Origin: a virus
Strand: one strand, 5' to 3'
DNA: 64,000 nt
Virus record (IMG/VR): IMGVR_UViG_3300028384_001046
Coordinates: 1 to 64,000 of that record
Below are positions 1 to 64,000 of the stretch, in pieces. Every line of letters begins with the position of its first letter. Position 1 is the stretch's first letter. The position numbers were made by a program, and so were the translations under genes. The notes beneath the pieces were generated by a model. That model was not told where the DNA came from and made no database searches. It saw only the letters and a list, made by a program, of their open reading frames with translations.

Positions 1-540
1 GCTAACATTCGTGAGAGTTTAGACAACCCACACAAATTCTATGAGAACAATGTAACAAAAGCACGTAAGTTGTTCGATTGGTGTAGAGAAACTGGCACAC
101 TGTTGATGTATGCTTCATCGAGTGCAGTTGATGGAGAATACTGGGAAAATCCATACGCAATGAGCAAATGGATCAATGAAATCATGGCGCCTCCTAACTC
201 TATCGGAATGAGATTCACCACGGTATATGGTGAGAATAGTCGCCCAGACATGATGTATAGAATGCTGGAGGATAAGAGGGCCACTTATGTAACAAACCAC
301 ACTAGAGATTGGATTCATGTTGAAGATGTATGTTCTGCCATTCGTTGTCTTTCTTCTAGTACGATTAGAGGTCCTGTATCAGTTGGGACTGGCGTCTCAG
401 TTAGTGTAAAAGAGTTGGCAAATAAAATGGGTATGGGTCACCTACCAGTTAAAGAATTAACCCCAGGTGAGAGACAAGATAACACGGCAGATACTACGCT
501 ATTGTGTAGCACTGGATGGTATCCTAGGCACAAACTGTAG
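1..540 (+). CDS. NAD-dependent sugar epimerase/dehydratase, 3' part
   Basis: The reading frame is open from base 1, so the 5' end, including the Rossmann glycine motif, lies outside the window. The visible 179 residues carry the extended-SDR features YASSSAVDG and the catalytic YxxxK (YAMSK), then RFTTVYGENSRPD and RDWIHVEDVCSAI, typical of GalE/RmlB-like sugar-nucleotide epimerases. The substrate cannot be told. A second epimerase of the same superfamily (HldD-like) lies on the minus strand at the other end of the window. The frame ends in a normal stop, after which a promoter cassette begins. SDR membership is secure; the exact reaction is not. Confidence 0.85.
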   Translation, partial: ANIRESLDNPHKFYENNVTKARKLFDWCRETGTLLMYASSSAVDGEYWENPYAMSKWINEIMAPPNSIGMRFTTVYGENSRPDMMYRMLEDKRATYVTNHTRDWIHVEDVCSAIRCLSSSTIRGPVSVGTGVSVSVKELANKMGMGHLPVKELTPGERQDNTADTTLLCSTGWYPRHKL

Positions 541-558
541 CGAATGGAGTCGTAGCGA

Positions 559-640
559 GTGCCAGTGCCCGTAGTGTCCACTATCGGTTGAAATGGACCC
601 GTTGGCCTGTATTCTATAAGAGTCAAAGGAACGCAACTCA
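559..640 (+). promoter_or_regulatory. Repeated promoter cassette, copy 1
   Basis: About 82 bases, nearly identical to the stretches at 1323-1403 and 2570-2650, each ending at an ATG. It holds a sigma70-like promoter: TTGAAA at 588-593, a 16-base spacer, TATTCT at 610-615, then AGTCAAAGGA, whose AAAGGA can serve as ribosome binding site. Base conservation runs through the spacer and leader, not only the -35/-10 boxes, so the copies descend from duplication or are held by a shared regulator. The arms GTCCA and TGGAC upstream of and overlapping the promoter form a short inverted repeat. Confidence 0.75.
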
Positions 641-871
641 ATGACCGTCATTCTTCAACCTCGCAAGATCAACAACACAATGTACGATATGCCCACGGTT
701 GGTGGACTTGACCGCTGCGAGATTAACACCAAACTACACTATCTCAACGTGGAAATGGATAAACTGAAGATGAAGCAATCATCACTGATTGCTATGCGTG
801 ACCAACTCGATCGACATGCAGAAATGCAGGAGATGGATGATCTTTTCGATCAAATGTTCGGAGGTGAGTGA
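641..871 (+). CDS. Small coiled-coil protein, unknown function
   Basis: A 76-residue protein directly behind promoter cassette copy 1, with AAAGGA upstream of the ATG. The middle (residues 30-60) is rich in Leu, Met, Lys and Glu with heptad-like spacing, suggesting a coiled coil, and the tail is acidic (EMQEMDDLFDQMFGGE). No family recognised. It is the first gene of a four-gene run to 1319. Confidence 0.75.
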   Translation: MTVILQPRKINNTMYDMPTVGGLDRCEINTKLHYLNVEMDKLKMKQSSLIAMRDQLDRHAEMQEMDDLFDQMFGGE

Positions 872-873
872 TA

Positions 874-1014
874 ATGACATTTACTGACCGACAATTAGAA
901 CTAATTGCTGAGGCCATTGAGGATTATGGTGTTCTGGTAGATGAAGAAACCGCAGATGAATGTGGTGAGATTCTAGACATTATTGAAGCACATTTTCAAA
1001 ACAAACGTTACTAA
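874..1014 (+). CDS. Small acidic protein, unknown function
   Basis: 46 residues, beginning MTFTDRQLELIAEAIEDY and ending HFQNKRY. It starts two bases after the stop of the upstream gene, with GGAGGTGAG just ahead as a good ribosome binding site. It is acidic and probably helical throughout, like many tiny proteins in cyanophage accessory regions. No domain recognised. Confidence 0.7.
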   Translation: MTFTDRQLELIAEAIEDYGVLVDEETADECGEILDIIEAHFQNKRY

Positions 1015-1023
1015 CTCTACATT

Positions 1024-1152
1024 ATGTCAAATCAACAAAACGATGAAATCTTCGAGTATTTGTTTGAACAAGTACAGGAAGAATATCCCGAATTGACTGA
1101 AATTCAACAGGCCACAATCGCTTCACAACGTTTCTGGAGTCTTGCTCAGTGA
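1024..1152 (+). CDS. Small protein, unknown function
   Basis: 42 residues (MSNQQNDEIFEYLFEQ... to RFWSLAQ). The stop overlaps the next ATG as TGATG, which implies translational coupling. Predominantly helical and acidic; no family recognised. No clear Shine-Dalgarno sequence precedes it, so the call rests on its fit in the close-packed gene run. Confidence 0.6.
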   Translation: MSNQQNDEIFEYLFEQVQEEYPELTEIQQATIASQRFWSLAQ

Positions 1153-1319
1153 TGATTCGTTCTAAATCACAAATGATCAAAGTGATGTCACAATGCGCCG
1201 GCGCAGACACACTCACCCGTGAAGAAAAGTTTCAAGTCTTTGTCAACGTGTGCGACAACATGTTGAAGGAAGGTAGAATCACCAAAGCAAATCATAGTCG
1301 CTGGACTAACATCTGGTGA
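1152..1319 (+). CDS. Small basic protein, unknown function
   Basis: 55 residues, start overlapping the upstream stop (TGATG). Unlike its neighbours it is Lys/Arg-rich (MIRSKSQMIKVM at the start, GRITKANHSRWTNIW at the end) and has two Cys. It ends a few bases before promoter cassette copy 2. Function unknown. Confidence 0.65.
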   Translation: MIRSKSQMIKVMSQCAGADTLTREEKFQVFVNVCDNMLKEGRITKANHSRWTNIW

Positions 1320-1322
1320 GGT

Positions 1323-1403
1323 GTGCCAGTGGACGTGGTGTCCACTATCGGTTGATTTGGTCCCGTTTTCCTGTATTCTATAAGAGTCAAAGGAGTTCAC
1401 CCC
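1323..1403 (+). promoter_or_regulatory. Repeated promoter cassette, copy 2
   Basis: The second copy of the cassette, with TTGATT at 1352-1357, a 16-base spacer and TATTCT at 1374-1379, followed by the same TATAAGAGTCAAAGGA leader and an ATG at 1404. It is the most diverged in the spacer (TTTT for TTGG). The distance from the start of the repeat to the ATG is 81 bases against 82 in copy 1. Confidence 0.75.
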
Positions 1404-1631
1404 ATGCAACTTACTTCCAAACGTCATTCCATGGTTGTTGAGTTTCGCCCTCATGCCATTCTGACTGATAAGTTTGTCTACACTTTGAAGTTCAAAGGTG
1501 AAGCACAATCCATGCGATTGTTCACTAAAAAAGAGATGATTGAAACGTGCAATTCTCGTCTCGACATTCATGGTTATCAGGTCACAGATTTTCTGACTGA
1601 ACCACAACAGTACATGCCTGCTTCTTGCTGA
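1404..1631 (+). CDS. Small protein, unknown function
   Basis: 75 residues, directly downstream of cassette copy 2 with AAAGGAG as ribosome binding site. Mixed composition, probably an alpha/beta fold, with a slightly basic first half (MQLTSKRHSMVVEFRPH). First gene of the second small-gene run (1404-2565). No family recognised. Confidence 0.75.
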   Translation: MQLTSKRHSMVVEFRPHAILTDKFVYTLKFKGEAQSMRLFTKKEMIETCNSRLDIHGYQVTDFLTEPQQYMPASC

Positions 1632-1633
1632 TC

Positions 1634-1825
1634 ATGTTAGAACAAACGACACCAACTTATTCAGAATTGCTTCAAATTCTGATTCGACTTTCTCCAGAAC
1701 AGTTGAAGCAGAACGTCACAATCTACGACATCGAAAATGATGAGTATTTTCCTTGTTTTCGGTTTGAAACTCTTCATCAATCCGATGACGTTCTTGACAC
1801 CGACCATCCCTACATTGCTTTTTGA
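1634..1825 (+). CDS. Conserved small phage/cyanobacterial-type protein
   Basis: 63 residues from the ATG at 1634; a TTG three codons upstream is less likely. The pattern YSELLQILIRLSPEQL, then VTIYDIENDEYFP and VLDTDHPYIAF at the end matches a small protein type I associate with cyanobacteria and their phages (a short helix followed by a strand pair). Function unknown. It ends seven bases before the next ATG. Confidence 0.7.
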   Translation: MLEQTTPTYSELLQILIRLSPEQLKQNVTIYDIENDEYFPCFRFETLHQSDDVLDTDHPYIAF

Positions 1826-1831
1826 TTGACT

Positions 1832-2020
1832 ATGCCAATGCACACTTCCTATACTGATCGCTACTCGTCCGATGAAGCATTTGATGGTGATTGGGATGAC
1901 ATTATGTCACCAGATGAATATGAAGATTATATTGACCGAGTACAATATGCTAAGAGTATGGGTCTGAAACGTCCCGTATATCGTCCACAACGTAATCTAA
2001 ACCCTCTCAGCGATTATTGA
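1832..2020 (+). CDS. Small acidic protein, unknown function
   Basis: 62 residues from the ATG at 1832; another ATG two codons later is possible. The first half is strongly acidic (SSDEAFDGDWDDIMSPDEYE) and the C-terminus basic (KRPVYRPQRN). The last base of its stop is the first base of the next ATG. No family recognised. Confidence 0.65.
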   Translation: MPMHTSYTDRYSSDEAFDGDWDDIMSPDEYEDYIDRVQYAKSMGLKRPVYRPQRNLNPLSDY

Positions 2021-2205
2021 TGACTACTTACGAAATTGACACCATTGTAGATGGTTTAAGAGATGCTATTCGCATCTGTGCCGATGTTGATGGAATGAGT
2101 GAAGATTACGAGAAAAGTTATCCCTATGCTGCGGGATATGCTCGTGCTTCAATGCAACATGCTGTAAAAACCTTAATTGAACTAAAGGAGAGAGATTATG
2201 CCTGA
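2020..2205 (+). CDS. Small helical protein, unknown function
   Basis: 61 residues, start overlapping the upstream stop (TGATG). Helical and mildly acidic (IVDGLRDAIRICADVDG, then SMQHAVKTLIELKERDYA). It overlaps the following gene by 8 bases; an AAAGGAGAGA ribosome binding site for that gene lies inside its end. Function unknown. Confidence 0.7.
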   Translation: MTTYEIDTIVDGLRDAIRICADVDGMSEDYEKSYPYAAGYARASMQHAVKTLIELKERDYA

Positions 2206-2404
2206 TTCATGGAGAGAACACTGCCGAGGTTTGCTTTCTGATGTGATTGCAGAGTATCTAAATGATGAGAATTTTACGCCCGATGATTTGATCGATGATT
2301 TTAGGGCTGAACTTAAATCATGGATGGACTATCATCGAGAACAAGAGATGAAAGCATCACAAATGTACTGTAAAACTGTCGGATTGACTAATAGTAAACT
2401 ATGA
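2198..2404 (+). CDS. Small acidic protein, unknown function
   Basis: 68 residues with a strong ribosome binding site (AAAGGAGAGA) ahead of the ATG. Acidic centre (YLNDENFTPDDLIDDF), then an amphipathic helix. Overlaps both neighbours by a few bases, as expected for a coupled early operon. No family recognised. Confidence 0.72.
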   Translation: MPDSWREHCRGLLSDVIAEYLNDENFTPDDLIDDFRAELKSWMDYHREQEMKASQMYCKTVGLTNSKL

Positions 2405-2565
2405 AGAATGAATTAATCAAAGCATACGGAGGTCGTGTACTTATGTCGCCTGGTTGTCTCAATGATCCTGTAATCGTTGCAGCATTAGAGTCACTGAGTC
2501 AACGCAACTTTGAACAACAAAATGTAGTAAATGGCGAGGTCTGGTGGATTAGCGATAGGCACTAG
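2401..2565 (+). CDS. Small protein, unknown function
   Basis: 54 residues, start coupled to the upstream stop as ATGA. Sequence MKNELIKAYGGRVLMSPGCL to NGEVWWISDRH; no motif recognised. It closes the second small-gene run; the third promoter cassette starts five bases after its stop. Confidence 0.65.
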   Translation: MKNELIKAYGGRVLMSPGCLNDPVIVAALESLSQRNFEQQNVVNGEVWWISDRH

Positions 2566-2569
2566 GGGT

Positions 2570-2650
2570 GTGCCAATGCCCGTAGTGTCCACTTTTTGTT
2601 GAAATGGACCCGTTGGCCTGTATTCTATAAGAGTCAAAGGAACACACCTC
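2570..2650 (+). promoter_or_regulatory. Repeated promoter cassette, copy 3
   Basis: The third copy, with TTGAAA at 2599-2604, a 16-base spacer and TATTCT at 2621-2626. The spacer and leader are identical to copy 1; the difference lies mostly in the stretch before the -35 box (CTTTTTG for CTATCGG). A fourth trace, only GTGTGCCAAT, stands at 3274-3283 in front of the next gene run. Confidence 0.75.
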
Positions 2651-2833
2651 ATGCTCAATTCTCAAGAGACTTCCGCCGTTATCTACAAGCAACTGTTTAC
2701 TGGCGCCGAATGGGATGCCATTGCTTTTGCTATGAAAGATTATGGTGATTTTCATGGCGGAATGGATGAAACGATTGCTAACAATGTTCAAGCAAAGATC
2801 TCTAAAATCTTTGAACTGACCTCTGCTAAGTGA
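2651..2833 (+). CDS. Small protein, paralogue of the gene at 3735
   Basis: 60 residues behind promoter cassette copy 3. The core YKQLFTGAEWDAI...AMKDYGD...AKISKIF is closely matched by the protein at 3735-3983 (YKQLFTDSEWDAI...AMKDYAD...AKISAIY), so the two are duplicates within one kilobase. Predicted to be mainly helical. Function unknown. Confidence 0.75.
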   Translation: MLNSQETSAVIYKQLFTGAEWDAIAFAMKDYGDFHGGMDETIANNVQAKISKIFELTSAK

Positions 2834-2838
2834 TTCAC

Positions 2839-3063
2839 ATGAGTTACACTGATCCCTGCACAATCGCTCTTCAATCTGATAAAGAACTCATGGCCATTCA
2901 TGAAGAACCGATGTTTATTCTTCACGGAGAATTTCATCGTGACAATGGTTGGGTGATGCGAGATTCTCTCTCTTATATTAAACCAACTGTTGAGGAAGCG
3001 ATTGCTACATGTAATCGACTCAATCCCAACTTTGTGATTCACTCTGTAACGATTGAAGATTGA
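2839..3063 (+). CDS. Small protein, unknown function
   Basis: 74 residues from the ATG at 2839; a GTG three codons upstream would overlap the previous stop. Contains FILHGEFHRDNGWVMRDS and a C-terminal strand (NPNFVIHSVTIED), suggesting a small alpha/beta protein. Its stop overlaps the next ATG (TGATG). Confidence 0.7.
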   Translation: MSYTDPCTIALQSDKELMAIHEEPMFILHGEFHRDNGWVMRDSLSYIKPTVEEAIATCNRLNPNFVIHSVTIED

Positions 3064-3266
3064 TGAAAACAACAACAGCAACTTACATCGTCAATGTAAC
3101 AACCGACGATGAAAACATCATCACATTTTACAAGACAATGCCCACACGTCCAACAACACCGAAAGGGATTAAATCGCAGAATAATAAGATTGAACAATGG
3201 GTGATGAAAACTTATCCTAACTGGCAGGAAATTAATGTTAAATTGCAGCAGGAAGAGTTAGTGTAG
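3063..3266 (+). CDS. Small protein, unknown function
   Basis: 67 residues coupled to the upstream stop (TGATG). Thr-rich start, a Pro/Thr/Lys turn (TMPTRPTTPKGIK), then a helix ending LQQEELV. Last gene of the third small-gene run. The 116 bases after it hold a fragment of the cassette start and an AT-rich TTATATTA element but no convincing -35 box. Confidence 0.65.
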   Translation: MKTTTATYIVNVTTDDENIITFYKTMPTRPTTPKGIKSQNNKIEQWVMKTYPNWQEINVKLQQEELV

Positions 3267-3382
3267 AGAAATAGTGTGCCAATCAACAAACCGCACACAA
3301 AACCTACCATTCCCCGCCAGAGGCCTTATATTAGGTACATGGGAGGGACACCACCCAATTCACTTCACTAACTTCACTCATC

Positions 3383-3733
3383 ATGCGTAAGATCGAACAA
3401 CAAATGTGTGCTGCTGTTCAGAAGAACATCAACTGGCAGTCTGGTAACACTTCTGTTCACTTTGACGAAGAATCTGGCGTCTCTGTTGTTCGCCTTCACG
3501 GTAACAAGATTGCCGAGATTAGTGACAACGACATGACCATTTTTGATGGTGGTTGGCAGACTGTCACAACTAAGTCTCGTTTGAATGCTCTTTGCGAGGA
3601 GTTTTGCATCGCTGGTGAGGGTGTTTTTCAGAAAGATTTTCAGTGGTTTGTTCGTAAGTTTGTCGCAGAATCTTCCATCACTGGTAAGGTCTACAACGTC
3701 GATGATTTCACCAATGGGTATGTTTTTGCCTGA
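3383..3733 (+). CDS. Conserved phage protein, unknown function
   Basis: 116 residues beginning MRKIEQQMCAAVQ. The sequence NINWQSGNTSV followed by VVRLHGNKIAEI and TKSRLNAL resembles a small protein I associate with cyanobacteria and their viruses; no biochemical role is known to me. Among the longest proteins of this small-gene region. The C-terminal third (EEFCIAGEGVF to NGYVFA) may be an added part. Confidence 0.75.
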   Translation: MRKIEQQMCAAVQKNINWQSGNTSVHFDEESGVSVVRLHGNKIAEISDNDMTIFDGGWQTVTTKSRLNALCEEFCIAGEGVFQKDFQWFVRKFVAESSITGKVYNVDDFTNGYVFA

Positions 3734-3734
3734 T

Positions 3735-3983
3735 ATGATTACAGACGCAACAGAGAAGGACTGGAACGACTTTTGGCACGGTCCTGACATTAACTCCGAC
3801 ACACAAACTAACATGACAGATCAACAAATGTCCGCGACAATCTACAAACAACTGTTTACAGATTCAGAGTGGGATGCTATCTCTTCTGCAATGAAAGATT
3901 ACGCCGATTATGGTGACGATGAATCAAACATTGCTGATTCGATTGATGCTAAAATCTCTGCCATTTACAACCTCACTAAGTGA
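3735..3983 (+). CDS. Small protein, paralogue of the gene at 2651
   Basis: Read from the ATG at 3735 it has 82 residues; an in-frame ATG at 3813 would give 56 and align directly with the paralogue at 2651, so the true start is unsure. The shared core is YKQLFTDSEWDAI...AMKDYAD...AKISAIY. The longer version adds a Trp-rich acidic leader (TEKDWNDFWHGPDIN). Neither start has a strong ribosome binding site. Confidence 0.65.
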   Translation: MITDATEKDWNDFWHGPDINSDTQTNMTDQQMSATIYKQLFTDSEWDAISSAMKDYADYGDDESNIADSIDAKISAIYNLTK

Positions 3984-3985
3984 AC

Positions 3986-4147
3986 ATGAACGAACTCCAA
4001 CTGCAAGCGATTGAAGTGATGCAAACGGTTGAAGATACCGTTGCTTATTTGTGTTCTGAAAATCAACTTTCTGGTGAGAAAGTATGGACAATGATCGGTG
4101 CTCTTGCTGATGCAAAACTCACAGAATTTCCCGATCATGATGAATGA
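3986..4147 (+). CDS. Small helical protein, unknown function
   Basis: 53 residues, MNELQLQAIEVMQTVEDTVA to FPDHDE, starting two bases after the upstream stop. Probably two helices. Its end overlaps the start of the next gene by about ten bases in another frame. Confidence 0.6.
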   Translation: MNELQLQAIEVMQTVEDTVAYLCSENQLSGEKVWTMIGALADAKLTEFPDHDE

Positions 4148-4460
4148 CTTCCTGGATAATCTTGCTGCTAATCTTCATCACAAGTCACAACCTAAAATGA
4201 AACTCACCAAATCACAATTAGAACAGTTCAAAGCGAACTATGCCGAGTTGATTGTTGATGGGATGGATATGAAAACTCTCGAACAATTTGCTATTGAGAG
4301 TATCGAACAAAACATCAAAGATTGGACTGAAGATGAAATCAAGGATGAGATTCTTGATTACTATGGTGAAGAAACTCTGAATGATCTCATTCCATATGAA
4401 ATGAGATATAATGCTCTTGAAACTAATACTCCTCAATATGGAATGGGGGTGGGTAAGTGA
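4137..4460 (+). CDS. Small conserved cyanophage-type protein
   Basis: 107 residues from the ATG at 4137 (4140 equally possible). An internal ATG at 4197 begins the recognisable part, MKLTKSQLEQFKANYAEL, followed by MDMKTLEQFAIESIEQNIKD and an acidic region ending in EETLNDLIP. This helix-plus-acid pattern recurs in small cyanophage proteins of unknown role. The stop overlaps a GTG start of the next gene (GTGA). Confidence 0.65.
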   Translation: MMNDFLDNLAANLHHKSQPKMKLTKSQLEQFKANYAELIVDGMDMKTLEQFAIESIEQNIKDWTEDEIKDEILDYYGEETLNDLIPYEMRYNALETNTPQYGMGVGK

Positions 4461-4633
4461 CAAGTATTGTCTATGCGTCAGATGTAAAGACAAAGGAAAA
4501 ACAGTACGTTGTTCGCTTTAGTAATGGCACTTACATCTACTCTAATTCTGTTCTCCCTATTCTCCCGTTTTTCCAAGATCCTTATTCACATTTCCCAGGT
4601 GAAAACGCGCCGCCCCATTATTACTTTCCGTAA
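4457..4633 (+). CDS. Small protein with GTG start, unknown function
   Basis: 58 residues starting with GTG that overlaps the preceding stop (GTGA). First half is strand-like (KQYVVRFSNGTYIYSN), second half proline- and aromatic-rich (LPFFQDPYSHFP...PPHYYFP). Its last base is the first base of the following ATG (TAATG). It has no in-frame ATG before codon 20, which supports GTG. Confidence 0.6.
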   Translation: MTSIVYASDVKTKEKQYVVRFSNGTYIYSNSVLPILPFFQDPYSHFPGENAPPHYYFP

Positions 4634-4764
4634 TGCCAACTGATTCACAAACCCGTAAAGTGTTTAATTATTATGCAAAATTACCAGTACAATCCCGAGA
4701 GCGATTGTATAAGGAAATCGTCAAGTATTATCAGGACGAAGAGTTACAAAAGATTGACAAATAA
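4633..4764 (+). CDS. Small basic protein, unknown function
   Basis: 43 residues coupled to the upstream stop (TAATG). Lys/Arg/Tyr-rich helix (YYAKLPVQSRERLYKEIVKY). A sigma70-like promoter for the next gene starts inside its last codons. Confidence 0.6.
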   Translation: MPTDSQTRKVFNYYAKLPVQSRERLYKEIVKYYQDEELQKIDK

Positions 4765-4782
4765 TCCCATTTAATATAAAAT
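4754..4782 (+). promoter_or_regulatory. Sigma70-like promoter
   Basis: TTGACA at 4754-4759, a 17-base spacer and TAAAAT at 4777-4782, followed by the ATG at 4806. The -35 box is perfect, and lies within the end of the upstream gene. It would drive the two genes that follow. Confidence 0.6.
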
Positions 4783-4805
4783 AGAACAGTTCAACTTTCT
4801 CCATC

Positions 4806-5012
4806 ATGATTCTCTCCAACCCGCCACTTACTCGTTACCGTGTTACCCTAGATTTCACAGTAGATGATACTAACTGTGTTCATCCTAAAGATTGGAATTG
4901 GAATGAACTTCTAGAGTTAAAGAATGAAGAAAAGATTCGTGAGGTTTATGTAGAAAACCTCGGATATATTAACTCTAAGAAAGGTAAGCGGAAGGAGAGG
5001 AAAAATGGATGA
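4806..5012 (+). CDS. Small protein with basic tail, unknown function
   Basis: 68 residues. A strand-rich N-terminal part (RYRVTLDFTVDD) precedes a helix (ELLELKNEEKIREVYVENL) and a strongly basic tail (KKGKRKERKNG). It overlaps the next gene by 8 bases; the GGAGAGG ribosome binding site of that gene codes for part of the basic tail, so the tail may partly reflect the overlap. Confidence 0.65.
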   Translation: MILSNPPLTRYRVTLDFTVDDTNCVHPKDWNWNELLELKNEEKIREVYVENLGYINSKKGKRKERKNG

Positions 5013-5121
5013 AGAAGAGTACACAATGCTCACTGAATCAGAAGAGGAACAGTATAGGGAACACCTAACAGATTGTCCTGAGTATGATGATGCTATGGAG
5101 TGTGATTATACTTACGATTAG
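5005..5121 (+). CDS. Very acidic 38-residue protein
   Basis: MDEEEYTMLTESEEEQ to DDAMECDYTYD; 16 of 38 residues are Asp or Glu. A strong ribosome binding site (GGAGAGG) lies five bases ahead of the ATG. Such charge is seen in phage DNA mimics, but at this length the resemblance proves nothing. It is the last gene before a good terminator at 5139. Confidence 0.65.
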   Translation: MDEEEYTMLTESEEEQYREHLTDCPEYDDAMECDYTYD

Positions 5122-5138
5122 TGCTCTAATACACTGTC

Positions 5139-5188
5139 AAGTGCCTTCGGATATGCTTCACAGTATCTCTGAAGGTGCTTTTCTTTGC
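5139..5188 (+). terminator. Intrinsic terminator of the small-gene region
   Basis: A 10-base stem AAGTGCCTTC / GAAGGTGCTT (two G-T pairs) with a 22-base loop, followed by TTCTTTGC. It sits 17 bases after the stop of the acidic gene and plausibly ends the early operon. Confidence 0.65.
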
Positions 5189-5371
5189 TATTAGTTAAAT
5201 GGTTAAAAAAACATACTTGAGTGTTGTATCTCTTGAAGATGTATGCGTGAATTAAATGCTCTCAGGAGTCGTTATCTTGGACCTCAGGCTATCACAAACT
5301 CGGAGAAATGTCAAGACCCTCGGAGCAATGTTATGGACCCCGTATAAGAGATTCTGATGGTAGCAAATGAC
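5189..5371. other. Intergenic regulatory stretch with CTCGGAG repeats
   Basis: Together with the terminator and the promoter that follow, 5122-5426 has no convincing gene. The word CTCGGAG occurs at three places here and in the promoter spacer (within 5305-5390), spaced about 30-60 bases apart, which could mark a protein-binding site. Two tiny frames (18 and 33 codons) lack ribosome binding sites. Confidence 0.4.
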
Positions 5372-5400
5372 TTGACAATCCTCGGAGCATTCGTTATACT
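5372..5400 (+). promoter_or_regulatory. Strong sigma70-like promoter
   Basis: TTGACA at 5372-5377, exactly 17 bases, TATACT at 5395-5400. This is nearly the bacterial consensus, as expected for an early gene read by host polymerase. The spacer contains one CTCGGAG repeat. The gene starts at 5427. Confidence 0.75.
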
Positions 5401-5426
5401 AACTCTGTAAGGGTTCAAAGGACAGA

Positions 5427-5633
5427 ATGCTTCACATGACTCCGAACACTCTGAACGTTGCTACTGCATCCCGTGAAGATCTTCTGATTGCTGATGCTCG
5501 TGGACAGGTTAAGTACACTGTGCTTAAAGCTCAACGTCCTCGGAAAGATCTGCTGGTCTTGACACAAACTAAGGGTCTCCGCACTAACACTAACCGTGGT
5601 AAGATTAACACTAAGATGGCTTCAGTGATCTGA
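5427..5633 (+). CDS. Small basic protein behind a strong promoter
   Basis: 68 residues. AAAGGA lies four bases ahead of the ATG at 5427, favouring this over the ATG at 5436. The protein is basic, with KAQRPRKDLLVLTQTKGLR and NTNRGKINTKMASVI, and could bind nucleic acid, though no domain is recognised. It stands alone between two consensus-like promoters, the layout of an immediate-early gene. Codon use is more C-rich than in most of the small-gene run before it. Confidence 0.7.
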   Translation: MLHMTPNTLNVATASREDLLIADARGQVKYTVLKAQRPRKDLLVLTQTKGLRTNTNRGKINTKMASVI

Positions 5634-5643
5634 GAGGATATGT

Positions 5644-5666
5644 GAGGGGGTGCTTGACACTCCCTC
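5644..5666 (+). other. Hairpin overlapping the next promoter
   Basis: GAGGGGGTG / CACTCCCTC form a 9-base stem (one G-T pair) with loop CTTGA. There is no T-run, so it is a weak terminator at best. Its right half contains the -35 box of the next promoter. Confidence 0.45.
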
Positions 5667-5682
5667 TGATATCTGATAGAAT
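5654..5682 (+). promoter_or_regulatory. Strong sigma70-like promoter
   Basis: TTGACA at 5654-5659, a 17-base spacer, TAGAAT at 5677-5682. It would drive the genes from 5878 on through a leader of nearly 190 bases. Confidence 0.7.
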
Positions 5683-5877
5683 GACAGTAGCGAATTAGCA
5701 GGGTTTTTGCGGTTCTTATATGTTAATGTCCGATCCGATGGGTTTTAAAAACAGCTAACTACCCTAACCTACAACGAACCAAAATCGAGAGAGTGATTTC
5801 GTGTTCATTAAAAAAATTTTTCAGGTATAAAAAGTCCCTCAGGGTCGAGCATAGATAAGGAGGTATTTAAAGAACTG
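5683..5877 (+). other. Long untranslated leader
   Basis: No open frame of note. Contains a GGTTTTAAAAAC palindrome, an A7T5 run, the palindrome CCCTCAGGG, and AAGGAGGT about 13 bases before the ATG at 5878, a perfect but distant ribosome binding site. The length between promoter and start leaves room for a structured leader or a small RNA. Confidence 0.4.
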
Positions 5878-6075
5878 ATGGCTACGTATCATATTAACGA
5901 AATGATCTTCCATGTATATGAGAAGAATACTGTAGGTGAAACTAGATTACTCAATTGTTGTTTAACTGTAGATGAACTTGAAAAGAAGTTAGAGAATGGA
6001 GAGATTGATCTAGGCAAAGTAGAGATTGAATGTTTGCCACCCAATAGAGAAGAATGTGAAGATGCAAGTTATTGA
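5878..6075 (+). CDS. Small protein ahead of an oxygenase gene
   Basis: 65 residues. The start MATYHINEMIFHVYEKN followed by LTVDELEKKLENGEIDLGKVEIE looks like a small alpha/beta fold. Acidic, four Cys. It overlaps the 2OG oxygenase by 14 bases, suggesting coupling. No family recognised. Confidence 0.7.
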   Translation: MATYHINEMIFHVYEKNTVGETRLLNCCLTVDELEKKLENGEIDLGKVEIECLPPNREECEDASY

Positions 6076-6727
6076 TTTACCTAACTTTGGTATTATTGAG
6101 ACACAATTAACTGAACAACATGTAGATCTTCTGTATAAGGATTTGATTCGTCAAGCACCTAAGGGATGGGAGTTTGACGGTCATAAAATCATAAAGGGTA
6201 CAGAAGTATCTCAGTGGGACTTTGATTGGTCTTCAGAGACCTATGAGAAGTTTATGGGAGAGTGTCTTGGTCCATGTATCAGCACGTATGCCGAAAAGTA
6301 TGGTAAACATACTCTTATGTGTACATCACAGATGCATGGAATTAATGTAAGTCGGTGTTGGGTAAGATGTAGCAAACCAGGAGAATATCTTTCAGTACAT
6401 GATCATAGTGCTCTATGGTCTTTTGCAGTATGGTTAAACATTCCATATGACTATAAAGAAGAACAGAAAGATAATGAAGCGTTCACACCATATGCAGGAG
6501 ATTTTCAATTAATATATCCAGCAACTACTGGTATTATGTTAAAGAAGAATTGGAGACTCGATAGATCTATGGAAGGTCGTATGATCTTCTTCCCGAGTCA
6601 GATTAGTCATATGGTGTATCCTCATCATACCACTAGCGGCGCGGCGTTTGACGGTGAGTATCGTGTATGTGTTGCAGGTAATATCTCATTGGATAGTTAC
6701 CAAGTATTGGATAACGTAGCTTCTTAA
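6062..6727 (+). CDS. 2OG-Fe(II) oxygenase-like protein
   Basis: 221 residues from the ATG at 6062 (MQVIDLPNFGII), preferred over the in-frame ATG at 6026 deep in the upstream gene. The motif VHDHSALWSF gives an H-x-H or H-D pair, and a second histidine lies in FFPSQISHMVYP, before YRVCVAGNI; this is the double-stranded beta-helix layout of the putative 2OG-Fe(II) oxygenase family. The protein at 59348 has the same HSxxWSF signature. Such enzymes hydroxylate protein, nucleic acid or small-molecule substrates using 2-oxoglutarate; the substrate here is unknown. Located in the early/accessory region, unlike the other four oxygenase genes. Confidence 0.75.
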   Translation: MQVIDLPNFGIIETQLTEQHVDLLYKDLIRQAPKGWEFDGHKIIKGTEVSQWDFDWSSETYEKFMGECLGPCISTYAEKYGKHTLMCTSQMHGINVSRCWVRCSKPGEYLSVHDHSALWSFAVWLNIPYDYKEEQKDNEAFTPYAGDFQLIYPATTGIMLKKNWRLDRSMEGRMIFFPSQISHMVYPHHTTSGAAFDGEYRVCVAGNISLDSYQVLDNVAS

Positions 6728-6770
6728 AGTGTTAAATGTATAGATATGGAGAACACTATATCTGTGTAAA

Positions 6771-6920
6771 ATGGAAATTCACATTGAACCTTACCACCTA
6801 GACTTGCTAATTGAGACAATTTCGTTTAGACTAGAAGAGGATCAACAATTACATTTTTTACCTGATGTGCGTTCTGATTTAGAAGAACTAATTGCAATGT
6901 TTGAAGATGAATATCTATAA
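6771..6920 (+). CDS. Small acidic protein, unknown function
   Basis: 49 residues, MEIHIEPYHLDLLIETI to EDEYL, helical and acidic. Overlaps the next gene by 14 bases. The region between the oxygenase stop and this start (43 bases) shows nothing clear. No family recognised. Confidence 0.65.
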   Translation: MEIHIEPYHLDLLIETISFRLEEDQQLHFLPDVRSDLEELIAMFEDEYL

Positions 6921-7074
6921 CGTCTATCTCGGTCAAGATATAATTATTCGTGAGTGCCGAGAAGAAGATTTAGAACATAAACTTGTATTTGTCAAAGAAT
7001 ATTTTGACTGGCATCAGGACGATGAACTACGTCATCAGAAGTTAAAAATAGTAAAGGTTGAGACTTCTAAATAA
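6907..7074 (+). CDS. Small protein, unknown function
   Basis: 55 residues from the ATG at 6907 (MNIYNVYLGQDIIIREC). Strand-like start and end (KLKIVKVETSK) around a charged helix. The last codons contain CTAAATA (7067-7073), a match to the late promoter motif, which could add late expression of the glycosyltransferase downstream. Confidence 0.65.
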   Translation: MNIYNVYLGQDIIIRECREEDLEHKLVFVKEYFDWHQDDELRHQKLKIVKVETSK

Positions 7075-7084
7075 ACCGTAACCA

Positions 7085-7113
7085 TTGCAATGATTGATTT
7101 GCCGTGGTATAAT
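7085..7113 (+). promoter_or_regulatory. Sigma70-like promoter for the glycosyltransferase
   Basis: TTGCAA at 7085-7090, a 17-base spacer and a perfect TATAAT at 7108-7113; the next ATG is at 7137. Confidence 0.65.
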
Positions 7114-7136
7114 AATTTCGTAAAACATTCACTGTT

Positions 7137-7889
7137 ATGGCTAAAGGATTTACCGTAAAAGCTAAGGCTCCTACACCGAAAAAAGTAGAAGATGATTTTG
7201 ATATCGCAGCAGCAAAGGAGATGGTAAAAGGCAAGAGTATTGTCTTCTGTCTCCCTGGTCGTGGTGTCTCCTATATTTTCCTCAAGGCATTTGTTCAACT
7301 ATGCTTTGATCTCGTTCAAACTGGTGCAAGTATTCAGATTGCACAAGATTACTCCTCCATGGTCAACTTTGCACGTTGTAAAGTGCTTGGGGCTAATGTC
7401 CTTCGTGGACCTAAACAGATTCCCTGGGATGGTAAGTTGGAGTATGATTACCAACTGTGGATTGACTCGGATATCGTCTTCGATGTTGAGAAGTTCTACC
7501 GTCTTGTGTGGATGCAGAAGGATATTGCAGCTGGTTGGTACATGACTGAGGATGGTAAGACCACCTCTGTTGCACACTGGTTGGAAGAAGATGACTTCGC
7601 TAAGAATGGTGGTGTCATGAATCACGAAACTGGTGAGTCCATCTCTCGTCGTCGTAAGCCTTTCACCGTAGACTACACTGGCTTCGGTTGGGTTCTGATC
7701 AAGAAGGGTGTATTTGAATCTCTTGAGTACCCCTGGTTTGCTCCTAAGATGCAGGTCTTTGAATCTGGTGATGTTCAGGATATGTGTGGAGAAGATGTTT
7801 CGTTCTGTCTCGACGCAAAAGAAGCAGGTTATGAGATCTGGTGTGATCCCAAGATTCGTGTTGGACACGAAAAGACTCGCGTGATCTGA
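7137..7889 (+). CDS. Glycosyltransferase, GT-A-like fold
   Basis: 250 residues. After a Lys/Pro-rich start, KSIVFCLPGRGVSYIFLKAF begins a nucleotide-sugar binding fold; DYQLWIDSDIVF carries the DxD motif that binds the metal and sugar nucleotide in GT-A enzymes; later CGEDVSFCLDAKEAGYEIW matches the acceptor-side GED region of GT2-like enzymes. Sugar and acceptor cannot be told; host surface glycan, virion protein or phage DNA are options. The stop overlaps the next ATG (TGATG). Codons are richer in C than those of the neighbouring small genes, suggesting strong expression or separate origin. Confidence 0.8.
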   Translation: MAKGFTVKAKAPTPKKVEDDFDIAAAKEMVKGKSIVFCLPGRGVSYIFLKAFVQLCFDLVQTGASIQIAQDYSSMVNFARCKVLGANVLRGPKQIPWDGKLEYDYQLWIDSDIVFDVEKFYRLVWMQKDIAAGWYMTEDGKTTSVAHWLEEDDFAKNGGVMNHETGESISRRRKPFTVDYTGFGWVLIKKGVFESLEYPWFAPKMQVFESGDVQDMCGEDVSFCLDAKEAGYEIWCDPKIRVGHEKTRVI

Positions 7890-8044
7890 TGTTATACAAG
7901 GTCATGGAGTTAGGTACAGATGGTTGGGGGATTAATGACCCCCATCGTGATCGTAACCTGACCAAAGAACAAGCTAAAGAGAGACTTGAACATTATATTA
8001 ATGAGGGAGTCTCTCCTCAAAGACTTCAGGCTACTCCAGAATAA
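7889..8044 (+). CDS. Small conserved cyanophage protein
   Basis: 51 residues, start coupled to the glycosyltransferase stop. The pattern YKVMELGTDGWGI, then LTKEQAKERLEHYINEGVSP and RLQATPE matches a short protein type I recall from T4-like cyanophages: a strand pair, then a helix. Function unknown. Confidence 0.75.
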   Translation: MLYKVMELGTDGWGINDPHRDRNLTKEQAKERLEHYINEGVSPQRLQATPE

Positions 8045-8099
8045 AAACTCTACCGGCGCGTTTTACCCGCGTCCGACCGCGAAAAACCTCTAAGTATTA

Positions 8100-8106
8100 C
8101 TAAATA
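8100..8106 (+). promoter_or_regulatory. T4-type late promoter
   Basis: CTAAATA, one mismatch from the T4 late box TATAAATA, 16 bases ahead of the ATG at 8122. It marks the beginning of the late, structural part of the window. The first ATG after it (8107) would fall at about the transcription start, favouring 8122. Confidence 0.55.
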
Positions 8107-8121
8107 ATGGCTGTAAGGAAA

Positions 8122-8253
8122 ATGAGCAAGAGTGGTTCGACTTTTATCGAATCATCTCCCAAGAAAACTAGGCAAGGTAGTGGAAAAAACACAAAGTATT
8201 CTGCTACATCTGCAAACAATAAACGTAAACGTTATCGAGGACAAGGAAGGTAA
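8122..8253 (+). CDS. Small basic conserved cyanophage protein
   Basis: 43 residues from the ATG at 8122, preceded by AAGGAAA. The sequence MSKSGSTFIESSPKKTRQG followed by GKNTKYSATSANN and KRYRGQGR is a pattern I recall as conserved in cyanomyoviruses. Very rich in Lys, Arg, Ser and Gly and probably disordered; may bind nucleic acid or be a minor virion part. Stop and next start overlap (TAATG). Confidence 0.75.
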   Translation: MSKSGSTFIESSPKKTRQGSGKNTKYSATSANNKRKRYRGQGR

Positions 8254-8408
8254 TGGAAGAAATTAAGTCTGGACCTAACGCATCTGATAGTGCTCCAAAT
8301 ATTGAAGGCACTAAAACATTTGGTTATGATGTTTCTGCTCAAGCTAAAAAGAAATCAGAAGAGTCCAGAAACGAAAAGAATCCCAACTCTCCTTTAGCCG
8401 CAGGATAA
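8253..8408 (+). CDS. Small hydrophilic protein, unknown function
   Basis: 51 residues coupled to the upstream gene by TAATG. MEEIKSGPNASDSAPNIEGT to NPNSPLAAG; low complexity, charged, probably disordered. Between two cyanophage-conserved genes, which supports it being real. Confidence 0.65.
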   Translation: MEEIKSGPNASDSAPNIEGTKTFGYDVSAQAKKKSEESRNEKNPNSPLAAG

Positions 8409-8413
8409 CACAT

Positions 8414-9070
8414 ATGAGTTCATTAATTGTTAATCTCCCTGCACAAAAAGTGTGGGTTCGCAAAGAGTATTTGAGAGATTTACAAGATGGACATGGTGAA
8501 TTTGTTGAAGGCGTCTGGGTGTCGGCTAAGTCGATACCTGGACGTTCTTTTTATTTTGAGACATACTTGCCTGAATATGGTGCTATGTTTGATAAGTTAC
8601 CTATCAGTGCATTTGTATCTGAACCAAAGACTCCAGATCCTGATTTAGATCTTCCCAATTTGCAGTTTTGGAACTGTATGGATTATGGAGTTGTCAACGT
8701 GTGTAAACAATTTGTTGCATCAATGGATTGGCAAGTCAGAACAAGACACTTTGGGACAATTATGGGTACATATATTTGTACTCTAGATAATTATCACTCG
8801 GACTGTGACACTATTGACTACTCAACGAGCGAAATTCCACAGGAACATAAGTCATTTAACTTGATTGAATTGTCAAATGGTCAGTTTGCTTTGTATCCAA
8901 ACAACAGATGTCGTATTTTTGATGTGAGTTTAACACCCCAAGAGCCAAAAATACCCGATTTTAAAGTATCCACAGAATATTATCAGGTAGAAAATGGTGT
9001 TGATTGGGGTAGATTGGGTGATACTGATGAATATTTTTGGGAAACACCCGAAGAAAAGAGTAATAAATAA
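8414..9070 (+). CDS. Conserved protein next to gp25, unknown function
   Basis: 218 residues. The start SSLIVNLPAQKVWVRKEYL and EGVWVSAKSIPGRSFYFETYLPEYGAMFDKLPISAF suggest a compact beta-rich domain with aromatic and Pro residues; the C-terminal tail is acidic. It sits just ahead of the baseplate genes, a place where T4-like cyanophages often hold an uncharacterised conserved gene. ATAAATA at 9063-9069 in its last codons may be a late promoter for the genes that follow. Confidence 0.75.
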   Translation: MSSLIVNLPAQKVWVRKEYLRDLQDGHGEFVEGVWVSAKSIPGRSFYFETYLPEYGAMFDKLPISAFVSEPKTPDPDLDLPNLQFWNCMDYGVVNVCKQFVASMDWQVRTRHFGTIMGTYICTLDNYHSDCDTIDYSTSEIPQEHKSFNLIELSNGQFALYPNNRCRIFDVSLTPQEPKIPDFKVSTEYYQVENGVDWGRLGDTDEYFWETPEEKSNK

Positions 9071-9095
9071 AAGGCAGAGATGGAACCTCTTAAAA

Positions 9096-9114
9096 AGTTC
9101 TGTTTATCAGAACT
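9096..9114 (+). other. Perfect hairpin before the gp25 operon
   Basis: AGTTCTG / CAGAACT, a perfect 7-base stem with loop TTTAT, six bases before the GGAGG of the next small gene and no T-run after it. It could shape the 5' end of the late message rather than end transcription. Confidence 0.4.
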
Positions 9115-9128
9115 AATTTGGAGGATTT

Positions 9129-9290
9129 ATGTCAAATCACCCGATTCCCGACTCCTCTATGGAGCATATGATGGAAATGTGGGGTACTAGATACCTTATC
9201 ACTGATCCAAAATCAGATTATTATTTGAAACTGAATGAAAAAAAATCAGTAAAATCTGAAAATAATGGCATTGTCAAAAGGTCAAAATAA
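9129..9290 (+). CDS. Small protein overlapping gp25
   Basis: 53 residues, MSNHPIPDSSMEHMMEMWG to NNGIVKRSK. GGAGG at 9120-9124 is a strong ribosome binding site for this start. The last 26 bases overlap the beginning of gp25 in another frame. Met-rich helix, then YLITDPKSDYYLKLNEKKS. A competing 36-codon frame (9080-9190) lacks such a site. Function unknown. Confidence 0.6.
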   Translation: MSNHPIPDSSMEHMMEMWGTRYLITDPKSDYYLKLNEKKSVKSENNGIVKRSK

Positions 9291-9681
9291 AATATCTAGA
9301 GTTTTTAAGGACATTAGTCTCTCTTTTATCAAGCATCCTGTCACAAACGACATTGGAACGTTTAATGATCAGGATGCCATCAAAAGAGCTGTGACAAATT
9401 TGGTAAGAACTAAGCTTGGTGAGAGATTTTTTCAAAATTTGATCGGCAGTAATGTTGAAAATTCTATTTTTGAACAACCTTCGGAAGATTTGGCTGTAGG
9501 AATTGAGGAAGAAATTAGTTATTTGCTCGATAATTTTGAATCTAGAATCTCTAGTCCCAGAGTAAAGGTGACTTATCCACCAGATACCAATGATTTGTTA
9601 GTTCATATATCATATGAGATCGTAGGATTGCCCTTACCCACACAGAAAATCGAGTTTATTCTCCAATCTACTAGGATATAA
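9265..9681 (+). CDS. 25: Baseplate wedge protein gp25
   Basis: 138 residues, close to the 132 of T4 gp25. The lysozyme-like gp25 fold is indicated by KDISLSFIKHPVTNDIGTF, DAIKRAVTNLVRTKLGERFF and the conserved P-S-D-like end of the core, followed by SPRVKVTYP and the beta strand LLVHISYEI. gp25 sits in the inner baseplate and joins sheath and wedge. The order gp25-gp6 with a one-base stop/start overlap is the standard T4-like cyanophage arrangement. Confidence 0.92.
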   Translation: MALSKGQNKISRVFKDISLSFIKHPVTNDIGTFNDQDAIKRAVTNLVRTKLGERFFQNLIGSNVENSIFEQPSEDLAVGIEEEISYLLDNFESRISSPRVKVTYPPDTNDLLVHISYEIVGLPLPTQKIEFILQSTRI

Positions 9682-11544
9682 TGTCATTTAATCAATTTAC
9701 AAACCTAGATTTTGATAGCCTTAAAGTTCAAATTAGGGATTATCTTCGTGCAAATAGCAATTTTACTGATTTTGACTTCGAGGGATCTAATTTTTCGGTT
9801 CTTATTGATCTTTTAGCTTATAATTCTTATGTCACGTCATATAATACCAATATGGCGGTCAATGAATGCTTTCTTGATAGTGCTACTTTAAGAGAAAATG
9901 TCGTTGCACTCTCAAGAAACATTGGATATGTACCTAGATCTAGCAGATCTTCCCGTGCAGTCATCAATTTTTCTGTAGATTTGGGTACAAATGATACCAG
10001 AATCGTAACTTTGAAGGCAGGAACCGTTGCACTCGGCGCTCAAGTCAACGGACAGTACGTATTTTCAATTCCTGACGACTTTGTTACAACAGTTGATAAT
10101 GGCATTTTTTGAAAATTTAAACATTTATGAGGGTGTTTATCTCACAAAAACATTTACGGTTGACTATTCTCTTCCAAATCAGAGATTTATTCTTCCAAAT
10201 TCCAATATTGATACAACTTCTATTCGTGTAAATGTAGAATCTACCACAAATGAAATTTATGAGTTATATGATAATATTCTGAGAGTTGATAATACCTCCA
10301 GATTATTCCTTGTTCAGGAAATTGAAGATGAAAAATATGAACTTCTTTTTGGAGATAATATTTTAGGCAAGAAACCTCCAGCAGGAGCTAAAATTACTGT
10401 AAGTTATATTGTTACGAATGGATCAACTGCTAATGGAGCATCAAATTTTACATTTAGCGGTATTCTAAAAGACGATACTGGATCTACAGTTACTGATGGC
10501 ATCTCTTTAATCTCTACAGAACAGTCATCAGAGGCCGGTGACGACATAGAGACTATCAATTCAATCAAATATTTGGCTCCTCGTATCTACGCAGCACAAT
10601 ACCGTGCAGTGACTGCAAACGACTATAGAGGTATTATTCCCTTCATATATCCTAACGTTGAATCTGTGACCGCCTACGGGGGTGAGGAGTTGAATCCACC
10701 CGAGTACGGTAAAGTGTTTATTTCCATAAAACCAAGAAATGGTTCTTTCTTATCTCAGGTAACAAAAGACCAGATTACTAGACAACTTAAACAATATTCT
10801 ATTGCTGGCATTAAACCAGAAATTGTTGATTTGAAATATCTTTATGTTGAAACTGATTCTGCAGTTTACTTTAATACTAACTCCGTTTTTGATCCTTCTG
10901 CATTGAGAACCAAAGTTTTTAATTCTCTTACTTTCTATTCTCAGTCTACTGACATCAATAGTTTCGGTGGGAGATTTAAATATAGTAAAATCGTTGGACT
11001 TATCGATGATACTGATCAAGGCATTACTTCCAATATTACAAAGGTAAAAATTAGAAGAGATTTGAATCCTGAAATTGGATTATTTGCAACTTATGAATTG
11101 TGTTTTGGTAATGCGTTTTTTGTTAATTCTGACGGGTACTCCGTAAGATCAACCGGCTTTGAAGTTAGTGGTATTGGTGGAAAGTTATATCTTGCCGACA
11201 TTCCTATCAGTAAAACTAGAGGAAAAATTATTTTCTTCAAATTGGAAAATAATGAACCAATTATTGTCAAAAATAATGCGGGAACGGTTAAGTATGACGA
11301 AGGAGAGGTTCTTTTAGATGTGGTAAATATAACAGGAACTTCTTTAAGTAACGGAACAGTTCAAGTAGAAGCTATTCCAGAGTCTAATGATATCATTGCT
11401 TTGAAAGACATTTACTTACAATATGATATTGCAAATAGCAAAGTAAGTGCTCTTAATGATGTTGTTTCCTCTGGTGAAAATACTTCTGCTACATCATATG
11501 TCGTAACTTCCAGTTATTCCGACGAAGGATATATCAGATCGTAA
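9681..11544 (+). CDS. 6: Baseplate wedge protein gp6, interrupted by a frameshift
   Basis: Two frames together code for one gp6 of about 620 residues (T4 gp6 has 660). The first, 9681-10112, carries the N-terminal gp6/J features (DFEGSNFSVLIDLLAYNSY, NMAVNECFLDSATLRENV, LSRNIGYVPRS). It stops at TGA after the T6 run at 10105-10110. Leaving out one T joins VDNGIF to ENLNIYEGVYLTKTFTVDY and continues to 11544 with the rest of gp6 (APRIYAAQYRAVTANDYRGII, then YGGEELNPPEYGKVF). Either one extra T is a sequencing/assembly error, or the phage uses a +1 slip at TTT TGA, or the protein is made as two pieces from the in-frame ATG at 10099. gp6 holds the baseplate ring together and is essential, so a dead gene is unlikely. 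Confidence 0.88.
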
Positions 11545-11545
11545 A

Positions 11546-14500
11546 ATGCCTGAACTAAACAAAGTTAAAATCTCTCAACTAATTGAGTCGCAGATTCCTT
11601 CTTTTCTTAATGAGGAATCTCCTCTTTTTGCCGAGTTTTTAAAACAGTATTATATTTCTCAGGAACATCAATCTGGTGTTACGGATATTGCTGTCAATCT
11701 TCCAGATTATAAAAAGATAAGTAGTTTTAATAATGAAACTCTTGTTCCATATAATGTCCTATTAGAAGATATTTTTGCTGCGGATGATACTATCACGGTT
11801 CAGTCTACTGTTGGATGGCCAGATAGTTATGGACTTTTAAAAATTGATAATGAAATTATTACATATAAATCAAAAACTAGTAATCAGTTTTTGGATTGTA
11901 GCAGGGGTTTTAGTGCAATCAATAAAATTAAACAGGATGTTAATTCTGAGTTTTTAGAATTTTCTGATTCTGAAGCTGAAGAGCATTCTTCTGGGTCTTT
12001 AGTATATAATTTAAGTAACTTATTTTTGCAAGAATTCTTTTCTAAGTTTAAGAAAGAATTCTTACCTGGATTTGAGAATAGATCTTTTGTTACTGGAACT
12101 TCGGTTCAAAATATTCTTACAAGAGCTAAGGACTTTTATTCTGCAAAAGGAACAGATTCTTCATATCAGATTCTTTTCAAACTTCTGTATGGAGAAGAAA
12201 TTCAACTAATTAAACCTATTGATGATACTATTGCTGCTTCATCAAACGTATATTTTAAAACTAAAAATGTTCTTGTAGAGAATCTTTTTGATGGAGATCC
12301 TCTAAGAACGGTAGGTAACTTCTTATTCCAGGATGTAAGCGGAATTGGAACGGTAAGTGCTTCGATTTATAACGTAGAATATAGACCAATTGATAGGAAA
12401 GATTTTTATGAAATTTCTTTAGACTCTTCTTCTTTCTCTGGAAATTTTGAGGTTCCTGGCAAAACAAAAACATTAGAAGGAATCCCTCAGTTTTCAAACA
12501 ATATTCTTGTAGACTCTACCATTGGATTTGATCAACAGGGATCACTTCTAATTAAACCAACTACAGATTCTAATTTTATTGAAGTATCTTATACAGACAA
12601 GACAATTAATCAGTTTCTGGGTGTTAGTGGTATTTCTACTGATTTGGTTTTTGGTGCTGAGATTTTTGAAGACAAATTAGCTTTTGCATATGCTGGACTT
12701 GGGCAGACATCTCTAGCACAGTTGAGAATTGTCAATATAATTGATAGTATTGATACAAATGATACTGCCAATATGTCAGTTGGTGATAGTTTGAAACTAT
12801 CTACATTTGGCGTTAATAGAGGAAAAGATTCTCAATTTAATAGTTGGATCTACAATATCCCCACTATTCACAATATCAAAAGTGTCGATCAACTCAATGT
12901 TAACACATTCAGAATTACTCTTTTTGACTTTGTTGTATTTTACATTGGAGAGAAACTTAATATTTCTGATGGTATAAGAGAAATACAATCAGAAGTTAAG
13001 GATATTGAATATGATTCATCTAATGATGAGAAAAGATTAAGCGATAAAGTTGTAGTCCAGGTTTCCTCTAATATTCCATCTAATCCCACTCTTCTTAAGA
13101 AAACTATTGTTAAGGCAGAGCATAATCTAGGAAGATTTCCAGAAATAACTAAGTTTCCTATTGGAATTCAAAATAGTTACATATCTGCAGATGGACAGGA
13201 TTATTTTATTACATCTGCGGGCATTCCTAACTATCCGATATTTGCAACTGATAATAGAAAGTTTGTTAAGACTGATATTAATGAGTCAACCGATGATAAT
13301 GGGACACCTATCAATGGTGGCGGATTTACATACTTATTCAAATCTGTTGATCCTGGATCATCTGAAGCAGAGGGAACTCTTGCTTTAAATGCTGGTGATG
13401 TTTCAATCAGACATAATTATAAAACTGGAGAAAAAATCTTCTGGGATAACATTTACAACAGTGGAATTCAAACAGGCGTTTATTTTGTTACTGCTATAAG
13501 TGAAACTGAGTTTTATTTGTCCTTTAGCGGGTCTGATGTTTTTTCTAAAAAGTATATTCCAGTAAGAACTGATTCTAGGGGGCAGTTTATTGTAAAATCT
13601 GGATATGAGGGACGAGAACTATCGCATCAAAAAATTCTAAGAAAATTTCCATATGAGAGAAAGGTTGATTTCTTTGATGATCCAAATAAACGAAGTGTTA
13701 AAAACAGACCTATTGGTATATTAGCAAATGGTGTTGAAATTTTTCCACCAACAGTATTTGATGAGCAGATTTATTACGGTGATGTTGTTAATATTAAAGT
13801 AACTAATAGAGGAAAAGACTATGATGTAATAAATGGACCAGAATTAGTAATTCAAGATCAGAATGGTAGTGGATGCGAAGCTTTTGCAAATGTTAGTGGG
13901 TCTTTTCGTGAAGTAAGATTGGTTTCTCCTGGAATTGGATATCAGGAGAAACCAAAGATTACTATTGAGGGTGGAAATGGAACTGGTGCTGTTCTTGAAT
14001 CTAATTTTGTAAAAGGAAAACTTACTGTCAATTTTAAAGCTGATGGATCATCTGTAAATTCAAACTCGGAAACTATAGATTTCCCAACTAGACACAACTT
14101 CGAGATTGGCGAAGAAGTTTTTTATGATTCTAGAGGCAACACTCCTATTGGTAATTTAATTAGTGGTGCTACTTATTTTGTTAGACCAGTTGACGACCAA
14201 ACAATATCTTTATATGAGACTTTTAGGGATGCTGTTAATGGATCCAATGTTGTTAATATTGGATCTCCAAGTTTTGGTTTCCATAAATTTACATCTACTA
14301 AATCTAGAAATACTATTACGAGAGTCTACGTAAGAGAACCAGGACAAGGATATTCAAACAGAAAAGTTATTGTTCCATCTAGAAATACTGCTGCTGGAAC
14401 AAGATCTGGCATTGACACTTCTGATAATTATGTCTATGCCCGTGAACATAATTTCAAAACTGGAGATGTAGTTAGGTATTCATCAACTGAATCTTTAATT

Positions 14501-17500
14501 AGTGGATTAAGTTCTACTACGGAATATTATGTACGAGTGCTTGATGATAATAGATTCAAGTTATATGATGTTGGAATTGGCACTACAAGAGATACTACTA
14601 ATTTTACAAAAAATAAAGAATCTATTTTTGGTGATTTTGGATCTGGAGATCATAAGATTTATTATCCTCCCATTGTAGTAAAAGTGGAATCTATTTCTGC
14701 TATTGGTGCTACAACTATTATTCAACCACAACTGGATCCAGTTGTTCTCGGTGAAATCGATAGTGTTTTCTTGCGAGAGGGTGGAATTGGATATGGATCT
14801 ACAAATATTGTAGATTTCCATAGAAGACCAAATGTTGGAATTTCTACGATTATCTTTAGATCACTTCTAAAGCCCGTTATTGTCGGTGGAAGTATTGTAG
14901 ATGTCCAAATTCTTGCAAGTGGAAGGGGATACAGAAAAGACTCTGACATCTTTGTTTTTGGAAAAGGCGATTTTGCTCAAATTAATCCAATCATCGAAGA
15001 TGGTGGAATTATTGGAGTCAAAATTCTTGACGGCGGTGCTGGATATGATGATAATACTGTTTTGGATCTTCAGAATCGAGGAACCGATGCCAAATTCATT
15101 GCCGATGTCAGAGAGTGGAAGTTAAATCAAGTAGTTACTTCTTCCGAGGTTATTAGTGAGGAAGATGGTTGTTTGCTTAGACCATCTACCGATCCAGATC
15201 TTGGTCTTCAACCCATTTCGATGTATCCTCCAAGAAAATTGAGATATCAACTTGGGGATAATATTGATGCTGGTAATTTGGAACTATCTCAAAATGCTAT
15301 CCACTCTCCGATTCTTGGGTGGGCATATGATGGCAATCCAATTTATGGTCCGTATGGATATGAAAATGAAACTGGGGGTTCTATAGTAAGACTTACCAGT
15401 GGGTATATTTTAAACGATGAAAATCTTGATGGATTAAGACCTCCAGGATACTCTTTGGGTTATTTTACAAATGATTATATTTTTAATAATTCTGGAGATC
15501 TTGATGTGCATGGAGGAAGATATTGCGTAACACCGCAATTCCCCAATGGAACATATGCATATTTTTATAGTATTGATGTTGATTCAAGTGGCGTTGCTGA
15601 ACCCAGATATCCATATCTCCTTGGAACAAAATTCAAAGATTCTCCTGTTGAGGAAAATTTTAATACGTTTTTTAATCAGGACATTGATATTTTCAATAAT
15701 AATTTATCTAGGAATACTGGTCCATATTTTCTTGAATTTGGAAATTCCAACTATGATTTGATTGATCGGGTTGATGATTCATATAACCAAAAATTCTATG
15801 TTGAAAACGTAAAAACATCTGGCATAGGATCTGTGAGTATATTCAGTAGAGGAACTGGATATAAAGTAAATGATGTTTTGAATATTGATAATACGGGAAC
15901 AGATGGATCTAGTGCTAGTGTTATAGTATCATCTATTTTGGGTAAAGATATATCAAATATATCTGTTGGAATTTCAACTTATGTTGATACGGAACTTAGA
16001 GTTAATGGTAGGAGTATTGTTGGAGTCACTACGGTTCCACATGATATCAATAATGGCGAAACTGTTATTTTATCTGGTATTACGACGGCTAGATTTTCTC
16101 CATTTTTTGGAGAACAAAAAGTTTCTGTCCCATCTAGACGTGTTGGGCTTTCTAGTTTTGTTCCAAATGTTAGTACAACAGGAATAACGACATTCATATC
16201 TGTAACTGATACTTTTGGGTTTAGACCTGGTGATCACATTGGTGTTGGAACAGAAACAATGGTGATTACGGATATTGATTTGAAATTTAAGAGATTTCGG
16301 GTCAATCGTGAAAATTATGTTGGAATGGCAGTTACTCATTTACCTTCAGACAACTCAGTTTTTCTGAAACCAGTTGAGTTTGAATTTAGTGCTGGAGAAA
16401 ATGTATTTTCATATTCAGTGAAACCAAATAGAGTTTTATATTTCTCTCCAGAGGAAACAGTTGGTATAGGCTCTACTGGATCGATTTATGATGTAATTAA
16501 TACGGGAATTGGTAGTGTTGTTTCTCAAAGTTATGATACTAGATATGTTAGGGAAAGATCAATTTTTATTCCCAATCATGGATTAAAAACTGGACAACCA
16601 ATAGAGTATAATATTGGTATTGGTGGAACTTCAATTGTAACAGCTAAAACATCCGCAGGATCTACTTCTGGTGTTGGAACAAGTAGATTGCAGAATGGAT
16701 CCACCGTATATGCTGTTAATTTTGGTACAAACTATCTTGGTTTATCTACGACTGGATTTACTACTATTGGGGATGCTTTATATTTCTTTGACATAGCATC
16801 TAACATTGGATATGCCCATTCGTTTACTACAAAATTTCCAAGAGTTAATGCTCGTGTAGAGAGATACTATACTGAAGTTACTACTGTTGATAATCATGAA
16901 TTAGTTGATAATGATATTATTAAATTAGATTCTTCACCAGTTCAGGTAGAGAATGAAAAAATTGTGTTTGATCCCATAATTGGGAAAATTACAACTGGCA
17001 AAGTTAGCTTTGGAAATACAGATGTTTCTGCAGATTTAACTTCAATTAATATTGATGATGAAACATTCCAGAGTGGCGACAAAGTAGTATTTTATGCTAC
17101 TGATGGAAATGTTATTGGTGGACTTGAAAACAACCAAACTTATTTTGTTCTTCGTGAAGATCCAAAAAATATTAAGTTGGTAAAATACAAATCAGATGTT
17201 GTAGATTCAAATCCCATTGTATTTACTTCCGTTCCAATCGGAACATACCAAATTGCTAAAATAAATCCACCACTGAATTTTACCAAAGGAAATACAATAA
17301 TCATTGATGTATCTGATGTTTCCTTGAGTGAAATGAAATTTGAGGTTTTCTCTGATATCAATTATCTCAATAACTTGGAAGTTACTAATGATAATGGATT
17401 TGCTATCAAACGAGAGGGAGAACCTGGTGAAGATGGTTCTACAGTAACGATTGATACTAGGAGAGGATATCCCAATAAAAGTTTCTATACATTAACTCCT

Positions 17501-20500
17501 GTTATTCCATCTGATGATAGAAAACTAAGTGTTATTTCTGATATTGATGTTTTGGGTAGAAACAGCATTACTTTAAATGAATTGGTGATGAATGGATTTA
17601 AACCTGTTACTGTTATTGACAATAAAAAATTCACATATAATCTTGATAGAAAACCTCTGGAAAGTCAAAAGTATTTTTCTAGATTGGGTGTTAGTACCAT
17701 TTTTTATGAAACGACTTCCAGAAATGCTACTGGACCAGTATATTCAACTAAGACTACTTTTCCTGGTAGGGGATACAAATCTATTCCTTCTACTAATGGA
17801 TTTTCTAGTCAATCTGGAATTAATGCGGCTGTTAAAATTATTTCTAATGAAATTGGACAAATTGAATCTTTAGGCAGAATTAAGGATGGATTTGATTATC
17901 CAACTGATCCAACTTTGCTTCCATTTTTGAGTGTTCCAGCGATTATTGATGTTGGAGGTATTCAAAGAATTGGTAACATTGATGTTATTGATGGAGGTGT
18001 AAATTATACTCAACCTCCCAATTTAGTTGTGAGGGGTAATGATACTGTTGATTTGCAAGCGAGGTTAAATGGAAGCTCTATTGATAAGGTATTTGTTCTT
18101 CAGAATGCTTTTGAATTTGATGAACCGCTAAGTATTATTCCAGTACAAAACTCTAATGGATTTGATATTGATCAAATTACTCACAATGGAGACACTGTAA
18201 CTCTTGAACTTCTTTTGGATGCTCAGTTCAATATTCCAGTCAGAACTGGATATGGATCAACTGATATTGAATTCCCATTTGAAGTTGGAGACTCTATTTT
18301 TATTGAGGGATGTAGATTGACACCCGAATCTTTTGATGCTGGTGACATTAACTTCAACTCAGAAAGATTTGATTATAGATTCTTTACTGTTACTGGAGTT
18401 GATACTAATAATTTTACTCTCACATATAGTCTTGCTGGAATTAACACGGGAATATTGGGTGCTTATGATGATGATTTTGGACTTGGATATGTTGTTAATT
18501 ATAAGGACATGGCTAAGTTCCGAATGAATCTTGTTAACGATGCAAAGTTCTTATCGGAAGAAAGAATTACTTCTAACACATTTGAAGGATTTGTATCTCC
18601 TAATGGTTGGAATAGTAGATTGAATCAACTTAGACTCTCTAATTCTTCTGGCAATTTATCTGTTGGTGATATCATTTATGGAGAACAATCTACTATTTTG
18701 GGTAGAGTAGAAGCTGTTAACAAATTTAATGTAAGAACTACATTAGGAGTTAGTAGAGAAAAAGTTGCTAAAAATGATAATAGTTCTGGAATTCTAAATG
18801 ATTTTAGTCAAAGAATTTCTGACAACGCATATTATCAGAAATTCTCATATTCTATTAAAGGTAGAGTTCCATATAATACTTGGAGAGAATCTGTAAGATC
18901 TATTGTTCATCCATCGGGATTTCAAGAATTTTGTGATCTTGAGGTTATAAGCACGCCGACTGATAATGTTGGAAGTGCTAGATCTACAACAATGAAAGTG
19001 AAACCCGATTCTACTTCAGTTGAATTGCTTGTAAATATTGATAATGATATTTACTTGCAGGAGAGACAAAATTTTGCTCTTGTAACCGAAGATGATCAAG
19101 CTAGGGATGGAAGTATTCAACGTATTTTCTTTCCAGAAGGCAGACCAATTAAAAGTTATATTTTAAATAAGACCAATAAAGTTTTGTTGATAGATGATAT
19201 TTCTGATGGATTTAATGGTGATCATGATAGAACAGGAACATTGGTAGGAAATACTGGATTCAAACTTAAAAGTAATGGTAAACCATTATTCAAAGCAGTA
19301 TTTGATGCTTCTGATAGTAAAGTCGTTGATATTACAGATAACATTATTAATATACAAAATCACAATTTCCAAACTGGTCAAGAACTATTTTATGATCGCC
19401 AAGGTGGAGGTGAAATTGGAATTGCAACAACATCTCATGCTTCGGGAGTCCGAGATATTGTGATGAATGTTGAATCTGCATTGGCTGGTTCTGGAGCAAT
19501 GTTTGAGAATGGTTATAATATAGAAATTCCAGAAGGTGGTGTTACTGGTGTTGGTACTATAGTCAATCCCATTGTCACATTTGTTGTATATGGATTTGGA
19601 AGTCCTGATGGTGGACTTCCTGGTATTTCGACCAGAGGAACTGGTGCTAGATTCCAAGTCAAATTCACTTATGAACAAAGCACAGGTCAACCTATTTCTA
19701 CAAATGTTATTCTTACTAAAGGTGGAACTGGATACTATGTTGGTGACAATGTAAGTATTGCTGGTACACATCTTGGCGGAACAACTCCTGCAAACGATCT
19801 TACATTCCCCGTAACACGTATTACTGGTACTAGAACTGGTATTACCACTACTTACCTAGACGTACCATCTACTAGTGATTTGAGCGGTACTGGGGCACGT
19901 TTTAACGTTACTCGCGATTCCAACTTGGATGTCGAAAGTATTGTCGTTGTTAGTGGTGGTAGTGGTTATGTAAGCACCGAAACTATTTCCATTGCTGGAA
20001 CTTATATCGGAGGCAGCGGATCCCTTGACGATCTTCTTTGCACACCAGTTGAACTGGGAACTACTACTATTCCTGAAATTGTTTTCTGTCAGAAAATTGA
20101 TGATGTTAAGTTTAAGATTAGTGGATTGTCTACTTCTTTGCCTCTTAATTTTACTGGACTTGGTACGGGAACTCACAAGTTCAGAATTTCAGATCCTACT
20201 TCAGATGCATTAATTTTAATTGATAATATTATTCAGAGCCCTATTAGAAATAAAAAACTTGAAGTTGGCATTGGATCTCCTATTGGAATCTTTGACCAGA
20301 GTATTGTTGTCAGTTCTGGAATTGGTTCACTCGCTTCTGGTGATATTATTAAATCTGGTGATGAGTTCATGAAGGTTAAACAGATTGGCGACAGTGTTTT
20401 TGTTCAGGGTAGAAGAGCTGAAATTGAAAATACTGTGGATAATAATTTTTATTATGATGTAAATAGAATGAATTCTACTATTACTAGTACTGATGAAACT

Positions 20501-20533
20501 GTCGTAACTCACGATGATAACCCTCCATATTAA
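11546..20533 (+). CDS. 7: Giant gp7-like baseplate wedge protein with YHYH domain
   Basis: 2995 residues; T4 gp7 has 1032. Residues 1-45 (PSFLNEESPLFAEFLKQYY) and 185-222 (DFYSAKGTDSSYQILFKLLY) resemble the part of T4 gp7 around FYSTKGIEASYKFLFKVLY, and residues 2428-2460 (YYQKFSYSIKGRVPYN, then SIVHPSGFQEF) resemble the stretch SNLPSSRWKSDVIRFVHPVGF that follows in T4. In between lies an insertion of some 2200 residues with many GGxGYxxxP-type repeats (for example EGGIGY, DGGAGY) and, at about 1256-1365, a YHYH-type domain (GWAYDGNPIYGPYG, HGGRYCV, YFYS, YPYLLG). The gene lies between gp6 and gp8 as gp7 does in T4 (with two other genes before gp8). AT-rich with strong preference for T-ending codons. 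The gp7 call rests on remembered T4 sequence; the position supports it. Confidence 0.75.
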   Translation: MPELNKVKISQLIESQIPSFLNEESPLFAEFLKQYYISQEHQSGVTDIAVNLPDYKKISSFNNETLVPYNVLLEDIFAADDTITVQSTVGWPDSYGLLKIDNEIITYKSKTSNQFLDCSRGFSAINKIKQDVNSEFLEFSDSEAEEHSSGSLVYNLSNLFLQEFFSKFKKEFLPGFENRSFVTGTSVQNILTRAKDFYSAKGTDSSYQILFKLLYGEEIQLIKPIDDTIAASSNVYFKTKNVLVENLFDGDPLRTVGNFLFQDVSGIGTVSASIYNVEYRPIDRKDFYEISLDSSSFSGNFEVPGKTKTLEGIPQFSNNILVDSTIGFDQQGSLLIKPTTDSNFIEVSYTDKTINQFLGVSGISTDLVFGAEIFEDKLAFAYAGLGQTSLAQLRIVNIIDSIDTNDTANMSVGDSLKLSTFGVNRGKDSQFNSWIYNIPTIHNIKSVDQLNVNTFRITLFDFVVFYIGEKLNISDGIREIQSEVKDIEYDSSNDEKRLSDKVVVQVSSNIPSNPTLLKKTIVKAEHNLGRFPEITKFPIGIQNSYISADGQDYFITSAGIPNYPIFATDNRKFVKTDINESTDDNGTPINGGGFTYLFKSVDPGSSEAEGTLALNAGDVSIRHNYKTGEKIFWDNIYNSGIQTGVYFVTAISETEFYLSFSGSDVFSKKYIPVRTDSRGQFIVKSGYEGRELSHQKILRKFPYERKVDFFDDPNKRSVKNRPIGILANGVEIFPPTVFDEQIYYGDVVNIKVTNRGKDYDVINGPELVIQDQNGSGCEAFANVSGSFREVRLVSPGIGYQEKPKITIEGGNGTGAVLESNFVKGKLTVNFKADGSSVNSNSETIDFPTRHNFEIGEEVFYDSRGNTPIGNLISGATYFVRPVDDQTISLYETFRDAVNGSNVVNIGSPSFGFHKFTSTKSRNTITRVYVREPGQGYSNRKVIVPSRNTAAGTRSGIDTSDNYVYAREHNFKTGDVVRYSSTESLISGLSSTTEYYVRVLDDNRFKLYDVGIGTTRDTTNFTKNKESIFGDFGSGDHKIYYPPIVVKVESISAIGATTIIQPQLDPVVLGEIDSVFLREGGIGYGSTNIVDFHRRPNVGISTIIFRSLLKPVIVGGSIVDVQILASGRGYRKDSDIFVFGKGDFAQINPIIEDGGIIGVKILDGGAGYDDNTVLDLQNRGTDAKFIADVREWKLNQVVTSSEVISEEDGCLLRPSTDPDLGLQPISMYPPRKLRYQLGDNIDAGNLELSQNAIHSPILGWAYDGNPIYGPYGYENETGGSIVRLTSGYILNDENLDGLRPPGYSLGYFTNDYIFNNSGDLDVHGGRYCVTPQFPNGTYAYFYSIDVDSSGVAEPRYPYLLGTKFKDSPVEENFNTFFNQDIDIFNNNLSRNTGPYFLEFGNSNYDLIDRVDDSYNQKFYVENVKTSGIGSVSIFSRGTGYKVNDVLNIDNTGTDGSSASVIVSSILGKDISNISVGISTYVDTELRVNGRSIVGVTTVPHDINNGETVILSGITTARFSPFFGEQKVSVPSRRVGLSSFVPNVSTTGITTFISVTDTFGFRPGDHIGVGTETMVITDIDLKFKRFRVNRENYVGMAVTHLPSDNSVFLKPVEFEFSAGENVFSYSVKPNRVLYFSPEETVGIGSTGSIYDVINTGIGSVVSQSYDTRYVRERSIFIPNHGLKTGQPIEYNIGIGGTSIVTAKTSAGSTSGVGTSRLQNGSTVYAVNFGTNYLGLSTTGFTTIGDALYFFDIASNIGYAHSFTTKFPRVNARVERYYTEVTTVDNHELVDNDIIKLDSSPVQVENEKIVFDPIIGKITTGKVSFGNTDVSADLTSINIDDETFQSGDKVVFYATDGNVIGGLENNQTYFVLREDPKNIKLVKYKSDVVDSNPIVFTSVPIGTYQIAKINPPLNFTKGNTIIIDVSDVSLSEMKFEVFSDINYLNNLEVTNDNGFAIKREGEPGEDGSTVTIDTRRGYPNKSFYTLTPVIPSDDRKLSVISDIDVLGRNSITLNELVMNGFKPVTVIDNKKFTYNLDRKPLESQKYFSRLGVSTIFYETTSRNATGPVYSTKTTFPGRGYKSIPSTNGFSSQSGINAAVKIISNEIGQIESLGRIKDGFDYPTDPTLLPFLSVPAIIDVGGIQRIGNIDVIDGGVNYTQPPNLVVRGNDTVDLQARLNGSSIDKVFVLQNAFEFDEPLSIIPVQNSNGFDIDQITHNGDTVTLELLLDAQFNIPVRTGYGSTDIEFPFEVGDSIFIEGCRLTPESFDAGDINFNSERFDYRFFTVTGVDTNNFTLTYSLAGINTGILGAYDDDFGLGYVVNYKDMAKFRMNLVNDAKFLSEERITSNTFEGFVSPNGWNSRLNQLRLSNSSGNLSVGDIIYGEQSTILGRVEAVNKFNVRTTLGVSREKVAKNDNSSGILNDFSQRISDNAYYQKFSYSIKGRVPYNTWRESVRSIVHPSGFQEFCDLEVISTPTDNVGSARSTTMKVKPDSTSVELLVNIDNDIYLQERQNFALVTEDDQARDGSIQRIFFPEGRPIKSYILNKTNKVLLIDDISDGFNGDHDRTGTLVGNTGFKLKSNGKPLFKAVFDASDSKVVDITDNIINIQNHNFQTGQELFYDRQGGGEIGIATTSHASGVRDIVMNVESALAGSGAMFENGYNIEIPEGGVTGVGTIVNPIVTFVVYGFGSPDGGLPGISTRGTGARFQVKFTYEQSTGQPISTNVILTKGGTGYYVGDNVSIAGTHLGGTTPANDLTFPVTRITGTRTGITTTYLDVPSTSDLSGTGARFNVTRDSNLDVESIVVVSGGSGYVSTETISIAGTYIGGSGSLDDLLCTPVELGTTTIPEIVFCQKIDDVKFKISGLSTSLPLNFTGLGTGTHKFRISDPTSDALILIDNIIQSPIRNKKLEVGIGSPIGIFDQSIVVSSGIGSLASGDIIKSGDEFMKVKQIGDSVFVQGRRAEIENTVDNNFYYDVNRMNSTITSTDETVVTHDDNPPY

Positions 20534-20534
20534 C

Positions 20535-20542
20535 TATAAATA
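20535..20542 (+). promoter_or_regulatory. T4-type late promoter
   Basis: TATAAATA, a perfect match to the T4 late box, 20 bases ahead of the ATG at 20563 and just after the gp7-like stop. Confidence 0.7.
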
Positions 20543-20562
20543 ACAGAAAAAGTATTTGATCA

Positions 20563-21588
20563 ATGGCAAAACAAGGCATTAATACTGGTACTGCCCCTAA
20601 TGATGGCACTGGAGATACCCTGTTGGCGGGAACTCTAAAGATCAACGCAAACTTTGATGAAGTTTACGATGTTTTTGGTGATGGGGATAATCTTATCAGT
20701 TTTGTTTCTTTTGCTACTACTGCTGGGTATTCTACCAATGCTGGTATTGCATCTACGTCTACCTATGCTCAGACTGCAAGATATGTAACGTCAGATATTG
20801 ATATCAACACATCTGGTGTTGTTACTACATCATATGCCGATATCGGTAAGATTACTATTCAACAACCAGGAGCTATTACAGACGGTCCTATTGAGGTTGG
20901 ATTTGCAGCCACCATGTTTAGGATTAAAGCCGACGGCATGGTTGGAATTGGAACTTCTCTTCCAACATCTCAACTCCAAGTTGCATCATTCTCTTCCAGA
21001 CCTGCATTATGGGTTATTGCAAAAGATCAAGGACCCTCTTTTAGAGCTTCTGACGAAGATATTACTCCAGATAAGACTTTTATTGTCACAAAAGACGCCA
21101 ATATTGGCATTGGTACAAATGTTCCTGCTGCCAACCAAAGACTTGATGTTAGGGGCAATGTGACTACTCAAGGCATTGTTACTCTTGATGGCACTGTTGA
21201 CTTCAATAGTGATATTACTGAAACGGTAGTTAATGACTTTAATGATAATATAACCGTATCTGCTGCAGGAACACTTACCGTTGATTTGTCTCAGGGAACT
21301 GTGGTTCTTGGTGGAATTACTACTTCTATCAATACTTGGAATTTCACTAATGTTACTGCATTAAATAGTAAGGCAACTACGGCAACTCTTGTTATTAATG
21401 CTGGCGTTGGATACACTTACGGTGATGCTGTAAATGTAAATGGTGGACCTATCGCTGGTGGTGTTAGATGGGTTGGTGGAAATCCGCCACCTGCTTCAGA
21501 TGGAGAAGACATTTTAACATTCAGTATCATTAGAGATTCTACGGGTCTAACAAGAGTCTATTGTAGTAGTTCCATTAATATTAGCTGA
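20563..21588 (+). CDS. Tail fibre-like structural protein
   Basis: 341 residues. The start GINTGTAPNDGTGDTLLAG, then KINANFDEVYDVFGD is the common head of trimeric phage fibre proteins (INxGxxPNDGTGDxLR...KxNxNF). The middle contains MVGIGTSLPTSQLQV and NIGIGTNVPAANQRLDVRG, repeats typical of fibre shafts, and the end is beta-rich and Gly/Ser-rich. Position between gp7-like and gp8 parallels the T4 region that codes for gp9-gp12 pins and short fibres, but no direct match to one of them is claimed. Confidence 0.75.
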   Translation: MAKQGINTGTAPNDGTGDTLLAGTLKINANFDEVYDVFGDGDNLISFVSFATTAGYSTNAGIASTSTYAQTARYVTSDIDINTSGVVTTSYADIGKITIQQPGAITDGPIEVGFAATMFRIKADGMVGIGTSLPTSQLQVASFSSRPALWVIAKDQGPSFRASDEDITPDKTFIVTKDANIGIGTNVPAANQRLDVRGNVTTQGIVTLDGTVDFNSDITETVVNDFNDNITVSAAGTLTVDLSQGTVVLGGITTSINTWNFTNVTALNSKATTATLVINAGVGYTYGDAVNVNGGPIAGGVRWVGGNPPPASDGEDILTFSIIRDSTGLTRVYCSSSINIS

Positions 21589-21596
21589 TACGATAA

Positions 21597-24500
21597 ATGC
21601 CAAGAACAACACCTGGATCTGGAGCTCTTCTAAGACCCGTATTTAACTCTTCATATGGAGTTGAATTAATTGAGGTTATTGATGGAGGAAACGGTTATAG
21701 TAAAGCAGATCCCCCCAAAATTGTTATTGAAGGCACCGAAACTCCAGTAGTTGAAGGTGTTTTTTATCCAGTAATCACTGGAGTTGGAACTATTAGCGAA
21801 GTGATTATTTTTAACACTGGTGCTGGATATTATCCAGTATTTTCAACAACTACTTCGTCGGAGGTTGTTGTTGAAAGAGCAGCTTTTGGTTCTATTTCTA
21901 CTACTCATGGTCTTGGGGTATCTTCTGTATTTTCTGGGGATTTTAATATTGTTGAAGATGAAATTTTCTTCACCGATGCTCCATATGGAAAAAGAGGTCC
22001 AGTTGGATTGGAGACTGGATCGACATTTAATGGTAGATTATTTTCAAGAAAATTTGATCCATTTGAACCACAAGATAAGAATTTAGTTTTAGATGATATT
22101 TCTTTGGAGTTTACTGGAGTTGCTGGAACAGAATTTGCAGTAACAGAAAATCTTGGTATAGTATCATCTTTGTATAATAGTGTTAATTCTGGTGTAGATA
22201 TTAATAATAACCCGTTTATTTTAATTAATAACATTGTCCAAACTCCTAATTTAGATTTTAATTTTTCTGATAACTCAAGTAATAAACTAAATTTTTTGAG
22301 TGGGACTCCAAGAGCAGGAAGAATTAATAAAGTCGCTATTCAAACTGGTAGTGGATATTATGTTCCACTCAGAGCGGCAGCCATTGCAGGTGTAAATTCT
22401 TCTGGATCTGTGAGTTTTATTGAAATGCGTGGTGGAGGACAAGGATATAGGACTCCGCCCAAGGTTGAGATTAGAGGAATTGAAGGAACGGGTGCTGCTG
22501 CTACTGCCGTTCTCGGAACAAAGGTAAATACCCCCGTTTCTATTTCTACTGCTACATTTGATATGTTCAGTGGCATTGGAACATTTACGACATCTTCGCC
22601 ACATGATTTTTATGACGGGGATAGAGTTGTTATTACTGGAGCCGGATTTACATTTACTGCTTTATCTGCGGTAAGAAATATTAGTGAATTTGGATATGAC
22701 TATATTACTGGTATTGCCACTCTCAGTGTTTATGGTGGTCACTATATCGGTACTGGGGATAATCAATCTAGACATCTGTTGATTCAAGGTGTTCAGGTAA
22801 CTGATGGAATTAGTACTTTTACTCTTAGAGAAGATTCTTATCCTATTATTTCTGTTGGTAATAGTAGAGAAGCTACAGTTAATATTGGTATTGGATCTAC
22901 AGGATTGCAGTATGTCTCTGCTGGTACAGTTCAGGCTGGTGTTGACACCAATATTCTCGAAGCAAGAAATGTAATTGGTTTTGACGTTCTTGATACTCCA
23001 ACTGATGATACTTTTGAAGTATTTCTTGGAATTACTACTTTCCCACACAATTATGTGAGTGGTGGAGTCGTTCAGAGGGACCAGACGGGTATTGTAACTT
23101 CTATCGAAATAACTTCTGGTGGATCTGGGTATTTTCCACCAGCTAAAGTAGTTTATTCCAATCATACACAAGAATCTGGAATTACAACGTTTACTGCTCA
23201 TGGGGAACAAGTTGGTGTTCCAACTTCTGTGGGAAGTGTATATTACAATCCAATTGTTGGTATATTAACAGTTAGAACAAGTTATTTTCATAATCTTACG
23301 GACGATAATGTTGTAAAACTGGAAGGATTGAAAATTGATACTATTAATGGTCAAATAACTTTTCCATCTGGAAAGAGGAAATTTTTTGGAATCACTACGG
23401 CTAACAATGTTGACATTGAAATTGACGTAAAGGAAGACATGTATGATCTTACTAGAAATGTAGGAGTTTATACAGGACAAGTTCTTAAAGGAACTTTAAC
23501 AAGATATAAAGGTCATGGATTGGATACTGATGATTATGTTCTTATTACTGGAGTCGGACAAACCACGAGTAGTTCTGTAGATTTAAGACTTTCTGACGTT
23601 GAATATGACAATGCTAGTGGATTGGCAACAATTACTACACGAAGAAATCACAATTTCTCCAAAAATGATTTCGTAATTCTCAGTGGAATTGCATTTACAT
23701 GTGATTATTCTCCGTCAATTGGCATTACTACTGCTGAATATGATAATATCAGCGGTATTATGACAATTACTACTGCTGCTCCACATGGATATACTGAGGG
23801 TGGTAAAGCAGGAACTGTTGTTTTGAGTGGTCTTGGATTTACTTGTGATATTGATAACGGATCATCTATCCATTATTATCCAAGAGGTAGAGACGAAGCA
23901 TATCAGAAGTCAATTTCCATCGCTTCTACAACAAATACTACAATTACTCTTGATGTTGGTAAAACTTCCAAAAAAGATTCCTATCCCTATACCTTTGATT
24001 CTGCAACAACTGGATCTGTAGTTTCTGGCGGTGACTATCCACATACTTTTGTTGGATCTGCATCTAGTGCAATTATTTTTGGTGGTGATTATAATTATAA
24101 TTTTATAAGTGCAGACCCTCAAGGAATTACAATTGGTGGTGAATATGACCACAACTTTGTAAGTTCTGGATCTACTGCTCTGTGGAGAGGTGGTGGATAT
24201 CCACACACTTTTGTCAGTGCTGGAGCAACTGCTGTTATTACTGGTGGTGATTACACATATACATTTGTTCCAGACAACAATAATTCGGGAGCTGTTGCAA
24301 AGTATAGTTGGGCTGGTCCATTCCTAACTCCAACTAATGCTTCATACATTCCATCTACGGGTGTATTGACACTCCAATTCAATCAACCTCACTTCCTTAC
24401 AATCAACGATACTATCGGTATCGCAACGGGAGGCCTCACATTTACTTGTGATATGGATGGCAATGCAACTGAGCACAACTATCCCAGATTTAGAGATCCT

Positions 24501-27500
24501 ATCCACGATAGATCAGATATCCCAGTTGCCAGTGTTGTCAATGCGACTACGATTACCGTAAATGTTGGAGCAACTCCAATTGTCTATCAACAACCAACTA
24601 ATGCGGTTTATTACCCAGATCTTGGCGAGTTGGTTGTTACTGTACCAAATCATGGACATGTAAGAGGAGAGACACTTAAACTAACTGAGAATTCTTTCAC
24701 ATTTACTTGTGCTCAGGATAATTATCAAACTGAACATACATATCCAAGATCAACTGATCCCGCCGGCGGTGGATATGCTTCTACTACTAATACAGTTGCA
24801 ATTACAACCCACACCAATGATACATTTACTATTCCTGTCGGGGCTTCTCCATTAGAATATTTTGCAGCCACAGATGCTCAATATAATGCAACAACTGGCA
24901 TTCTGACAGTTACTTCACCAAGTCATGGATATGTCAATGGTGATTTTGCTAGATTCACAGACAGTTCTTTAGTATTTACTTGTAGTCTAGACAATTATGC
25001 AACAGAACACGCATATCCAAGACCTACAGATCCCGCATCTGGAATTGCACTTACAATTAGTAACGTAACTACAAACACCTATGAAGTTAATGTTGGAACA
25101 TCAACTAACTCATATATTCAAGCCGTTACTGCAAGTTATTATCCCAAAACAGGTATTTTTGAAGTTGGTACTGGAAATACAGCACATGGATTATCAACTA
25201 CAACTGGAAATGTATTAATTCCAGATGGGTCATTCACATTTACTTGTGATATGGACAACAATCAAACACAACATTCATATCCAAGATCAACTGATCCAGC
25301 ATCCTCTAAAGCTCTCACTATTGTTGGATATACAACAAATACTTTCCAAGTTAATGTTGGAACATCTACTCATATCTTTAGACCCGCTACGGAGGCATAT
25401 TATACTGCTTCTACAGGAATTCTTACCGTAACATGTCCCAATCATGGCATGAGAGTTGGTAGATCTATTAGATTTACCAACGATACTTTATCATTTACTT
25501 GTGGAATGGATGATCATTCTACGGTTCATACTTATCCTAGGTCTACCGATCCATATTCTGATACCAGAGTTGCTATTTCTGCAACAACTGTAGATACATT
25601 TACAGTTAACGTTGGTCCAACTACCAGTTATTTCTGGGATGTTAGTGGCGCCAATTATGTTCCAGATACTGGAATAATTGAGTTAACAGTTGGTGCTGGA
25701 CATACTTTATATGCAGGTAAGTCGATAAGAATTCAACCAGAATCTTTGATCTTTACATGTACTAAAGATGGTAACTCTACGACACATAGATATCCAAGAA
25801 AAGGAGATCCATATTGGATTTCTGCTAATATTGAATCGGTATTGAATTCGACCAATGTTAGTGTTAATGTTGGTCCTTCCACAACACCATCATATTATGT
25901 CGGTGGTGGAACCATTCAAGGTTCACGTATTGCTCCTAAAGAACAAAATAATTCTGATAGTGGAATGGATTTCTCATTCTCTGGTACTTTTGTGGAAAAG
26001 GTTGGTGGAGCAACTACATTCACTGTTCAGGTAGGTCCTTCTACAACACCACACAACTATAATAGAGGTGGTACTGTTTCTAGAGCACAAAGATTTGCAG
26101 ATTCCTTAGATGATGGATATGATGGTGTATATGTTGGAGAAAAATTATCTGGAGCCACATTTAGAGTCCAAACGGGAGTCGTAACTGAGAAAAATTACTA
26201 CTCTAGACCTGGATCTGCACAGAAACCTGTTAGAGTTGAAATTTCAGATCCAAATCCATATTATAATAGAGACCTCATTTATTCGGATGGTTCTTCTGGC
26301 ATTGGAACAAATGCAGTTGTTGATTTTCGCATCAACGCTGATGGGGAAATTCAAGAATATAATATTACTGAAGAGGGCGTTGGATTTAAAGTTGGTAATG
26401 TTCTAACAGTAGCTGGAATTGTTACTGATCCTAGAGTTGGTGTTCATACTGATTTTGAACTCACTGTATCTGAACTTACTAACGATAAGTTTTCAGGGTT
26501 TTATCCTGGCCAGTTTATTGTGTTTGATGATATCAGTAAATTCTTTAATGGATTTAGAACGAAGTTTACACTTTCAGTTACTACTGGCGGAAATACTGAA
26601 ATTTTGAGTTTAAAAACACTTCCTGGAAGTGACATGGACATTAGTAATAATATCTTTATTTACATCAATGATATACTTCAAGTTCCTGGTGAGTCTTACA
26701 TCTTTAAGGGAAGTAGAATTATTTTCTCAGAAGCTCCTAAGTCTGGATCTAAATGTTCTGTATTCTACTTTAGGGGGTCTAAGAGGGATGTTGAGACAAT
26801 CAATCCACCACTAACCGTCAAACCAGGCGATACAGTAACCATTAAAGAAAACAAATTTAATTTGTTTGATATTGATCAATTCCCAAGACAAGCCAAGAGA
26901 ATTGTAGCTTCTGATATTCTTGAAACATTCGCATATAAGAGTGTCGGAATAGATACTAATCCACTTGCAGAAAGACCTTTAACGTGGAAAAAACAAAAAC
27001 GAGATAAGATTCTTTCTGGATCTTTAATTTCTAAACAAAGACCAAGCTTGAAGTCTAGAACTACTCCAACAACTAGAATCATTAATAATGTTAGTGAAAC
27101 CGATAGAGAAATTTATGTAGAAAATGCCTTCCCAATTTTCTCCGATATTGATTTGGTTACTCAAAGTGAAAGAAATGTTTTAATTTTTGATGACAGGGAA
27201 ATAAGAACGGCTATTTCAACTTCTTTTGTAGCAACCTCTTCTAGTATCACTCAGATTAATATTGTTGATGGTGGAGTTGGATATGCAATTACATCTCCAG
27301 ATGTAACAATTTCAGAATCTAAGATCGAGAAGAAAGATCCTATTTTTGACTGGAGTTTCAATGATATTATCACTGGATTTGCCCCAGGGCAATATGATTG
27401 GAATGAACTTGCTCATGGAGATCAAGTGATTGCTGTTGGATCAAGCAGTCGTTATATTAATACCAAAAGTGGACTTTTCTGGGAAAGAGGAGTTGTTGGT

Positions 27501-29075
27501 TTTGGTGGAACTGTCACAATGAACACTGTTGGAATGGGCAAATCGGTATCTTCACCAGTTAATTATGTAAGAACAGCGGGGGACTTCGCAAAAGTTGCTA
27601 AAGGAGTTTCTGTTGGAAATACTATTACTGATTGGGAAGAGGTTTCTCTTTTAGAAGAAAGACAAATTCCTGCAATCCAATCTACGTTAGTATTTCCATC
27701 AGAATATGAAGGCAACTTCAATAAAATTATCTATGAACCAACTAGAGATGCTTGGGTAACTGTTGGAACTGGTGGATCTATTTTCACTGGTGTCGGGATT
27801 AAAACTTCCTCAATGTTTAGTAGATTTTCTAGAACTTTTGATGACTTAAACTCAATAGCATATGGAATGGATGCGTTTATTGCTGTTGGAAATGGTGGTG
27901 CTCTTATTTCTTCAAATGAAGGTTTAATTTGGAGTCCATTAAATAGCAACACTCCAAAAAATATCAGAGATATTGTATTTGATGGCAACCGATTTGTTTT
28001 TGTTGGAGACGATGGACTTATTGGTATTTCTTCAGATAAAAATTTCTGGATGATTTATAGTGATCCAAATGCTATAAATCCACCGACATTTGACTTTGAC
28101 AGAATTCGATATCAAGATGGATTTTATGTTGGCATCGATACTGCAGGATCCCTATACTATTCTTTTGATCTGTCTAATTGGACTTTGCGAGAAATCGATC
28201 ATTCAAATACAATTAGTGACTTAATAAAAACTGATTATGGAATTGAGGGAAGGACAATCGCAGTCGGATCTGCAACAACTGCTTTCTATGCAGATCCAGT
28301 TCTCAATAGAGCAACTGCAACATCTTCTGTTTCTAATGGAATAGTTACCAGTGTGACCATTACAAATGGCGGATTTGGGTACGAAGTTGGATCTAGTCCT
28401 CCAATAGTCATTGAGACAGACTCGACTACAAAGGAAGAACTTCTTTCTATTGATGCTGTTGGTGACTTTGGTGTTATTGTTGGTGTAAATACTTTCCTTC
28501 CTGGAATTGGATTTAGTACTCCACCCACAATGGAGTTTGTACTCAAATCCGAATTTTATGACAATAACAATCTTGGATATGGATATTCTTCGTTAAATAG
28601 CCTTGGAGTTTCTTATTCCGAATTATCAAAAGGAGACTATTTTATCATATATGATAGTCCTCTAATTACTGGACATGCATTGACAGGAATTACTACTTCT
28701 CTTGGCGGATATTTGAATTTTCCAGCTAATAAGATTGCGGAAATTCCTGCGGGAGAAACTTTACAAGGAAGATTCTTTGTTGAAAAAGTAACTCCTGTTG
28801 ATGTTGTTTCAGGATTAGTTACGGTAACTTGCGCTTTCCAACCAAAACCATTTAATAATAGTGATATTGCTGTTGGTTTAGATCCCAATGGTCCATATTT
28901 CTTAGATAATGAATTTTATTATTCTCCATACTATGGAAAATATACTTGGGGCAAAATTAGAAATTACCAAAATAGAGCTGGAGGAAGTCCAAAACAATTC
29001 TTCGTCAATCCAGATAATGGAGCGACTGGATTGTCAACTGCTGCGGTAGTTACCAGAATTCAACCTCTATCTTAA
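21597..29075 (+). CDS. Giant repeat-rich virion structural protein
   Basis: 2492 residues in an arrangement of repeats. The N-terminal 600 residues have GGxGYxxPP motifs (DGGNGYSKADPP, GGGQGYRTPPKVEI, SGGSGYFPPAKVVY). Residues 713-800 and 910-1431 hold copies of an 85-91-residue domain centred on FTC(D/S/A)xD...YPRxxDP; residues 804-898 are short GGDYxHxF repeats. At 1915-2205 several segments with AVGNGGALISSNEGLIW, FVGDDGLIGISSDKNFW and GSLYYSFDLSNWTL look like beta-propeller blades. The C-terminus is again GGxGY-type. Likely part of the baseplate periphery or a fibre; no T4 counterpart recognised. It lies directly before gp8 and shares its 87-residue domain with the 1477-aa protein at 46680. 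Confidence 0.75.
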   Translation: MPRTTPGSGALLRPVFNSSYGVELIEVIDGGNGYSKADPPKIVIEGTETPVVEGVFYPVITGVGTISEVIIFNTGAGYYPVFSTTTSSEVVVERAAFGSISTTHGLGVSSVFSGDFNIVEDEIFFTDAPYGKRGPVGLETGSTFNGRLFSRKFDPFEPQDKNLVLDDISLEFTGVAGTEFAVTENLGIVSSLYNSVNSGVDINNNPFILINNIVQTPNLDFNFSDNSSNKLNFLSGTPRAGRINKVAIQTGSGYYVPLRAAAIAGVNSSGSVSFIEMRGGGQGYRTPPKVEIRGIEGTGAAATAVLGTKVNTPVSISTATFDMFSGIGTFTTSSPHDFYDGDRVVITGAGFTFTALSAVRNISEFGYDYITGIATLSVYGGHYIGTGDNQSRHLLIQGVQVTDGISTFTLREDSYPIISVGNSREATVNIGIGSTGLQYVSAGTVQAGVDTNILEARNVIGFDVLDTPTDDTFEVFLGITTFPHNYVSGGVVQRDQTGIVTSIEITSGGSGYFPPAKVVYSNHTQESGITTFTAHGEQVGVPTSVGSVYYNPIVGILTVRTSYFHNLTDDNVVKLEGLKIDTINGQITFPSGKRKFFGITTANNVDIEIDVKEDMYDLTRNVGVYTGQVLKGTLTRYKGHGLDTDDYVLITGVGQTTSSSVDLRLSDVEYDNASGLATITTRRNHNFSKNDFVILSGIAFTCDYSPSIGITTAEYDNISGIMTITTAAPHGYTEGGKAGTVVLSGLGFTCDIDNGSSIHYYPRGRDEAYQKSISIASTTNTTITLDVGKTSKKDSYPYTFDSATTGSVVSGGDYPHTFVGSASSAIIFGGDYNYNFISADPQGITIGGEYDHNFVSSGSTALWRGGGYPHTFVSAGATAVITGGDYTYTFVPDNNNSGAVAKYSWAGPFLTPTNASYIPSTGVLTLQFNQPHFLTINDTIGIATGGLTFTCDMDGNATEHNYPRFRDPIHDRSDIPVASVVNATTITVNVGATPIVYQQPTNAVYYPDLGELVVTVPNHGHVRGETLKLTENSFTFTCAQDNYQTEHTYPRSTDPAGGGYASTTNTVAITTHTNDTFTIPVGASPLEYFAATDAQYNATTGILTVTSPSHGYVNGDFARFTDSSLVFTCSLDNYATEHAYPRPTDPASGIALTISNVTTNTYEVNVGTSTNSYIQAVTASYYPKTGIFEVGTGNTAHGLSTTTGNVLIPDGSFTFTCDMDNNQTQHSYPRSTDPASSKALTIVGYTTNTFQVNVGTSTHIFRPATEAYYTASTGILTVTCPNHGMRVGRSIRFTNDTLSFTCGMDDHSTVHTYPRSTDPYSDTRVAISATTVDTFTVNVGPTTSYFWDVSGANYVPDTGIIELTVGAGHTLYAGKSIRIQPESLIFTCTKDGNSTTHRYPRKGDPYWISANIESVLNSTNVSVNVGPSTTPSYYVGGGTIQGSRIAPKEQNNSDSGMDFSFSGTFVEKVGGATTFTVQVGPSTTPHNYNRGGTVSRAQRFADSLDDGYDGVYVGEKLSGATFRVQTGVVTEKNYYSRPGSAQKPVRVEISDPNPYYNRDLIYSDGSSGIGTNAVVDFRINADGEIQEYNITEEGVGFKVGNVLTVAGIVTDPRVGVHTDFELTVSELTNDKFSGFYPGQFIVFDDISKFFNGFRTKFTLSVTTGGNTEILSLKTLPGSDMDISNNIFIYINDILQVPGESYIFKGSRIIFSEAPKSGSKCSVFYFRGSKRDVETINPPLTVKPGDTVTIKENKFNLFDIDQFPRQAKRIVASDILETFAYKSVGIDTNPLAERPLTWKKQKRDKILSGSLISKQRPSLKSRTTPTTRIINNVSETDREIYVENAFPIFSDIDLVTQSERNVLIFDDREIRTAISTSFVATSSSITQINIVDGGVGYAITSPDVTISESKIEKKDPIFDWSFNDIITGFAPGQYDWNELAHGDQVIAVGSSSRYINTKSGLFWERGVVGFGGTVTMNTVGMGKSVSSPVNYVRTAGDFAKVAKGVSVGNTITDWEEVSLLEERQIPAIQSTLVFPSEYEGNFNKIIYEPTRDAWVTVGTGGSIFTGVGIKTSSMFSRFSRTFDDLNSIAYGMDAFIAVGNGGALISSNEGLIWSPLNSNTPKNIRDIVFDGNRFVFVGDDGLIGISSDKNFWMIYSDPNAINPPTFDFDRIRYQDGFYVGIDTAGSLYYSFDLSNWTLREIDHSNTISDLIKTDYGIEGRTIAVGSATTAFYADPVLNRATATSSVSNGIVTSVTITNGGFGYEVGSSPPIVIETDSTTKEELLSIDAVGDFGVIVGVNTFLPGIGFSTPPTMEFVLKSEFYDNNNLGYGYSSLNSLGVSYSELSKGDYFIIYDSPLITGHALTGITTSLGGYLNFPANKIAEIPAGETLQGRFFVEKVTPVDVVSGLVTVTCAFQPKPFNNSDIAVGLDPNGPYFLDNEFYYSPYYGKYTWGKIRNYQNRAGGSPKQFFVNPDNGATGLSTAAVVTRIQPLS
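24010..24290 (+). repeat. Short GGDY-type protein repeats
   Basis: Five to six consecutive copies of a unit of about 19 residues within the 2492-aa protein: GGDYPHTFVGS, GGDYNYNFIS, GGEYDHNFVSS, GGGYPHTFVSA, GGDYTYTFVP. The DNA is less alike than the protein, so the array is old or under selection on the protein. Related GGDYIHNFV occurs once in the protein at 46680 (around 48115). Confidence 0.75.
24326..25890 (+). repeat. Six tandem copies of an ~87-residue FTC/YPR domain
   Basis: Copies begin near 24326, 24591, 24864, 25119, 25380 and 25636 (period 255-273 bases). Each has (A/T)xYxxxTGxLTVT, a His-Gly turn, FTCxxD with one conserved Cys, (H/E)xYPRxTDP and ends in TFxVNVG. A seventh, more distant copy lies at about 23735-23970, and two more occur in the gene at 46680. 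Confidence 0.85.
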
Positions 29076-29078
29076 CCA

Positions 29079-29085
29079 CTAAATA
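29079..29085 (+). promoter_or_regulatory. T4-type late promoter before gp8
   Basis: CTAAATA, 31 bases ahead of the gp8 ATG at 29117, in the 41-base gap after the giant repeat gene. Confidence 0.55.
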
Positions 29086-29116
29086 CTAAAAGAAAAAACG
29101 TCTCGTTTTCATCAAA

Positions 29117-30712
29117 ATGCCTGCTATTATATCGGAACAGTTTAGAATTCTAAACGCCGAAACCTTTGTAAAGAGTTTCGTTGGCGTTGGGTCTACAGTT
29201 AACAAATATTATGCCTTCATTGGACTGCCCAATGCTTTTGAAACAGAAGCTGGTGGAACAACAGACTGGGCTACCAATACTCCCGCTCCTTTAGATGGAT
29301 TTATTGAAGAAAATCAAATTAAGGAATCCATTATTGCAATGAAAAAAATTACGGACAAGGATGTTCGTAGATTGGTTCGTAAAGTCGAATGGGTTGCTGG
29401 TACAACGTATGAGATGTATAGGCATGATTATACTATCTACAATACCACTCCAATTACTAAACAAGGTAATTTGTATGAAGCAAATTACTATGTTGTTAAT
29501 GAAGATTTAAAAGTCTATATTTGTCTTCAGAACGGATCTGATCCAGAAAACCCAAGCGGTAGACCATCATATGATCAACCGACGTTTATTGACTTAGAAT
29601 CAAGAGCTGCTGGTACTTCTGGTGACGGATACATCTGGAAATATCTTTATACTATCAAACCATCGGAAATTGTAAAGTTCGACTCTATTGAGTATATTCC
29701 AGTTCCAGAAAATTGGGGATTTGATGGGGAATCGATAGCAACTAAAAACAACGCTATTGATGGAAAAATTGAAGTTGTAGTTATTGACTCTAGGGGATCT
29801 AGTTATCAACCTATCTCCACATCATTCTCCAATGTTCCTATTTTGGGAGATGGTATTGGTGGAAAAGCAACCGTAACTATTGATTCTTTTGGCAAGGTAT
29901 CCGAAATCTTTGTTACCGATGGTGGATCTGGATATACACATGGATCTGTTCAATTTTTCCCAGGAGCTCCTGGAAGTGGATCTGGTGGACCTTTAGAAAA
30001 CCTTACTAATACTGGCATCGGCACTACTTCTATTAGCAACTTTAGTGTAATTATTCCACCAAAAGGTGGACATGGATATGATGTTTACAGAGAGTTGGGT
30101 GCATATAGAGCACTCTTATATTCCAGATTTGAAACTATTGAAACTAATCCAGATATTATTGAGGGAAATGATTTTGCTAGAGTTGGAGTTATTAAAAATC
30201 CAACCATTTTCGGTAGTGATGTTGAACTTTTGGAGACTTCTCAAGTCAGTGGGTTAAAAGCAATCAAGATGGGTGGAATTACAACCGCAACAACGTATGC
30301 AGTTGATTCTAAAATTACTCAAACTGTAGGACTTGGATCTACTGCTATTGGATATGTTGCTTCTTGGGATAAAATTACTGGTGTTTTAAAATATTATCAA
30401 CCAATGGGTCTTGCTTCTAGCGAGACGGGATATAAGATTACTAAATTTACATCTAGTCCCGATGCTGGATATGGATTAACTATTTCTGGAGAAACAGTTA
30501 CAGGACCTCTATTATCCATCAATACTGATTTTAGTGGTGTAAGTACCTCAATAAATAATAGGACGTACCAACTTGGTCTCAACTTCGTTGCTGGTATTGC
30601 GTCTGCTGAATATAATACGAAGTCTGGCGAAATTATCTATATCGATAACAGAGCCCCTATTCCAAGATCTGCAAGTCAGAAAGAAGACATCAAGATTGTT
30701 CTGGAGTTCTAA
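29117..30712 (+). CDS. 8: Baseplate wedge protein gp8
   Basis: 531 residues (T4 gp8 has 334). Residues about 168-200 (SGDGYIWKYLYTIKPSE, then SIEYIPVP) match the T4 gp8 stretch GDGYVWEYLFEIPPD...EYIVVP, and the N-terminal part (FRILNAETFVKSFVGVG, YYAFIGLPNAFE) fits the same protein. The extra length lies in the C-terminal half with GGSGYTHG and GGHGYD repeats like those in the neighbouring giant proteins. gp8 dimers link gp6/gp7 to gp10 in each wedge. It starts behind its own late promoter and is followed after six bases by the DUF4815 gene. Confidence 0.88.
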   Translation: MPAIISEQFRILNAETFVKSFVGVGSTVNKYYAFIGLPNAFETEAGGTTDWATNTPAPLDGFIEENQIKESIIAMKKITDKDVRRLVRKVEWVAGTTYEMYRHDYTIYNTTPITKQGNLYEANYYVVNEDLKVYICLQNGSDPENPSGRPSYDQPTFIDLESRAAGTSGDGYIWKYLYTIKPSEIVKFDSIEYIPVPENWGFDGESIATKNNAIDGKIEVVVIDSRGSSYQPISTSFSNVPILGDGIGGKATVTIDSFGKVSEIFVTDGGSGYTHGSVQFFPGAPGSGSGGPLENLTNTGIGTTSISNFSVIIPPKGGHGYDVYRELGAYRALLYSRFETIETNPDIIEGNDFARVGVIKNPTIFGSDVELLETSQVSGLKAIKMGGITTATTYAVDSKITQTVGLGSTAIGYVASWDKITGVLKYYQPMGLASSETGYKITKFTSSPDAGYGLTISGETVTGPLLSINTDFSGVSTSINNRTYQLGLNFVAGIASAEYNTKSGEIIYIDNRAPIPRSASQKEDIKIVLEF

Positions 30713-30718
30713 AGAAAA

Positions 30719-33700
30719 ATGCCACAGAATACTAATTTAAATTCATCTCCATATTTTGATGATTTTAATTCATCTAATAATTATCAGAGAGTTCTATTCA
30801 AGCCTGGACTTCCAATTCAATCTAGAGAATTAACAACTTTACAGTCTATTCTACAGAATCAGATTGAAAATTTTGGCACACATTTCTTTAAAGAGGGGTC
30901 GGTAGTTATCCCAGGACAGATTGCATATGATAGTGAATATACTTCTGTTCAAATTGATGAAACTCACTTAGGACTTCCAGTATCTTTATATTTGGATTTT
31001 CTGAAAGGAAAAAGAATTAAAGGGGAAACTAGTGGAGTTAAGGCAAAAATTGAAGATTGCCTTACTAATGCTCAATCTGACAGAGGAAATTATACTCTTT
31101 ATATTAAATATGAAGGTGCTAGTGAGGAGGACTTTTCTGGGACCACTTTTATTGATGGAGAAAACTTGATTGCAGAGGAAGACATTAAATATTCTCTGTC
31201 AAGTATTAGATCTGGATCTAGTTTTGCAACCGCAATTATTTCAAATTCAACATTTGTAGGGTCTGCTGCAAAAATTGCTAATGGTGTATATTTTATTCGT
31301 GGATTTTTCGTAGATGTACCAGACTCCACAGTTATTCTTGATCAATATGATAATCAACCAAACTATAGAGTTGGACTAAGTATTTCCGAAGAACTTGTAA
31401 CAGCTTCGGATGAATATGATGATCTATATGATAATGCTAGAGGATTTTCAAACTTTGCAGCTCCTGGTGCAGATAGATTAAAGATTTCTACAACTTTAAT
31501 TAAAAAGTCTCTAACAGATCTAAATGATGAAAACTTTATTGAGTTGATGCGACTTGAAGATGGAGTCATTAGAAAATTTAGTAATGAAACTACTTCCAAC
31601 CTGATTACTAATGAATTAGCTAGAAGAACCTTTGATGAGTCTGGAGATTATTACGTAACTCCATTTTCTGTTGACATTAAAGAATCTCTTAATGATAGGG
31701 TTGGCAATGATGGAGCTTATTACGCTAATCAAACTACGCAAGAGGGAAATATTCCATCTGAAGATCTGATTTCTCTTACAATCGGACCTGGAAAAGCGTA
31801 TGTTCGTGGATTTGAGGTTGAAACTCTCGATACAACTTCATTAGATATAGACAAGCCAAGAACAACATCAACGGTTGATAATGAAGCTTTGCCATTTTCT
31901 GTTGGTAGAACTATTGAACTTAACAATGTTTATGGATCTCCCGCAGTTGGTATTGGAACAGAAGGGTTAGTAAATCTTTATAAATCTAGAACAGCATCAC
32001 CAGGATCTGCTAGTGGTCTTCACATTGGAGTAGCAAGATTATATGATTTCAGATTAAGGGATGCTGCATATTCCGATGCGTCCACTACATTTAGATCATC
32101 ACTTTATGATATTCAAACATTTACATATTTAAATCTTAATACTACAACTTCAATTAATGTTCCTGCATTTGTTGAAGGCAGAAATAGTAGTGCATCTGGA
32201 TATGTATATGTTGCTTCTGCAAATAGTAATCAACTAATCCTATATCAAGTTACAGGAGAGTTTCAAGTCAATGAAGAAATTACTGTAAATGGGGAATCAA
32301 TTAATAGAAGCATTGTCAGTTTTGATGATTATGGATTTCAAGATGTTCACCAAATTAAAAATGCTAGTGGAGTTGCCTTTACTGCGGACACAAAACTGAC
32401 GAATAGAATTAGATTTGCTGAACCAGGGACTGATTATACTATCTCCGCAGAATCTGCAGGAGTATCTACAATTACATCATCTAATGCTAATTTTGGCGCG
32501 GTTTCGGGTATTTCTACTGGAGATGTTATTGCCTATAGTAAAGCGGCTACTTCTGTACCATCTTATGGTATTGTGAAACAAATTGGTACTAATTCCAGAA
32601 GTATTATTATCGAAGCACCTCCTGCGGCGGTTACCAACGTAAATGGATCATCTCTTCCAACTTCAGAAACAACACTCAGTGACGTAGCAAAAGTTACTCT
32701 AGAAGTTCTCAATAATGGAGAAAATTCTCTTTATTCTGAACTTACTGAACCAAATGTTTCTTCGGTAAATCTCAATAATTCTGAGATTTCATTTAAGAAA
32801 ACGTATTACATTTCCGTCTCTTCTGGTGCATATAGTGCTACCTTGGAATCTGATACCAACTTGACGTTGCAGTCTTTCGATGAAGAGGATTACAACTTAT
32901 CCTTTGATTCTACTGGTACAGTAGAGTCGTTAACGGACCAAAAAGTGTCTGTTTCTGGTAGGACTATCACTCTTTCACAGATAAGTGAAGATGGTTCTGC
33001 TGTTCTTACAGTTACGTGGACAAAGAAAAATCCAAAAGCAAAAAATAAAATATATCGTAGATCACAAATTATCCAAATCAATAAGTCTTCAAAGAATTCT
33101 TCTGGTATCGGTAACTCCACCACAGACGATGGACTTACATTTTCAAACATTTATGGAACCAGGGTTCAAGATAAGAAAATTTCTCTTGGAGTTTGTGATG
33201 TAGCTGCAGTAAGAGCTGTCTTTGAATCCTCCTCTGTCAATAGTCCACAACTTCCAAAAATTGTTTTGGTTGATTTGAATTCTAATCTTACAAATGCTTT
33301 GAGAGGAGAAACTATAGTCGGTGAATCTTCTGGATCTGCTGCCACTTTCGTTGAAACTAATGGAACCAATGAAGCTTCGTTTATATATGAAAATGAGAAT
33401 ATATTTACCTCTGGAGAAAAAATAATTTTTCAGGAGTCTAATATTACTGCAACCGTTCAATCTTTTATTTCTGGTGATCGTGACATTAAAAATAATTTTG
33501 AATTTGATCCTGGACAAAATAGTGATTTTATTGATTTCTCTTCGATTATTAGGTTGAATTCTGCAAATGCTCCTACTAAGAGGTTGACGGTTATTTTTGA
33601 TCGGTTTGAAATTGATACCTCTGACCCAGGAGATCTTGTTTCTGTAGATTCATATGATGCAGATCTTTATGGCAAATCCCTTCCATACATCGGACAAATC

Positions 33701-36700
33701 CCAGTTTCCGATATTATTGATTTGAGACCAAGAGTTGTATCTACGGCATCGACTGTATCTCCATTTGAGTACAAGTCAAGATCGTTTGATCCGTTAACAT
33801 CTTCAACAACTCATGTATTTTCTAGCGAAAAAAATATTAACATAAGTTATGATTATTATTTGGGAAGAATTGATAAAATTTTCTTGACCAGGGATGGAGT
33901 CTTTAGTAGGTCTAAAGGTGTTCCTGCAACATTCCCAGAACCTCCTAATAATGTTGATAATGCTTTAGAAATTGCTACCATCAACATGCCTCCATATCTC
34001 TATTCTATTAGAGATCTTGACGTGCAAGTAAGCACACACAAACGATATCAAATGCAAGATATTGCTGATATTGAAACAAGGTTAACTAATGTAGAGTATT
34101 ATACTAGCCTTTCTCTTCTTGAAAATGAAACTTCCAGTTTAACAATTAAGGATCCAACCACCAATCTTGATAAGTTCAAGTCTGGTTTTTTTGTGGACAA
34201 TTTCAAGTCTAAAAATGGCGGAGGAGATACAGACAATACTCAATTCAGATGCAGTATTGATACCACAGAGGGAGAAGCAAGACCAGAACACTATACTACT
34301 TCTATTGATTTATTATTGGGTTCAGAATCTGTTATTGGTGCTGCAACTTCTTCGTTTCCAGATGCAGACTACAGATTTGTAAATGATCTTGGAGATTCAA
34401 ATGTAGTTAAAAGAGGAGATATTGTTACTCTCAACTATAAAGATGTTGAATATTTAAAGAATTCATTTGCTACTAGAAGTGAAAATGTAAATCCATTTCA
34501 CGTTGTAAACTGGATTGGTGTGTTGGAACTAAATCCAGCTACTGACACTTGGATTGATACTAGAAGATTGCCTGGAAAGGATGTTGATGTTGAGGGTAGT
34601 TATGGCGCTATACAAGGTATGGTTGGTGGAGTTGATAGTAATACTGGGTTGTCTCCCGTTCAATGGAATTCTTGGGAAACAACTTGGACTGGAAGACAAA
34701 GAATAAAAGGACCCGTTATATTCAAGAAAAAGTCAAAAGTCAAAGGAACTGTACGGAAAAGAAAAAGGAGAGGATCCTTTGTGCCTGGTAGAGGAATTCC
34801 CATTACTACAACTAAAAGATGGGTACAAAAAATTAAAAAGGTTAGGGAAGTAACTACTGTACGAACGGGCAATAAGAGTAGAGATGGCATTCAATATAGA
34901 GTTGATGAAAAAATTGACTCTAAGAGCTTAGGTAGTAGTGTTATTTCTAGTGATGTTGCTGCTGTGATGAGATCTAGAAATGTTGAGTTCATTTGTAAGA
35001 GGTTAAAACCAAATACACAACTCTATGCATTTTTTGATAATATCGATATGAATGCATATATTGTTCCAAAACTCATTGAAATTGAGATGGTCAGTGGAAC
35101 ATTTGCTACAGGAGAGATGGTACGGGGTGATGGAATTAATTCCAGAAATAAGAGCATTAGATTTAGACTTGCCCAACAGAATCATAAGTATGGTCCATAT
35201 AACAATCCGACAGAAACATACGTTTCTAATCCATATAATGTAAGTAATTCTATTTCTAATTCATATTCTTCGACTACAACTATTCTTAATGTGGATACCG
35301 CATCTTTAGAACTCCAATCTGCATCTGGATTCTATGGGTGTATTTCTAAAGGTATGAATTTAATTGGCGCATCTAGTGGAGCTATTGCAAAAGTTAAAGA
35401 TATCAGATTGATTACTGATAGAGCTGGCGTTGTTATTGGATCTTTATTCATTCCTGATCCAACTCAAAAGTCTACTCAAGTATTTCAGACTGGTAGCAAA
35501 ACGTTTACTCTTACTTCTAGTAAGACCAATGAAACTATTTCTGGATTTACTGATTCTTCAGCTGAAGCAACATTTATGTCTTCGGGAACAATTAATAATA
35601 CTCAAGAAACAACTCTAAGAATTCGTAATGCTACGGTTGAAAGAGTTCCAAGATCGGAAAGTCAAAATGTTGAAAGAAGACGTACTAGGAGAGTTACTAA
35701 AGTCAAGTTTAGAAATAGAAAGAAGACTCAAACGAGATGGGTTGATCCTCTTGCACAATCATTTGAAGTTCCTGAAGAAAATGGAGTATATCTAACTAAG
35801 TGTGATATTTACTTTAGGACTAAAGATTCTTCTGCTCTTCCAGTAACTCTTCAGGTTCGTGAACTTCAACTGGGATTGCCAACGCAAACTATTCTTCCTT
35901 TTGGTGAAGTTGTTCTCGATCCCCAAAACGTAGTCGTATCTAATGATGGTAGTAAACCCACTACTTTCACTTTCCCCTCCCCAGTATATTGTGAGGGTTC
36001 TAGTCAATTTGCTCTTGTTCTTCTTTCTGCATCCAATGAATATACTGTATTCATCTCTAGGATGGGCGAAGAAGATATTTCTACCGCAAATAAACCAGAT
36101 TCAGAAAAAATTATTGTTTCTCAACAACCACTTCTTGGATCTTTATTCAAGTCGCAAAATGGTGCTACTTGGGATCCAAGTCAATTTGAAGATTTGAAGT
36201 TTAACCTCTATCAAGCAGAATATCTAACAAAAAGTGGTACAGTTAAATTCTATAACCCAGATTTAGATATTGGCAATAAACAAATTGTCACCCTAAGTCC
36301 AAATCCACTTAATATGTTATCCAAGTCTAATATTATTGGTCTTGGCAAGAGTTTGACCTCTAATGAAGTAAATGGATTAATTTCTGGTACAACTATTGAA
36401 CAAGAAAACAATCCAAACTTCTCCGCAAAACTTGTTGGAGTTCTTGGTGCAGTTGGAGTCAATAGCACTTTAAATATAACAGATAGTGGATTAAATTTTG
36501 CAAGTGGAAATCCAACGTATTCTGATGTTCCTCTAGTCAGTTTAACTGGAAGAGGATCTGGAGCAAAAGCAACAATTGTTATTAATAGTGGATCTGTGGC
36601 ATCTGCTACAGTATCTGCTGGTGGCACTGGATATTCGATTGGTGATGTATTAGGAGTAGACCCCTCAGATACTGGAGGGTTTGGTAAAAACTTGAAACTT

Positions 36701-38251
36701 TCTATTCAAAATGAAGTTGGTATTATAAGTGCATTCAACACTCTCCTAGTTGATCAAATTCAAGGTAAACCATCTATCGATGCTTCTTCGTCGGTTATTT
36801 TTACAACAGGAGCTGGATCAACATCTATTTTATCTGGAGCTGATATTCAATATGTAAATGATGTTAGTGATGGTTTAACCTTCATGGTTAAACATAGTAA
36901 TCATGGAATGTATAACCTTCAAGATATGGTTGTTCTTTCTAATATCGAGACTGATGTGAAACCAGAAAAATTAACTGCTGCATATGATTCTTCTACAACA
37001 GATAGTATTTCTGTTACTAATGTTGGAATTTATACAAATTTTGAAAATGTTCCAGTAGATTCAAATAATCCTGGATATCTTAAAATTGGATCCGAAATTA
37101 TTAAGTATACTGGAATTACCACAACCACAAGTTCAATTAGTGGTATTACTAGAGCAATTGATGGTACTAATTCTGCGGCTTTTGCTGTTGATGATTTAGT
37201 TTTTAAGTATGAACTCAACGGTGTTTCTTTAAGAAGAATCAATTGTCAACATAGTTTGAGCAATGTTAATCAAAATCAATACCCAATTGATGTTGATAGT
37301 TACTGGTTAAAAGTTGGTATTTCTAGTAGAGGGGTTGACAGAAGTACTGGAAACCCAAATGGATTCCCAGAATTATTTTGGAATGAAACAAAATCTGCTG
37401 GATCTTATATTACTGAAGATGTAAATACTGGTTCTGGTAATGCTCCAAGAGCAACTCAGAACATTCCATTTAACTTACTCAGACCAAATCTGACCATTTT
37501 GCAACCAGATGGAACCAGCGTTTCTGCTGCTGTTAGAACATTTAGTGGAGATAGTCCAGATGGAAATCTTTCTGCATATGTGGATCAAGGATTTGAATCA
37601 ATATCTCTTGAAGGAAATAACGAATTTACAACTCCAAGAATTGTTGCATCTAAAGTCAATGAACTTACAAGACTTGAAAATTTCCCTGGAAGAAAGTCAT
37701 TCACTTTAGAAGTTACTCTCAATACCGAAGATGAGTTTGTTGCTCCGCAAATTGATTTGGATCGGGTATCTGCATCATTTACTATGAATCGTCTTAATAG
37801 TAAAGTTAAAAATTATGCTACTGATAGAAGAGTAAATTCTCTGGATAATGATCCGAATGCAGCAATTTATTTAACTCAAGTAATTAATCTTGATAAATCT
37901 GCGGATGGATTGAAGGTTATGTTTGATGCATATAGACATAACACAAATGATATTAGAGTTCTTTATAGATCGTTCCGTGTTGATGCTCCTGAGGGGGATC
38001 AATTATTCCAATTATTCCCTGGATATAATAATTTAGATCTTTCTGGTGGAGTTATTGATCCATCCAAATCTGATGGTTTGCCTGATAAATTTGTCCCCCC
38101 ATCGGATAATTATGACGATTTCCGTCCTTTTGAATTTAATGTTTCCAATATCCCGCAGTTTAGTGCTTTTCAAATTAAGGTTTGCATGTCTGGAACTAAT
38201 TACGCATATGTTCCCAGACTAAAAGACTTCCGAGTAATTGCTACTATTTGA
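30719..38251 (+). CDS. DUF4815-type giant virion structural protein
   Basis: 2510 residues. The N-terminus SPYFDDFNSSNNYQRVLFKP, then SRELTTLQSILQNQIENFG and FKEGSVV is the DUF4815 signature found in myovirus baseplate/tail proteins. Residues 1335-1355 are strongly basic (KKKSKVKGTVRKRKRRGSF), then LYAFFDNIDMNAY near 1434, a second basic stretch near 1655 (ERRRTRRVTKVKFRNRKK), and WVDPLAQSFEVPEENGVYLT near 1673. The final third has a GGTGYSIGDVLGVD repeat and ends with NDIRVLYRSFRVDAP and a compact jelly-roll-like end. Position after gp8 suggests the role of T4 gp9/gp10 (fibre attachment on the wedge), but this is inference. AT-rich, T-ending codons. Confidence 0.85.
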   Translation: MPQNTNLNSSPYFDDFNSSNNYQRVLFKPGLPIQSRELTTLQSILQNQIENFGTHFFKEGSVVIPGQIAYDSEYTSVQIDETHLGLPVSLYLDFLKGKRIKGETSGVKAKIEDCLTNAQSDRGNYTLYIKYEGASEEDFSGTTFIDGENLIAEEDIKYSLSSIRSGSSFATAIISNSTFVGSAAKIANGVYFIRGFFVDVPDSTVILDQYDNQPNYRVGLSISEELVTASDEYDDLYDNARGFSNFAAPGADRLKISTTLIKKSLTDLNDENFIELMRLEDGVIRKFSNETTSNLITNELARRTFDESGDYYVTPFSVDIKESLNDRVGNDGAYYANQTTQEGNIPSEDLISLTIGPGKAYVRGFEVETLDTTSLDIDKPRTTSTVDNEALPFSVGRTIELNNVYGSPAVGIGTEGLVNLYKSRTASPGSASGLHIGVARLYDFRLRDAAYSDASTTFRSSLYDIQTFTYLNLNTTTSINVPAFVEGRNSSASGYVYVASANSNQLILYQVTGEFQVNEEITVNGESINRSIVSFDDYGFQDVHQIKNASGVAFTADTKLTNRIRFAEPGTDYTISAESAGVSTITSSNANFGAVSGISTGDVIAYSKAATSVPSYGIVKQIGTNSRSIIIEAPPAAVTNVNGSSLPTSETTLSDVAKVTLEVLNNGENSLYSELTEPNVSSVNLNNSEISFKKTYYISVSSGAYSATLESDTNLTLQSFDEEDYNLSFDSTGTVESLTDQKVSVSGRTITLSQISEDGSAVLTVTWTKKNPKAKNKIYRRSQIIQINKSSKNSSGIGNSTTDDGLTFSNIYGTRVQDKKISLGVCDVAAVRAVFESSSVNSPQLPKIVLVDLNSNLTNALRGETIVGESSGSAATFVETNGTNEASFIYENENIFTSGEKIIFQESNITATVQSFISGDRDIKNNFEFDPGQNSDFIDFSSIIRLNSANAPTKRLTVIFDRFEIDTSDPGDLVSVDSYDADLYGKSLPYIGQIPVSDIIDLRPRVVSTASTVSPFEYKSRSFDPLTSSTTHVFSSEKNINISYDYYLGRIDKIFLTRDGVFSRSKGVPATFPEPPNNVDNALEIATINMPPYLYSIRDLDVQVSTHKRYQMQDIADIETRLTNVEYYTSLSLLENETSSLTIKDPTTNLDKFKSGFFVDNFKSKNGGGDTDNTQFRCSIDTTEGEARPEHYTTSIDLLLGSESVIGAATSSFPDADYRFVNDLGDSNVVKRGDIVTLNYKDVEYLKNSFATRSENVNPFHVVNWIGVLELNPATDTWIDTRRLPGKDVDVEGSYGAIQGMVGGVDSNTGLSPVQWNSWETTWTGRQRIKGPVIFKKKSKVKGTVRKRKRRGSFVPGRGIPITTTKRWVQKIKKVREVTTVRTGNKSRDGIQYRVDEKIDSKSLGSSVISSDVAAVMRSRNVEFICKRLKPNTQLYAFFDNIDMNAYIVPKLIEIEMVSGTFATGEMVRGDGINSRNKSIRFRLAQQNHKYGPYNNPTETYVSNPYNVSNSISNSYSSTTTILNVDTASLELQSASGFYGCISKGMNLIGASSGAIAKVKDIRLITDRAGVVIGSLFIPDPTQKSTQVFQTGSKTFTLTSSKTNETISGFTDSSAEATFMSSGTINNTQETTLRIRNATVERVPRSESQNVERRRTRRVTKVKFRNRKKTQTRWVDPLAQSFEVPEENGVYLTKCDIYFRTKDSSALPVTLQVRELQLGLPTQTILPFGEVVLDPQNVVVSNDGSKPTTFTFPSPVYCEGSSQFALVLLSASNEYTVFISRMGEEDISTANKPDSEKIIVSQQPLLGSLFKSQNGATWDPSQFEDLKFNLYQAEYLTKSGTVKFYNPDLDIGNKQIVTLSPNPLNMLSKSNIIGLGKSLTSNEVNGLISGTTIEQENNPNFSAKLVGVLGAVGVNSTLNITDSGLNFASGNPTYSDVPLVSLTGRGSGAKATIVINSGSVASATVSAGGTGYSIGDVLGVDPSDTGGFGKNLKLSIQNEVGIISAFNTLLVDQIQGKPSIDASSSVIFTTGAGSTSILSGADIQYVNDVSDGLTFMVKHSNHGMYNLQDMVVLSNIETDVKPEKLTAAYDSSTTDSISVTNVGIYTNFENVPVDSNNPGYLKIGSEIIKYTGITTTTSSISGITRAIDGTNSAAFAVDDLVFKYELNGVSLRRINCQHSLSNVNQNQYPIDVDSYWLKVGISSRGVDRSTGNPNGFPELFWNETKSAGSYITEDVNTGSGNAPRATQNIPFNLLRPNLTILQPDGTSVSAAVRTFSGDSPDGNLSAYVDQGFESISLEGNNEFTTPRIVASKVNELTRLENFPGRKSFTLEVTLNTEDEFVAPQIDLDRVSASFTMNRLNSKVKNYATDRRVNSLDNDPNAAIYLTQVINLDKSADGLKVMFDAYRHNTNDIRVLYRSFRVDAPEGDQLFQLFPGYNNLDLSGGVIDPSKSDGLPDKFVPPSDNYDDFRPFEFNVSNIPQFSAFQIKVCMSGTNYAYVPRLKDFRVIATI

Positions 38252-38252
38252 T

Positions 38253-38462
38253 ATGGACAAAATAAGAGTTGAAAATAGCCATTCTCTTTATAGAGATTCT
38301 GAAACGGGGGCTATATTGAATTGCAATGATAGTGAGTATGACTCATATCTTAGAAGCAAGAATATTGCAGCTAAGAAAAAGAACGAAATTGATCAATTGA
38401 AGAGTGATGTGGGAGAGCTCAAAGATATGATGAAAATCATTCTAGAAAAATTGGATAAATAA
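38253..38462 (+). CDS. Small coiled-coil protein
   Basis: 69 residues from the ATG at 38253, one base after the previous stop; an upstream TTG start would overlap the DUF4815 gene. VENSHSLYRDSETGAILN is followed by a long charged helix (AAKKKNEIDQLKSDVGELKDM) with heptad spacing, a likely coiled coil. Conserved-looking cyanophage structural-region protein; function unknown. Confidence 0.75.
   Translation: MDKIRVENSHSLYRDSETGAILNCNDSEYDSYLRSKNIAAKKKNEIDQLKSDVGELKDMMKIILEKLDK
38455..38461 (+). promoter_or_regulatory. Possible T4-type late promoter
   Basis: ATAAATA (in GGATAAATAATT) across the stop of the coiled-coil gene, 23 bases ahead of the ATG at 38485. Confidence 0.4.
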
Positions 38463-38484
38463 TTAAAATCTCCCTTTTTGTGTA

Positions 38485-38817
38485 ATGGCAGCTAGAAATG
38501 TCAATTTAGTCATTGAACAAAACGTTGATTTTGAAGCAACCTTCACTATTAGAAATGCGAACAATTCGCCATTAAATTTGACGGGGTATTCTGCTCTTGC
38601 TAAGATTAGAAAACACCCAGATGCAACAAAATACACGGATTTTGTTATTTCTTTTCCGAATAGGATCAATGGAGTTGTAAAAGTTGCTCTTGCAGTAACT
38701 TCTACTGCTACTCTGGAGGGAGGAAGATATGTGTATGATCTGGTTCTCGTTTCTCCAAACAATTATAAGACTAGACCTATCGCAGGAAATGTTTTAGTGT
38801 TGCCTGGAGTATCATGA
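38485..38817 (+). CDS. Virion structural protein with BppU-like N-terminal domain
   Basis: 110 residues. NLVIEQNVDFEATFTIRNAN, then SPLNLTGYSALAKIRKHPDA resembles the small beta-sandwich found at the head of phage baseplate upper proteins (pattern ...F.I......LNLTGY.A.A.IR). The rest (GGRYVYDLVLVSPNNYK...GNVLVLPGVS) completes the sandwich. It may bridge baseplate and fibre. Its end overlaps the next start (ATGA). Confidence 0.7.
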   Translation: MAARNVNLVIEQNVDFEATFTIRNANNSPLNLTGYSALAKIRKHPDATKYTDFVISFPNRINGVVKVALAVTSTATLEGGRYVYDLVLVSPNNYKTRPIAGNVLVLPGVS

Positions 38818-39491
38818 CTGATTACTTAGTTAATCTCAATAGTTCTGGATCATATTCAGTTGGTGTTGACTATGAAATTCCATCAAAGTCAACACAAAAT
38901 ACAAATTTAATTATTGACAATATTAATGATCAGTTCAATGGTATTGGAGTTACGTTTTCGTTAAATAGTGGAGGCGATCCGTATAATCCATTAAATGACC
39001 AGCAATTGATTGTTTGTAAAAACAATCTGGTCATGGAACCTGGAGAAGATTTTACTATTGCTGGTGATCAGCTCATTTTCTCAGTTCCACCAATTGCTGG
39101 AGATGATGTGTTCATCATCGCTCTTGCAACAACAGCGGATCTAACAAGATCTGTTAATTTTGTTATTGATAGTGGATCTCAAGATATCTCCCCAGGAAGT
39201 AAAGGCAAGGTAACTGTCGATGTTTCTGGAACAATTGAGTCCATTAAAGTATTGAGTGATCAAACTGGAGATATTGTCTTAGAAGTTTCAAAATCCAATT
39301 TCCAAGACTTCCCCACGTTCACAACAATCACCAATAATCAAAGAGTTCAACTACAGTCCCAAAACAAGTACATTGATGATGTACTAAATAACTGGGATAA
39401 GACAATAGTTGCTGGTGATATTTTGGATTTCTCAGTGGTCAGTTCAACAAACATGCGAAGACTGCTGATCTCTTTAAAATTAAAATTATAA
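38814..39491 (+). CDS. Virion structural protein
   Basis: 225 residues, start overlapping the previous stop. First half contains NINDQFNGIGVTFSLNSGG, PLNDQQLIVCKNNLVMEPGEDF and LIFSVPPIAGDDVFIIAL, a recurring module in cyanophage tail proteins; a related sequence (FNGFRTKFTLSVTTGG...INDILQVPGESYIF) lies inside the 2492-aa protein near residue 1650. Second half is beta-rich (GKVTVDVSGTIESIKVLSD). Role unknown. Confidence 0.75.
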   Translation: MTDYLVNLNSSGSYSVGVDYEIPSKSTQNTNLIIDNINDQFNGIGVTFSLNSGGDPYNPLNDQQLIVCKNNLVMEPGEDFTIAGDQLIFSVPPIAGDDVFIIALATTADLTRSVNFVIDSGSQDISPGSKGKVTVDVSGTIESIKVLSDQTGDIVLEVSKSNFQDFPTFTTITNNQRVQLQSQNKYIDDVLNNWDKTIVAGDILDFSVVSSTNMRRLLISLKLKL

Positions 39492-39494
39492 ATA
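39487..39494 (+). promoter_or_regulatory. T4-type late promoter
   Basis: TATAAATA, perfect late box, overlapping the upstream stop and 42 bases ahead of the ATG at 39537. A good ribosome binding site (GAGGAG) follows. Confidence 0.65.
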
Positions 39495-39536
39495 AGTATA
39501 GTTCTTAAAGTCTAACCCCTACGAGGAGTTGTATCG

Positions 39537-40544
39537 ATGGCATTACTAGTTCCTAATATTGGTGAAATTGAGTCTCTCCGTTATCTGATTGCTCAGAATA
39601 ACTTCGTTGCAGACCTAGAGGATACCTCACCAAGGAATCTCGTACTCAAACTGTTTACGAGTAACACTACACCCGCTGAAGGTGATGTACCTTCCCAAAC
39701 TGCATATTTCGAGCCTTATATTGATGGTAACGTCAATGGTTACGGAACTACTGCAAACACGGGTTATCCTAATTGCGTGGATAACAGAATTGATCAAGAT
39801 TATACCGCACAGTATGGTATTCTACTAAATGGATCTCGCTGGGTTATTAAGAACGTTGGTAGTGGTACAACCGCAACCTATCCAGAACAGACTTTCACCT
39901 TCACTGGACCTGCTGGTAATATCTATGGTTATTATGTAACCAGAGCAAACAACATGCCAGTCTCTGTTCAGGGTGTTAATCATGCGGCTGGTGTTGGTAT
40001 TGGAACAACCGTAACTAAGGGTAACAACACCGATCCCTGTATTGGAGTTGTTGGTAATAGATATTTCAATGTTGATCCACAAGTATCTATTAACGATTTA
40101 ACTCTCGGACAGTATGTTGCTGGTAACGCAGGAGTTCAGACTGGAACAAGAGTTATCGGTCTTGACCGAGCATTGCAAGTTGTTTATATCGATAAACCTC
40201 TGATTGATAACATTCAGGTTGCAACCGACCCCTCCGTTACATTCAGTTTTGGTAAGATTTCCATCACAGATCACGGTCTTAAAAAAGGAGATATCGTTTA
40301 CATTGCTGCTGGTGCAGGTAATACAACTCTTGAATCGAGTGTTTATACTGTCTTTGACGTACCAAACAACGATGAGTTTGTAACTACACCTTCTCTAACC
40401 GCAACATCTAATGGTGTTCTTGGACTGAATACTGCGACTCTCTACTCCAGCATTATGTACGCTGAGAGATTCACAAATGGTCCATACAACATTCAGAACA
40501 ATGGTGACCAAATTAAGATCACCTTGAACGTCGCACTTGACTGA
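39537..40544 (+). CDS. Virion structural protein
   Basis: 335 residues, starting MALLVPNIGEIESLRYLIAQ, a head I recall from cyanophage structural proteins, with LKLFTSNTTPAEGDVPSQ and EPYIDGNVNGYG next. The centre is a beta-rich fold (WVIKNVGSGTTATYPEQTF, YGYYVTRANN). It has its own late promoter, a strong ribosome binding site, C-richer codons than the genes before it, and is followed by a perfect terminator, all fitting a protein made in quantity. Function in the virion unknown. Confidence 0.8.
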   Translation: MALLVPNIGEIESLRYLIAQNNFVADLEDTSPRNLVLKLFTSNTTPAEGDVPSQTAYFEPYIDGNVNGYGTTANTGYPNCVDNRIDQDYTAQYGILLNGSRWVIKNVGSGTTATYPEQTFTFTGPAGNIYGYYVTRANNMPVSVQGVNHAAGVGIGTTVTKGNNTDPCIGVVGNRYFNVDPQVSINDLTLGQYVAGNAGVQTGTRVIGLDRALQVVYIDKPLIDNIQVATDPSVTFSFGKISITDHGLKKGDIVYIAAGAGNTTLESSVYTVFDVPNNDEFVTTPSLTATSNGVLGLNTATLYSSIMYAERFTNGPYNIQNNGDQIKITLNVALD

Positions 40545-40576
40545 TACGCATATACAATAAAATATTCGTCATGGTG

Positions 40577-40609
40577 GGGATTGCTTTATTATCAGGCAAT
40601 CCCTTTTTT
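40577..40609 (+). terminator. Intrinsic terminator
   Basis: GGGATTGC / GCAATCCC, a perfect 8-base stem with an 11-base loop, followed by TTTTTT. It ends the transcript of the 335-aa structural gene. Confidence 0.85.
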
Positions 40610-40632
40610 CATCTAATGAATAGAACTAAACT

Positions 40633-43600
40633 ATGACCGTTTATGTCTACGATGAAAATAAGGTAGATGTATTCGTTGCAGAAGATGCAGGTTTGGTAAC
40701 CGCCTCTGCGACGATAACGGCTGACTATGGCAATATTTCAGACACCGCTGACGATGATCGCGGCGAAGATAATTTTAATCCTTGGTATTTTGGTCTAATT
40801 ACAGACCTTGATGATGTTCTACCATTTGGTAATTTTGAAGTTGGTGGAGAAGCAGAACCACTAATTTCTCCAAAGATTCCTGGTGGTGGACTATTCCGTA
40901 TAGAAGATATTGCAGAAGTATCGTATGTAACCCCCTGGAGAGGGTCTGGAACCCTCTTCGAGATCGGTGGCGGTCTGGAAAGACTGGTCATCCCAGATTT
41001 GGGTGCCGCAGGACCATCTCCATCCATTTACGGACAAGCCCACGAATCCAATACATTCGTTGAAATCGGATCTGGTACACTCGCTCAACTTTCTGACGAA
41101 GGAGCGACAGCCAAGTTTAATAGGTATCCCTGGGACGCTTCAGGTACTCTTACCCTCAGTGGATACAACTCCACCCAATTTCCAGACGATTTCATTGCGG
41201 TCATTAAAAATGTTGCGAAGGTCAAAGGCACAGGTCCTTCTCGCGTCATTTATGATTATAGTCTGGATCCAGATACAGAATTTGATGCTGAGAATTACGG
41301 ATTCGTTACCCAGGTACAGGGAGGCAAATTCTCAGATAATGATGATCTGACATTTGATAGAATTATTACTAAGAGGAAAGATAGATCCTTTAGTGATAAT
41401 GATCTTCTTGAAAATGAGAATTATGGTGATATTACCGTATCTACCCAAGAAAAAGTTCTCCCAGTTGATATTCTGCCAGATGATCTGGCCAACTATGAGG
41501 TTTCTTACAGTAGAACATCAATCCTAGACAGTGGTTCTGGAACTGGGGCCACTGGTGGATTTGATATCGGAAGACATGTTAAGTTCGGTAATGATGGTGG
41601 ATCTAGAGAGTTTTATTGGAGATTTGACACTACAGATTCCGAATACATCAAAGTCACTGCCATTAGAGGTAATGATGTTAATGGTGGTGAAGATCCAGAC
41701 ACTACTCAGGAAAGTCTATATCTCGATAGATGGACTGGAAGTAGTTGGATAAGAATTGATACAGTCATTGCATTTAATGACACTTCTTTCAATTCTCTCA
41801 AAGAAGTATCGATTCCTCTTACTCCAACGAATAGAGGAAATTATTTCTATAGACTTAGACAAGATAATTCAAGTGGTAGTGCTAGTTGGGATCATTATGG
41901 TATTACTAATATCACCTATGATCTCAGGCAAACCTTCCCAATCGACACCGAAGATGATGGAATAATTCCAAGGAAACTGGGTGGTGGACTCTTTATGCAC
42001 GATTACCAGGCAACTGGTATCAGGGCTCAAGAGTCAATTCCATTCGCATATCTTGGTCTTGGATCTCTATTCTCTCTTGGAGAACTCGATCCAGAGAAGG
42101 ATGTCGATCAGGTATTTGCATATGCAGGTTCTGGTGGATTCAATGTTACTGGAGAGAACTTCTTCAGTCAGGCTCCACAGAGTACAATCTTCGGTGAAGA
42201 AGGTGAGTTCTCCTTCAGTGGATCTGCTGCAGAAGCATTTGTACCTGCAACTGTTGATAATACGGTACTGTTCAATCAGGTTGGATCTGCTGATGATAGG
42301 ATCATCTGGCAGGCTGGTGAACGTAAGGTTACCATCAGACCAATTGGATTTGGTTCTGTACTCCTTTCGGATACTCCGCCAACAAATACGGCAACTTTAT
42401 CCGTATCTGGAGAAGCAACAAGCATTCAAAGGACGTTTGTCGAAGAAAATGTAAGTCTATTCAACATCAGTGGAGATGCCGGCAATCCACTGGATGCAAG
42501 ATTCACTCCCCACTTCAGATCTGCTAGAGGAGATATTATCCTCCCAGATGAGGATTGGGGTCTTATTACTAACTCGGCTACCGAGTTTGAAGATTGGGGA
42601 TATATCAGAGAAGTTGCAACTACTTCTCTCGTATTTGGAGATATTCTTTCTCCATTCAATTACATTCAAATTGGCGGTCAGCATTATCCAAGTACGGATA
42701 CATTCTCTGTTGGGGAGTCCTCTTTTGCCAAACAGACACTTGGAGTTACTGGCATTGCAACCTTCAGACTATCTGAAGATTCCAGTCTGGAAAGAACATT
42801 CGATTACGAATCTTCAGGTATTACTGGTATTGCTACCTACAAGGCTGGTATCAATATCTTCGGTGCAAATTGGTTCAGTCAGGCTCCACAGAGTACAGTA
42901 TTTGGTCTCGAAGGAGAACTTACTCTTAGTGGTTCTGCTGACGAGTCCACCACTCCATTCATTGAACCTCAAGGAACTGATGGTAACTTCAGATTCCTTA
43001 CTGGATCTGCTGAAATTGTTATTGATTCGGTCACAAGAGCAATTGCACCTTCTGTACTTGGTGATGTCTATATTGGTGGAACGGCTGATATTAGATTCAG
43101 TCCTGCTGTCACTGGTGTTGGTATTGCTACATTCCGTCAAGGTAGAGAAGAATTCCAGACATATCTCAGAATCATTGATCCTGATATGGATCTGGTCCTT
43201 ACCACAATTGGTGGTGGACTTATCAATGAGGACTTTGTTAAGAGTTACAATGAGTCTTCCATCTACTATGGTCCTCAGGATGAGGATTATGGATCAATTC
43301 TCGATGCAGCTGCATATGGGATGGGTCTCAACTTCTCTGGGGCTGCATCTGATGTTGAAACCTTTGATGGTGAGACTAATACTTACGACCAAGATGTACT
43401 GTTCAGCAACAACGGTCTAACTTATGACCAGAGCACTGGCGGAACCAGCGTTCTCCCAAGTTTCGACAAAACAGAATCGTATTCTGTTGATTTCTCAACA
43501 ACTGTTGTATCTGAAAATCTTGGTACTATCACCGAAGGTATTCCAATCCCAGGTGGTAAACCATACGATCAATATCTATATCCCTACTATCCTGGATTTA

Positions 43601-45750
43601 TTGATCAGGATATCGATGGCGGTTATGAAGATCATGGATTTATTAATGTTGATACGGATTCTCAAACAAGAGAACCATTTGGAAATCTTGATATTGAACA
43701 ACCACCAACCCTCACGATTACTAGATTCATTCCTCAATGGAATGGTTCTGGTACTATTGTTCCTTCTGGTACTGCAAGAGAAAGATTTATTACTTCGGAC
43801 GGCAATACCGTTCTCTTCGACTTTATTGGAACAACTTCTCCAGAGAAGTTCATTGCTCAGACTCCAGAAGATACAATTCTCCTCACCTTTGCTGGTGCAG
43901 CAGAAGATGAATCGGTAACCTTCAGCGAAGTTGGAATTGGAACCGCATACTTCTCTGATGCTGGTGTCGAGAGGGTTGAATTTGTCGAAATCGGAACTGG
44001 AATTCTTTCCTTCTCTGGTGAGGCAGTCGAGAGATCCTCTATGGATCCCCCAGAAGGAACATATCTCCACGTATTCAGTGGAGAAGATGTTGAACCTTCG
44101 ATTACCTACGCCTCTCAGGCAACCAAACCCACATTACGTTTGGTTGGTCAACTGGTTCATCCACAGATTGATTACACTCCACATTACGGTATTGATAGAA
44201 ATATTGGTATTGAGACTGGCATTACTCTTAACCCTGGAAGTTCTCCTGGAGAATATGGTAATCCTGGTATTGTCACTACCAGATTTATTCCAAATTATGA
44301 TGGTCTTGGCGTTATTTCTCTCAGTGGAAAAGCTATTGGTCGTACAAACGCACCAATCTTTACCTCTGGTACTATTCACATTCTCGGTGTTCACACCGCA
44401 GCTCAAGGAATCAGTTCTGGAAGAGAGACGGGTCTTACCGAAAGTTTCTCTCCTGGAACAATATTTGGTGGTCCTGGACAACTTACCTTCAAGGGAATTG
44501 CTCCAAATCGTCCGATTCAGGTCTTTGGTTATTACGGAGATGATAGAGATCCTGGTGCTGGTACATCTGGAGTTATTTCGATTGATCCTTCTCAGGAAGG
44601 AATCAAAATCAGATCTCTCGAAGATTATATCGGTGTTGGAACTGCATACTTCTCTGGAGCATATTCCGATCTATCTGCAACATTCAGAGAAATTGGAACG
44701 GGAGAACTCTACAAGTTCTCTGCTCTATACGAAAGAAGAACCTTCGATTATGTTGGTTCTGGCACACTTACTGCATCTGGAACAACAGATGCTGCAAGCA
44801 TCTTCCAGACTCCAGACAATACAGTTCTATTCACAGTTTCTGGAGAGGCACAAAAACTTGTCGCCCTCAAGGACGACATGGGTGGAACGATTTCCATCTA
44901 CAATACAGAAAAAATTGTTACTGGAATTACTCTTTCTATTGCAACTGAAGGCACGTTCAGTTTCTTTTCCAGTGGTGCGGAATCTATTGTCATTCCTTCA
45001 GATGCTACTACGGTTCTCTTCGATGTCGAAGGAATTGCCGATACCAGAGAAATTCAAGTCTACGGTTACTATGGAGATGATAGAGATCCTGGTACATCTG
45101 GAACTATCACAGTTGTTGGTGAACTTACACATCCACAGATTGACTTTACACCTGCAGAAACTGGATTTGGAGACATTTCTTTCTCAGGACAATCTAGCAT
45201 CAAGGCGCAACTTTCAGTTGTCGGAAAAGGAATTGCTACTCTTTCTGGATCTGCAACAGAAAAATTTGTCAGTGGCTCTGGATCAGATACAATTCTCTTC
45301 AACATCGATGGAGATGGAGAAACAGCTCTCAATTCTGTATATGGTTATTACGGAGACGACAAGGATCCTGGTACTTCTGGTCAACTCATATTCTCTGGAA
45401 TTGGCGACACAAAACCGATCCAAGTTTATGGATATTATGGAGACGACAAGGATCCTGGTACTTCTGGACAAATTACAATTTTTGGAAGACCTCTTGTCCA
45501 TCCAGAAGTCGATTATACCCCACATATTGGCAAAGACACTGCGATTTTATTCAAAATCGGTGGTGGTGTCAATATCCGAAGAACTTTTCCAGAAGTTATT
45601 GGAGAAGGATCTCTCTTTGGATTCGACTCTGGAGAAGAAGCATATGCAAGATCCACATATGTCGGCATCGGTGTTGCAAACTTCTTCTCGAATGCAGTCA
45701 CGGAAACTTTGGCATTTGAACCGTCTCGCGTATACGTTACTATCATTTAA
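40633..45750 (+). CDS. Giant fibre-like structural protein with GYYGDD repeats
   Basis: 1705 residues. The N-terminal 60 residues (MTVYVYDENKVDVFVAEDAG) form a separate head. The rest is built from short beta units of the type GSGTLxxSGxAxE, FSGEA and SFSGSA, with larger duplications: NFFSQAPQSTIFG and NWFSQAPQSTVFG, LTHPQIDFTP and LVHPEVDYTP, and four copies of GYYGDD(R/K)DPG. Such low-complexity, Gly/Ser/Thr-rich repeats fit a long fibre or whisker. No enzymatic motif. A long out-of-frame open frame (43931-45784) is a by-product of biased codons. Terminator upstream and late promoter downstream frame it as its own unit. Confidence 0.8.
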   Translation: MTVYVYDENKVDVFVAEDAGLVTASATITADYGNISDTADDDRGEDNFNPWYFGLITDLDDVLPFGNFEVGGEAEPLISPKIPGGGLFRIEDIAEVSYVTPWRGSGTLFEIGGGLERLVIPDLGAAGPSPSIYGQAHESNTFVEIGSGTLAQLSDEGATAKFNRYPWDASGTLTLSGYNSTQFPDDFIAVIKNVAKVKGTGPSRVIYDYSLDPDTEFDAENYGFVTQVQGGKFSDNDDLTFDRIITKRKDRSFSDNDLLENENYGDITVSTQEKVLPVDILPDDLANYEVSYSRTSILDSGSGTGATGGFDIGRHVKFGNDGGSREFYWRFDTTDSEYIKVTAIRGNDVNGGEDPDTTQESLYLDRWTGSSWIRIDTVIAFNDTSFNSLKEVSIPLTPTNRGNYFYRLRQDNSSGSASWDHYGITNITYDLRQTFPIDTEDDGIIPRKLGGGLFMHDYQATGIRAQESIPFAYLGLGSLFSLGELDPEKDVDQVFAYAGSGGFNVTGENFFSQAPQSTIFGEEGEFSFSGSAAEAFVPATVDNTVLFNQVGSADDRIIWQAGERKVTIRPIGFGSVLLSDTPPTNTATLSVSGEATSIQRTFVEENVSLFNISGDAGNPLDARFTPHFRSARGDIILPDEDWGLITNSATEFEDWGYIREVATTSLVFGDILSPFNYIQIGGQHYPSTDTFSVGESSFAKQTLGVTGIATFRLSEDSSLERTFDYESSGITGIATYKAGINIFGANWFSQAPQSTVFGLEGELTLSGSADESTTPFIEPQGTDGNFRFLTGSAEIVIDSVTRAIAPSVLGDVYIGGTADIRFSPAVTGVGIATFRQGREEFQTYLRIIDPDMDLVLTTIGGGLINEDFVKSYNESSIYYGPQDEDYGSILDAAAYGMGLNFSGAASDVETFDGETNTYDQDVLFSNNGLTYDQSTGGTSVLPSFDKTESYSVDFSTTVVSENLGTITEGIPIPGGKPYDQYLYPYYPGFIDQDIDGGYEDHGFINVDTDSQTREPFGNLDIEQPPTLTITRFIPQWNGSGTIVPSGTARERFITSDGNTVLFDFIGTTSPEKFIAQTPEDTILLTFAGAAEDESVTFSEVGIGTAYFSDAGVERVEFVEIGTGILSFSGEAVERSSMDPPEGTYLHVFSGEDVEPSITYASQATKPTLRLVGQLVHPQIDYTPHYGIDRNIGIETGITLNPGSSPGEYGNPGIVTTRFIPNYDGLGVISLSGKAIGRTNAPIFTSGTIHILGVHTAAQGISSGRETGLTESFSPGTIFGGPGQLTFKGIAPNRPIQVFGYYGDDRDPGAGTSGVISIDPSQEGIKIRSLEDYIGVGTAYFSGAYSDLSATFREIGTGELYKFSALYERRTFDYVGSGTLTASGTTDAASIFQTPDNTVLFTVSGEAQKLVALKDDMGGTISIYNTEKIVTGITLSIATEGTFSFFSSGAESIVIPSDATTVLFDVEGIADTREIQVYGYYGDDRDPGTSGTITVVGELTHPQIDFTPAETGFGDISFSGQSSIKAQLSVVGKGIATLSGSATEKFVSGSGSDTILFNIDGDGETALNSVYGYYGDDKDPGTSGQLIFSGIGDTKPIQVYGYYGDDKDPGTSGQITIFGRPLVHPEVDYTPHIGKDTAILFKIGGGVNIRRTFPEVIGEGSLFGFDSGEEAYARSTYVGIGVANFFSNAVTETLAFEPSRVYVTII
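44524..45470 (+). repeat. GYYGDD(R/K)DPG repeats
   Basis: Four copies near 44527, 45064, 45346 and 45427 within the 1705-aa protein. The last two also agree at DNA level over more than 20 bases (GGAGACGACAAGGATCCTGG), so they are a recent duplication. The Asp-rich turn could bind calcium, but this is a guess. Confidence 0.75.
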
Positions 45751-45753
45751 GTT

Positions 45754-45761
45754 TATAAATA
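45754..45761 (+). promoter_or_regulatory. T4-type late promoter
   Basis: TATAAATA, perfect late box, 33 bases ahead of the ATG at 45795. Confidence 0.65.
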
Positions 45762-45794
45762 AATCAGAAGCATATCTTTCATGAGTTTTGAATC

Positions 45795-46253
45795 ATGACA
45801 AAGCAGGTTCAATTTAGAAAGGGAACTACAGCTGAACACTTTAACTTCACTGGAGCCCTTGCTGAAATTACTGTTGATACAGATAAAAATGTTGCTGTTG
45901 TTCATGATGGTGCAACCCCAGGAGGTTTTGAACTTTCAAAATCGAGATGGACTTACGTTGCTGGTGACACCGTAACTGGTACTAACCAAAAATATACGGT
46001 GGACTCAACATATAGTCCAACAGGACTGAATGTTACTCTTCCAACCCCCCGTGCAGTGGGTGACTGGGTTTGGATTGAAGACTTTGGTAATTTTATGAGT
46101 ATCAATCCAGTAAATATTATCTCGGATCAAGAATTTGAGAACGGACATCTCGTTAGAGAAAGCTCACCCTTTATTATGGATGTATCTGGAGCTTCCGTAA
46201 CATTCATTTGGAATGGAAGCCTTTGGAAAGTGTTCAACAATAGAGGCAGCTAA
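45795..46253 (+). CDS. Tail fibre head-type structural protein
   Basis: 152 residues. VQFRKGTTAEHFNFTGALAE, then ITVDTDKNVAVVHDGATPGG is the short module that begins many phage fibre and tropism-determinant proteins (QFRRGT...GEixvdTdxxxxxxHDG). The rest (DWVWIEDFGNFMSINPVNI, SGASVTFIWNGSLWKVFNN) is a beta-rich pectate-lyase-like or capping fold seen at fibre ends. Possibly an independent fibre subunit binding the neighbouring giant proteins. Confidence 0.75.
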   Translation: MTKQVQFRKGTTAEHFNFTGALAEITVDTDKNVAVVHDGATPGGFELSKSRWTYVAGDTVTGTNQKYTVDSTYSPTGLNVTLPTPRAVGDWVWIEDFGNFMSINPVNIISDQEFENGHLVRESSPFIMDVSGASVTFIWNGSLWKVFNNRGS

Positions 46254-46255
46254 CT

Positions 46256-46660
46256 ATGGCATTAACCCTAAGTAATTCTATTTCTGGTCGTTTTGAACCA
46301 TCAGAATCATCTGGTTTCTTCGTATATGCATTAAGAAGAGATGCAGAAAACATGCTGTACTTCTCCAAGGTTAGTGCTGCATCTACTGAACTAGGTGAGT
46401 TCTATCGTAACGACGGAACGGCAATTCCCGAGTTTGGTGACGGTATTGATTACGGTACATATGACGTTGGTGTTGGTAAAACATCAGTCATCCGTAATGA
46501 TATTGCTACTGAGAAAAAATCTTTAGATGATCCGAATGATAAATATCAACAGATCCGCTTTGACAGAAGGAACCTCTATTATTACATAGATGATGATGGT
46601 TTTTTCGTCATCAGGTTCAATGGACCAGATTATGATTACAACTCTATCGGACCCAAATAA
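46256..46660 (+). CDS. Small virion structural protein
   Basis: 134 residues, three bases after the previous stop. LSNSISGRFEPSESSGFFVY, RRDAENMLYFSKVS and QIRFDRRNLYYYIDDDGFFV suggest a beta fold rich in aromatic residues. Conserved position between fibre genes; function unknown. Confidence 0.7.
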   Translation: MALTLSNSISGRFEPSESSGFFVYALRRDAENMLYFSKVSAASTELGEFYRNDGTAIPEFGDGIDYGTYDVGVGKTSVIRNDIATEKKSLDDPNDKYQQIRFDRRNLYYYIDDDGFFVIRFNGPDYDYNSIGPK

Positions 46661-46679
46661 TAATTAAAAAGGAGAAACA

Positions 46680-49600
46680 ATGGCTGAGTTTAGACTTGGA
46701 AGAGTAAAATTCAACTGGACGGGCAACTGGGCACCTTCCAAATCCTACCTGATTGACGACATCGCCAAGTTTGGTGGCAATACTTATGTAGCGGTCGCTA
46801 ACCACACTTCCACGGCAAGCACTGCTAACTTCTATACCGACCTTGGAAATTGGAATCTACATATTGAGGGTCTGGAGCAAAGAGGCGAATGGACTACTGA
46901 TACTTATTACAGAGTCAACGATCTCGTCACTTATGCTAACGTAGTATATCGTGTTACTGAGGCACACACTTCTGTTGGTACATTTATCGATGAAACGAAG
47001 GTTGTTCAGTATGTCGCAGGATTTAATGCGGAAGGAGATTGGAGCTTAGAAGAAGATTACCAAAAAGGAGACGTTGTTAACTACAACGGATCGTCCTATG
47101 TTGCAATTACTACTTCCGTAGCAGGATTTGTTCCACCACAATTCATCGGTTTAGGAACAGGTAGCAAGTGGAATATTCTTGCTGATGGCCTTGCTGGTGC
47201 GGCAATCACATATACCGAGGGTACATACTATAGAGGCGATATGATCCTCTATGGTGGTAATACATATCGCCACAAGGTTGGTGTTACTACTAACGTTTCT
47301 CCAATTCAAGTTGGTTTGGGAAGTGTTGGTGATGCTGCTAGAGATGGCTCATCAACTTGGGATCTTTTGGTCAAAGGATTCAGTTTCGTTGGTAATTTCT
47401 CTACAACATTCGCATATCACCCAGGTCATGTTGTTAGATATGGATCTAACTCCTATGTCTCGGTTGGCAATTCCTTCGTAAATATTGACCCAGTTGTTGG
47501 TGTAGGCACCTATTGGGAGACACTGGCTGCTGGTGACTCCGCTGCTGCTCTGAACACTAAGGGTGATCTTCTTACCTATAACGGTGGTCCGGCTAGAATC
47601 GGTATTGGTTCTACTGGTTATGCTCTTGCAGTTCAGTCTAATGGACTACCTGGATACGAAATTGTAGGTAACCAGACTAGAATTTACTATGTTGACTCCG
47701 AGGATGGAATTGATACAAACAACGGTCTTGCACCTAACCTAGCATTTAGAACAATTAAACAGGCTTGTCGTTCTGCACGTCCTGATAACGCTATTACTGA
47801 TTTCGATTATACAGCTGCCACTGGTGTTGCGACAATCACATCTCCTGGTCACGGATTGGCTAACACTGGTACGTTTATCCAGTTGGCTGAAATTGAGTTT
47901 GAGTGTCTGTCTGGTGGTAATGTCTTCAACATCCTGGGCATGACCTACAACAAGTCTGTTGGTCTTGCAACTATCACGGCTATTGGTCTTGGTGCTGCTC
48001 CAGAAATCGGAATCGGTGCTACTGTAAGACTAAGAAACCTTGGTGTTTCGTTCACTGGTAACGCAAACTTCGATCACCAGTTCTCCAGTGCATTGGATGA
48101 TGCAGTTATCACTGGTGGTGATTATATCCACAACTTCGTTGCTGCTACTGCAGGTGCAGTCAACGTTGTGACTGGATCCCTTGCAGGTTCTCAGTTAACT
48201 CCAACAAACGCTGTTTACTCCGCAAATAGTGGTGAATTGGAGATCACAGTTGGTTCTCACGGCCTGTCTATTAGTGACACCATCAGCTTCGACGCCAATT
48301 CCATGACATTCACTTGTCAGATGGACGGTGGTACTGCTAATAAAACATATCCAAGAACAACTGACCCCGCATACGGCGTTAATCTTCCAATTAGTGCAAT
48401 TACTGCGAATACCTTCACAGTTAACGTTGGACCTTCTCCAATTGTAAACTTCAACGTTAGTGATGCAACATATAACCAGACCACTGGTGATATGACAATG
48501 ACCATCGGTATTCACCAACTTGATGTTGGCACATCGGTCAAACTTCTCACTGAAGGTCTGATCTTCAAGTGTTCCATGGATGGTTATCTAACCGACCACG
48601 CATATCCAAGAGCAACTGCTGGTGATGGTTCTCCTGACCCTGCATACAACACTGCTCTGTCAATTACTGCTGCAACAACTACCACCATCACAGTTAACGT
48701 TGGTACTGCAAGTTCTTCTCAGACAATTAACGGTAAGTTCCCTGCAGTTCACACTCAGGCATCTACCTTCCAGTTCCCAGTACAGGCTGTTCCTGATGCG
48801 AACTCTATCGTAGTTAACGTTGGTGCTTCTCAGACTGATTACCTCTACGTTTCTGGTGGTACTGCATTCGTTGGTGTTACTACAACTGTTTATCCTGATA
48901 AGGTTTCCAAGTCTTACTTTGAGGTTCTTCAGGTTATTGACGCTGACACCATCAGAACTAACGTTGGTATTTCTACTATCAACCACACATATGTAAGAGG
49001 TGGTCATCTAACTGACTTGACTCCTGCTATTCTGAAACTATCTGCTTCTCAGTTCTATGAGCAACTGCCAATCAAGGTTCCTCCTTTCACCTCGATTGTT
49101 GGTAACTCTCTAAGAGGTACTCAAGTTCTACCTGCTTCTGGTATTTCTGACGACAGTGTTACTCCTAACAACAGATCTCAGATGTTCCAAATGTCTGATG
49201 CAACTACGCTTCAGGCGCTTTCCATGAAAGGAATGGAAGGATTCTATTATGATCCACAAGCACCCTATGTACTCGATAATGCCAACCTAAGAACTGGTAT
49301 TGGTACTACCGCTTGTGGTGTTGTTTGTGCTCTAAACCCAGATTCTCCAATCAATAACAAGTCTCCTTACGTCAAGGATTGTACCGTATTCTCGGACAAT
49401 GCTTATGACTATGGTCGCTTCGGTGGTGGTGCAGTCGGCGTCTTCTGTGACGGTGGCGTCCATGACGAAGGTGCAAAATCGATGGTCTTTGACTCCTTCA
49501 CCCAGGTATCTTCTGATGGTGCTGGATTCATCCTCGACAAGAGTGCAATTGCTGAGATTGTCTCCTGTTTCACCTACTACTGTCAGTGGGGTTACTACTC

Positions 49601-51113
49601 TGGTGGTGGATCTAGAATCCGTTCTGTTGGTGGTAACAACTCCTATGGTGACTATGGTGTTATTGCATCTGGTTTCTCCACTGAGGAGACCCCAAGAACC
49701 GCAAGAGTCTTTGGTGCCCTGATGGCCGTTAATGGCGCTACTAAGGCAGGTACACTGGCAATCGGTGCTACCATGTTCGGTGCAACATCTGGTGCTCGTG
49801 GATGGTTCCTGAATGACCAAACTGCTGCAGATAAGATCTACTTCAAGTATCATCCTGGTTACGGTTCGGTTGGTCTTGGAACCACTGGATTCGTAGATGG
49901 TGAAGTTGTCTGGTTCGGTGATGGTGGTGAAAATGGTGCTGGTATTGGTTCCATCACGATGTCTGGTGTTACATCTTCTATCAGTGGACAAAAGGGTACA
50001 ATCCTTGAAGTTGATAATGTCTCTTCAACTCTATTGGTTGGTGACGCACTTGGATTCTCCACAACTTCTTACGGTGATGATGATCTCTTCTATATCATCA
50101 ATACCATTACAAATGTCTCTGCCGCGACTACGTACACGTATTACACGACGACTGGCATCGCAACCATAACATATCCAGAACGTGCTACATTGACCATTTC
50201 CCCAGAGAAATCTACTGGAACATGGGATACCAGAGAAGTTACTGGTGCAGGTTCTACTATTAGTATTAGAACTCTCTTCTCACAGTGTCGCCTAACAGGT
50301 CATGACTTCCTGAGTGTTGGTACTGGTAGTAAGGCAGAAACCAACTATCCTGATGTTGATCAAACTAGAATTATTCAGGGTAATGAAACTAATTACTTCG
50401 GTCCTGGTAAAGTCTTCTTTGTCTCTACTGACCAAGGTGGTAACTTCAGAGTTGGTCAATTCTTCTCCGTTGACCAGTTGACTGGTCGCGCCACCCTGGA
50501 CGCCTCCGCGTTCAACCTGTCTGGTCTGACTGAACTGAGACTGGGTGCAATTGGTGGTCAGGTCGGTGAGGCAATTAACGAATTCTCCTCTGACGAATTC
50601 ATGTCTGGTCTGTCCAATAATGCATGTCCTACTGAGGCTGCAGTTGCTGGATTCCTCCGCCACGGTTCGATGGGAACCAAGGCCATGACTCCTCCAGTTG
50701 GTACTACCGCTCAAAGACCTGGAGGCGTTGATGAAGAGTTCAACACTGGTGCTCTAAGATTTAACACCGATCTCGGTGCTCTTGAGTACTACAACGGAAC
50801 CAGTTGGATACAACCTGGAATTCAAGCTTATTCTACCGTGACTACTTCTGGATCAGTTGTATCTGGCACCACTTACTTTGTCAATACCAATGGCGGTCAA
50901 GTCACTCTAGATCTTCCCGCATCTCCTAATCTTGGAGATACCATTAGATTCTATGACGTTGCGAAGACATTCGATTCTAACAACTTAATTGTTGGACGTA
51001 ATGGAAAACTGATTCAGGGTGACGCTGCTAATATGACTGTTGCTCTTGAGGGTGCGTCATTTGAACTCACCTTCTCTGGTGACTCCTATGGTTGGAGACT
51101 GTTCTCCGTCTGA
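46680..51113 (+). CDS. Giant tail fibre/tailspike-like protein with CBM-like repeats
   Basis: 1477 residues with AAGGAG as ribosome binding site. Residues 1-290 hold about five repeats like carbohydrate-binding modules 5/12 (NWAPSKSYLIDDIAKFGGNTY, WTTDTYYRVNDLVTYANVVY, YQKGDVVNYNGSSY, YRGDMILYGGNTY, YHPGHVVRYGSNSY). At 334 YYVDSEDGIDTNNGLAPNL starts a right-handed beta-helix like tailspikes. Residues 505-675 contain two FTC/YPR domains shared with the 2492-aa protein. The helix resumes at about 850-1000 (YVKDCTVFSDNAYDYGRFGG) and the end has GALRFNTDLGALEYYNGTSW, a common fibre tip motif. Likely a host-glycan-binding fibre. Codons are C-richer than in gp7-like and DUF4815 genes. Confidence 0.82.
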   Translation: MAEFRLGRVKFNWTGNWAPSKSYLIDDIAKFGGNTYVAVANHTSTASTANFYTDLGNWNLHIEGLEQRGEWTTDTYYRVNDLVTYANVVYRVTEAHTSVGTFIDETKVVQYVAGFNAEGDWSLEEDYQKGDVVNYNGSSYVAITTSVAGFVPPQFIGLGTGSKWNILADGLAGAAITYTEGTYYRGDMILYGGNTYRHKVGVTTNVSPIQVGLGSVGDAARDGSSTWDLLVKGFSFVGNFSTTFAYHPGHVVRYGSNSYVSVGNSFVNIDPVVGVGTYWETLAAGDSAAALNTKGDLLTYNGGPARIGIGSTGYALAVQSNGLPGYEIVGNQTRIYYVDSEDGIDTNNGLAPNLAFRTIKQACRSARPDNAITDFDYTAATGVATITSPGHGLANTGTFIQLAEIEFECLSGGNVFNILGMTYNKSVGLATITAIGLGAAPEIGIGATVRLRNLGVSFTGNANFDHQFSSALDDAVITGGDYIHNFVAATAGAVNVVTGSLAGSQLTPTNAVYSANSGELEITVGSHGLSISDTISFDANSMTFTCQMDGGTANKTYPRTTDPAYGVNLPISAITANTFTVNVGPSPIVNFNVSDATYNQTTGDMTMTIGIHQLDVGTSVKLLTEGLIFKCSMDGYLTDHAYPRATAGDGSPDPAYNTALSITAATTTTITVNVGTASSSQTINGKFPAVHTQASTFQFPVQAVPDANSIVVNVGASQTDYLYVSGGTAFVGVTTTVYPDKVSKSYFEVLQVIDADTIRTNVGISTINHTYVRGGHLTDLTPAILKLSASQFYEQLPIKVPPFTSIVGNSLRGTQVLPASGISDDSVTPNNRSQMFQMSDATTLQALSMKGMEGFYYDPQAPYVLDNANLRTGIGTTACGVVCALNPDSPINNKSPYVKDCTVFSDNAYDYGRFGGGAVGVFCDGGVHDEGAKSMVFDSFTQVSSDGAGFILDKSAIAEIVSCFTYYCQWGYYSGGGSRIRSVGGNNSYGDYGVIASGFSTEETPRTARVFGALMAVNGATKAGTLAIGATMFGATSGARGWFLNDQTAADKIYFKYHPGYGSVGLGTTGFVDGEVVWFGDGGENGAGIGSITMSGVTSSISGQKGTILEVDNVSSTLLVGDALGFSTTSYGDDDLFYIINTITNVSAATTYTYYTTTGIATITYPERATLTISPEKSTGTWDTREVTGAGSTISIRTLFSQCRLTGHDFLSVGTGSKAETNYPDVDQTRIIQGNETNYFGPGKVFFVSTDQGGNFRVGQFFSVDQLTGRATLDASAFNLSGLTELRLGAIGGQVGEAINEFSSDEFMSGLSNNACPTEAAVAGFLRHGSMGTKAMTPPVGTTAQRPGGVDEEFNTGALRFNTDLGALEYYNGTSWIQPGIQAYSTVTTSGSVVSGTTYFVNTNGGQVTLDLPASPNLGDTIRFYDVAKTFDSNNLIVGRNGKLIQGDAANMTVALEGASFELTFSGDSYGWRLFSV
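48194..48705 (+). repeat. Two FTC/YPR domain copies in a second protein
   Basis: Copies near 48194 and 48447 (TFTCQMDGGTANKTYPRTTDP; FKCSMDGYLTDHAYPRA) align with the array at 24326-25890. They are preceded by a single GGDYIHNF unit, so the same two repeat types occur side by side in both proteins. Confidence 0.75.
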
Positions 51114-51153
51114 TACGTGACTATCTTTATTATGATTTTTCTTTATCCTTCGT

Positions 51154-51160
51154 CTAAATA
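51154..51160 (+). promoter_or_regulatory. T4-type late promoter of the Cys/Gly-rich genes
   Basis: CTAAATA, 20 bases ahead of the ATG at 51181. Confidence 0.55.
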
Positions 51161-51180
51161 AAACTAATCTAGGATCGTAA

Positions 51181-51963
51181 ATGGCCAACTATAGATCATA
51201 TAAAAAAGTCACAGCGTCCCAGGTTCCTGATGGGTCTATCACCATTGAAAAACTCGCAAATGGTGTTGGACCCTCTTGGTGCGTAAAAACTTTCTATGGT
51301 GATCCAGGAGTTTGTACTCCTGGTTGTTGCTGTAACTGGACAGTACCAGCGGGAGTTGCTAAACTAACTTGGGAACTATGGGGTGCTGGAGGAAACGGAC
51401 ACGGAGCCTGTTCTTGTAGAAGATGCCATCACTATAGAGGTGCTGGTGGAGGTTCTTTCACAACCAAAACAATCGATACTACCCCAGGATGTTCATATAC
51501 AGTATGTGCTGCTGGAGTTTACAGATGTTGTTCACGAGAATGTGTAGGATGTTACGGATGTGCATCGTATGTTAATGGATATAACTTGACTAACTTCTGT
51601 GCAGTTGGTGGTGGTAGAGGAGAGGCTAATACAGATTGGTCCAACCTCTGTCATTCAACAATTGCTTGTTGCGTTCAACCTGGAAGTTATAATAGTGACT
51701 TTGGAATGAATGCACATTGGCCTGGATTCAGTGGTCACTGGAGTTGCCATTGTGGACTATCTGTAACTCAAACTTGTTCTGGTGGTGCTCCATTTATTGG
51801 AGTTGGTAATAAAACGTATTCTTCACACTGCTGGATTCGTTGTGGTTGCTGGTCCTCTCCATATGGTGCAGGTGGACAGGGTGCAATGACTTCATATTGT
51901 GAGAGATGCTGCGGACAAGGTGGTACAGGTGGATCTGGACTTGTAAGACTCACATACATGTAA
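51181..51963 (+). CDS. Cys/Gly-rich adhesin-like protein, copy 1
   Basis: 260 residues with 28 Cys (about 11 percent) and very many Gly. The head MANYRSYKKVTASQVPDGSI followed by a T/K-rich helix is a fibre-attachment type. CNWTVPAGVAKLTWELWGAG, then GAGGGSF and CGQGGTGGSGLVRLTYM at the end follow the glycine-rich domain of phage tail fibre tips (WTVPxGVxxLxVxLWGaGG). Cys appear in clusters (PGCCC, CSCRRC, YRCCSRECVGC, RCGCW, ERCCGQGG) at positions mostly kept in the two next proteins. No signal peptide. Probable receptor-binding tip; the Cys may form disulphides outside the cell or bind metal. First of three tandem paralogues. Confidence 0.8.
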   Translation: MANYRSYKKVTASQVPDGSITIEKLANGVGPSWCVKTFYGDPGVCTPGCCCNWTVPAGVAKLTWELWGAGGNGHGACSCRRCHHYRGAGGGSFTTKTIDTTPGCSYTVCAAGVYRCCSRECVGCYGCASYVNGYNLTNFCAVGGGRGEANTDWSNLCHSTIACCVQPGSYNSDFGMNAHWPGFSGHWSCHCGLSVTQTCSGGAPFIGVGNKTYSSHCWIRCGCWSSPYGAGGQGAMTSYCERCCGQGGTGGSGLVRLTYM

Positions 51964-51975
51964 TAGAGGGAATCA

Positions 51976-52770
51976 ATGGCTAGCTATTTAAGTTACAAAA
52001 AAATTCAAGGCGATCAGTTAGAGGATAATATCCTCGACGCTGCTAAGTTCTCCACATCCCCGACTTCCACGTTTGGAGTGAAGTGGATCTACGGGACAAT
52101 GTGTCGTTGTTCTCCTGGTTGTTGTTGTCTTTGGACTGTACCTACTGGAGTTAAGAAACTCTGGATTCAGGCTTGGGGATCTGGTGGTAATGGTGCAGGT
52201 GCATGTTCTTGTAATAGATGCCAACACTATAGAGGTGCAGGCGGTGGATTTTATAATAGTGTCATGATTGATACTGCTTCAGGATGTCAGTATCGTGTCT
52301 GTGCAGGTGGTGTATATCCATGTCTCTCTATAGAATGTTGTGGATGTATTGGTTGTGCATCATATGTTAATGGATATAACTTGAGCAACTTCTGTGCATA
52401 TGGTGGTTCATGTGGTCACGCTAATAGTAGTTGGTCAACCTCATGTAACGCAACTTGGCATTGCTGTGTAGCACCAACATCTAATGGTGGTCAGTTTGGT
52501 ATGGGTAATCTGCGTGACAGTTGGACCAATGGTGGATATTCCACTAACCGTGGCTGGTGTCACTGCTATGTTCAGATGACTAACCCAACTGCCGCTCCAT
52601 TTATTGGAACAGAAGTTATTCAATCTATTCGTGAGTGCTGGATTCGTTGTGGTTGCTGGATCGTTCCTTATGGTAATGGTGGACAAAATGCAATGACTAC
52701 CTATTGCGGACGTTGCTGTGGTCAAGGTGGTACTGGCGGTGGCGGTCTCGTCAAAATTACGTACTTCTGA
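51976..52770 (+). CDS. Cys/Gly-rich adhesin-like protein, copy 2
   Basis: 264 residues, also 28 Cys. Same plan as copy 1: CLWTVPTGVKKLWIQAWGSG, CSCNRCQHYRGAGGG, the IECCGCIGC cluster, RCGCWIVPYGNGGQ and CGRCCGQGGTGGGGLVKITYF. The head (DQLEDNILDAAKFSTSPTS) and the segment at about 165-205 (NGGQFGMGNLRDSWTNGG) differ most from the sisters, suggesting variable surface loops on a fixed Cys/Gly frame. Twelve bases after copy 1; TAATAGAGGG between them provides a ribosome binding site. Confidence 0.8.
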   Translation: MASYLSYKKIQGDQLEDNILDAAKFSTSPTSTFGVKWIYGTMCRCSPGCCCLWTVPTGVKKLWIQAWGSGGNGAGACSCNRCQHYRGAGGGFYNSVMIDTASGCQYRVCAGGVYPCLSIECCGCIGCASYVNGYNLSNFCAYGGSCGHANSSWSTSCNATWHCCVAPTSNGGQFGMGNLRDSWTNGGYSTNRGWCHCYVQMTNPTAAPFIGTEVIQSIRECWIRCGCWIVPYGNGGQNAMTTYCGRCCGQGGTGGGGLVKITYF

Positions 52771-52776
52771 TAAATA
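52770..52776 (+). promoter_or_regulatory. Possible late promoter before copy 3
   Basis: ATAAATA (GATAAATAAC) right at the stop of copy 2, 20 bases ahead of the ATG at 52797. A weaker TTAAATA follows. Same distance as the promoter before copy 1, so the element may have been duplicated with the gene. Confidence 0.45.
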
Positions 52777-52796
52777 ACTATTAAATAGGACTCCTA

Positions 52797-53594
52797 ATGG
52801 CTAATTACGCTTCTTATAAACAGATTAGTAACTCCCAAATCGTTGATGGGTCTATTACAAACACCCAGTTAGTACAGGGCGCTTTCTCGAACTGGAACGT
52901 CAAATGGATCTATGGTGATGCACAGGCAATGACATCTGGTTGTTGCTGTAATTGGACAGTACCCACTGGAGTCCAAAGGGTTTATTGGGAGCTCTGGGGT
53001 GCTGGAGGAAACGGACACGGAACGTGTTCTTGTAATAGATGTTATAACTGGCATGGTGCTGGTGGAGGATACTATAACTCAAAATCAATGGGTGTCAGTG
53101 CTGGAGACAGTTACACTGTTTGTGCTGCTGGTGTTTATCGTTGTTGTTCCAGAGATTGTGTTGGATGTAGAGGATGTAGTTCCTATGTAAACGGAACTGG
53201 ACTATCTAACTTCTGTGCTGCTGGTGGAACAAGAGGTTGTGCAACTAACTCTTGGAGTACTACTTGTTTCTCTGCATTCCAAGATTGCTGCGTTCAACCA
53301 GGAGCATGGGGTGGAGACTTTGCAATGGGTAACCACGCTGGTGGTACTAGAAAAGGATATGGTGGTGGTGGTTGGAACTGTCACTGTTACTATAACGAAA
53401 GTAGACCCACTGGTGCTCCATTCATGGGTACTATGGGTGTCAACTCTGCTGTTAGACACTGTTGGGTTCGTTGTGGTTGCTGGAGAGTTCCTTATGCACA
53501 TGGTGGTCAGGGCGCAGTTACATCTTACTGTGAGAGATGTTGCGGACAAGGTGGAACAGGTGGTAGTGGTGTTGTTAAAATCAGCTACATGTGA
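52797..53594 (+). CDS. Cys/Gly-rich adhesin-like protein, copy 3
   Basis: 265 residues with 25 Cys. It resembles copy 1 most closely (WELWGAGGNGHG, VCAAGVYRCCSRDCVGC, SYCERCCGQGGTGGSG) but lacks the first two Cys of the head and has a glycine-rich loop RKGYGGGGWNCHCYYNES. The head is again a fibre-type (SNSQIVDGSITNTQLVQG). It ends the transcript: a strong terminator follows after 21 bases. Function inferred as for copy 1. Confidence 0.8.
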   Translation: MANYASYKQISNSQIVDGSITNTQLVQGAFSNWNVKWIYGDAQAMTSGCCCNWTVPTGVQRVYWELWGAGGNGHGTCSCNRCYNWHGAGGGYYNSKSMGVSAGDSYTVCAAGVYRCCSRDCVGCRGCSSYVNGTGLSNFCAAGGTRGCATNSWSTTCFSAFQDCCVQPGAWGGDFAMGNHAGGTRKGYGGGGWNCHCYYNESRPTGAPFMGTMGVNSAVRHCWVRCGCWRVPYAHGGQGAVTSYCERCCGQGGTGGSGVVKISYM

Positions 53595-53615
53595 TCCATC
53601 ATTAGTATTATTCAG

Positions 53616-53636
53616 ACCCCGAAAGGGGTTTTTTTT
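53616..53636 (+). terminator. Strong intrinsic terminator
   Basis: ACCCC-GAAA-GGGGT with a stable GAAA tetraloop and a run of T (53629-53636) ends the Cys/Gly-rich gene cluster. Confidence 0.9.
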
Positions 53637-53645
53637 ATGTTTTTT

Positions 53646-53653
53646 TATAAATA
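53646..53653 (+). promoter_or_regulatory. T4-type late promoter
   Basis: TATAAATA, perfect late box, ten bases after the terminator and 38 bases ahead of the ATG at 53691. Confidence 0.65.
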
Positions 53654-53690
53654 ATCGAGAAGGACGTTAACCTGAAAAAATTTAACCACC

Positions 53691-54467
53691 ATGGCAACAG
53701 AAATTATTTCTCACGCTTGGAACATGCCAGTTCCAAATGACTTCCTAAGAGATCACTCTTTTAGTGAAGGTAGAACAAGAGCCGTCAGTTATGACGGACC
53801 AGATAAGATTTGGCTTCAAATCGGTGCAGATGGTACTGAACTGTATGGTCCACTGACTGAAGATGATATGGCTGATGGGCGCCCAGTCCCAGCTGATGTT
53901 ACTCAGATGTTTGAAGTAAACTGTACTGAGTATCCTCTCATCTGTCAGTTAAGAGCACCAGTTATCAACGAAAGACAAGAAGATAGAAGTGTAGATGATG
54001 AAATTCGTCATCCAGATTGTCCTGATATGACTGCCCAAGGTTACAGGACCTTTACTTACAATGAAACTCTTTTTGTGGAAGACATCTATGACGCTTCAAC
54101 TGTCAGAGTTGTTGATGGAGTTCCAACAGTTCATGCCTTTACCGTTAATGAAAAACTGATTGGTAGAGCAGATGATTTAACTTGGGATGATATCAGATCT
54201 CATAGAAACGCTCTTCTAGATGGTAGTGATCAATCTATTGCAGAGGACATGCCTGAAGATATGAAGAATAGTTGGAAAGCATATCGCCAAAAGTTGAGAG
54301 ATCTCCCTGCAGAGCTTGAGGCTGCTGGAGTTAGTCCAAATATTGCATACTATATGTTCCCACAACAGCCATTCTTTACTACTCCACCTTCTGATCCAGA
54401 ACCACCTGCAGATGCAACTGCAGGTTGGGCTCCACCAGAAAGTGGTGTTATGAATGGGGTTTCCTGA
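53691..54467 (+). CDS. Tail fibre assembly chaperone-like protein
   Basis: 258 residues. The C-terminal segment NSWKAYRQKLRDLPAELEAAG matches the W..YR..LRDLP motif of phage tail fibre assembly/ tail assembly chaperone proteins. The N-terminal half (PDKIWLQIGADGTELYGPL) is beta-rich, and the tail is Pro-rich (FPQQPFFTTPPSDPEPPAD). Its place right after adhesin genes and its own promoter/terminator fit a helper of fibre assembly. It could alternatively be a virion protein that merely shares the motif. Confidence 0.65.
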   Translation: MATEIISHAWNMPVPNDFLRDHSFSEGRTRAVSYDGPDKIWLQIGADGTELYGPLTEDDMADGRPVPADVTQMFEVNCTEYPLICQLRAPVINERQEDRSVDDEIRHPDCPDMTAQGYRTFTYNETLFVEDIYDASTVRVVDGVPTVHAFTVNEKLIGRADDLTWDDIRSHRNALLDGSDQSIAEDMPEDMKNSWKAYRQKLRDLPAELEAAGVSPNIAYYMFPQQPFFTTPPSDPEPPADATAGWAPPESGVMNGVS

Positions 54468-54488
54468 ATCTGATATATAATATGATTA

Positions 54489-54511
54489 GGGGGATATAAT
54501 CCCCCTTTTTT
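54489..54511 (+). terminator. Strong intrinsic terminator
   Basis: GGGGGAT / ATCCCCC, a perfect 7-base stem with a 3-base loop, then TTTTTT. It separates the fibre block from the sugar/oxygenase island. Confidence 0.9.
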
Positions 54512-54524
54512 AATGGGAGGAATT

Positions 54525-55157
54525 ATGTTTGAACTGAATGAATCTCGTAAAACAACAGTAAAAAAAGTCTACGATCATGCTAAAAATGAACTGGGACATG
54601 TATGGAGGTATGTAATTACTGTAGATGATTTTTATAAAAACCCAGATGAAGTGAGGGAGTTTGCTTTAAATTGTACCCCCAAAAAAGATAAAAAGTATAC
54701 TGGCAATCTTATTGGGTCTAGAGTTGTTGAAGATGTAAATGGTTTTGATCAGAATTTAAGACAAGTTTTTGAAAAAGCATGTCAATTTGATTTTTGGAAT
54801 CCAGAGTTCGATGAAACTTTTTGGAGAGACACAAAATTTATGGTAAATGTCACCACCTCAGATGATATTGAAACCAGATTTAATGAGAGAAAACACACTT
54901 ATACATTCCATAAAGACTCCACCAGTTATAAGTGGGCATCATTAATCTATCTCAATAAAGAAGAGGAGTGTGATGGTGGAACCAACTTTTATGCGTGGAT
55001 GCCAGAAGATCCTTGCGCTACACCTAGATTGGAATATAGTATAGAAATGAAGTATAATAGAATGGTTTTATATGAGTGTGATCATATGCATGGAGCTGTC
55101 CTAAAAAAAGGTATGTTCAGTGATTTCCCGAGACTAACACAAGTGTTATTCATGTAA
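54525..55157 (+). CDS. DUF6445-type 2OG-Fe(II) oxygenase-like protein
   Basis: 210 residues from the ATG at 54525, which has GGGAGGA just ahead; the ATG at 54513 overlaps that site. ITVDDFYKNPDEVREFAL is the DUF6445 head. TFHKDSTSYKWASLIYLN gives an H-x-D pair, GGTNFY follows, and MKYNRMVLYECDHMHGAV supplies the distal His. This is the plan of iron/2-oxoglutarate enzymes, though activity of this family is untested to my knowledge. A sister on the minus strand (63099) has the same plan. First gene of the island, directly after a terminator; the promoter driving it is not obvious. Confidence 0.75.
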   Translation: MFELNESRKTTVKKVYDHAKNELGHVWRYVITVDDFYKNPDEVREFALNCTPKKDKKYTGNLIGSRVVEDVNGFDQNLRQVFEKACQFDFWNPEFDETFWRDTKFMVNVTTSDDIETRFNERKHTYTFHKDSTSYKWASLIYLNKEEECDGGTNFYAWMPEDPCATPRLEYSIEMKYNRMVLYECDHMHGAVLKKGMFSDFPRLTQVLFM

Positions 55158-55167
55158 TTTTGGTGTA

Positions 55168-55174
55168 CTAAATA
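55168..55174 (+). promoter_or_regulatory. T4-type late promoter of the sugar island
   Basis: CTAAATA, 43 bases ahead of the ATG at 55218. No other promoter or terminator is seen from here to 62327, so the island may be one late transcript. Confidence 0.55.
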
Positions 55175-55217
55175 AATCAGAATAGATCATTCTTTATCAT
55201 CCCGTTTGGAGTTGTAT

Positions 55218-56372
55218 ATGAGACCCAAGGCATTTTTTATTAATGGAGGAGCTGGCAGAGTACTTTGCTCCATCCCTGCATTTGAAAAATATGCAGAAGA
55301 ACATGATGATTTTATCATTGTTGCTGAAGGAGGCACTGACTTTTTTAAGGGTCATCCCACCTTAGATGGTAAAGTCTATGATGTTTGGCACAAGAATTTG
55401 TTCCAAGAACATCTGAAACACAGAGATTGTGTTTCTCCAGAACCATACAGAATGTGGCATTACTACAACCAGAAGTGTAGTTTGACACAGGCTTTTGATA
55501 TGGAAATCAACGGTCTAGAAGAACCTAGAGAACTTCCCAAACCAACTCTCAACCTCACTAAGATGGAGGTTATTGCTGGTTACAATATGGTTCAGGAAGT
55601 AAAAGCAGTAACTGGTAAAGATAAAGTAGTTGTTATCCAACCCTTCGGTAGAGGTGTCGAACAAGTAGGTGACTTTATTGCAGACGCTTCTTCTAGAAGC
55701 ATGTCTCTAGTAAACACTGTAGACATCATCAATGACCTTAAAAAGGATTATGGTGTCATTGTCATGTCCGAAATTCAATTCCCTGTAGAAGAAAACGAAG
55801 ATAAGTCTAAGTATAAAATTGCAAGACCCCAGATTGAAGACATTCGAGTTTGGGCATCTGTAATTGATGTTGCAGACCACTTCCTAGGTGTGGATAGTAT
55901 TGGTCAACATATCTGTAAGGCTTTAGATAAAAAGGCAACCGTTGTAATCGGATCCACATATCCAGTCAATATTTCTTATCCAGAAGATAAGAACTTTGAT
56001 ATCATTGATATTGGTTTGGATAAGAGAAAATATTCTCCCATTAGATTGACAATGGATGAAGCTGTTGATCGTTATAATGATCAATCAATGGAAATGTCTA
56101 AAGATGATATTAGTAAAGTTCTAAGTTCTGTTAGAAAAGCTATGGGTAAACCCGCTACTTTTAAGGGAACTTACACTCCTGTTCAACAACAGCAAGATTG
56201 TCCTACATGCCCACCAGGAACTAAGACAACTCCCGCCGTTGCACCAGGAAGCGCTGCAATGATGCCGCAACAACAATGGAATCAACCACCAGTTATCGCG
56301 GAGAAACCCAAAAAACCAAAAGTAGGATTCAAACAGGAAGTAAAGAATCTCTTAAAGACTGAAACTAAGTGA
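55218..56372 (+). CDS. GT9/heptosyltransferase-like glycosyltransferase
   Basis: 384 residues from the ATG at 55218 (GGAG six bases ahead). MRPKAFFINGGAGRVLCSIP has the Gly-rich N-terminal loop of the GT-B fold; KVVVIQPFGRG opens the second domain, and DHFLGVDSIGQHICKALDKK, then TVVIGSTYPVN follow the GT9 pattern (DSxxxHxAxAxxxxxVxxFGxTxP). GT9 enzymes transfer heptose from ADP-heptose to LPS core, which fits the HldE/HldD-like genes downstream. The last 70 residues are Gln/Pro-rich and Lys-rich (PVQQQQDCPTCPPG, then EKPKKPKVGFKQ) and probably disordered, an uncommon extension. Confidence 0.72.
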   Translation: MRPKAFFINGGAGRVLCSIPAFEKYAEEHDDFIIVAEGGTDFFKGHPTLDGKVYDVWHKNLFQEHLKHRDCVSPEPYRMWHYYNQKCSLTQAFDMEINGLEEPRELPKPTLNLTKMEVIAGYNMVQEVKAVTGKDKVVVIQPFGRGVEQVGDFIADASSRSMSLVNTVDIINDLKKDYGVIVMSEIQFPVEENEDKSKYKIARPQIEDIRVWASVIDVADHFLGVDSIGQHICKALDKKATVVIGSTYPVNISYPEDKNFDIIDIGLDKRKYSPIRLTMDEAVDRYNDQSMEMSKDDISKVLSSVRKAMGKPATFKGTYTPVQQQQDCPTCPPGTKTTPAVAPGSAAMMPQQQWNQPPVIAEKPKKPKVGFKQEVKNLLKTETK

Positions 56373-56381
56373 GGTATTTAA

Positions 56382-58178
56382 ATGTCACAATGGATTGCGG
56401 CTATTGCCCGAGGACATAACTCGGGTCTTTGTCTCCTGAAAGATGGAGAAATTGTATTATCGATTGAGGAAGAAAGACTTTCTAGGAACAAGTATGATGG
56501 TGGTCCATATGCTTGTATGACCAGAATCCTGGATTTTACTGACAAACTAGACTATCTTGTTATTGCACATACCCAACCACTAAGTGAGGCTGGTCATTGT
56601 GATTTTAGTGGAGATCCAATCTATGTTGCATTAGCAAGAAAGTTGGGGTTGATTGATAGACATGCAAACCCACATGAACATCCACAAGTTATTGACCTAA
56701 GTTCTACTCATCATAAACTTCATGCAGCATGTGCATTTTATAGATCAGGTTTTGATCGCGCTGCTGCAGTTGTTGTTGATGGTGCAGGCACTTTTATTCC
56801 CATGAATATTAATGGGGAAAATGAAATGACATGGGAACTAGAGTCCATGTTTAATTGTGAGTATCCATCCGAATTTAAAACTGTCTACAAGCACCAAGGT
56901 GGAAGAGGTCCATGGGGATCTATTAGATTTGAAGAGTTTAGTAGTGAGAGAGAAGGTGAAGAAGGCACTCATGAGATGATTCTTGATGAGAGCGCTGGCA
57001 TTACCAAAGCGTATGAAGCGGTAACTCAATATTGTGGTTGGGCACCTATCGAAGCTGGTAAGACTATGGGTTTATTCCCATATGGAAAACCCAACGATCA
57101 TATTCCAGATGTATATACCGATTATAATGGTACTGCAACATGGAAAACATCTAATAGGGACCTTATTGTACCAACCTATCCTAACGGTGCCGTAGTCAAC
57201 CAGGGGCGGTTTAAGTTCCTTCAGACTGACTATGACTATGAAGGAGATAAGACCCTCTTAGAGAACCGTAGAGACATGGCATACGCCATTCAAGTAGAGT
57301 CTCAGCAAATGGTTTTGGATCTTATTCGTAAAGTTGTAGATATGACTGGTCAAACTAATGTTGTATTGACTGGTGGATATGCATTAAATTGTGTTGCTAA
57401 CTATTGGTATCTTGAACAACTCAAAGATGAAGGTATTAACTTATTCGTAGAACCAGTAAGTAATGATGCTGGTACTGCAATTGGAGCAGCACTCCTTCAA
57501 TATCATAGAGTAACGAAAGATGCACAAGTCCGTGAACCACTAAAAACCCTTTATACTGGATTTGAATACATGTATGCAACCGATGAAATTGTAGATACTG
57601 CAGATAAGTATGAGTCTACGAGAGTCTTTGAAGCTACAAACAAAGATGTAATTGATCTAATTACCAACAAAAATATTGTTGCTGTTTTCCAAGGTAGATC
57701 TGAAGCTGGTCCTAGAGCACTGGGCAATCGTTCTATTCTATATGATCCTCGCGATCCTGATGGAAAAGACTTTGTTAATAAGGTAAAACGTCGTGAATAT
57801 TTCCGACCATTCGCTGGGTCAATTCTAAAAGAACATGTTCATGAATGGTTTGATCTTCGTGGCATGGATGAAACTCCATTTATGATGTATGCTGTTAAGT
57901 GTAAGGAGGGTATTGAGGAAAAAATTCCTGCAATTATTCACGTTGATGGAACTTGTAGAATCCAAACAGTCACTGAAGAACAGAACAAAAATTATCATGA
58001 TCTGATTAGAGAGTTCTATGAAGCTACTGGTTGTCCTATTGTCTTCAACACTTCTTTTAATCTGGGTGGCGAGCCTCTCGTTGAAACACTTGATGACGCT
58101 TGCAGAACCCTCGCTAACTCTGATATTGAATACCTGTACTTGCCCGAATATGGTTTGATGATTGAGGTTAAAAACTAA
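56382..58178 (+). CDS. Carbamoyltransferase, NodU/TobZ family, full length
   Basis: 598 residues, the usual size. The N-terminal Kae1/TsaD-like domain has GHNSGLCLLKDGEIV, the metal-binding STHHKLHAACAFY and LTGGYALNCVANYWYL, EPVSNDAGTAIGAAL; the C-terminal YrdC-like domain has FQGRSEAGPRALGNRSIL and VFNTSFNLGGEPLVET. The C-terminal domain makes carbamoyl-adenylate from carbamoyl phosphate and ATP, and the N-terminal domain transfers carbamoyl to a hydroxyl group, commonly of a sugar. Its stop overlaps the adenylyltransferase ATG by one base. A half-size relative lies at 59887. Confidence 0.9.
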   Translation: MSQWIAAIARGHNSGLCLLKDGEIVLSIEEERLSRNKYDGGPYACMTRILDFTDKLDYLVIAHTQPLSEAGHCDFSGDPIYVALARKLGLIDRHANPHEHPQVIDLSSTHHKLHAACAFYRSGFDRAAAVVVDGAGTFIPMNINGENEMTWELESMFNCEYPSEFKTVYKHQGGRGPWGSIRFEEFSSEREGEEGTHEMILDESAGITKAYEAVTQYCGWAPIEAGKTMGLFPYGKPNDHIPDVYTDYNGTATWKTSNRDLIVPTYPNGAVVNQGRFKFLQTDYDYEGDKTLLENRRDMAYAIQVESQQMVLDLIRKVVDMTGQTNVVLTGGYALNCVANYWYLEQLKDEGINLFVEPVSNDAGTAIGAALLQYHRVTKDAQVREPLKTLYTGFEYMYATDEIVDTADKYESTRVFEATNKDVIDLITNKNIVAVFQGRSEAGPRALGNRSILYDPRDPDGKDFVNKVKRREYFRPFAGSILKEHVHEWFDLRGMDETPFMMYAVKCKEGIEEKIPAIIHVDGTCRIQTVTEEQNKNYHDLIREFYEATGCPIVFNTSFNLGGEPLVETLDDACRTLANSDIEYLYLPEYGLMIEVKN

Positions 58179-58585
58179 TGAAGACAGTTTTTGTTAATGG
58201 TACATTTGATATCCTTCATCCAGGACACATTGAATTATTTCGAGTAGCAAAGTCTCTTGGTGATCGTGTAGTCGTCGCTACTGATAGTGATGCTAAGATC
58301 AAAAAAGACAAGGGACCAACTAAACCGATTAATGATTTGTGTTATCGAGTATCAATGCTTAAGTCAATTAAGTATATTGATGTTGTTCATTATTTCCATG
58401 ACAGATCTGGTTTGGAGAGTTTAATTAGGCTCTATAGACCAGATATTCTCCTTTTGGGGGGTGATTGGGAAGGCGGAGATGTTGTCGGTAAAGATCTTGC
58501 CAAAGAAGTTAGATTTCTTCCAAGAGTAGGAGACTACTCATCTAGTGCTGTTATTAATAAAATTCTAACAAATCATTCAACCTGA
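58178..58585 (+). CDS. HldE-C-like heptose-1-phosphate adenylyltransferase
   Basis: 135 residues. VFVNGTFDILHPGHIELFRVA contains the cytidylyltransferase motif HxGH; VVVATDSDAKIKKDKGPTKP and LLLGGDWEGGDVVGK follow the C-terminal domain of HldE (RfaE2), which joins heptose-1-phosphate to AMP. In enterobacteria this domain is fused behind the kinase; here it is separate and upstream of it. Stop and next start overlap (TGATG). A glycerol-3-phosphate cytidylyltransferase is the main alternative, less likely next to an HldE-like kinase. Confidence 0.8.
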   Translation: MKTVFVNGTFDILHPGHIELFRVAKSLGDRVVVATDSDAKIKKDKGPTKPINDLCYRVSMLKSIKYIDVVHYFHDRSGLESLIRLYRPDILLLGGDWEGGDVVGKDLAKEVRFLPRVGDYSSSAVINKILTNHST

Positions 58586-59370
58586 TGAATTATAATATAT
58601 TAGTTATTGGCGACTCCTGTGAAGATGAATATATCTATGGAGATTGTTCTAGATTAAATCCAGAGGGACCCATTCCCGTTCTTGATAAAACTTCTACAGA
58701 AGTCAAGGCAGGAATGGCAGCAAATGTTAATGCAAACTTGAAGTCACTTGGAATTAAAACTAATCTAATTACTCAAAAAGAGACAATCAAAAAAACAAGA
58801 TTTGTTGATAGAAAGAGTAATTATCAATTACTTAGAGTTGATTCTACACCTGAGGTGACTCCTTTAAGCGCTCCTCAGGTCAAGATGGCATTCATGCACA
58901 GTCGATATGATGCATTAGTAATATCCGATTATAATAAGGGGTTTCTTACAATCCAATCAATGCAGACTATTTGTACGTATTTTAGGGGTCCTATTTTCAT
59001 TGACACTAAAAAGACTAAGTTATTCCAACAATCTAATGTTTTTTACAAAATAAACAAGAAGGAATATGATCTACTTGATAGGGAATATATGCCCAGTGAT
59101 ACTAATCTAATCGTCACTTTGGGAGCAAACGGATGCAAATGGAGTGGTATCCATTTTCAACCAAGAACTGTCAATGTATTTGACGTATGCGGAGCTGGTG
59201 ATACCTTTCTCGCGGCATTAGTTTCTGAGTTTCTTGTTACAAAAGATATGCAAAGGTCTATTGATCTTGCAAATAGAGCAGCTTCTATCTCTGTAGAAAA
59301 CCCAGGAACATATCAACTAACTAGATCTGATATTGAGAGGATTTATAATGAGCGAATTCAAACAACCTAA
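58585..59370 (+). CDS. HldE-N-like heptose-7-phosphate kinase (PfkB family)
   Basis: 261 residues. NILVIGDSCEDEYIYGDCSR, then LNPEGPIPVLDKTSTEVKAG and MAANVNANLKSLG match the HldE kinase start ([20 protein letters not shown]...PGGAANVAMNIASLG), and VFDVCGAGDTFLAALVSEFL is the PfkB active-site motif with the catalytic Asp. It is about 50 residues shorter than the bacterial domain. Proposed reaction: phosphorylation of D-glycero-D-manno-heptose 7-phosphate at C1. Overlaps the next gene by 23 bases. Confidence 0.8.
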   Translation: MNYNILVIGDSCEDEYIYGDCSRLNPEGPIPVLDKTSTEVKAGMAANVNANLKSLGIKTNLITQKETIKKTRFVDRKSNYQLLRVDSTPEVTPLSAPQVKMAFMHSRYDALVISDYNKGFLTIQSMQTICTYFRGPIFIDTKKTKLFQQSNVFYKINKKEYDLLDREYMPSDTNLIVTLGANGCKWSGIHFQPRTVNVFDVCGAGDTFLAALVSEFLVTKDMQRSIDLANRAASISVENPGTYQLTRSDIERIYNERIQTT

Positions 59371-59893
59371 TCCAATATTTTGGATGCCTTTCTTTATCGA
59401 ACCAATCGATGTCGATAAATTAGAATTTAAAGAGGAACCAAACTATAAACCAACGTTTATTTCAAGAACTCCAACTACAATGGAGGAGGATTGTCTCACT
59501 GATGAATCATACAATTATCTTGGTAGATTGATTTGGGAATGTATTGGTCAATATACAGAAAAACCTTTTTTCATTGGTTCTGTTTGGCGTAATAAGTATG
59601 GAAAGACTGATTGGCAAGATCCACATATTCATTCTGGAGCTCAATGGAGTTTTGTAATTTACGTGGATGTTGAAGAGTCCAAGACAGTTTTTCTTTCTCC
59701 AAGCAGACACGATCAGATGAATCAATGGGGATATTTGGGTAACGCATTTCCTATTGATTATTCACCTAAAGTTTCTCCTGGAAATATTATAATTTTCCCA
59801 TCATTCATCGAACACTTTGTTCCCCCTGGAAATGAAGGTATAACTATATCAGGTAACATTTATTATGATCAACCCCCTGGAGGACCATGCTAA
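59348..59893 (+). CDS. Putative 2OG-Fe(II) oxygenase, HxH type
   Basis: 181 residues from the ATG at 59348 (MSEFKQPNPIFWMPFF), with AGAGGA ahead; the frame opens 15 bases earlier. NKYGKTDWQDPHIHSGAQWS, then FVIYVD fits the putative 2OG-Fe(II) oxygenase family with an H-x-H metal pair, and PGNIIIFPSFIEHFVPPGNE holds the distal His. The closest relative in this window is the protein at 6062. In the sugar operon it may hydroxylate a sugar or lipid intermediate, but the substrate is unknown. Confidence 0.72.
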   Translation: MSEFKQPNPIFWMPFFIEPIDVDKLEFKEEPNYKPTFISRTPTTMEEDCLTDESYNYLGRLIWECIGQYTEKPFFIGSVWRNKYGKTDWQDPHIHSGAQWSFVIYVDVEESKTVFLSPSRHDQMNQWGYLGNAFPIDYSPKVSPGNIIIFPSFIEHFVPPGNEGITISGNIYYDQPPGGPC

Positions 59894-61044
59894 AAAAACA
59901 AGTAGGGTTTAATCTGACACATGATTCATCGGTATCAGTTTTAGATGAAGATGGTGACATAGAGCTTTTTGTAGAAGAAGAAAGATTAAGCAGAATTAAA
60001 CATGATAGCATTCCATTCAAAGCATGTGATCTTGTTCTTGGTGGACTTACTTTGCAAGAGATTGAAAAATATGAACTGGGTGCAAGTGGATTAATATACA
60101 GAGATGAATATGGAGCAACAAGATTAAATACTTATTATGACCCACTGATTATTAATACTGTTAAATCATTAAAAACTGCCGTACAGGATCGCTCCATTGA
60201 AAACTATGAACTAATAAAGAAAAAATTTGATATATTTTATGAGCATCACTTATTTCATGCTTATTGTGGATTCTATAATTCTGGATTTGATGATGCAGTT
60301 ACAGTTGTAGTTGATGGTATGGGAAATTCTGTAATTGATAATACGGGGTCTTTCAACGAAGATACAAATGAGGTTGCTTCAATATTCGATGCATCTTATC
60401 CAAAGAATATGAATTATTTGGGAGGAATGGCTACACATTCTACTCATAGTCCTTGGGAGAGTCAAAATACAAACCATGATGGTAATTGGACATGTGGAAT
60501 TGGCATGGCATATTCTGCAGTATCTGCTTACATGGGTTTTGGACAACTTGGATCTGGAAAACTAATGGGTCTTGCTCCGTATGGTAAAGAAGATCCAAAT
60601 ATTAGACCTTTTCTTCTTGACAATGGATTTCATGTAAATTCATCTCTTTTTTATAGGACCACAAATGGATGTAATTTTGTTCCATATGATTATTTGCCTC
60701 GATGTGGAGATGGAGAATCTTTCGATATTGAAAATAATTTTGAAAAATTAGCTAATCTTGCTTGGAGGATTCAAGAAGATTTTCAGAAACACATGTTGAA
60801 AATTTTATTGGATGCTCTTAAAATGACAGGACGTAAAAATATTATTTTAACTGGTGGATGTGCTTTAAATTGTGCTGCAAATTACTGGTATTTGGATAAG
60901 TTGCCAAAAGATGTTAAACTATATGTGGAACCCATCAGTACTGATGCTGGAACTAGTCTTGGGATAGCCAAGGCTCAACATTATTCCAAAACTGGTTCCA
61001 TGAAGAAACACCCACTTAAAACCTTATACTTAGGACCCGAATGA
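59887..61044 (+). CDS. Carbamoyltransferase N-terminal domain only
   Basis: 385 residues that align with the N-terminal two thirds of the enzyme at 56382: FNLTHDSSVSVLDEDGDIEL, YEHHLFHAYCGFYNSGFDDA, GSGKLMGLAPYGKEDP, LTGGCALNCAANYWYLDKLP and EPISTDAGTSLGIAKA. It stops after HPLKTLYLGPE, the point where its relative continues with PLKTLYTGFEYM into the YrdC-like domain. The end is clean: the next gene starts in its stop (ATGA). It would need carbamoyl-adenylate from elsewhere, perhaps from the full-length relative, or it does something else. Confidence 0.82.
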   Translation: MLKKQVGFNLTHDSSVSVLDEDGDIELFVEEERLSRIKHDSIPFKACDLVLGGLTLQEIEKYELGASGLIYRDEYGATRLNTYYDPLIINTVKSLKTAVQDRSIENYELIKKKFDIFYEHHLFHAYCGFYNSGFDDAVTVVVDGMGNSVIDNTGSFNEDTNEVASIFDASYPKNMNYLGGMATHSTHSPWESQNTNHDGNWTCGIGMAYSAVSAYMGFGQLGSGKLMGLAPYGKEDPNIRPFLLDNGFHVNSSLFYRTTNGCNFVPYDYLPRCGDGESFDIENNFEKLANLAWRIQEDFQKHMLKILLDALKMTGRKNIILTGGCALNCAANYWYLDKLPKDVKLYVEPISTDAGTSLGIAKAQHYSKTGSMKKHPLKTLYLGPE

Positions 61045-61367
61045 GATATAACGTGGATATAGACGGCACTATCTGTATTCCTGGAAAGGGAGAAGGTAGA
61101 TATACTGAAGCTGTACCTATCCCAGAAAGGATCGCTAAAATAAATGATCTATATATTAAAGGACATCAAATAATCTACCATACTGCTAGAGGTATGGGTA
61201 CATTTGATAATGATAGAGAAAAGGCTAAAGAAAAGTATTATGACTTCACCCTAAAACAGCTTCGCAGTTGGGGGTGTATGTTCCACGATCTTTTCCTAGG
61301 GAAACCTGCCGCCGACTATTACATTGACGACAAAGGAGTAAACTCTGATGATTTCTTCAAGACCTAG
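61041..61367 (+). CDS. HAD-family phosphatase-like protein
   Basis: 108 residues. NVDIDGTIC carries the HAD nucleophile DxDGT; IIYHTARGMG has the Thr of motif II and GKPAADYYIDDKG the Lys and the paired Asp of motifs III/IV. This short HAD type is common in capsule and sugar-nucleotide gene clusters. It could remove the C7 phosphate from heptose 1,7-bisphosphate in place of GmhB, which would complete the pathway between kinase and adenylyltransferase; this is inference. Overlaps both neighbours. Confidence 0.78.
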   Translation: MRYNVDIDGTICIPGKGEGRYTEAVPIPERIAKINDLYIKGHQIIYHTARGMGTFDNDREKAKEKYYDFTLKQLRSWGCMFHDLFLGKPAADYYIDDKGVNSDDFFKT

Positions 61368-61722
61368 AGCAGGGGAACCGATCAAATTCGTATCCAAAGG
61401 ATGGGGATATGAAAAATGGATCGTTAACTCCGAACAATATTGTGGTAAACTCCTTTTCATTGCAAAAGGAAAACAATGTTCTTGGCACTTTCATAAAAAG
61501 AAAGACGAAGTTTTCTACGTCCAAAGTGGAAAAATTAAAATCTACTATGGATGGGACGACAATATTGAGATGGCTAGTGTATCTGTCTTGGAACCAGGAG
61601 ATAAGTTTCATGTTCCTATTGGAATGAAACATAGAATGTATGGTCTTTCGGATACTGAACTATTTGAGTTTAGTACAGAACACTTTGATGAAGACAGTAA
61701 TAGAATTCAACCTGGGGATTGA
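61348..61722 (+). CDS. Cupin, phosphomannose isomerase-like
   Basis: 124 residues. SWHFHKKKDEVFYVQSGKIK is cupin motif 1 (HxHxxxxExxxVxxG) and PGDKFHVPIGMKHRMYGLSD cupin motif 2, with metal-binding His and Glu. GWGYEKWIVN resembles the start of type II mannose-6-phosphate isomerase cupins. Likely sugar-phosphate isomerase or sugar-binding protein; with the sugar genes around it, a role in providing heptose or mannose precursors is possible. Confidence 0.78.
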   Translation: MISSRPRAGEPIKFVSKGWGYEKWIVNSEQYCGKLLFIAKGKQCSWHFHKKKDEVFYVQSGKIKIYYGWDDNIEMASVSVLEPGDKFHVPIGMKHRMYGLSDTELFEFSTEHFDEDSNRIQPGD

Positions 61723-62327
61723 TGAAAGCAGAAAAGATAACTGACCTGATTGTGGTTTTGAAAAATCACATTCCAGATGATACTTGTGATGAAATACTAG
61801 AATGGTTTGAATTAAATAAACATCTACAAACAGATGGATGTGTTTATAGCACAGAAGGAGATCAAGATAAAGGTGCCAAAGTTGACAAAGATTTTAAGAA
61901 TGCTATTCAAACTCTAGTTCCTCCAGGAGCATCTATCTCAGACAAAATGACAGAGATCACCATGTCTGCCTTCAGAGAAGCTGGTTCTAGATATCCAGTT
62001 CCAGAAAATAGTATGACCTTAAATGATTATTGCGTTAGAGTATATCCCAAAGACGAAGGGATATTTAAGACTCATGTGGATCAACACGCATTTGGAACCG
62101 TAAGTAGATTATTTGCTTGCATTATGTATCTTAATGATGTTGAGATTGGTGGGGAAACTGAATTTCCAGACTGGAACATAGCAGTAAAACCAGAGAAAGG
62201 AAAAGTTTTATTGTTCCCATGCAATTATCTTTTCAAACATAAAGGCAATGTTCCTATCTCAAACGAAAAATATATTGCTACAAACTTCATTAACTTTATG
62301 ATGCAAGATATTCCTCTAGTGTCTTGA
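61722..62327 (+). CDS. Prolyl-4-hydroxylase-type 2OG-Fe(II) oxygenase
   Basis: 201 residues from the ATG at 61722, overlapping the cupin stop by one base. KTHVDQHAFGTVSRLFACIM provides the H-x-D pair, YLNDVEIGGETEFPDW is the usual strand after it, and KGKVLLFPCNYLFKHKGNVP the distal His with the 2-oxoglutarate-binding Lys in PISNEKYIATNFI. This is the canonical P4H/PKHD set. Substrate unknown. Its 3' end overlaps the convergent minus-strand epimerase by 32 bases. Confidence 0.82.
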   Translation: MKAEKITDLIVVLKNHIPDDTCDEILEWFELNKHLQTDGCVYSTEGDQDKGAKVDKDFKNAIQTLVPPGASISDKMTEITMSAFREAGSRYPVPENSMTLNDYCVRVYPKDEGIFKTHVDQHAFGTVSRLFACIMYLNDVEIGGETEFPDWNIAVKPEKGKVLLFPCNYLFKHKGNVPISNEKYIATNFINFMMQDIPLVS

Positions 62328-63099
62328 GTCTATAATTCAACCATTCCATATCTGCACAGGTGTAGTCTTGATACTTACCTTTCAGATGATCAGGGAAAGG
62401 AATCATTTCGATTTCTCCCCCTTCTTTTTTAGCAATTAACTCTGCAACTCTCTGGAATGACATTGGTTTACCAGTTCCGATGTCATAGATTCCACTAGGA
62501 GCATCATTATTCATGACAATATTGACTATATCATCTACACATACAAAGTCTCGATAAAACTTATCGGATCCTTCAAATAATTTTAGTTTTCCTGTCTCTT
62601 TAATCTGTTTAGTAAACTTTGAAACGGGACTTGCTTGATCTCCCTTATGGTCTTCACCAGTTCCATATACATTAAAATATCTAAATCCTTGGATACTCTC
62701 AAACCGATCTAGATTGTCCAATACGTAATAATCTATGATTAGTTTTGAAATTGCATATTGATTTAAGGGATTTATTTTTCTACATTCTTTTGTTTGATTG
62801 CCATACACAGATGCTGAAGACGCATACTTAATAGGAATCTTGTGTTCTATCGCATGAGAGAAGAGATGAGCAGTAAAGGTTTGGTTGTAGTGGGAGATCT
62901 TCATCCAGTTTTTTTCTGTAGTGGATGAGATTGCTCCATTATGAATGATTAGATCTACATTTTCCCAACCATTGAATTTAGCCATGAAATCCCATGCATT
63001 ATCCATATCAATACCGATAACGTCACGTTCTGCTTCATTTTCAAGATATTTTAAAAAGTGGGATCCAATGAATCCCTTATAACCAGTAAGTAAGATCAT
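62296..63099 (-). CDS. HldD-like ADP-heptose 6-epimerase
   Basis: 267 residues on the minus strand. [16 protein letters not shown] is the Rossmann start; [26 protein letters not shown], YAISK (YxxxK), [38 protein letters not shown] and [20 protein letters not shown] all follow E. coli HldD closely (SSTTE, [45 protein letters not shown]). HldD turns ADP-D-glycero- into ADP-L-glycero-D-manno-heptose. About 40 residues shorter than the bacterial enzyme. The start overlaps the stop of the minus-strand gene upstream (TGATG), so the two are co-transcribed opposite to the rest of the island. Confidence 0.9.
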   Translation of the reverse strand: [267 protein letters not shown]

Positions 63100-63806
63100 C
63101 AGTATATTATCCTTGGAATAGGTAGAAATATTGATTGAGCGAGTCTATACACCTGTTGATCAAAGTGACCTGGATGTTGATATACACCATGAAGAAAATT
63201 ATCTGGATATACAATCAATCTATTGTATTTCATTTCTGCTAAGTGAACAAGTTCCCAAGGACCAACACTATCTCTTACAATATCTTCGTTCCAGATTCCA
63301 GATTGGTTTACATCAACACAACTCATTCCCTTATAAGTATAAAATCCAGTGCCACCATGACATTCTTCTGGCGTGTTTAAATAAATTACACCTGCCCAAC
63401 CCCTAACTAAATTTTTACTATCTATAGGAGAATCTACGTGTGGAATAAGTACTTGATCTGATGCAGTTACATTTACCGAGAATGTAAGTTGTTTGCATCC
63501 AAAGACAAATCGTTCTTCTTCTTCTTTTGACAATCCATAAACTGATTTGGCTATGTCAATCCAGATTGGAACTAAATGATCAAGATCAAAATTTGCACTA
63601 ACTCTACCACCTGGAACTGCTCCACAAATTCTTCGATTAAAAGTTGGAGGAATTCTTAGAGCCAAATCTCGAACCTGATCGGGATTTTTATAGAAGTTAT
63701 CGATGTATACGATTGGTTTTTCTTCCCACCCCATTAACTCTACTCTTGCATCCAATTCATCATTGATTGCAAAGACTTCGGATTCATTTATAAAGTACTT
63801 TTTCAT
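63099..63806 (-). CDS. DUF6445-type 2OG-Fe(II) oxygenase-like protein
   Basis: 235 residues on the minus strand. PIVYIDNFYKNPDQVRDLAL is the DUF6445 head; VLIPHVDSPIDSKNLVRGWA, then GVIYLNTPEECHGGTGFYTY gives the H-x-D pair and GGTGFY, and MKYNRLIVYPDNFLHGVYQH the distal His. More complete than the sister at 54525, with a clear LIPHVDS. First gene of a two-gene minus-strand unit with the HldD-like epimerase. Its start is divergent from gp13, 38 bases apart, leaving little room for its promoter. Confidence 0.82.
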   Translation of the reverse strand: MKKYFINESEVFAINDELDARVELMGWEEKPIVYIDNFYKNPDQVRDLALRIPPTFNRRICGAVPGGRVSANFDLDHLVPIWIDIAKSVYGLSKEEEERFVFGCKQLTFSVNVTASDQVLIPHVDSPIDSKNLVRGWAGVIYLNTPEECHGGTGFYTYKGMSCVDVNQSGIWNEDIVRDSVGPWELVHLAEMKYNRLIVYPDNFLHGVYQHPGHFDQQVYRLAQSIFLPIPRIIY

Positions 63807-63810
63807 GAGA

Positions 63811-63818
63811 CATAAATA
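63811..63818 (+). promoter_or_regulatory. T4-type late promoter of gp13
   Basis: CATAAATA, one mismatch from the T4 late box, 26 bases ahead of the gp13 ATG at 63845, in the 38-base divergent gap. Confidence 0.6.
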
Positions 63819-63844
63819 TGTTGAGAACCCTATTATTATTAGGA

Positions 63845-64000
63845 ATGGCTAAGCCCTCCAGCAGAGAAGAATTGAAGCAATATTGCCTCAGGAAACTTGG
63901 AAAGCCAGTATTGGAAGTTAACGTTGATGATGATCAAATCGAAGATCTGATTGACGATGCAATCCAATTATACCATGAAAGACATGGAGAGGGGATAGAT
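63845..64000 (+). CDS. 13: Neck protein gp13, 5' part
   Basis: The first 52 codons are in the window and the frame runs off its end. MAKPSSREELKQYCLRKLGK, then PVLEVNVDDDQIEDLIDDAI and QLYHERHGEG follow the N-terminus of T4-like gp13 (YCLxxLGAPVLEIN(I/V)DxxQI...). gp13 joins the head-tail neck after DNA packaging. It marks the return to the head/neck genes after the sugar island. Confidence 0.88.
   Translation, partial: MAKPSSREELKQYCLRKLGKPVLEVNVDDDQIEDLIDDAIQLYHERHGEGID

Follow-up and report, generated by a model that had tools for sequence, protein, structure and literature searches.

The window, i.e., the whole stretch of 64,000 nucleotides analysed here, encodes three tandem cysteine-rich proteins whose reading as adhesins at the fibre tip of a T4-like cyanophage, folded as a TNF-like plus a glycine-rich domain, is well supported, and the genes for Cys-rich tips have been found in strict association with a gene for a GT9-like glycosyltransferase across unrelated phages. 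This transferase link is new here, was absent from the first reading of the DNA, and is the finding that deserves follow-up. As the transferase lies beside Cys-rich tips even when the tips themselves are unrelated, the cysteines may be sugar-attachment sites, and we see about an even chance that the tips are distal fibre ends whose cysteines accept an S-linked sugar from this enzyme. The window is part of a 110,915-base viral record, for which the nearest relatives are the T4-like cyanophages Synechococcus phage Sf-FS3, which infects Synechococcus WH8102, and S-SSM7; tip protein 1 is 98% identical to the Sf-FS3 tip. The tips and their immediate neighbours are the following:

46680..51113, + strand: large tail fibre of 1477 aa, probably capped by the tips (phrog_9851, tail fiber protein; order kept in S-SSM7, S-CAM1, S-CAM3 and P-SSM2)
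51181..51963, + strand: Cys-rich TNF-like/glycine-rich fibre-tip protein, position 1 (260 aa, 28 Cys; PHROG 4205, E 1.7e-52; PF21722 above cut-off)
51976..52770, + strand: Cys-rich tip protein, position 2 (264 aa, 28 Cys; PHROG 4205, E 4e-52; own orthologous group)
52797..53594, + strand: Cys-rich tip protein, position 3 (265 aa, 25 Cys; PHROG 4205, E 2.4e-54; own orthologous group)
53691..54467, + strand: tail-fibre assembly chaperone-like protein (PF16778, Phage_tail_APC, E 1.1e-10; compare the Pam3 chaperone gp25, PMC9608196)

Cysteine accounts for 10.8, 10.6, and 9.4% of tip proteins 1, 2, and 3, and glycine for 16-18%. Among the window's open reading frames of at least 200 aa, which contain 1.1% Cys on average, these three are the only ones above 3%, and virion genes other than the tips reach 0-0.8%. 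The original prediction had described the tandem paralogues correctly in coordinates, length, cysteine count, and layout; the majority of Cys do align between the three at 55-60% pairwise identity, and the variable head and the loop placed near residues 165-205 come close to the variable stretches found (the head, about residues 151-165, and residues 180-215). This cysteine density is not unique to the window, as relatives with 24-36 Cys, annotated as hypothetical, are also encoded by S-SSM7, S-CAM1, S-CAM3, and P-SSM2.

The fold and the tip role have been established by computation from several sides. The PHROG 4205 profile, a family of unknown function, matches all three proteins over their full length (E 4e-52 or better), and PF21722 (Gly_rich_2) is above cut-off for protein 1, below it for protein 3, and without a match for protein 2, while it is above cut-off in the relatives of S-SSM7, S-CAM1, and S-CAM3. 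PHROG 4205 and PHROG 35878 are thus the sequence families of the tip proteins, with no function, fold, or cysteine role recorded in PHROGs. Structure prediction, which had been proposed as a check, was run on protein 1 as a monomer and gave an AF2 model with a pLDDT of 81.5 and a pTM of 0.78 (131 aligned relatives). The best solved structure found with this model by Foldseek is the Pam3 fibre gp24 (7ypx_A, E 1.3e-6, TM 0.54). Next in rank are a chain of the Bxb1 tail tip and the LTK TG domain, while the match to ALK is weaker; 7nx1, of the ALK/LTK TG type, has E 6.8e-4. Among the predicted viral structures of BFVD the model resembles many phage glycine-rich tail proteins and tail fibres. A sequence search of the PDB with the tips returned no match. 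The order of fibre, tips, and assembly chaperone is found in the window and, by profile, in the freshwater-type locus L152, and likewise in S-SSM7, S-CAM1, and S-CAM3. The claim of a fibre-tip adhesin in a glycine-rich frame is therefore borne out by the similarity to Pam3 gp24, by PF21722, and by the place between fibre and chaperone. Just 5' of the large fibre, positions 45795-46253 encode a small tail protein whose N-terminal domain is of the major tropism determinant type (PF18454).

In Pam3, the pair of TNF-like and glycine-rich domains is proposed to bind the receptor at the end of the fibre, and its folding involves a chaperone that the phage encodes (PMC9608196). Gp24 (PDB 7YPX) and gp25 share with the present system this domain pair, the variable distal loops, and the dedicated assembly chaperone; however, gp24 constitutes an entire simple homotrimeric fibre for which tandem paralogues are not described, and cysteine goes unmentioned in the gp24 paper (PMC9608196). 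The gp38 adhesin of Salmonella phage S16 also caps a long fibre with a glycine-rich distal tip (PMC9608196), but it has been described with a beta-helix instead of a TNF-like domain and is absent among the Foldseek matches listed. The window's tips represent a known adhesin fold in a version rich in Cys, which occurs in marine cyanophages and in viral contigs related to them. The cysteines are dispensable for the fold, as PF21722 is also matched by syn9 gp38, encoded 3' of the syn9 fibre genes (2 Cys in 266 aa), and by Mosig_62 (4 Cys in 516 aa). Among the profile matches in the collected tip loci none has less than 5% Cys, a count that is biased because the searching profile is itself Cys-rich.

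The original prediction suggested that the three copies may be versions that widen host range, which the phylogeny does not support: across phages of the window's subfamily the genes are orthologous position by position, and copy number is set by subfamily. Genes at each of the three positions cluster separately in this subfamily, for the most part with good support, and their order is constant. A common group of first-position genes from all subfamilies is rejected (AU p 0.0007), and one of second-position genes marginally so (p 0.048); triplets have therefore arisen more than once or have been homogenised within lineages. Distinct loci with both flanks carry three tips in 85 cases, two in 34 (the P-SSM2-like group), and one in a single case; one tip is also what the contig L313 shows. 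Recent host-range duplicates are disfavoured, since each subfamily keeps its number and order of copies; the phylogeny argues for distinct roles over spare or recent versions, and the three tips look like non-interchangeable parts. An obligatory heterotrimer has been considered, since most loci have exactly three genes, but is not required because one- and two-tip loci exist; a heterotrimer of the three tips is possible. Folding a single-frame read-through fusion of the three tips (L065) in place of a heterotrimer gave a model too poor to bear on this question (pLDDT 39.8, pTM 0.36, 30 rows); a mixed alignment of single tips and fusions was left out, as every row stacked on the middle segment. 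In the locus L074, Cys79, Cys221, and Cys244 (numbering of window protein 1) have given way to W, H, and N in each of the three tips, which suggests homogenisation among the three or a single shared ancestor.

Downstream of the tips, the window encodes the transferase and a set of sugar genes:

55206..56372, + strand: GT9-like glycosyltransferase, proposed to act on the tips (phrog_8954; weak heptosyltransferase matches)
56382..58178, + strand: NodU-type carbamoyltransferase (PF16861, PF02543, nodul_NodU)
58178..58585, + strand: HldE/RfaE domain II-like adenylyltransferase of ADP-heptose synthesis (TIGR02199, E 1.5e-32, below curated cut-off)
58585..59370, + strand: HldE/RfaE domain I-like kinase (TIGR02198, E 3e-41, below curated cut-off)
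59887..61044, + strand: second carbamoyltransferase-like protein (PF02543, E 7.2e-24)
62296..63099, - strand: ADP-glyceromanno-heptose 6-epimerase-like protein, HldD (TIGR02197, E 1.4e-67, below curated cut-off)

The linkage of transferase and tips has likewise been established computationally. In all 188 testable loci, i.e., collected loci that extend 3.5 kb or more past the last tip, the transferase gene lies 3' of the tips at a median distance of 999 bases, and so it does in 127 of 127 loci after removal of duplicate tips, which do not amount to 127 independent events because the loci share synteny by descent. With about five independent lineages showing the pairing, the association of transferase and Cys-rich tips is strong without being replicated 127-fold. 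Every cyanophage of the annotated phage collection that has Cys-rich TG tips is in the list of transferase matches, from which syn9 and Mosig, with Cys-poor PF21722 tips, are absent. A search of 84,980 genomes that started from the transferase yielded seven loci (two of them matching copies), all of which adjoin Cys-rich tips. A scan of genome contigs by tip pattern found no relative, and since the transferase-first scan located tips that were overlooked in this way, pattern scans do miss members of the family. Scans of viral contigs for the vibriophage-type transferase gave one locus or none.

As a prediction test of the link, the match list also includes phages without recognisable TG tips, in which the neighbour of the transferase is again rich in cysteine. 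In AG-345-P14 it comprises 282 aa with 26 Cys and no Pfam match, and AG-345-O18 has neighbours of 758 aa (73 Cys) and 290 aa (31 Cys). Vibriophage SBP1 carries a tail protein of 925 aa and 41 Cys beside the transferase, and no other reading frame of at least 200 aa in this genome is as rich in cysteine. The tail proteins found there in D505 and K479 contain 41 or 39 Cys, located mainly in the first half (2.3-2.4% Cys overall). Aeromonas phage HJ05 has gp49 at this place (559 aa, 23 Cys), with the cysteines concentrated in the C-terminal half; both the SBP1 tail protein and HJ05 gp49 are encoded about 10 bp from the transferase gene. The transferase thus tracks Cys-richness across unrelated tips. 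The fibre-tip slots beside the GT9-like gene at L299:5117-5965, L300:5290-6132, and L301:10016-13161 hold two Cys-rich groups of low glycine content and no significant Pfam match (282 aa with 26 Cys; 758 aa with 73 Cys plus 290 aa with 31 Cys), and the vibriophage tail proteins at L303:10224-15494 and L306:9747-14678 carry their Cys clusters in repeated, helical-looking 'AYADG' segments, e.g., CICACAYADG.

The assignment of the enzyme to GT9 rests on its homologues: the window protein has no PF01075 match, the S-CAM1 homologue scores 22.0, exactly at the cut-off, and those of SBP1 and D505 lie above it. With the LPS heptosyltransferases WaaC and WaaF of this family the phage enzymes share the C-terminal donor-site motif and, in phage homologues, the GT9 profile. 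Unlike these, the phage enzyme adjoins fibre tips and not LPS core genes, its cyanobacterial hosts are without LPS heptose, and the position of the N-terminal catalytic Asp of GT9, which we take to be D13 of WaaC, is an invariant Arg in the nine aligned members of the phage family. From the alignment, this exchange could reflect a thiol acceptor, or an altered or lost activity.

The HldE- and HldD-like genes of the window resemble those for the last steps to ADP-heptose. RfaE domain II has been detected in seven of seven cyanophage-type records tested, and in none of syn9, Mosig, the vibriophages, and HJ05. Vibrio and Aeromonas make their own ADP-heptose. The LPS of marine Synechococcus WH8102 is without heptose (PMC4515613), and therefore a cyanophage would probably have to supply this donor itself. 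Three genes similar to 2OG-Fe(II) oxygenases and two DUF6445 matches (54513-55157 and 63099-63806) share the cluster with the tip and sugar genes, the set being located at 54513-55157, 59333-59893, and 61719-62327 on the + strand and at 63099-63806 on the - strand. S-CAM3 gp149 (L088:13827-14183) and its counterpart in the window (61348-61722) both show a Cupin_2 match and otherwise weak sugar-isomerase matches only, so that the annotation of gp149 as cysteine dioxygenase looks doubtful.

We propose the following mechanism. The three tips would form the distal ends of the long tail fibre of the virion, where the TNF-like and glycine-rich domains would contact the host, and they would mature with the help of the chaperone encoded next door. 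Many tip cysteines would receive an S-linked glycan from the GT9-like transferase (55206-56372), namely a heptose-like unit that may be carbamoylated. As heptose is missing from the LPS of the cyanobacterial host, we infer that the donor in cyanophages is ADP-heptose made through the HldE- and HldD-like genes of the phage itself. In its fullest form, i.e., that dozens of cysteines in the unrelated tips of cyanophages, vibriophages, and the Aeromonas phage are decorated through sulphur with heptose-like sugars by this transferase, and that this accounts for the ADP-heptose genes of cyanophages, the proposal falls somewhat short of an even chance. No acceptor motif is evident around the tip cysteines, which speaks against the proposal, as does the low overall Cys content in D505 and K479. 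The closest known chemistries are those of the glycocin S-glycosyltransferase SunS, which places a sugar on Cys, and of the autotransporter heptosyltransferases TibC/BAHT, which place heptose on adhesins. SunS is, however, a GT2 enzyme with small bacteriocins as substrates, TibC modifies Ser, and neither is known to act on a phage fibre.

The main rival is disulphide locking, in which lysis into oxygenated water would let the cysteines pair and so hold the thin glycine-rich tip together, while the transferase acts elsewhere; we give it perhaps half the weight of S-glycosylation. It would agree with the conservation of the cysteines, of which about 20 columns are invariant or nearly so among 195 unique close relatives. 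Between random pairs Cys is retained at 0.92, compared to 0.80 for Gly as second best and less for all others, and between subfamilies 55% of Cys are retained, the same share as for Gly and roughly double that of the residue ranking third. Judged from these alignments, no residue in the tip family is conserved more strongly than Cys, and its richness is not a product of chance. The cysteines at window positions 78 and 151 are moreover both present in the S, F, P, and X subfamilies and both missing in W, and real disulphide networks have been described in the tail of Agrobacterium phage Milano (PMC10811340). Milano resembles the present case in giving Cys a structural role in a phage tail, but its disulphides are formed between subunits and its structural proteins contain 2.1% Cys, as opposed to about 10% in the tips (PMC10811340). 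Against pairing, the number of cysteines is odd in 43 of 65 first-position sequences, no Cys pair covaries significantly by independent contrasts (which were few), and the phages encode glutaredoxins and no thioredoxin. A search for an Evr1_Alr oxidase returned no match in the phages, with the controls silent too. Disulphide locking leaves the transferase link unexplained. Neither the disulphide nor the metal part of the original prediction gains support from these data.

A smaller share of the probability goes to plain co-inheritance, by which Cys-rich tips and sugar cluster travel together and act separately, with the cluster altering host LPS and blocking superinfection. The synteny is indeed conserved across loci, and for the LPS clusters of cyanophages a comparison in 2010 left open whether they are functional or stuffer DNA (PMC3037559). 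Nevertheless, the pairing persists, about 10 bp apart, in unrelated vibriophages and HJ05, which lack the rfaE and carbamoyltransferase genes. Binding of zinc, copper, or iron-sulphur by the tip, for folding or receptor contact, appears improbable: the Cys density is high and Cys is exchanged for His at C243 in W and at C221 in L074, but replacements overall are not His-specific, no metal motif is conserved across subfamilies, and the spacings CC, CxC, and CxxC stay near the expectation from shuffled sequences (with CxC of protein 2 as the exception, P 0.037), so that the tips show no metallothionein-like enrichment. A direct modification of tip cysteines by the carbamoyltransferase, as by HypF on HypE, is very improbable, since the NodU/HypF-like enzyme, found in every cyanophage-type record tested, is missing in SBP1, D505, K479, and HJ05 despite their Cys-rich tails and transferase, and is present in Mosig, whose tip is Cys-poor.

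To our knowledge, no other phage fibre has such a cysteine density. If these cysteines carry sugar, the tips would be the first S-glycosylated phage fibre that we are aware of, and this would have consequences for host recognition and for the annotation of viral sugar genes. For the LPS-like clusters of marine cyanophages (PMC3037559), the strict pairing of tips and transferase in unrelated phages suggests a purpose that can be tested.
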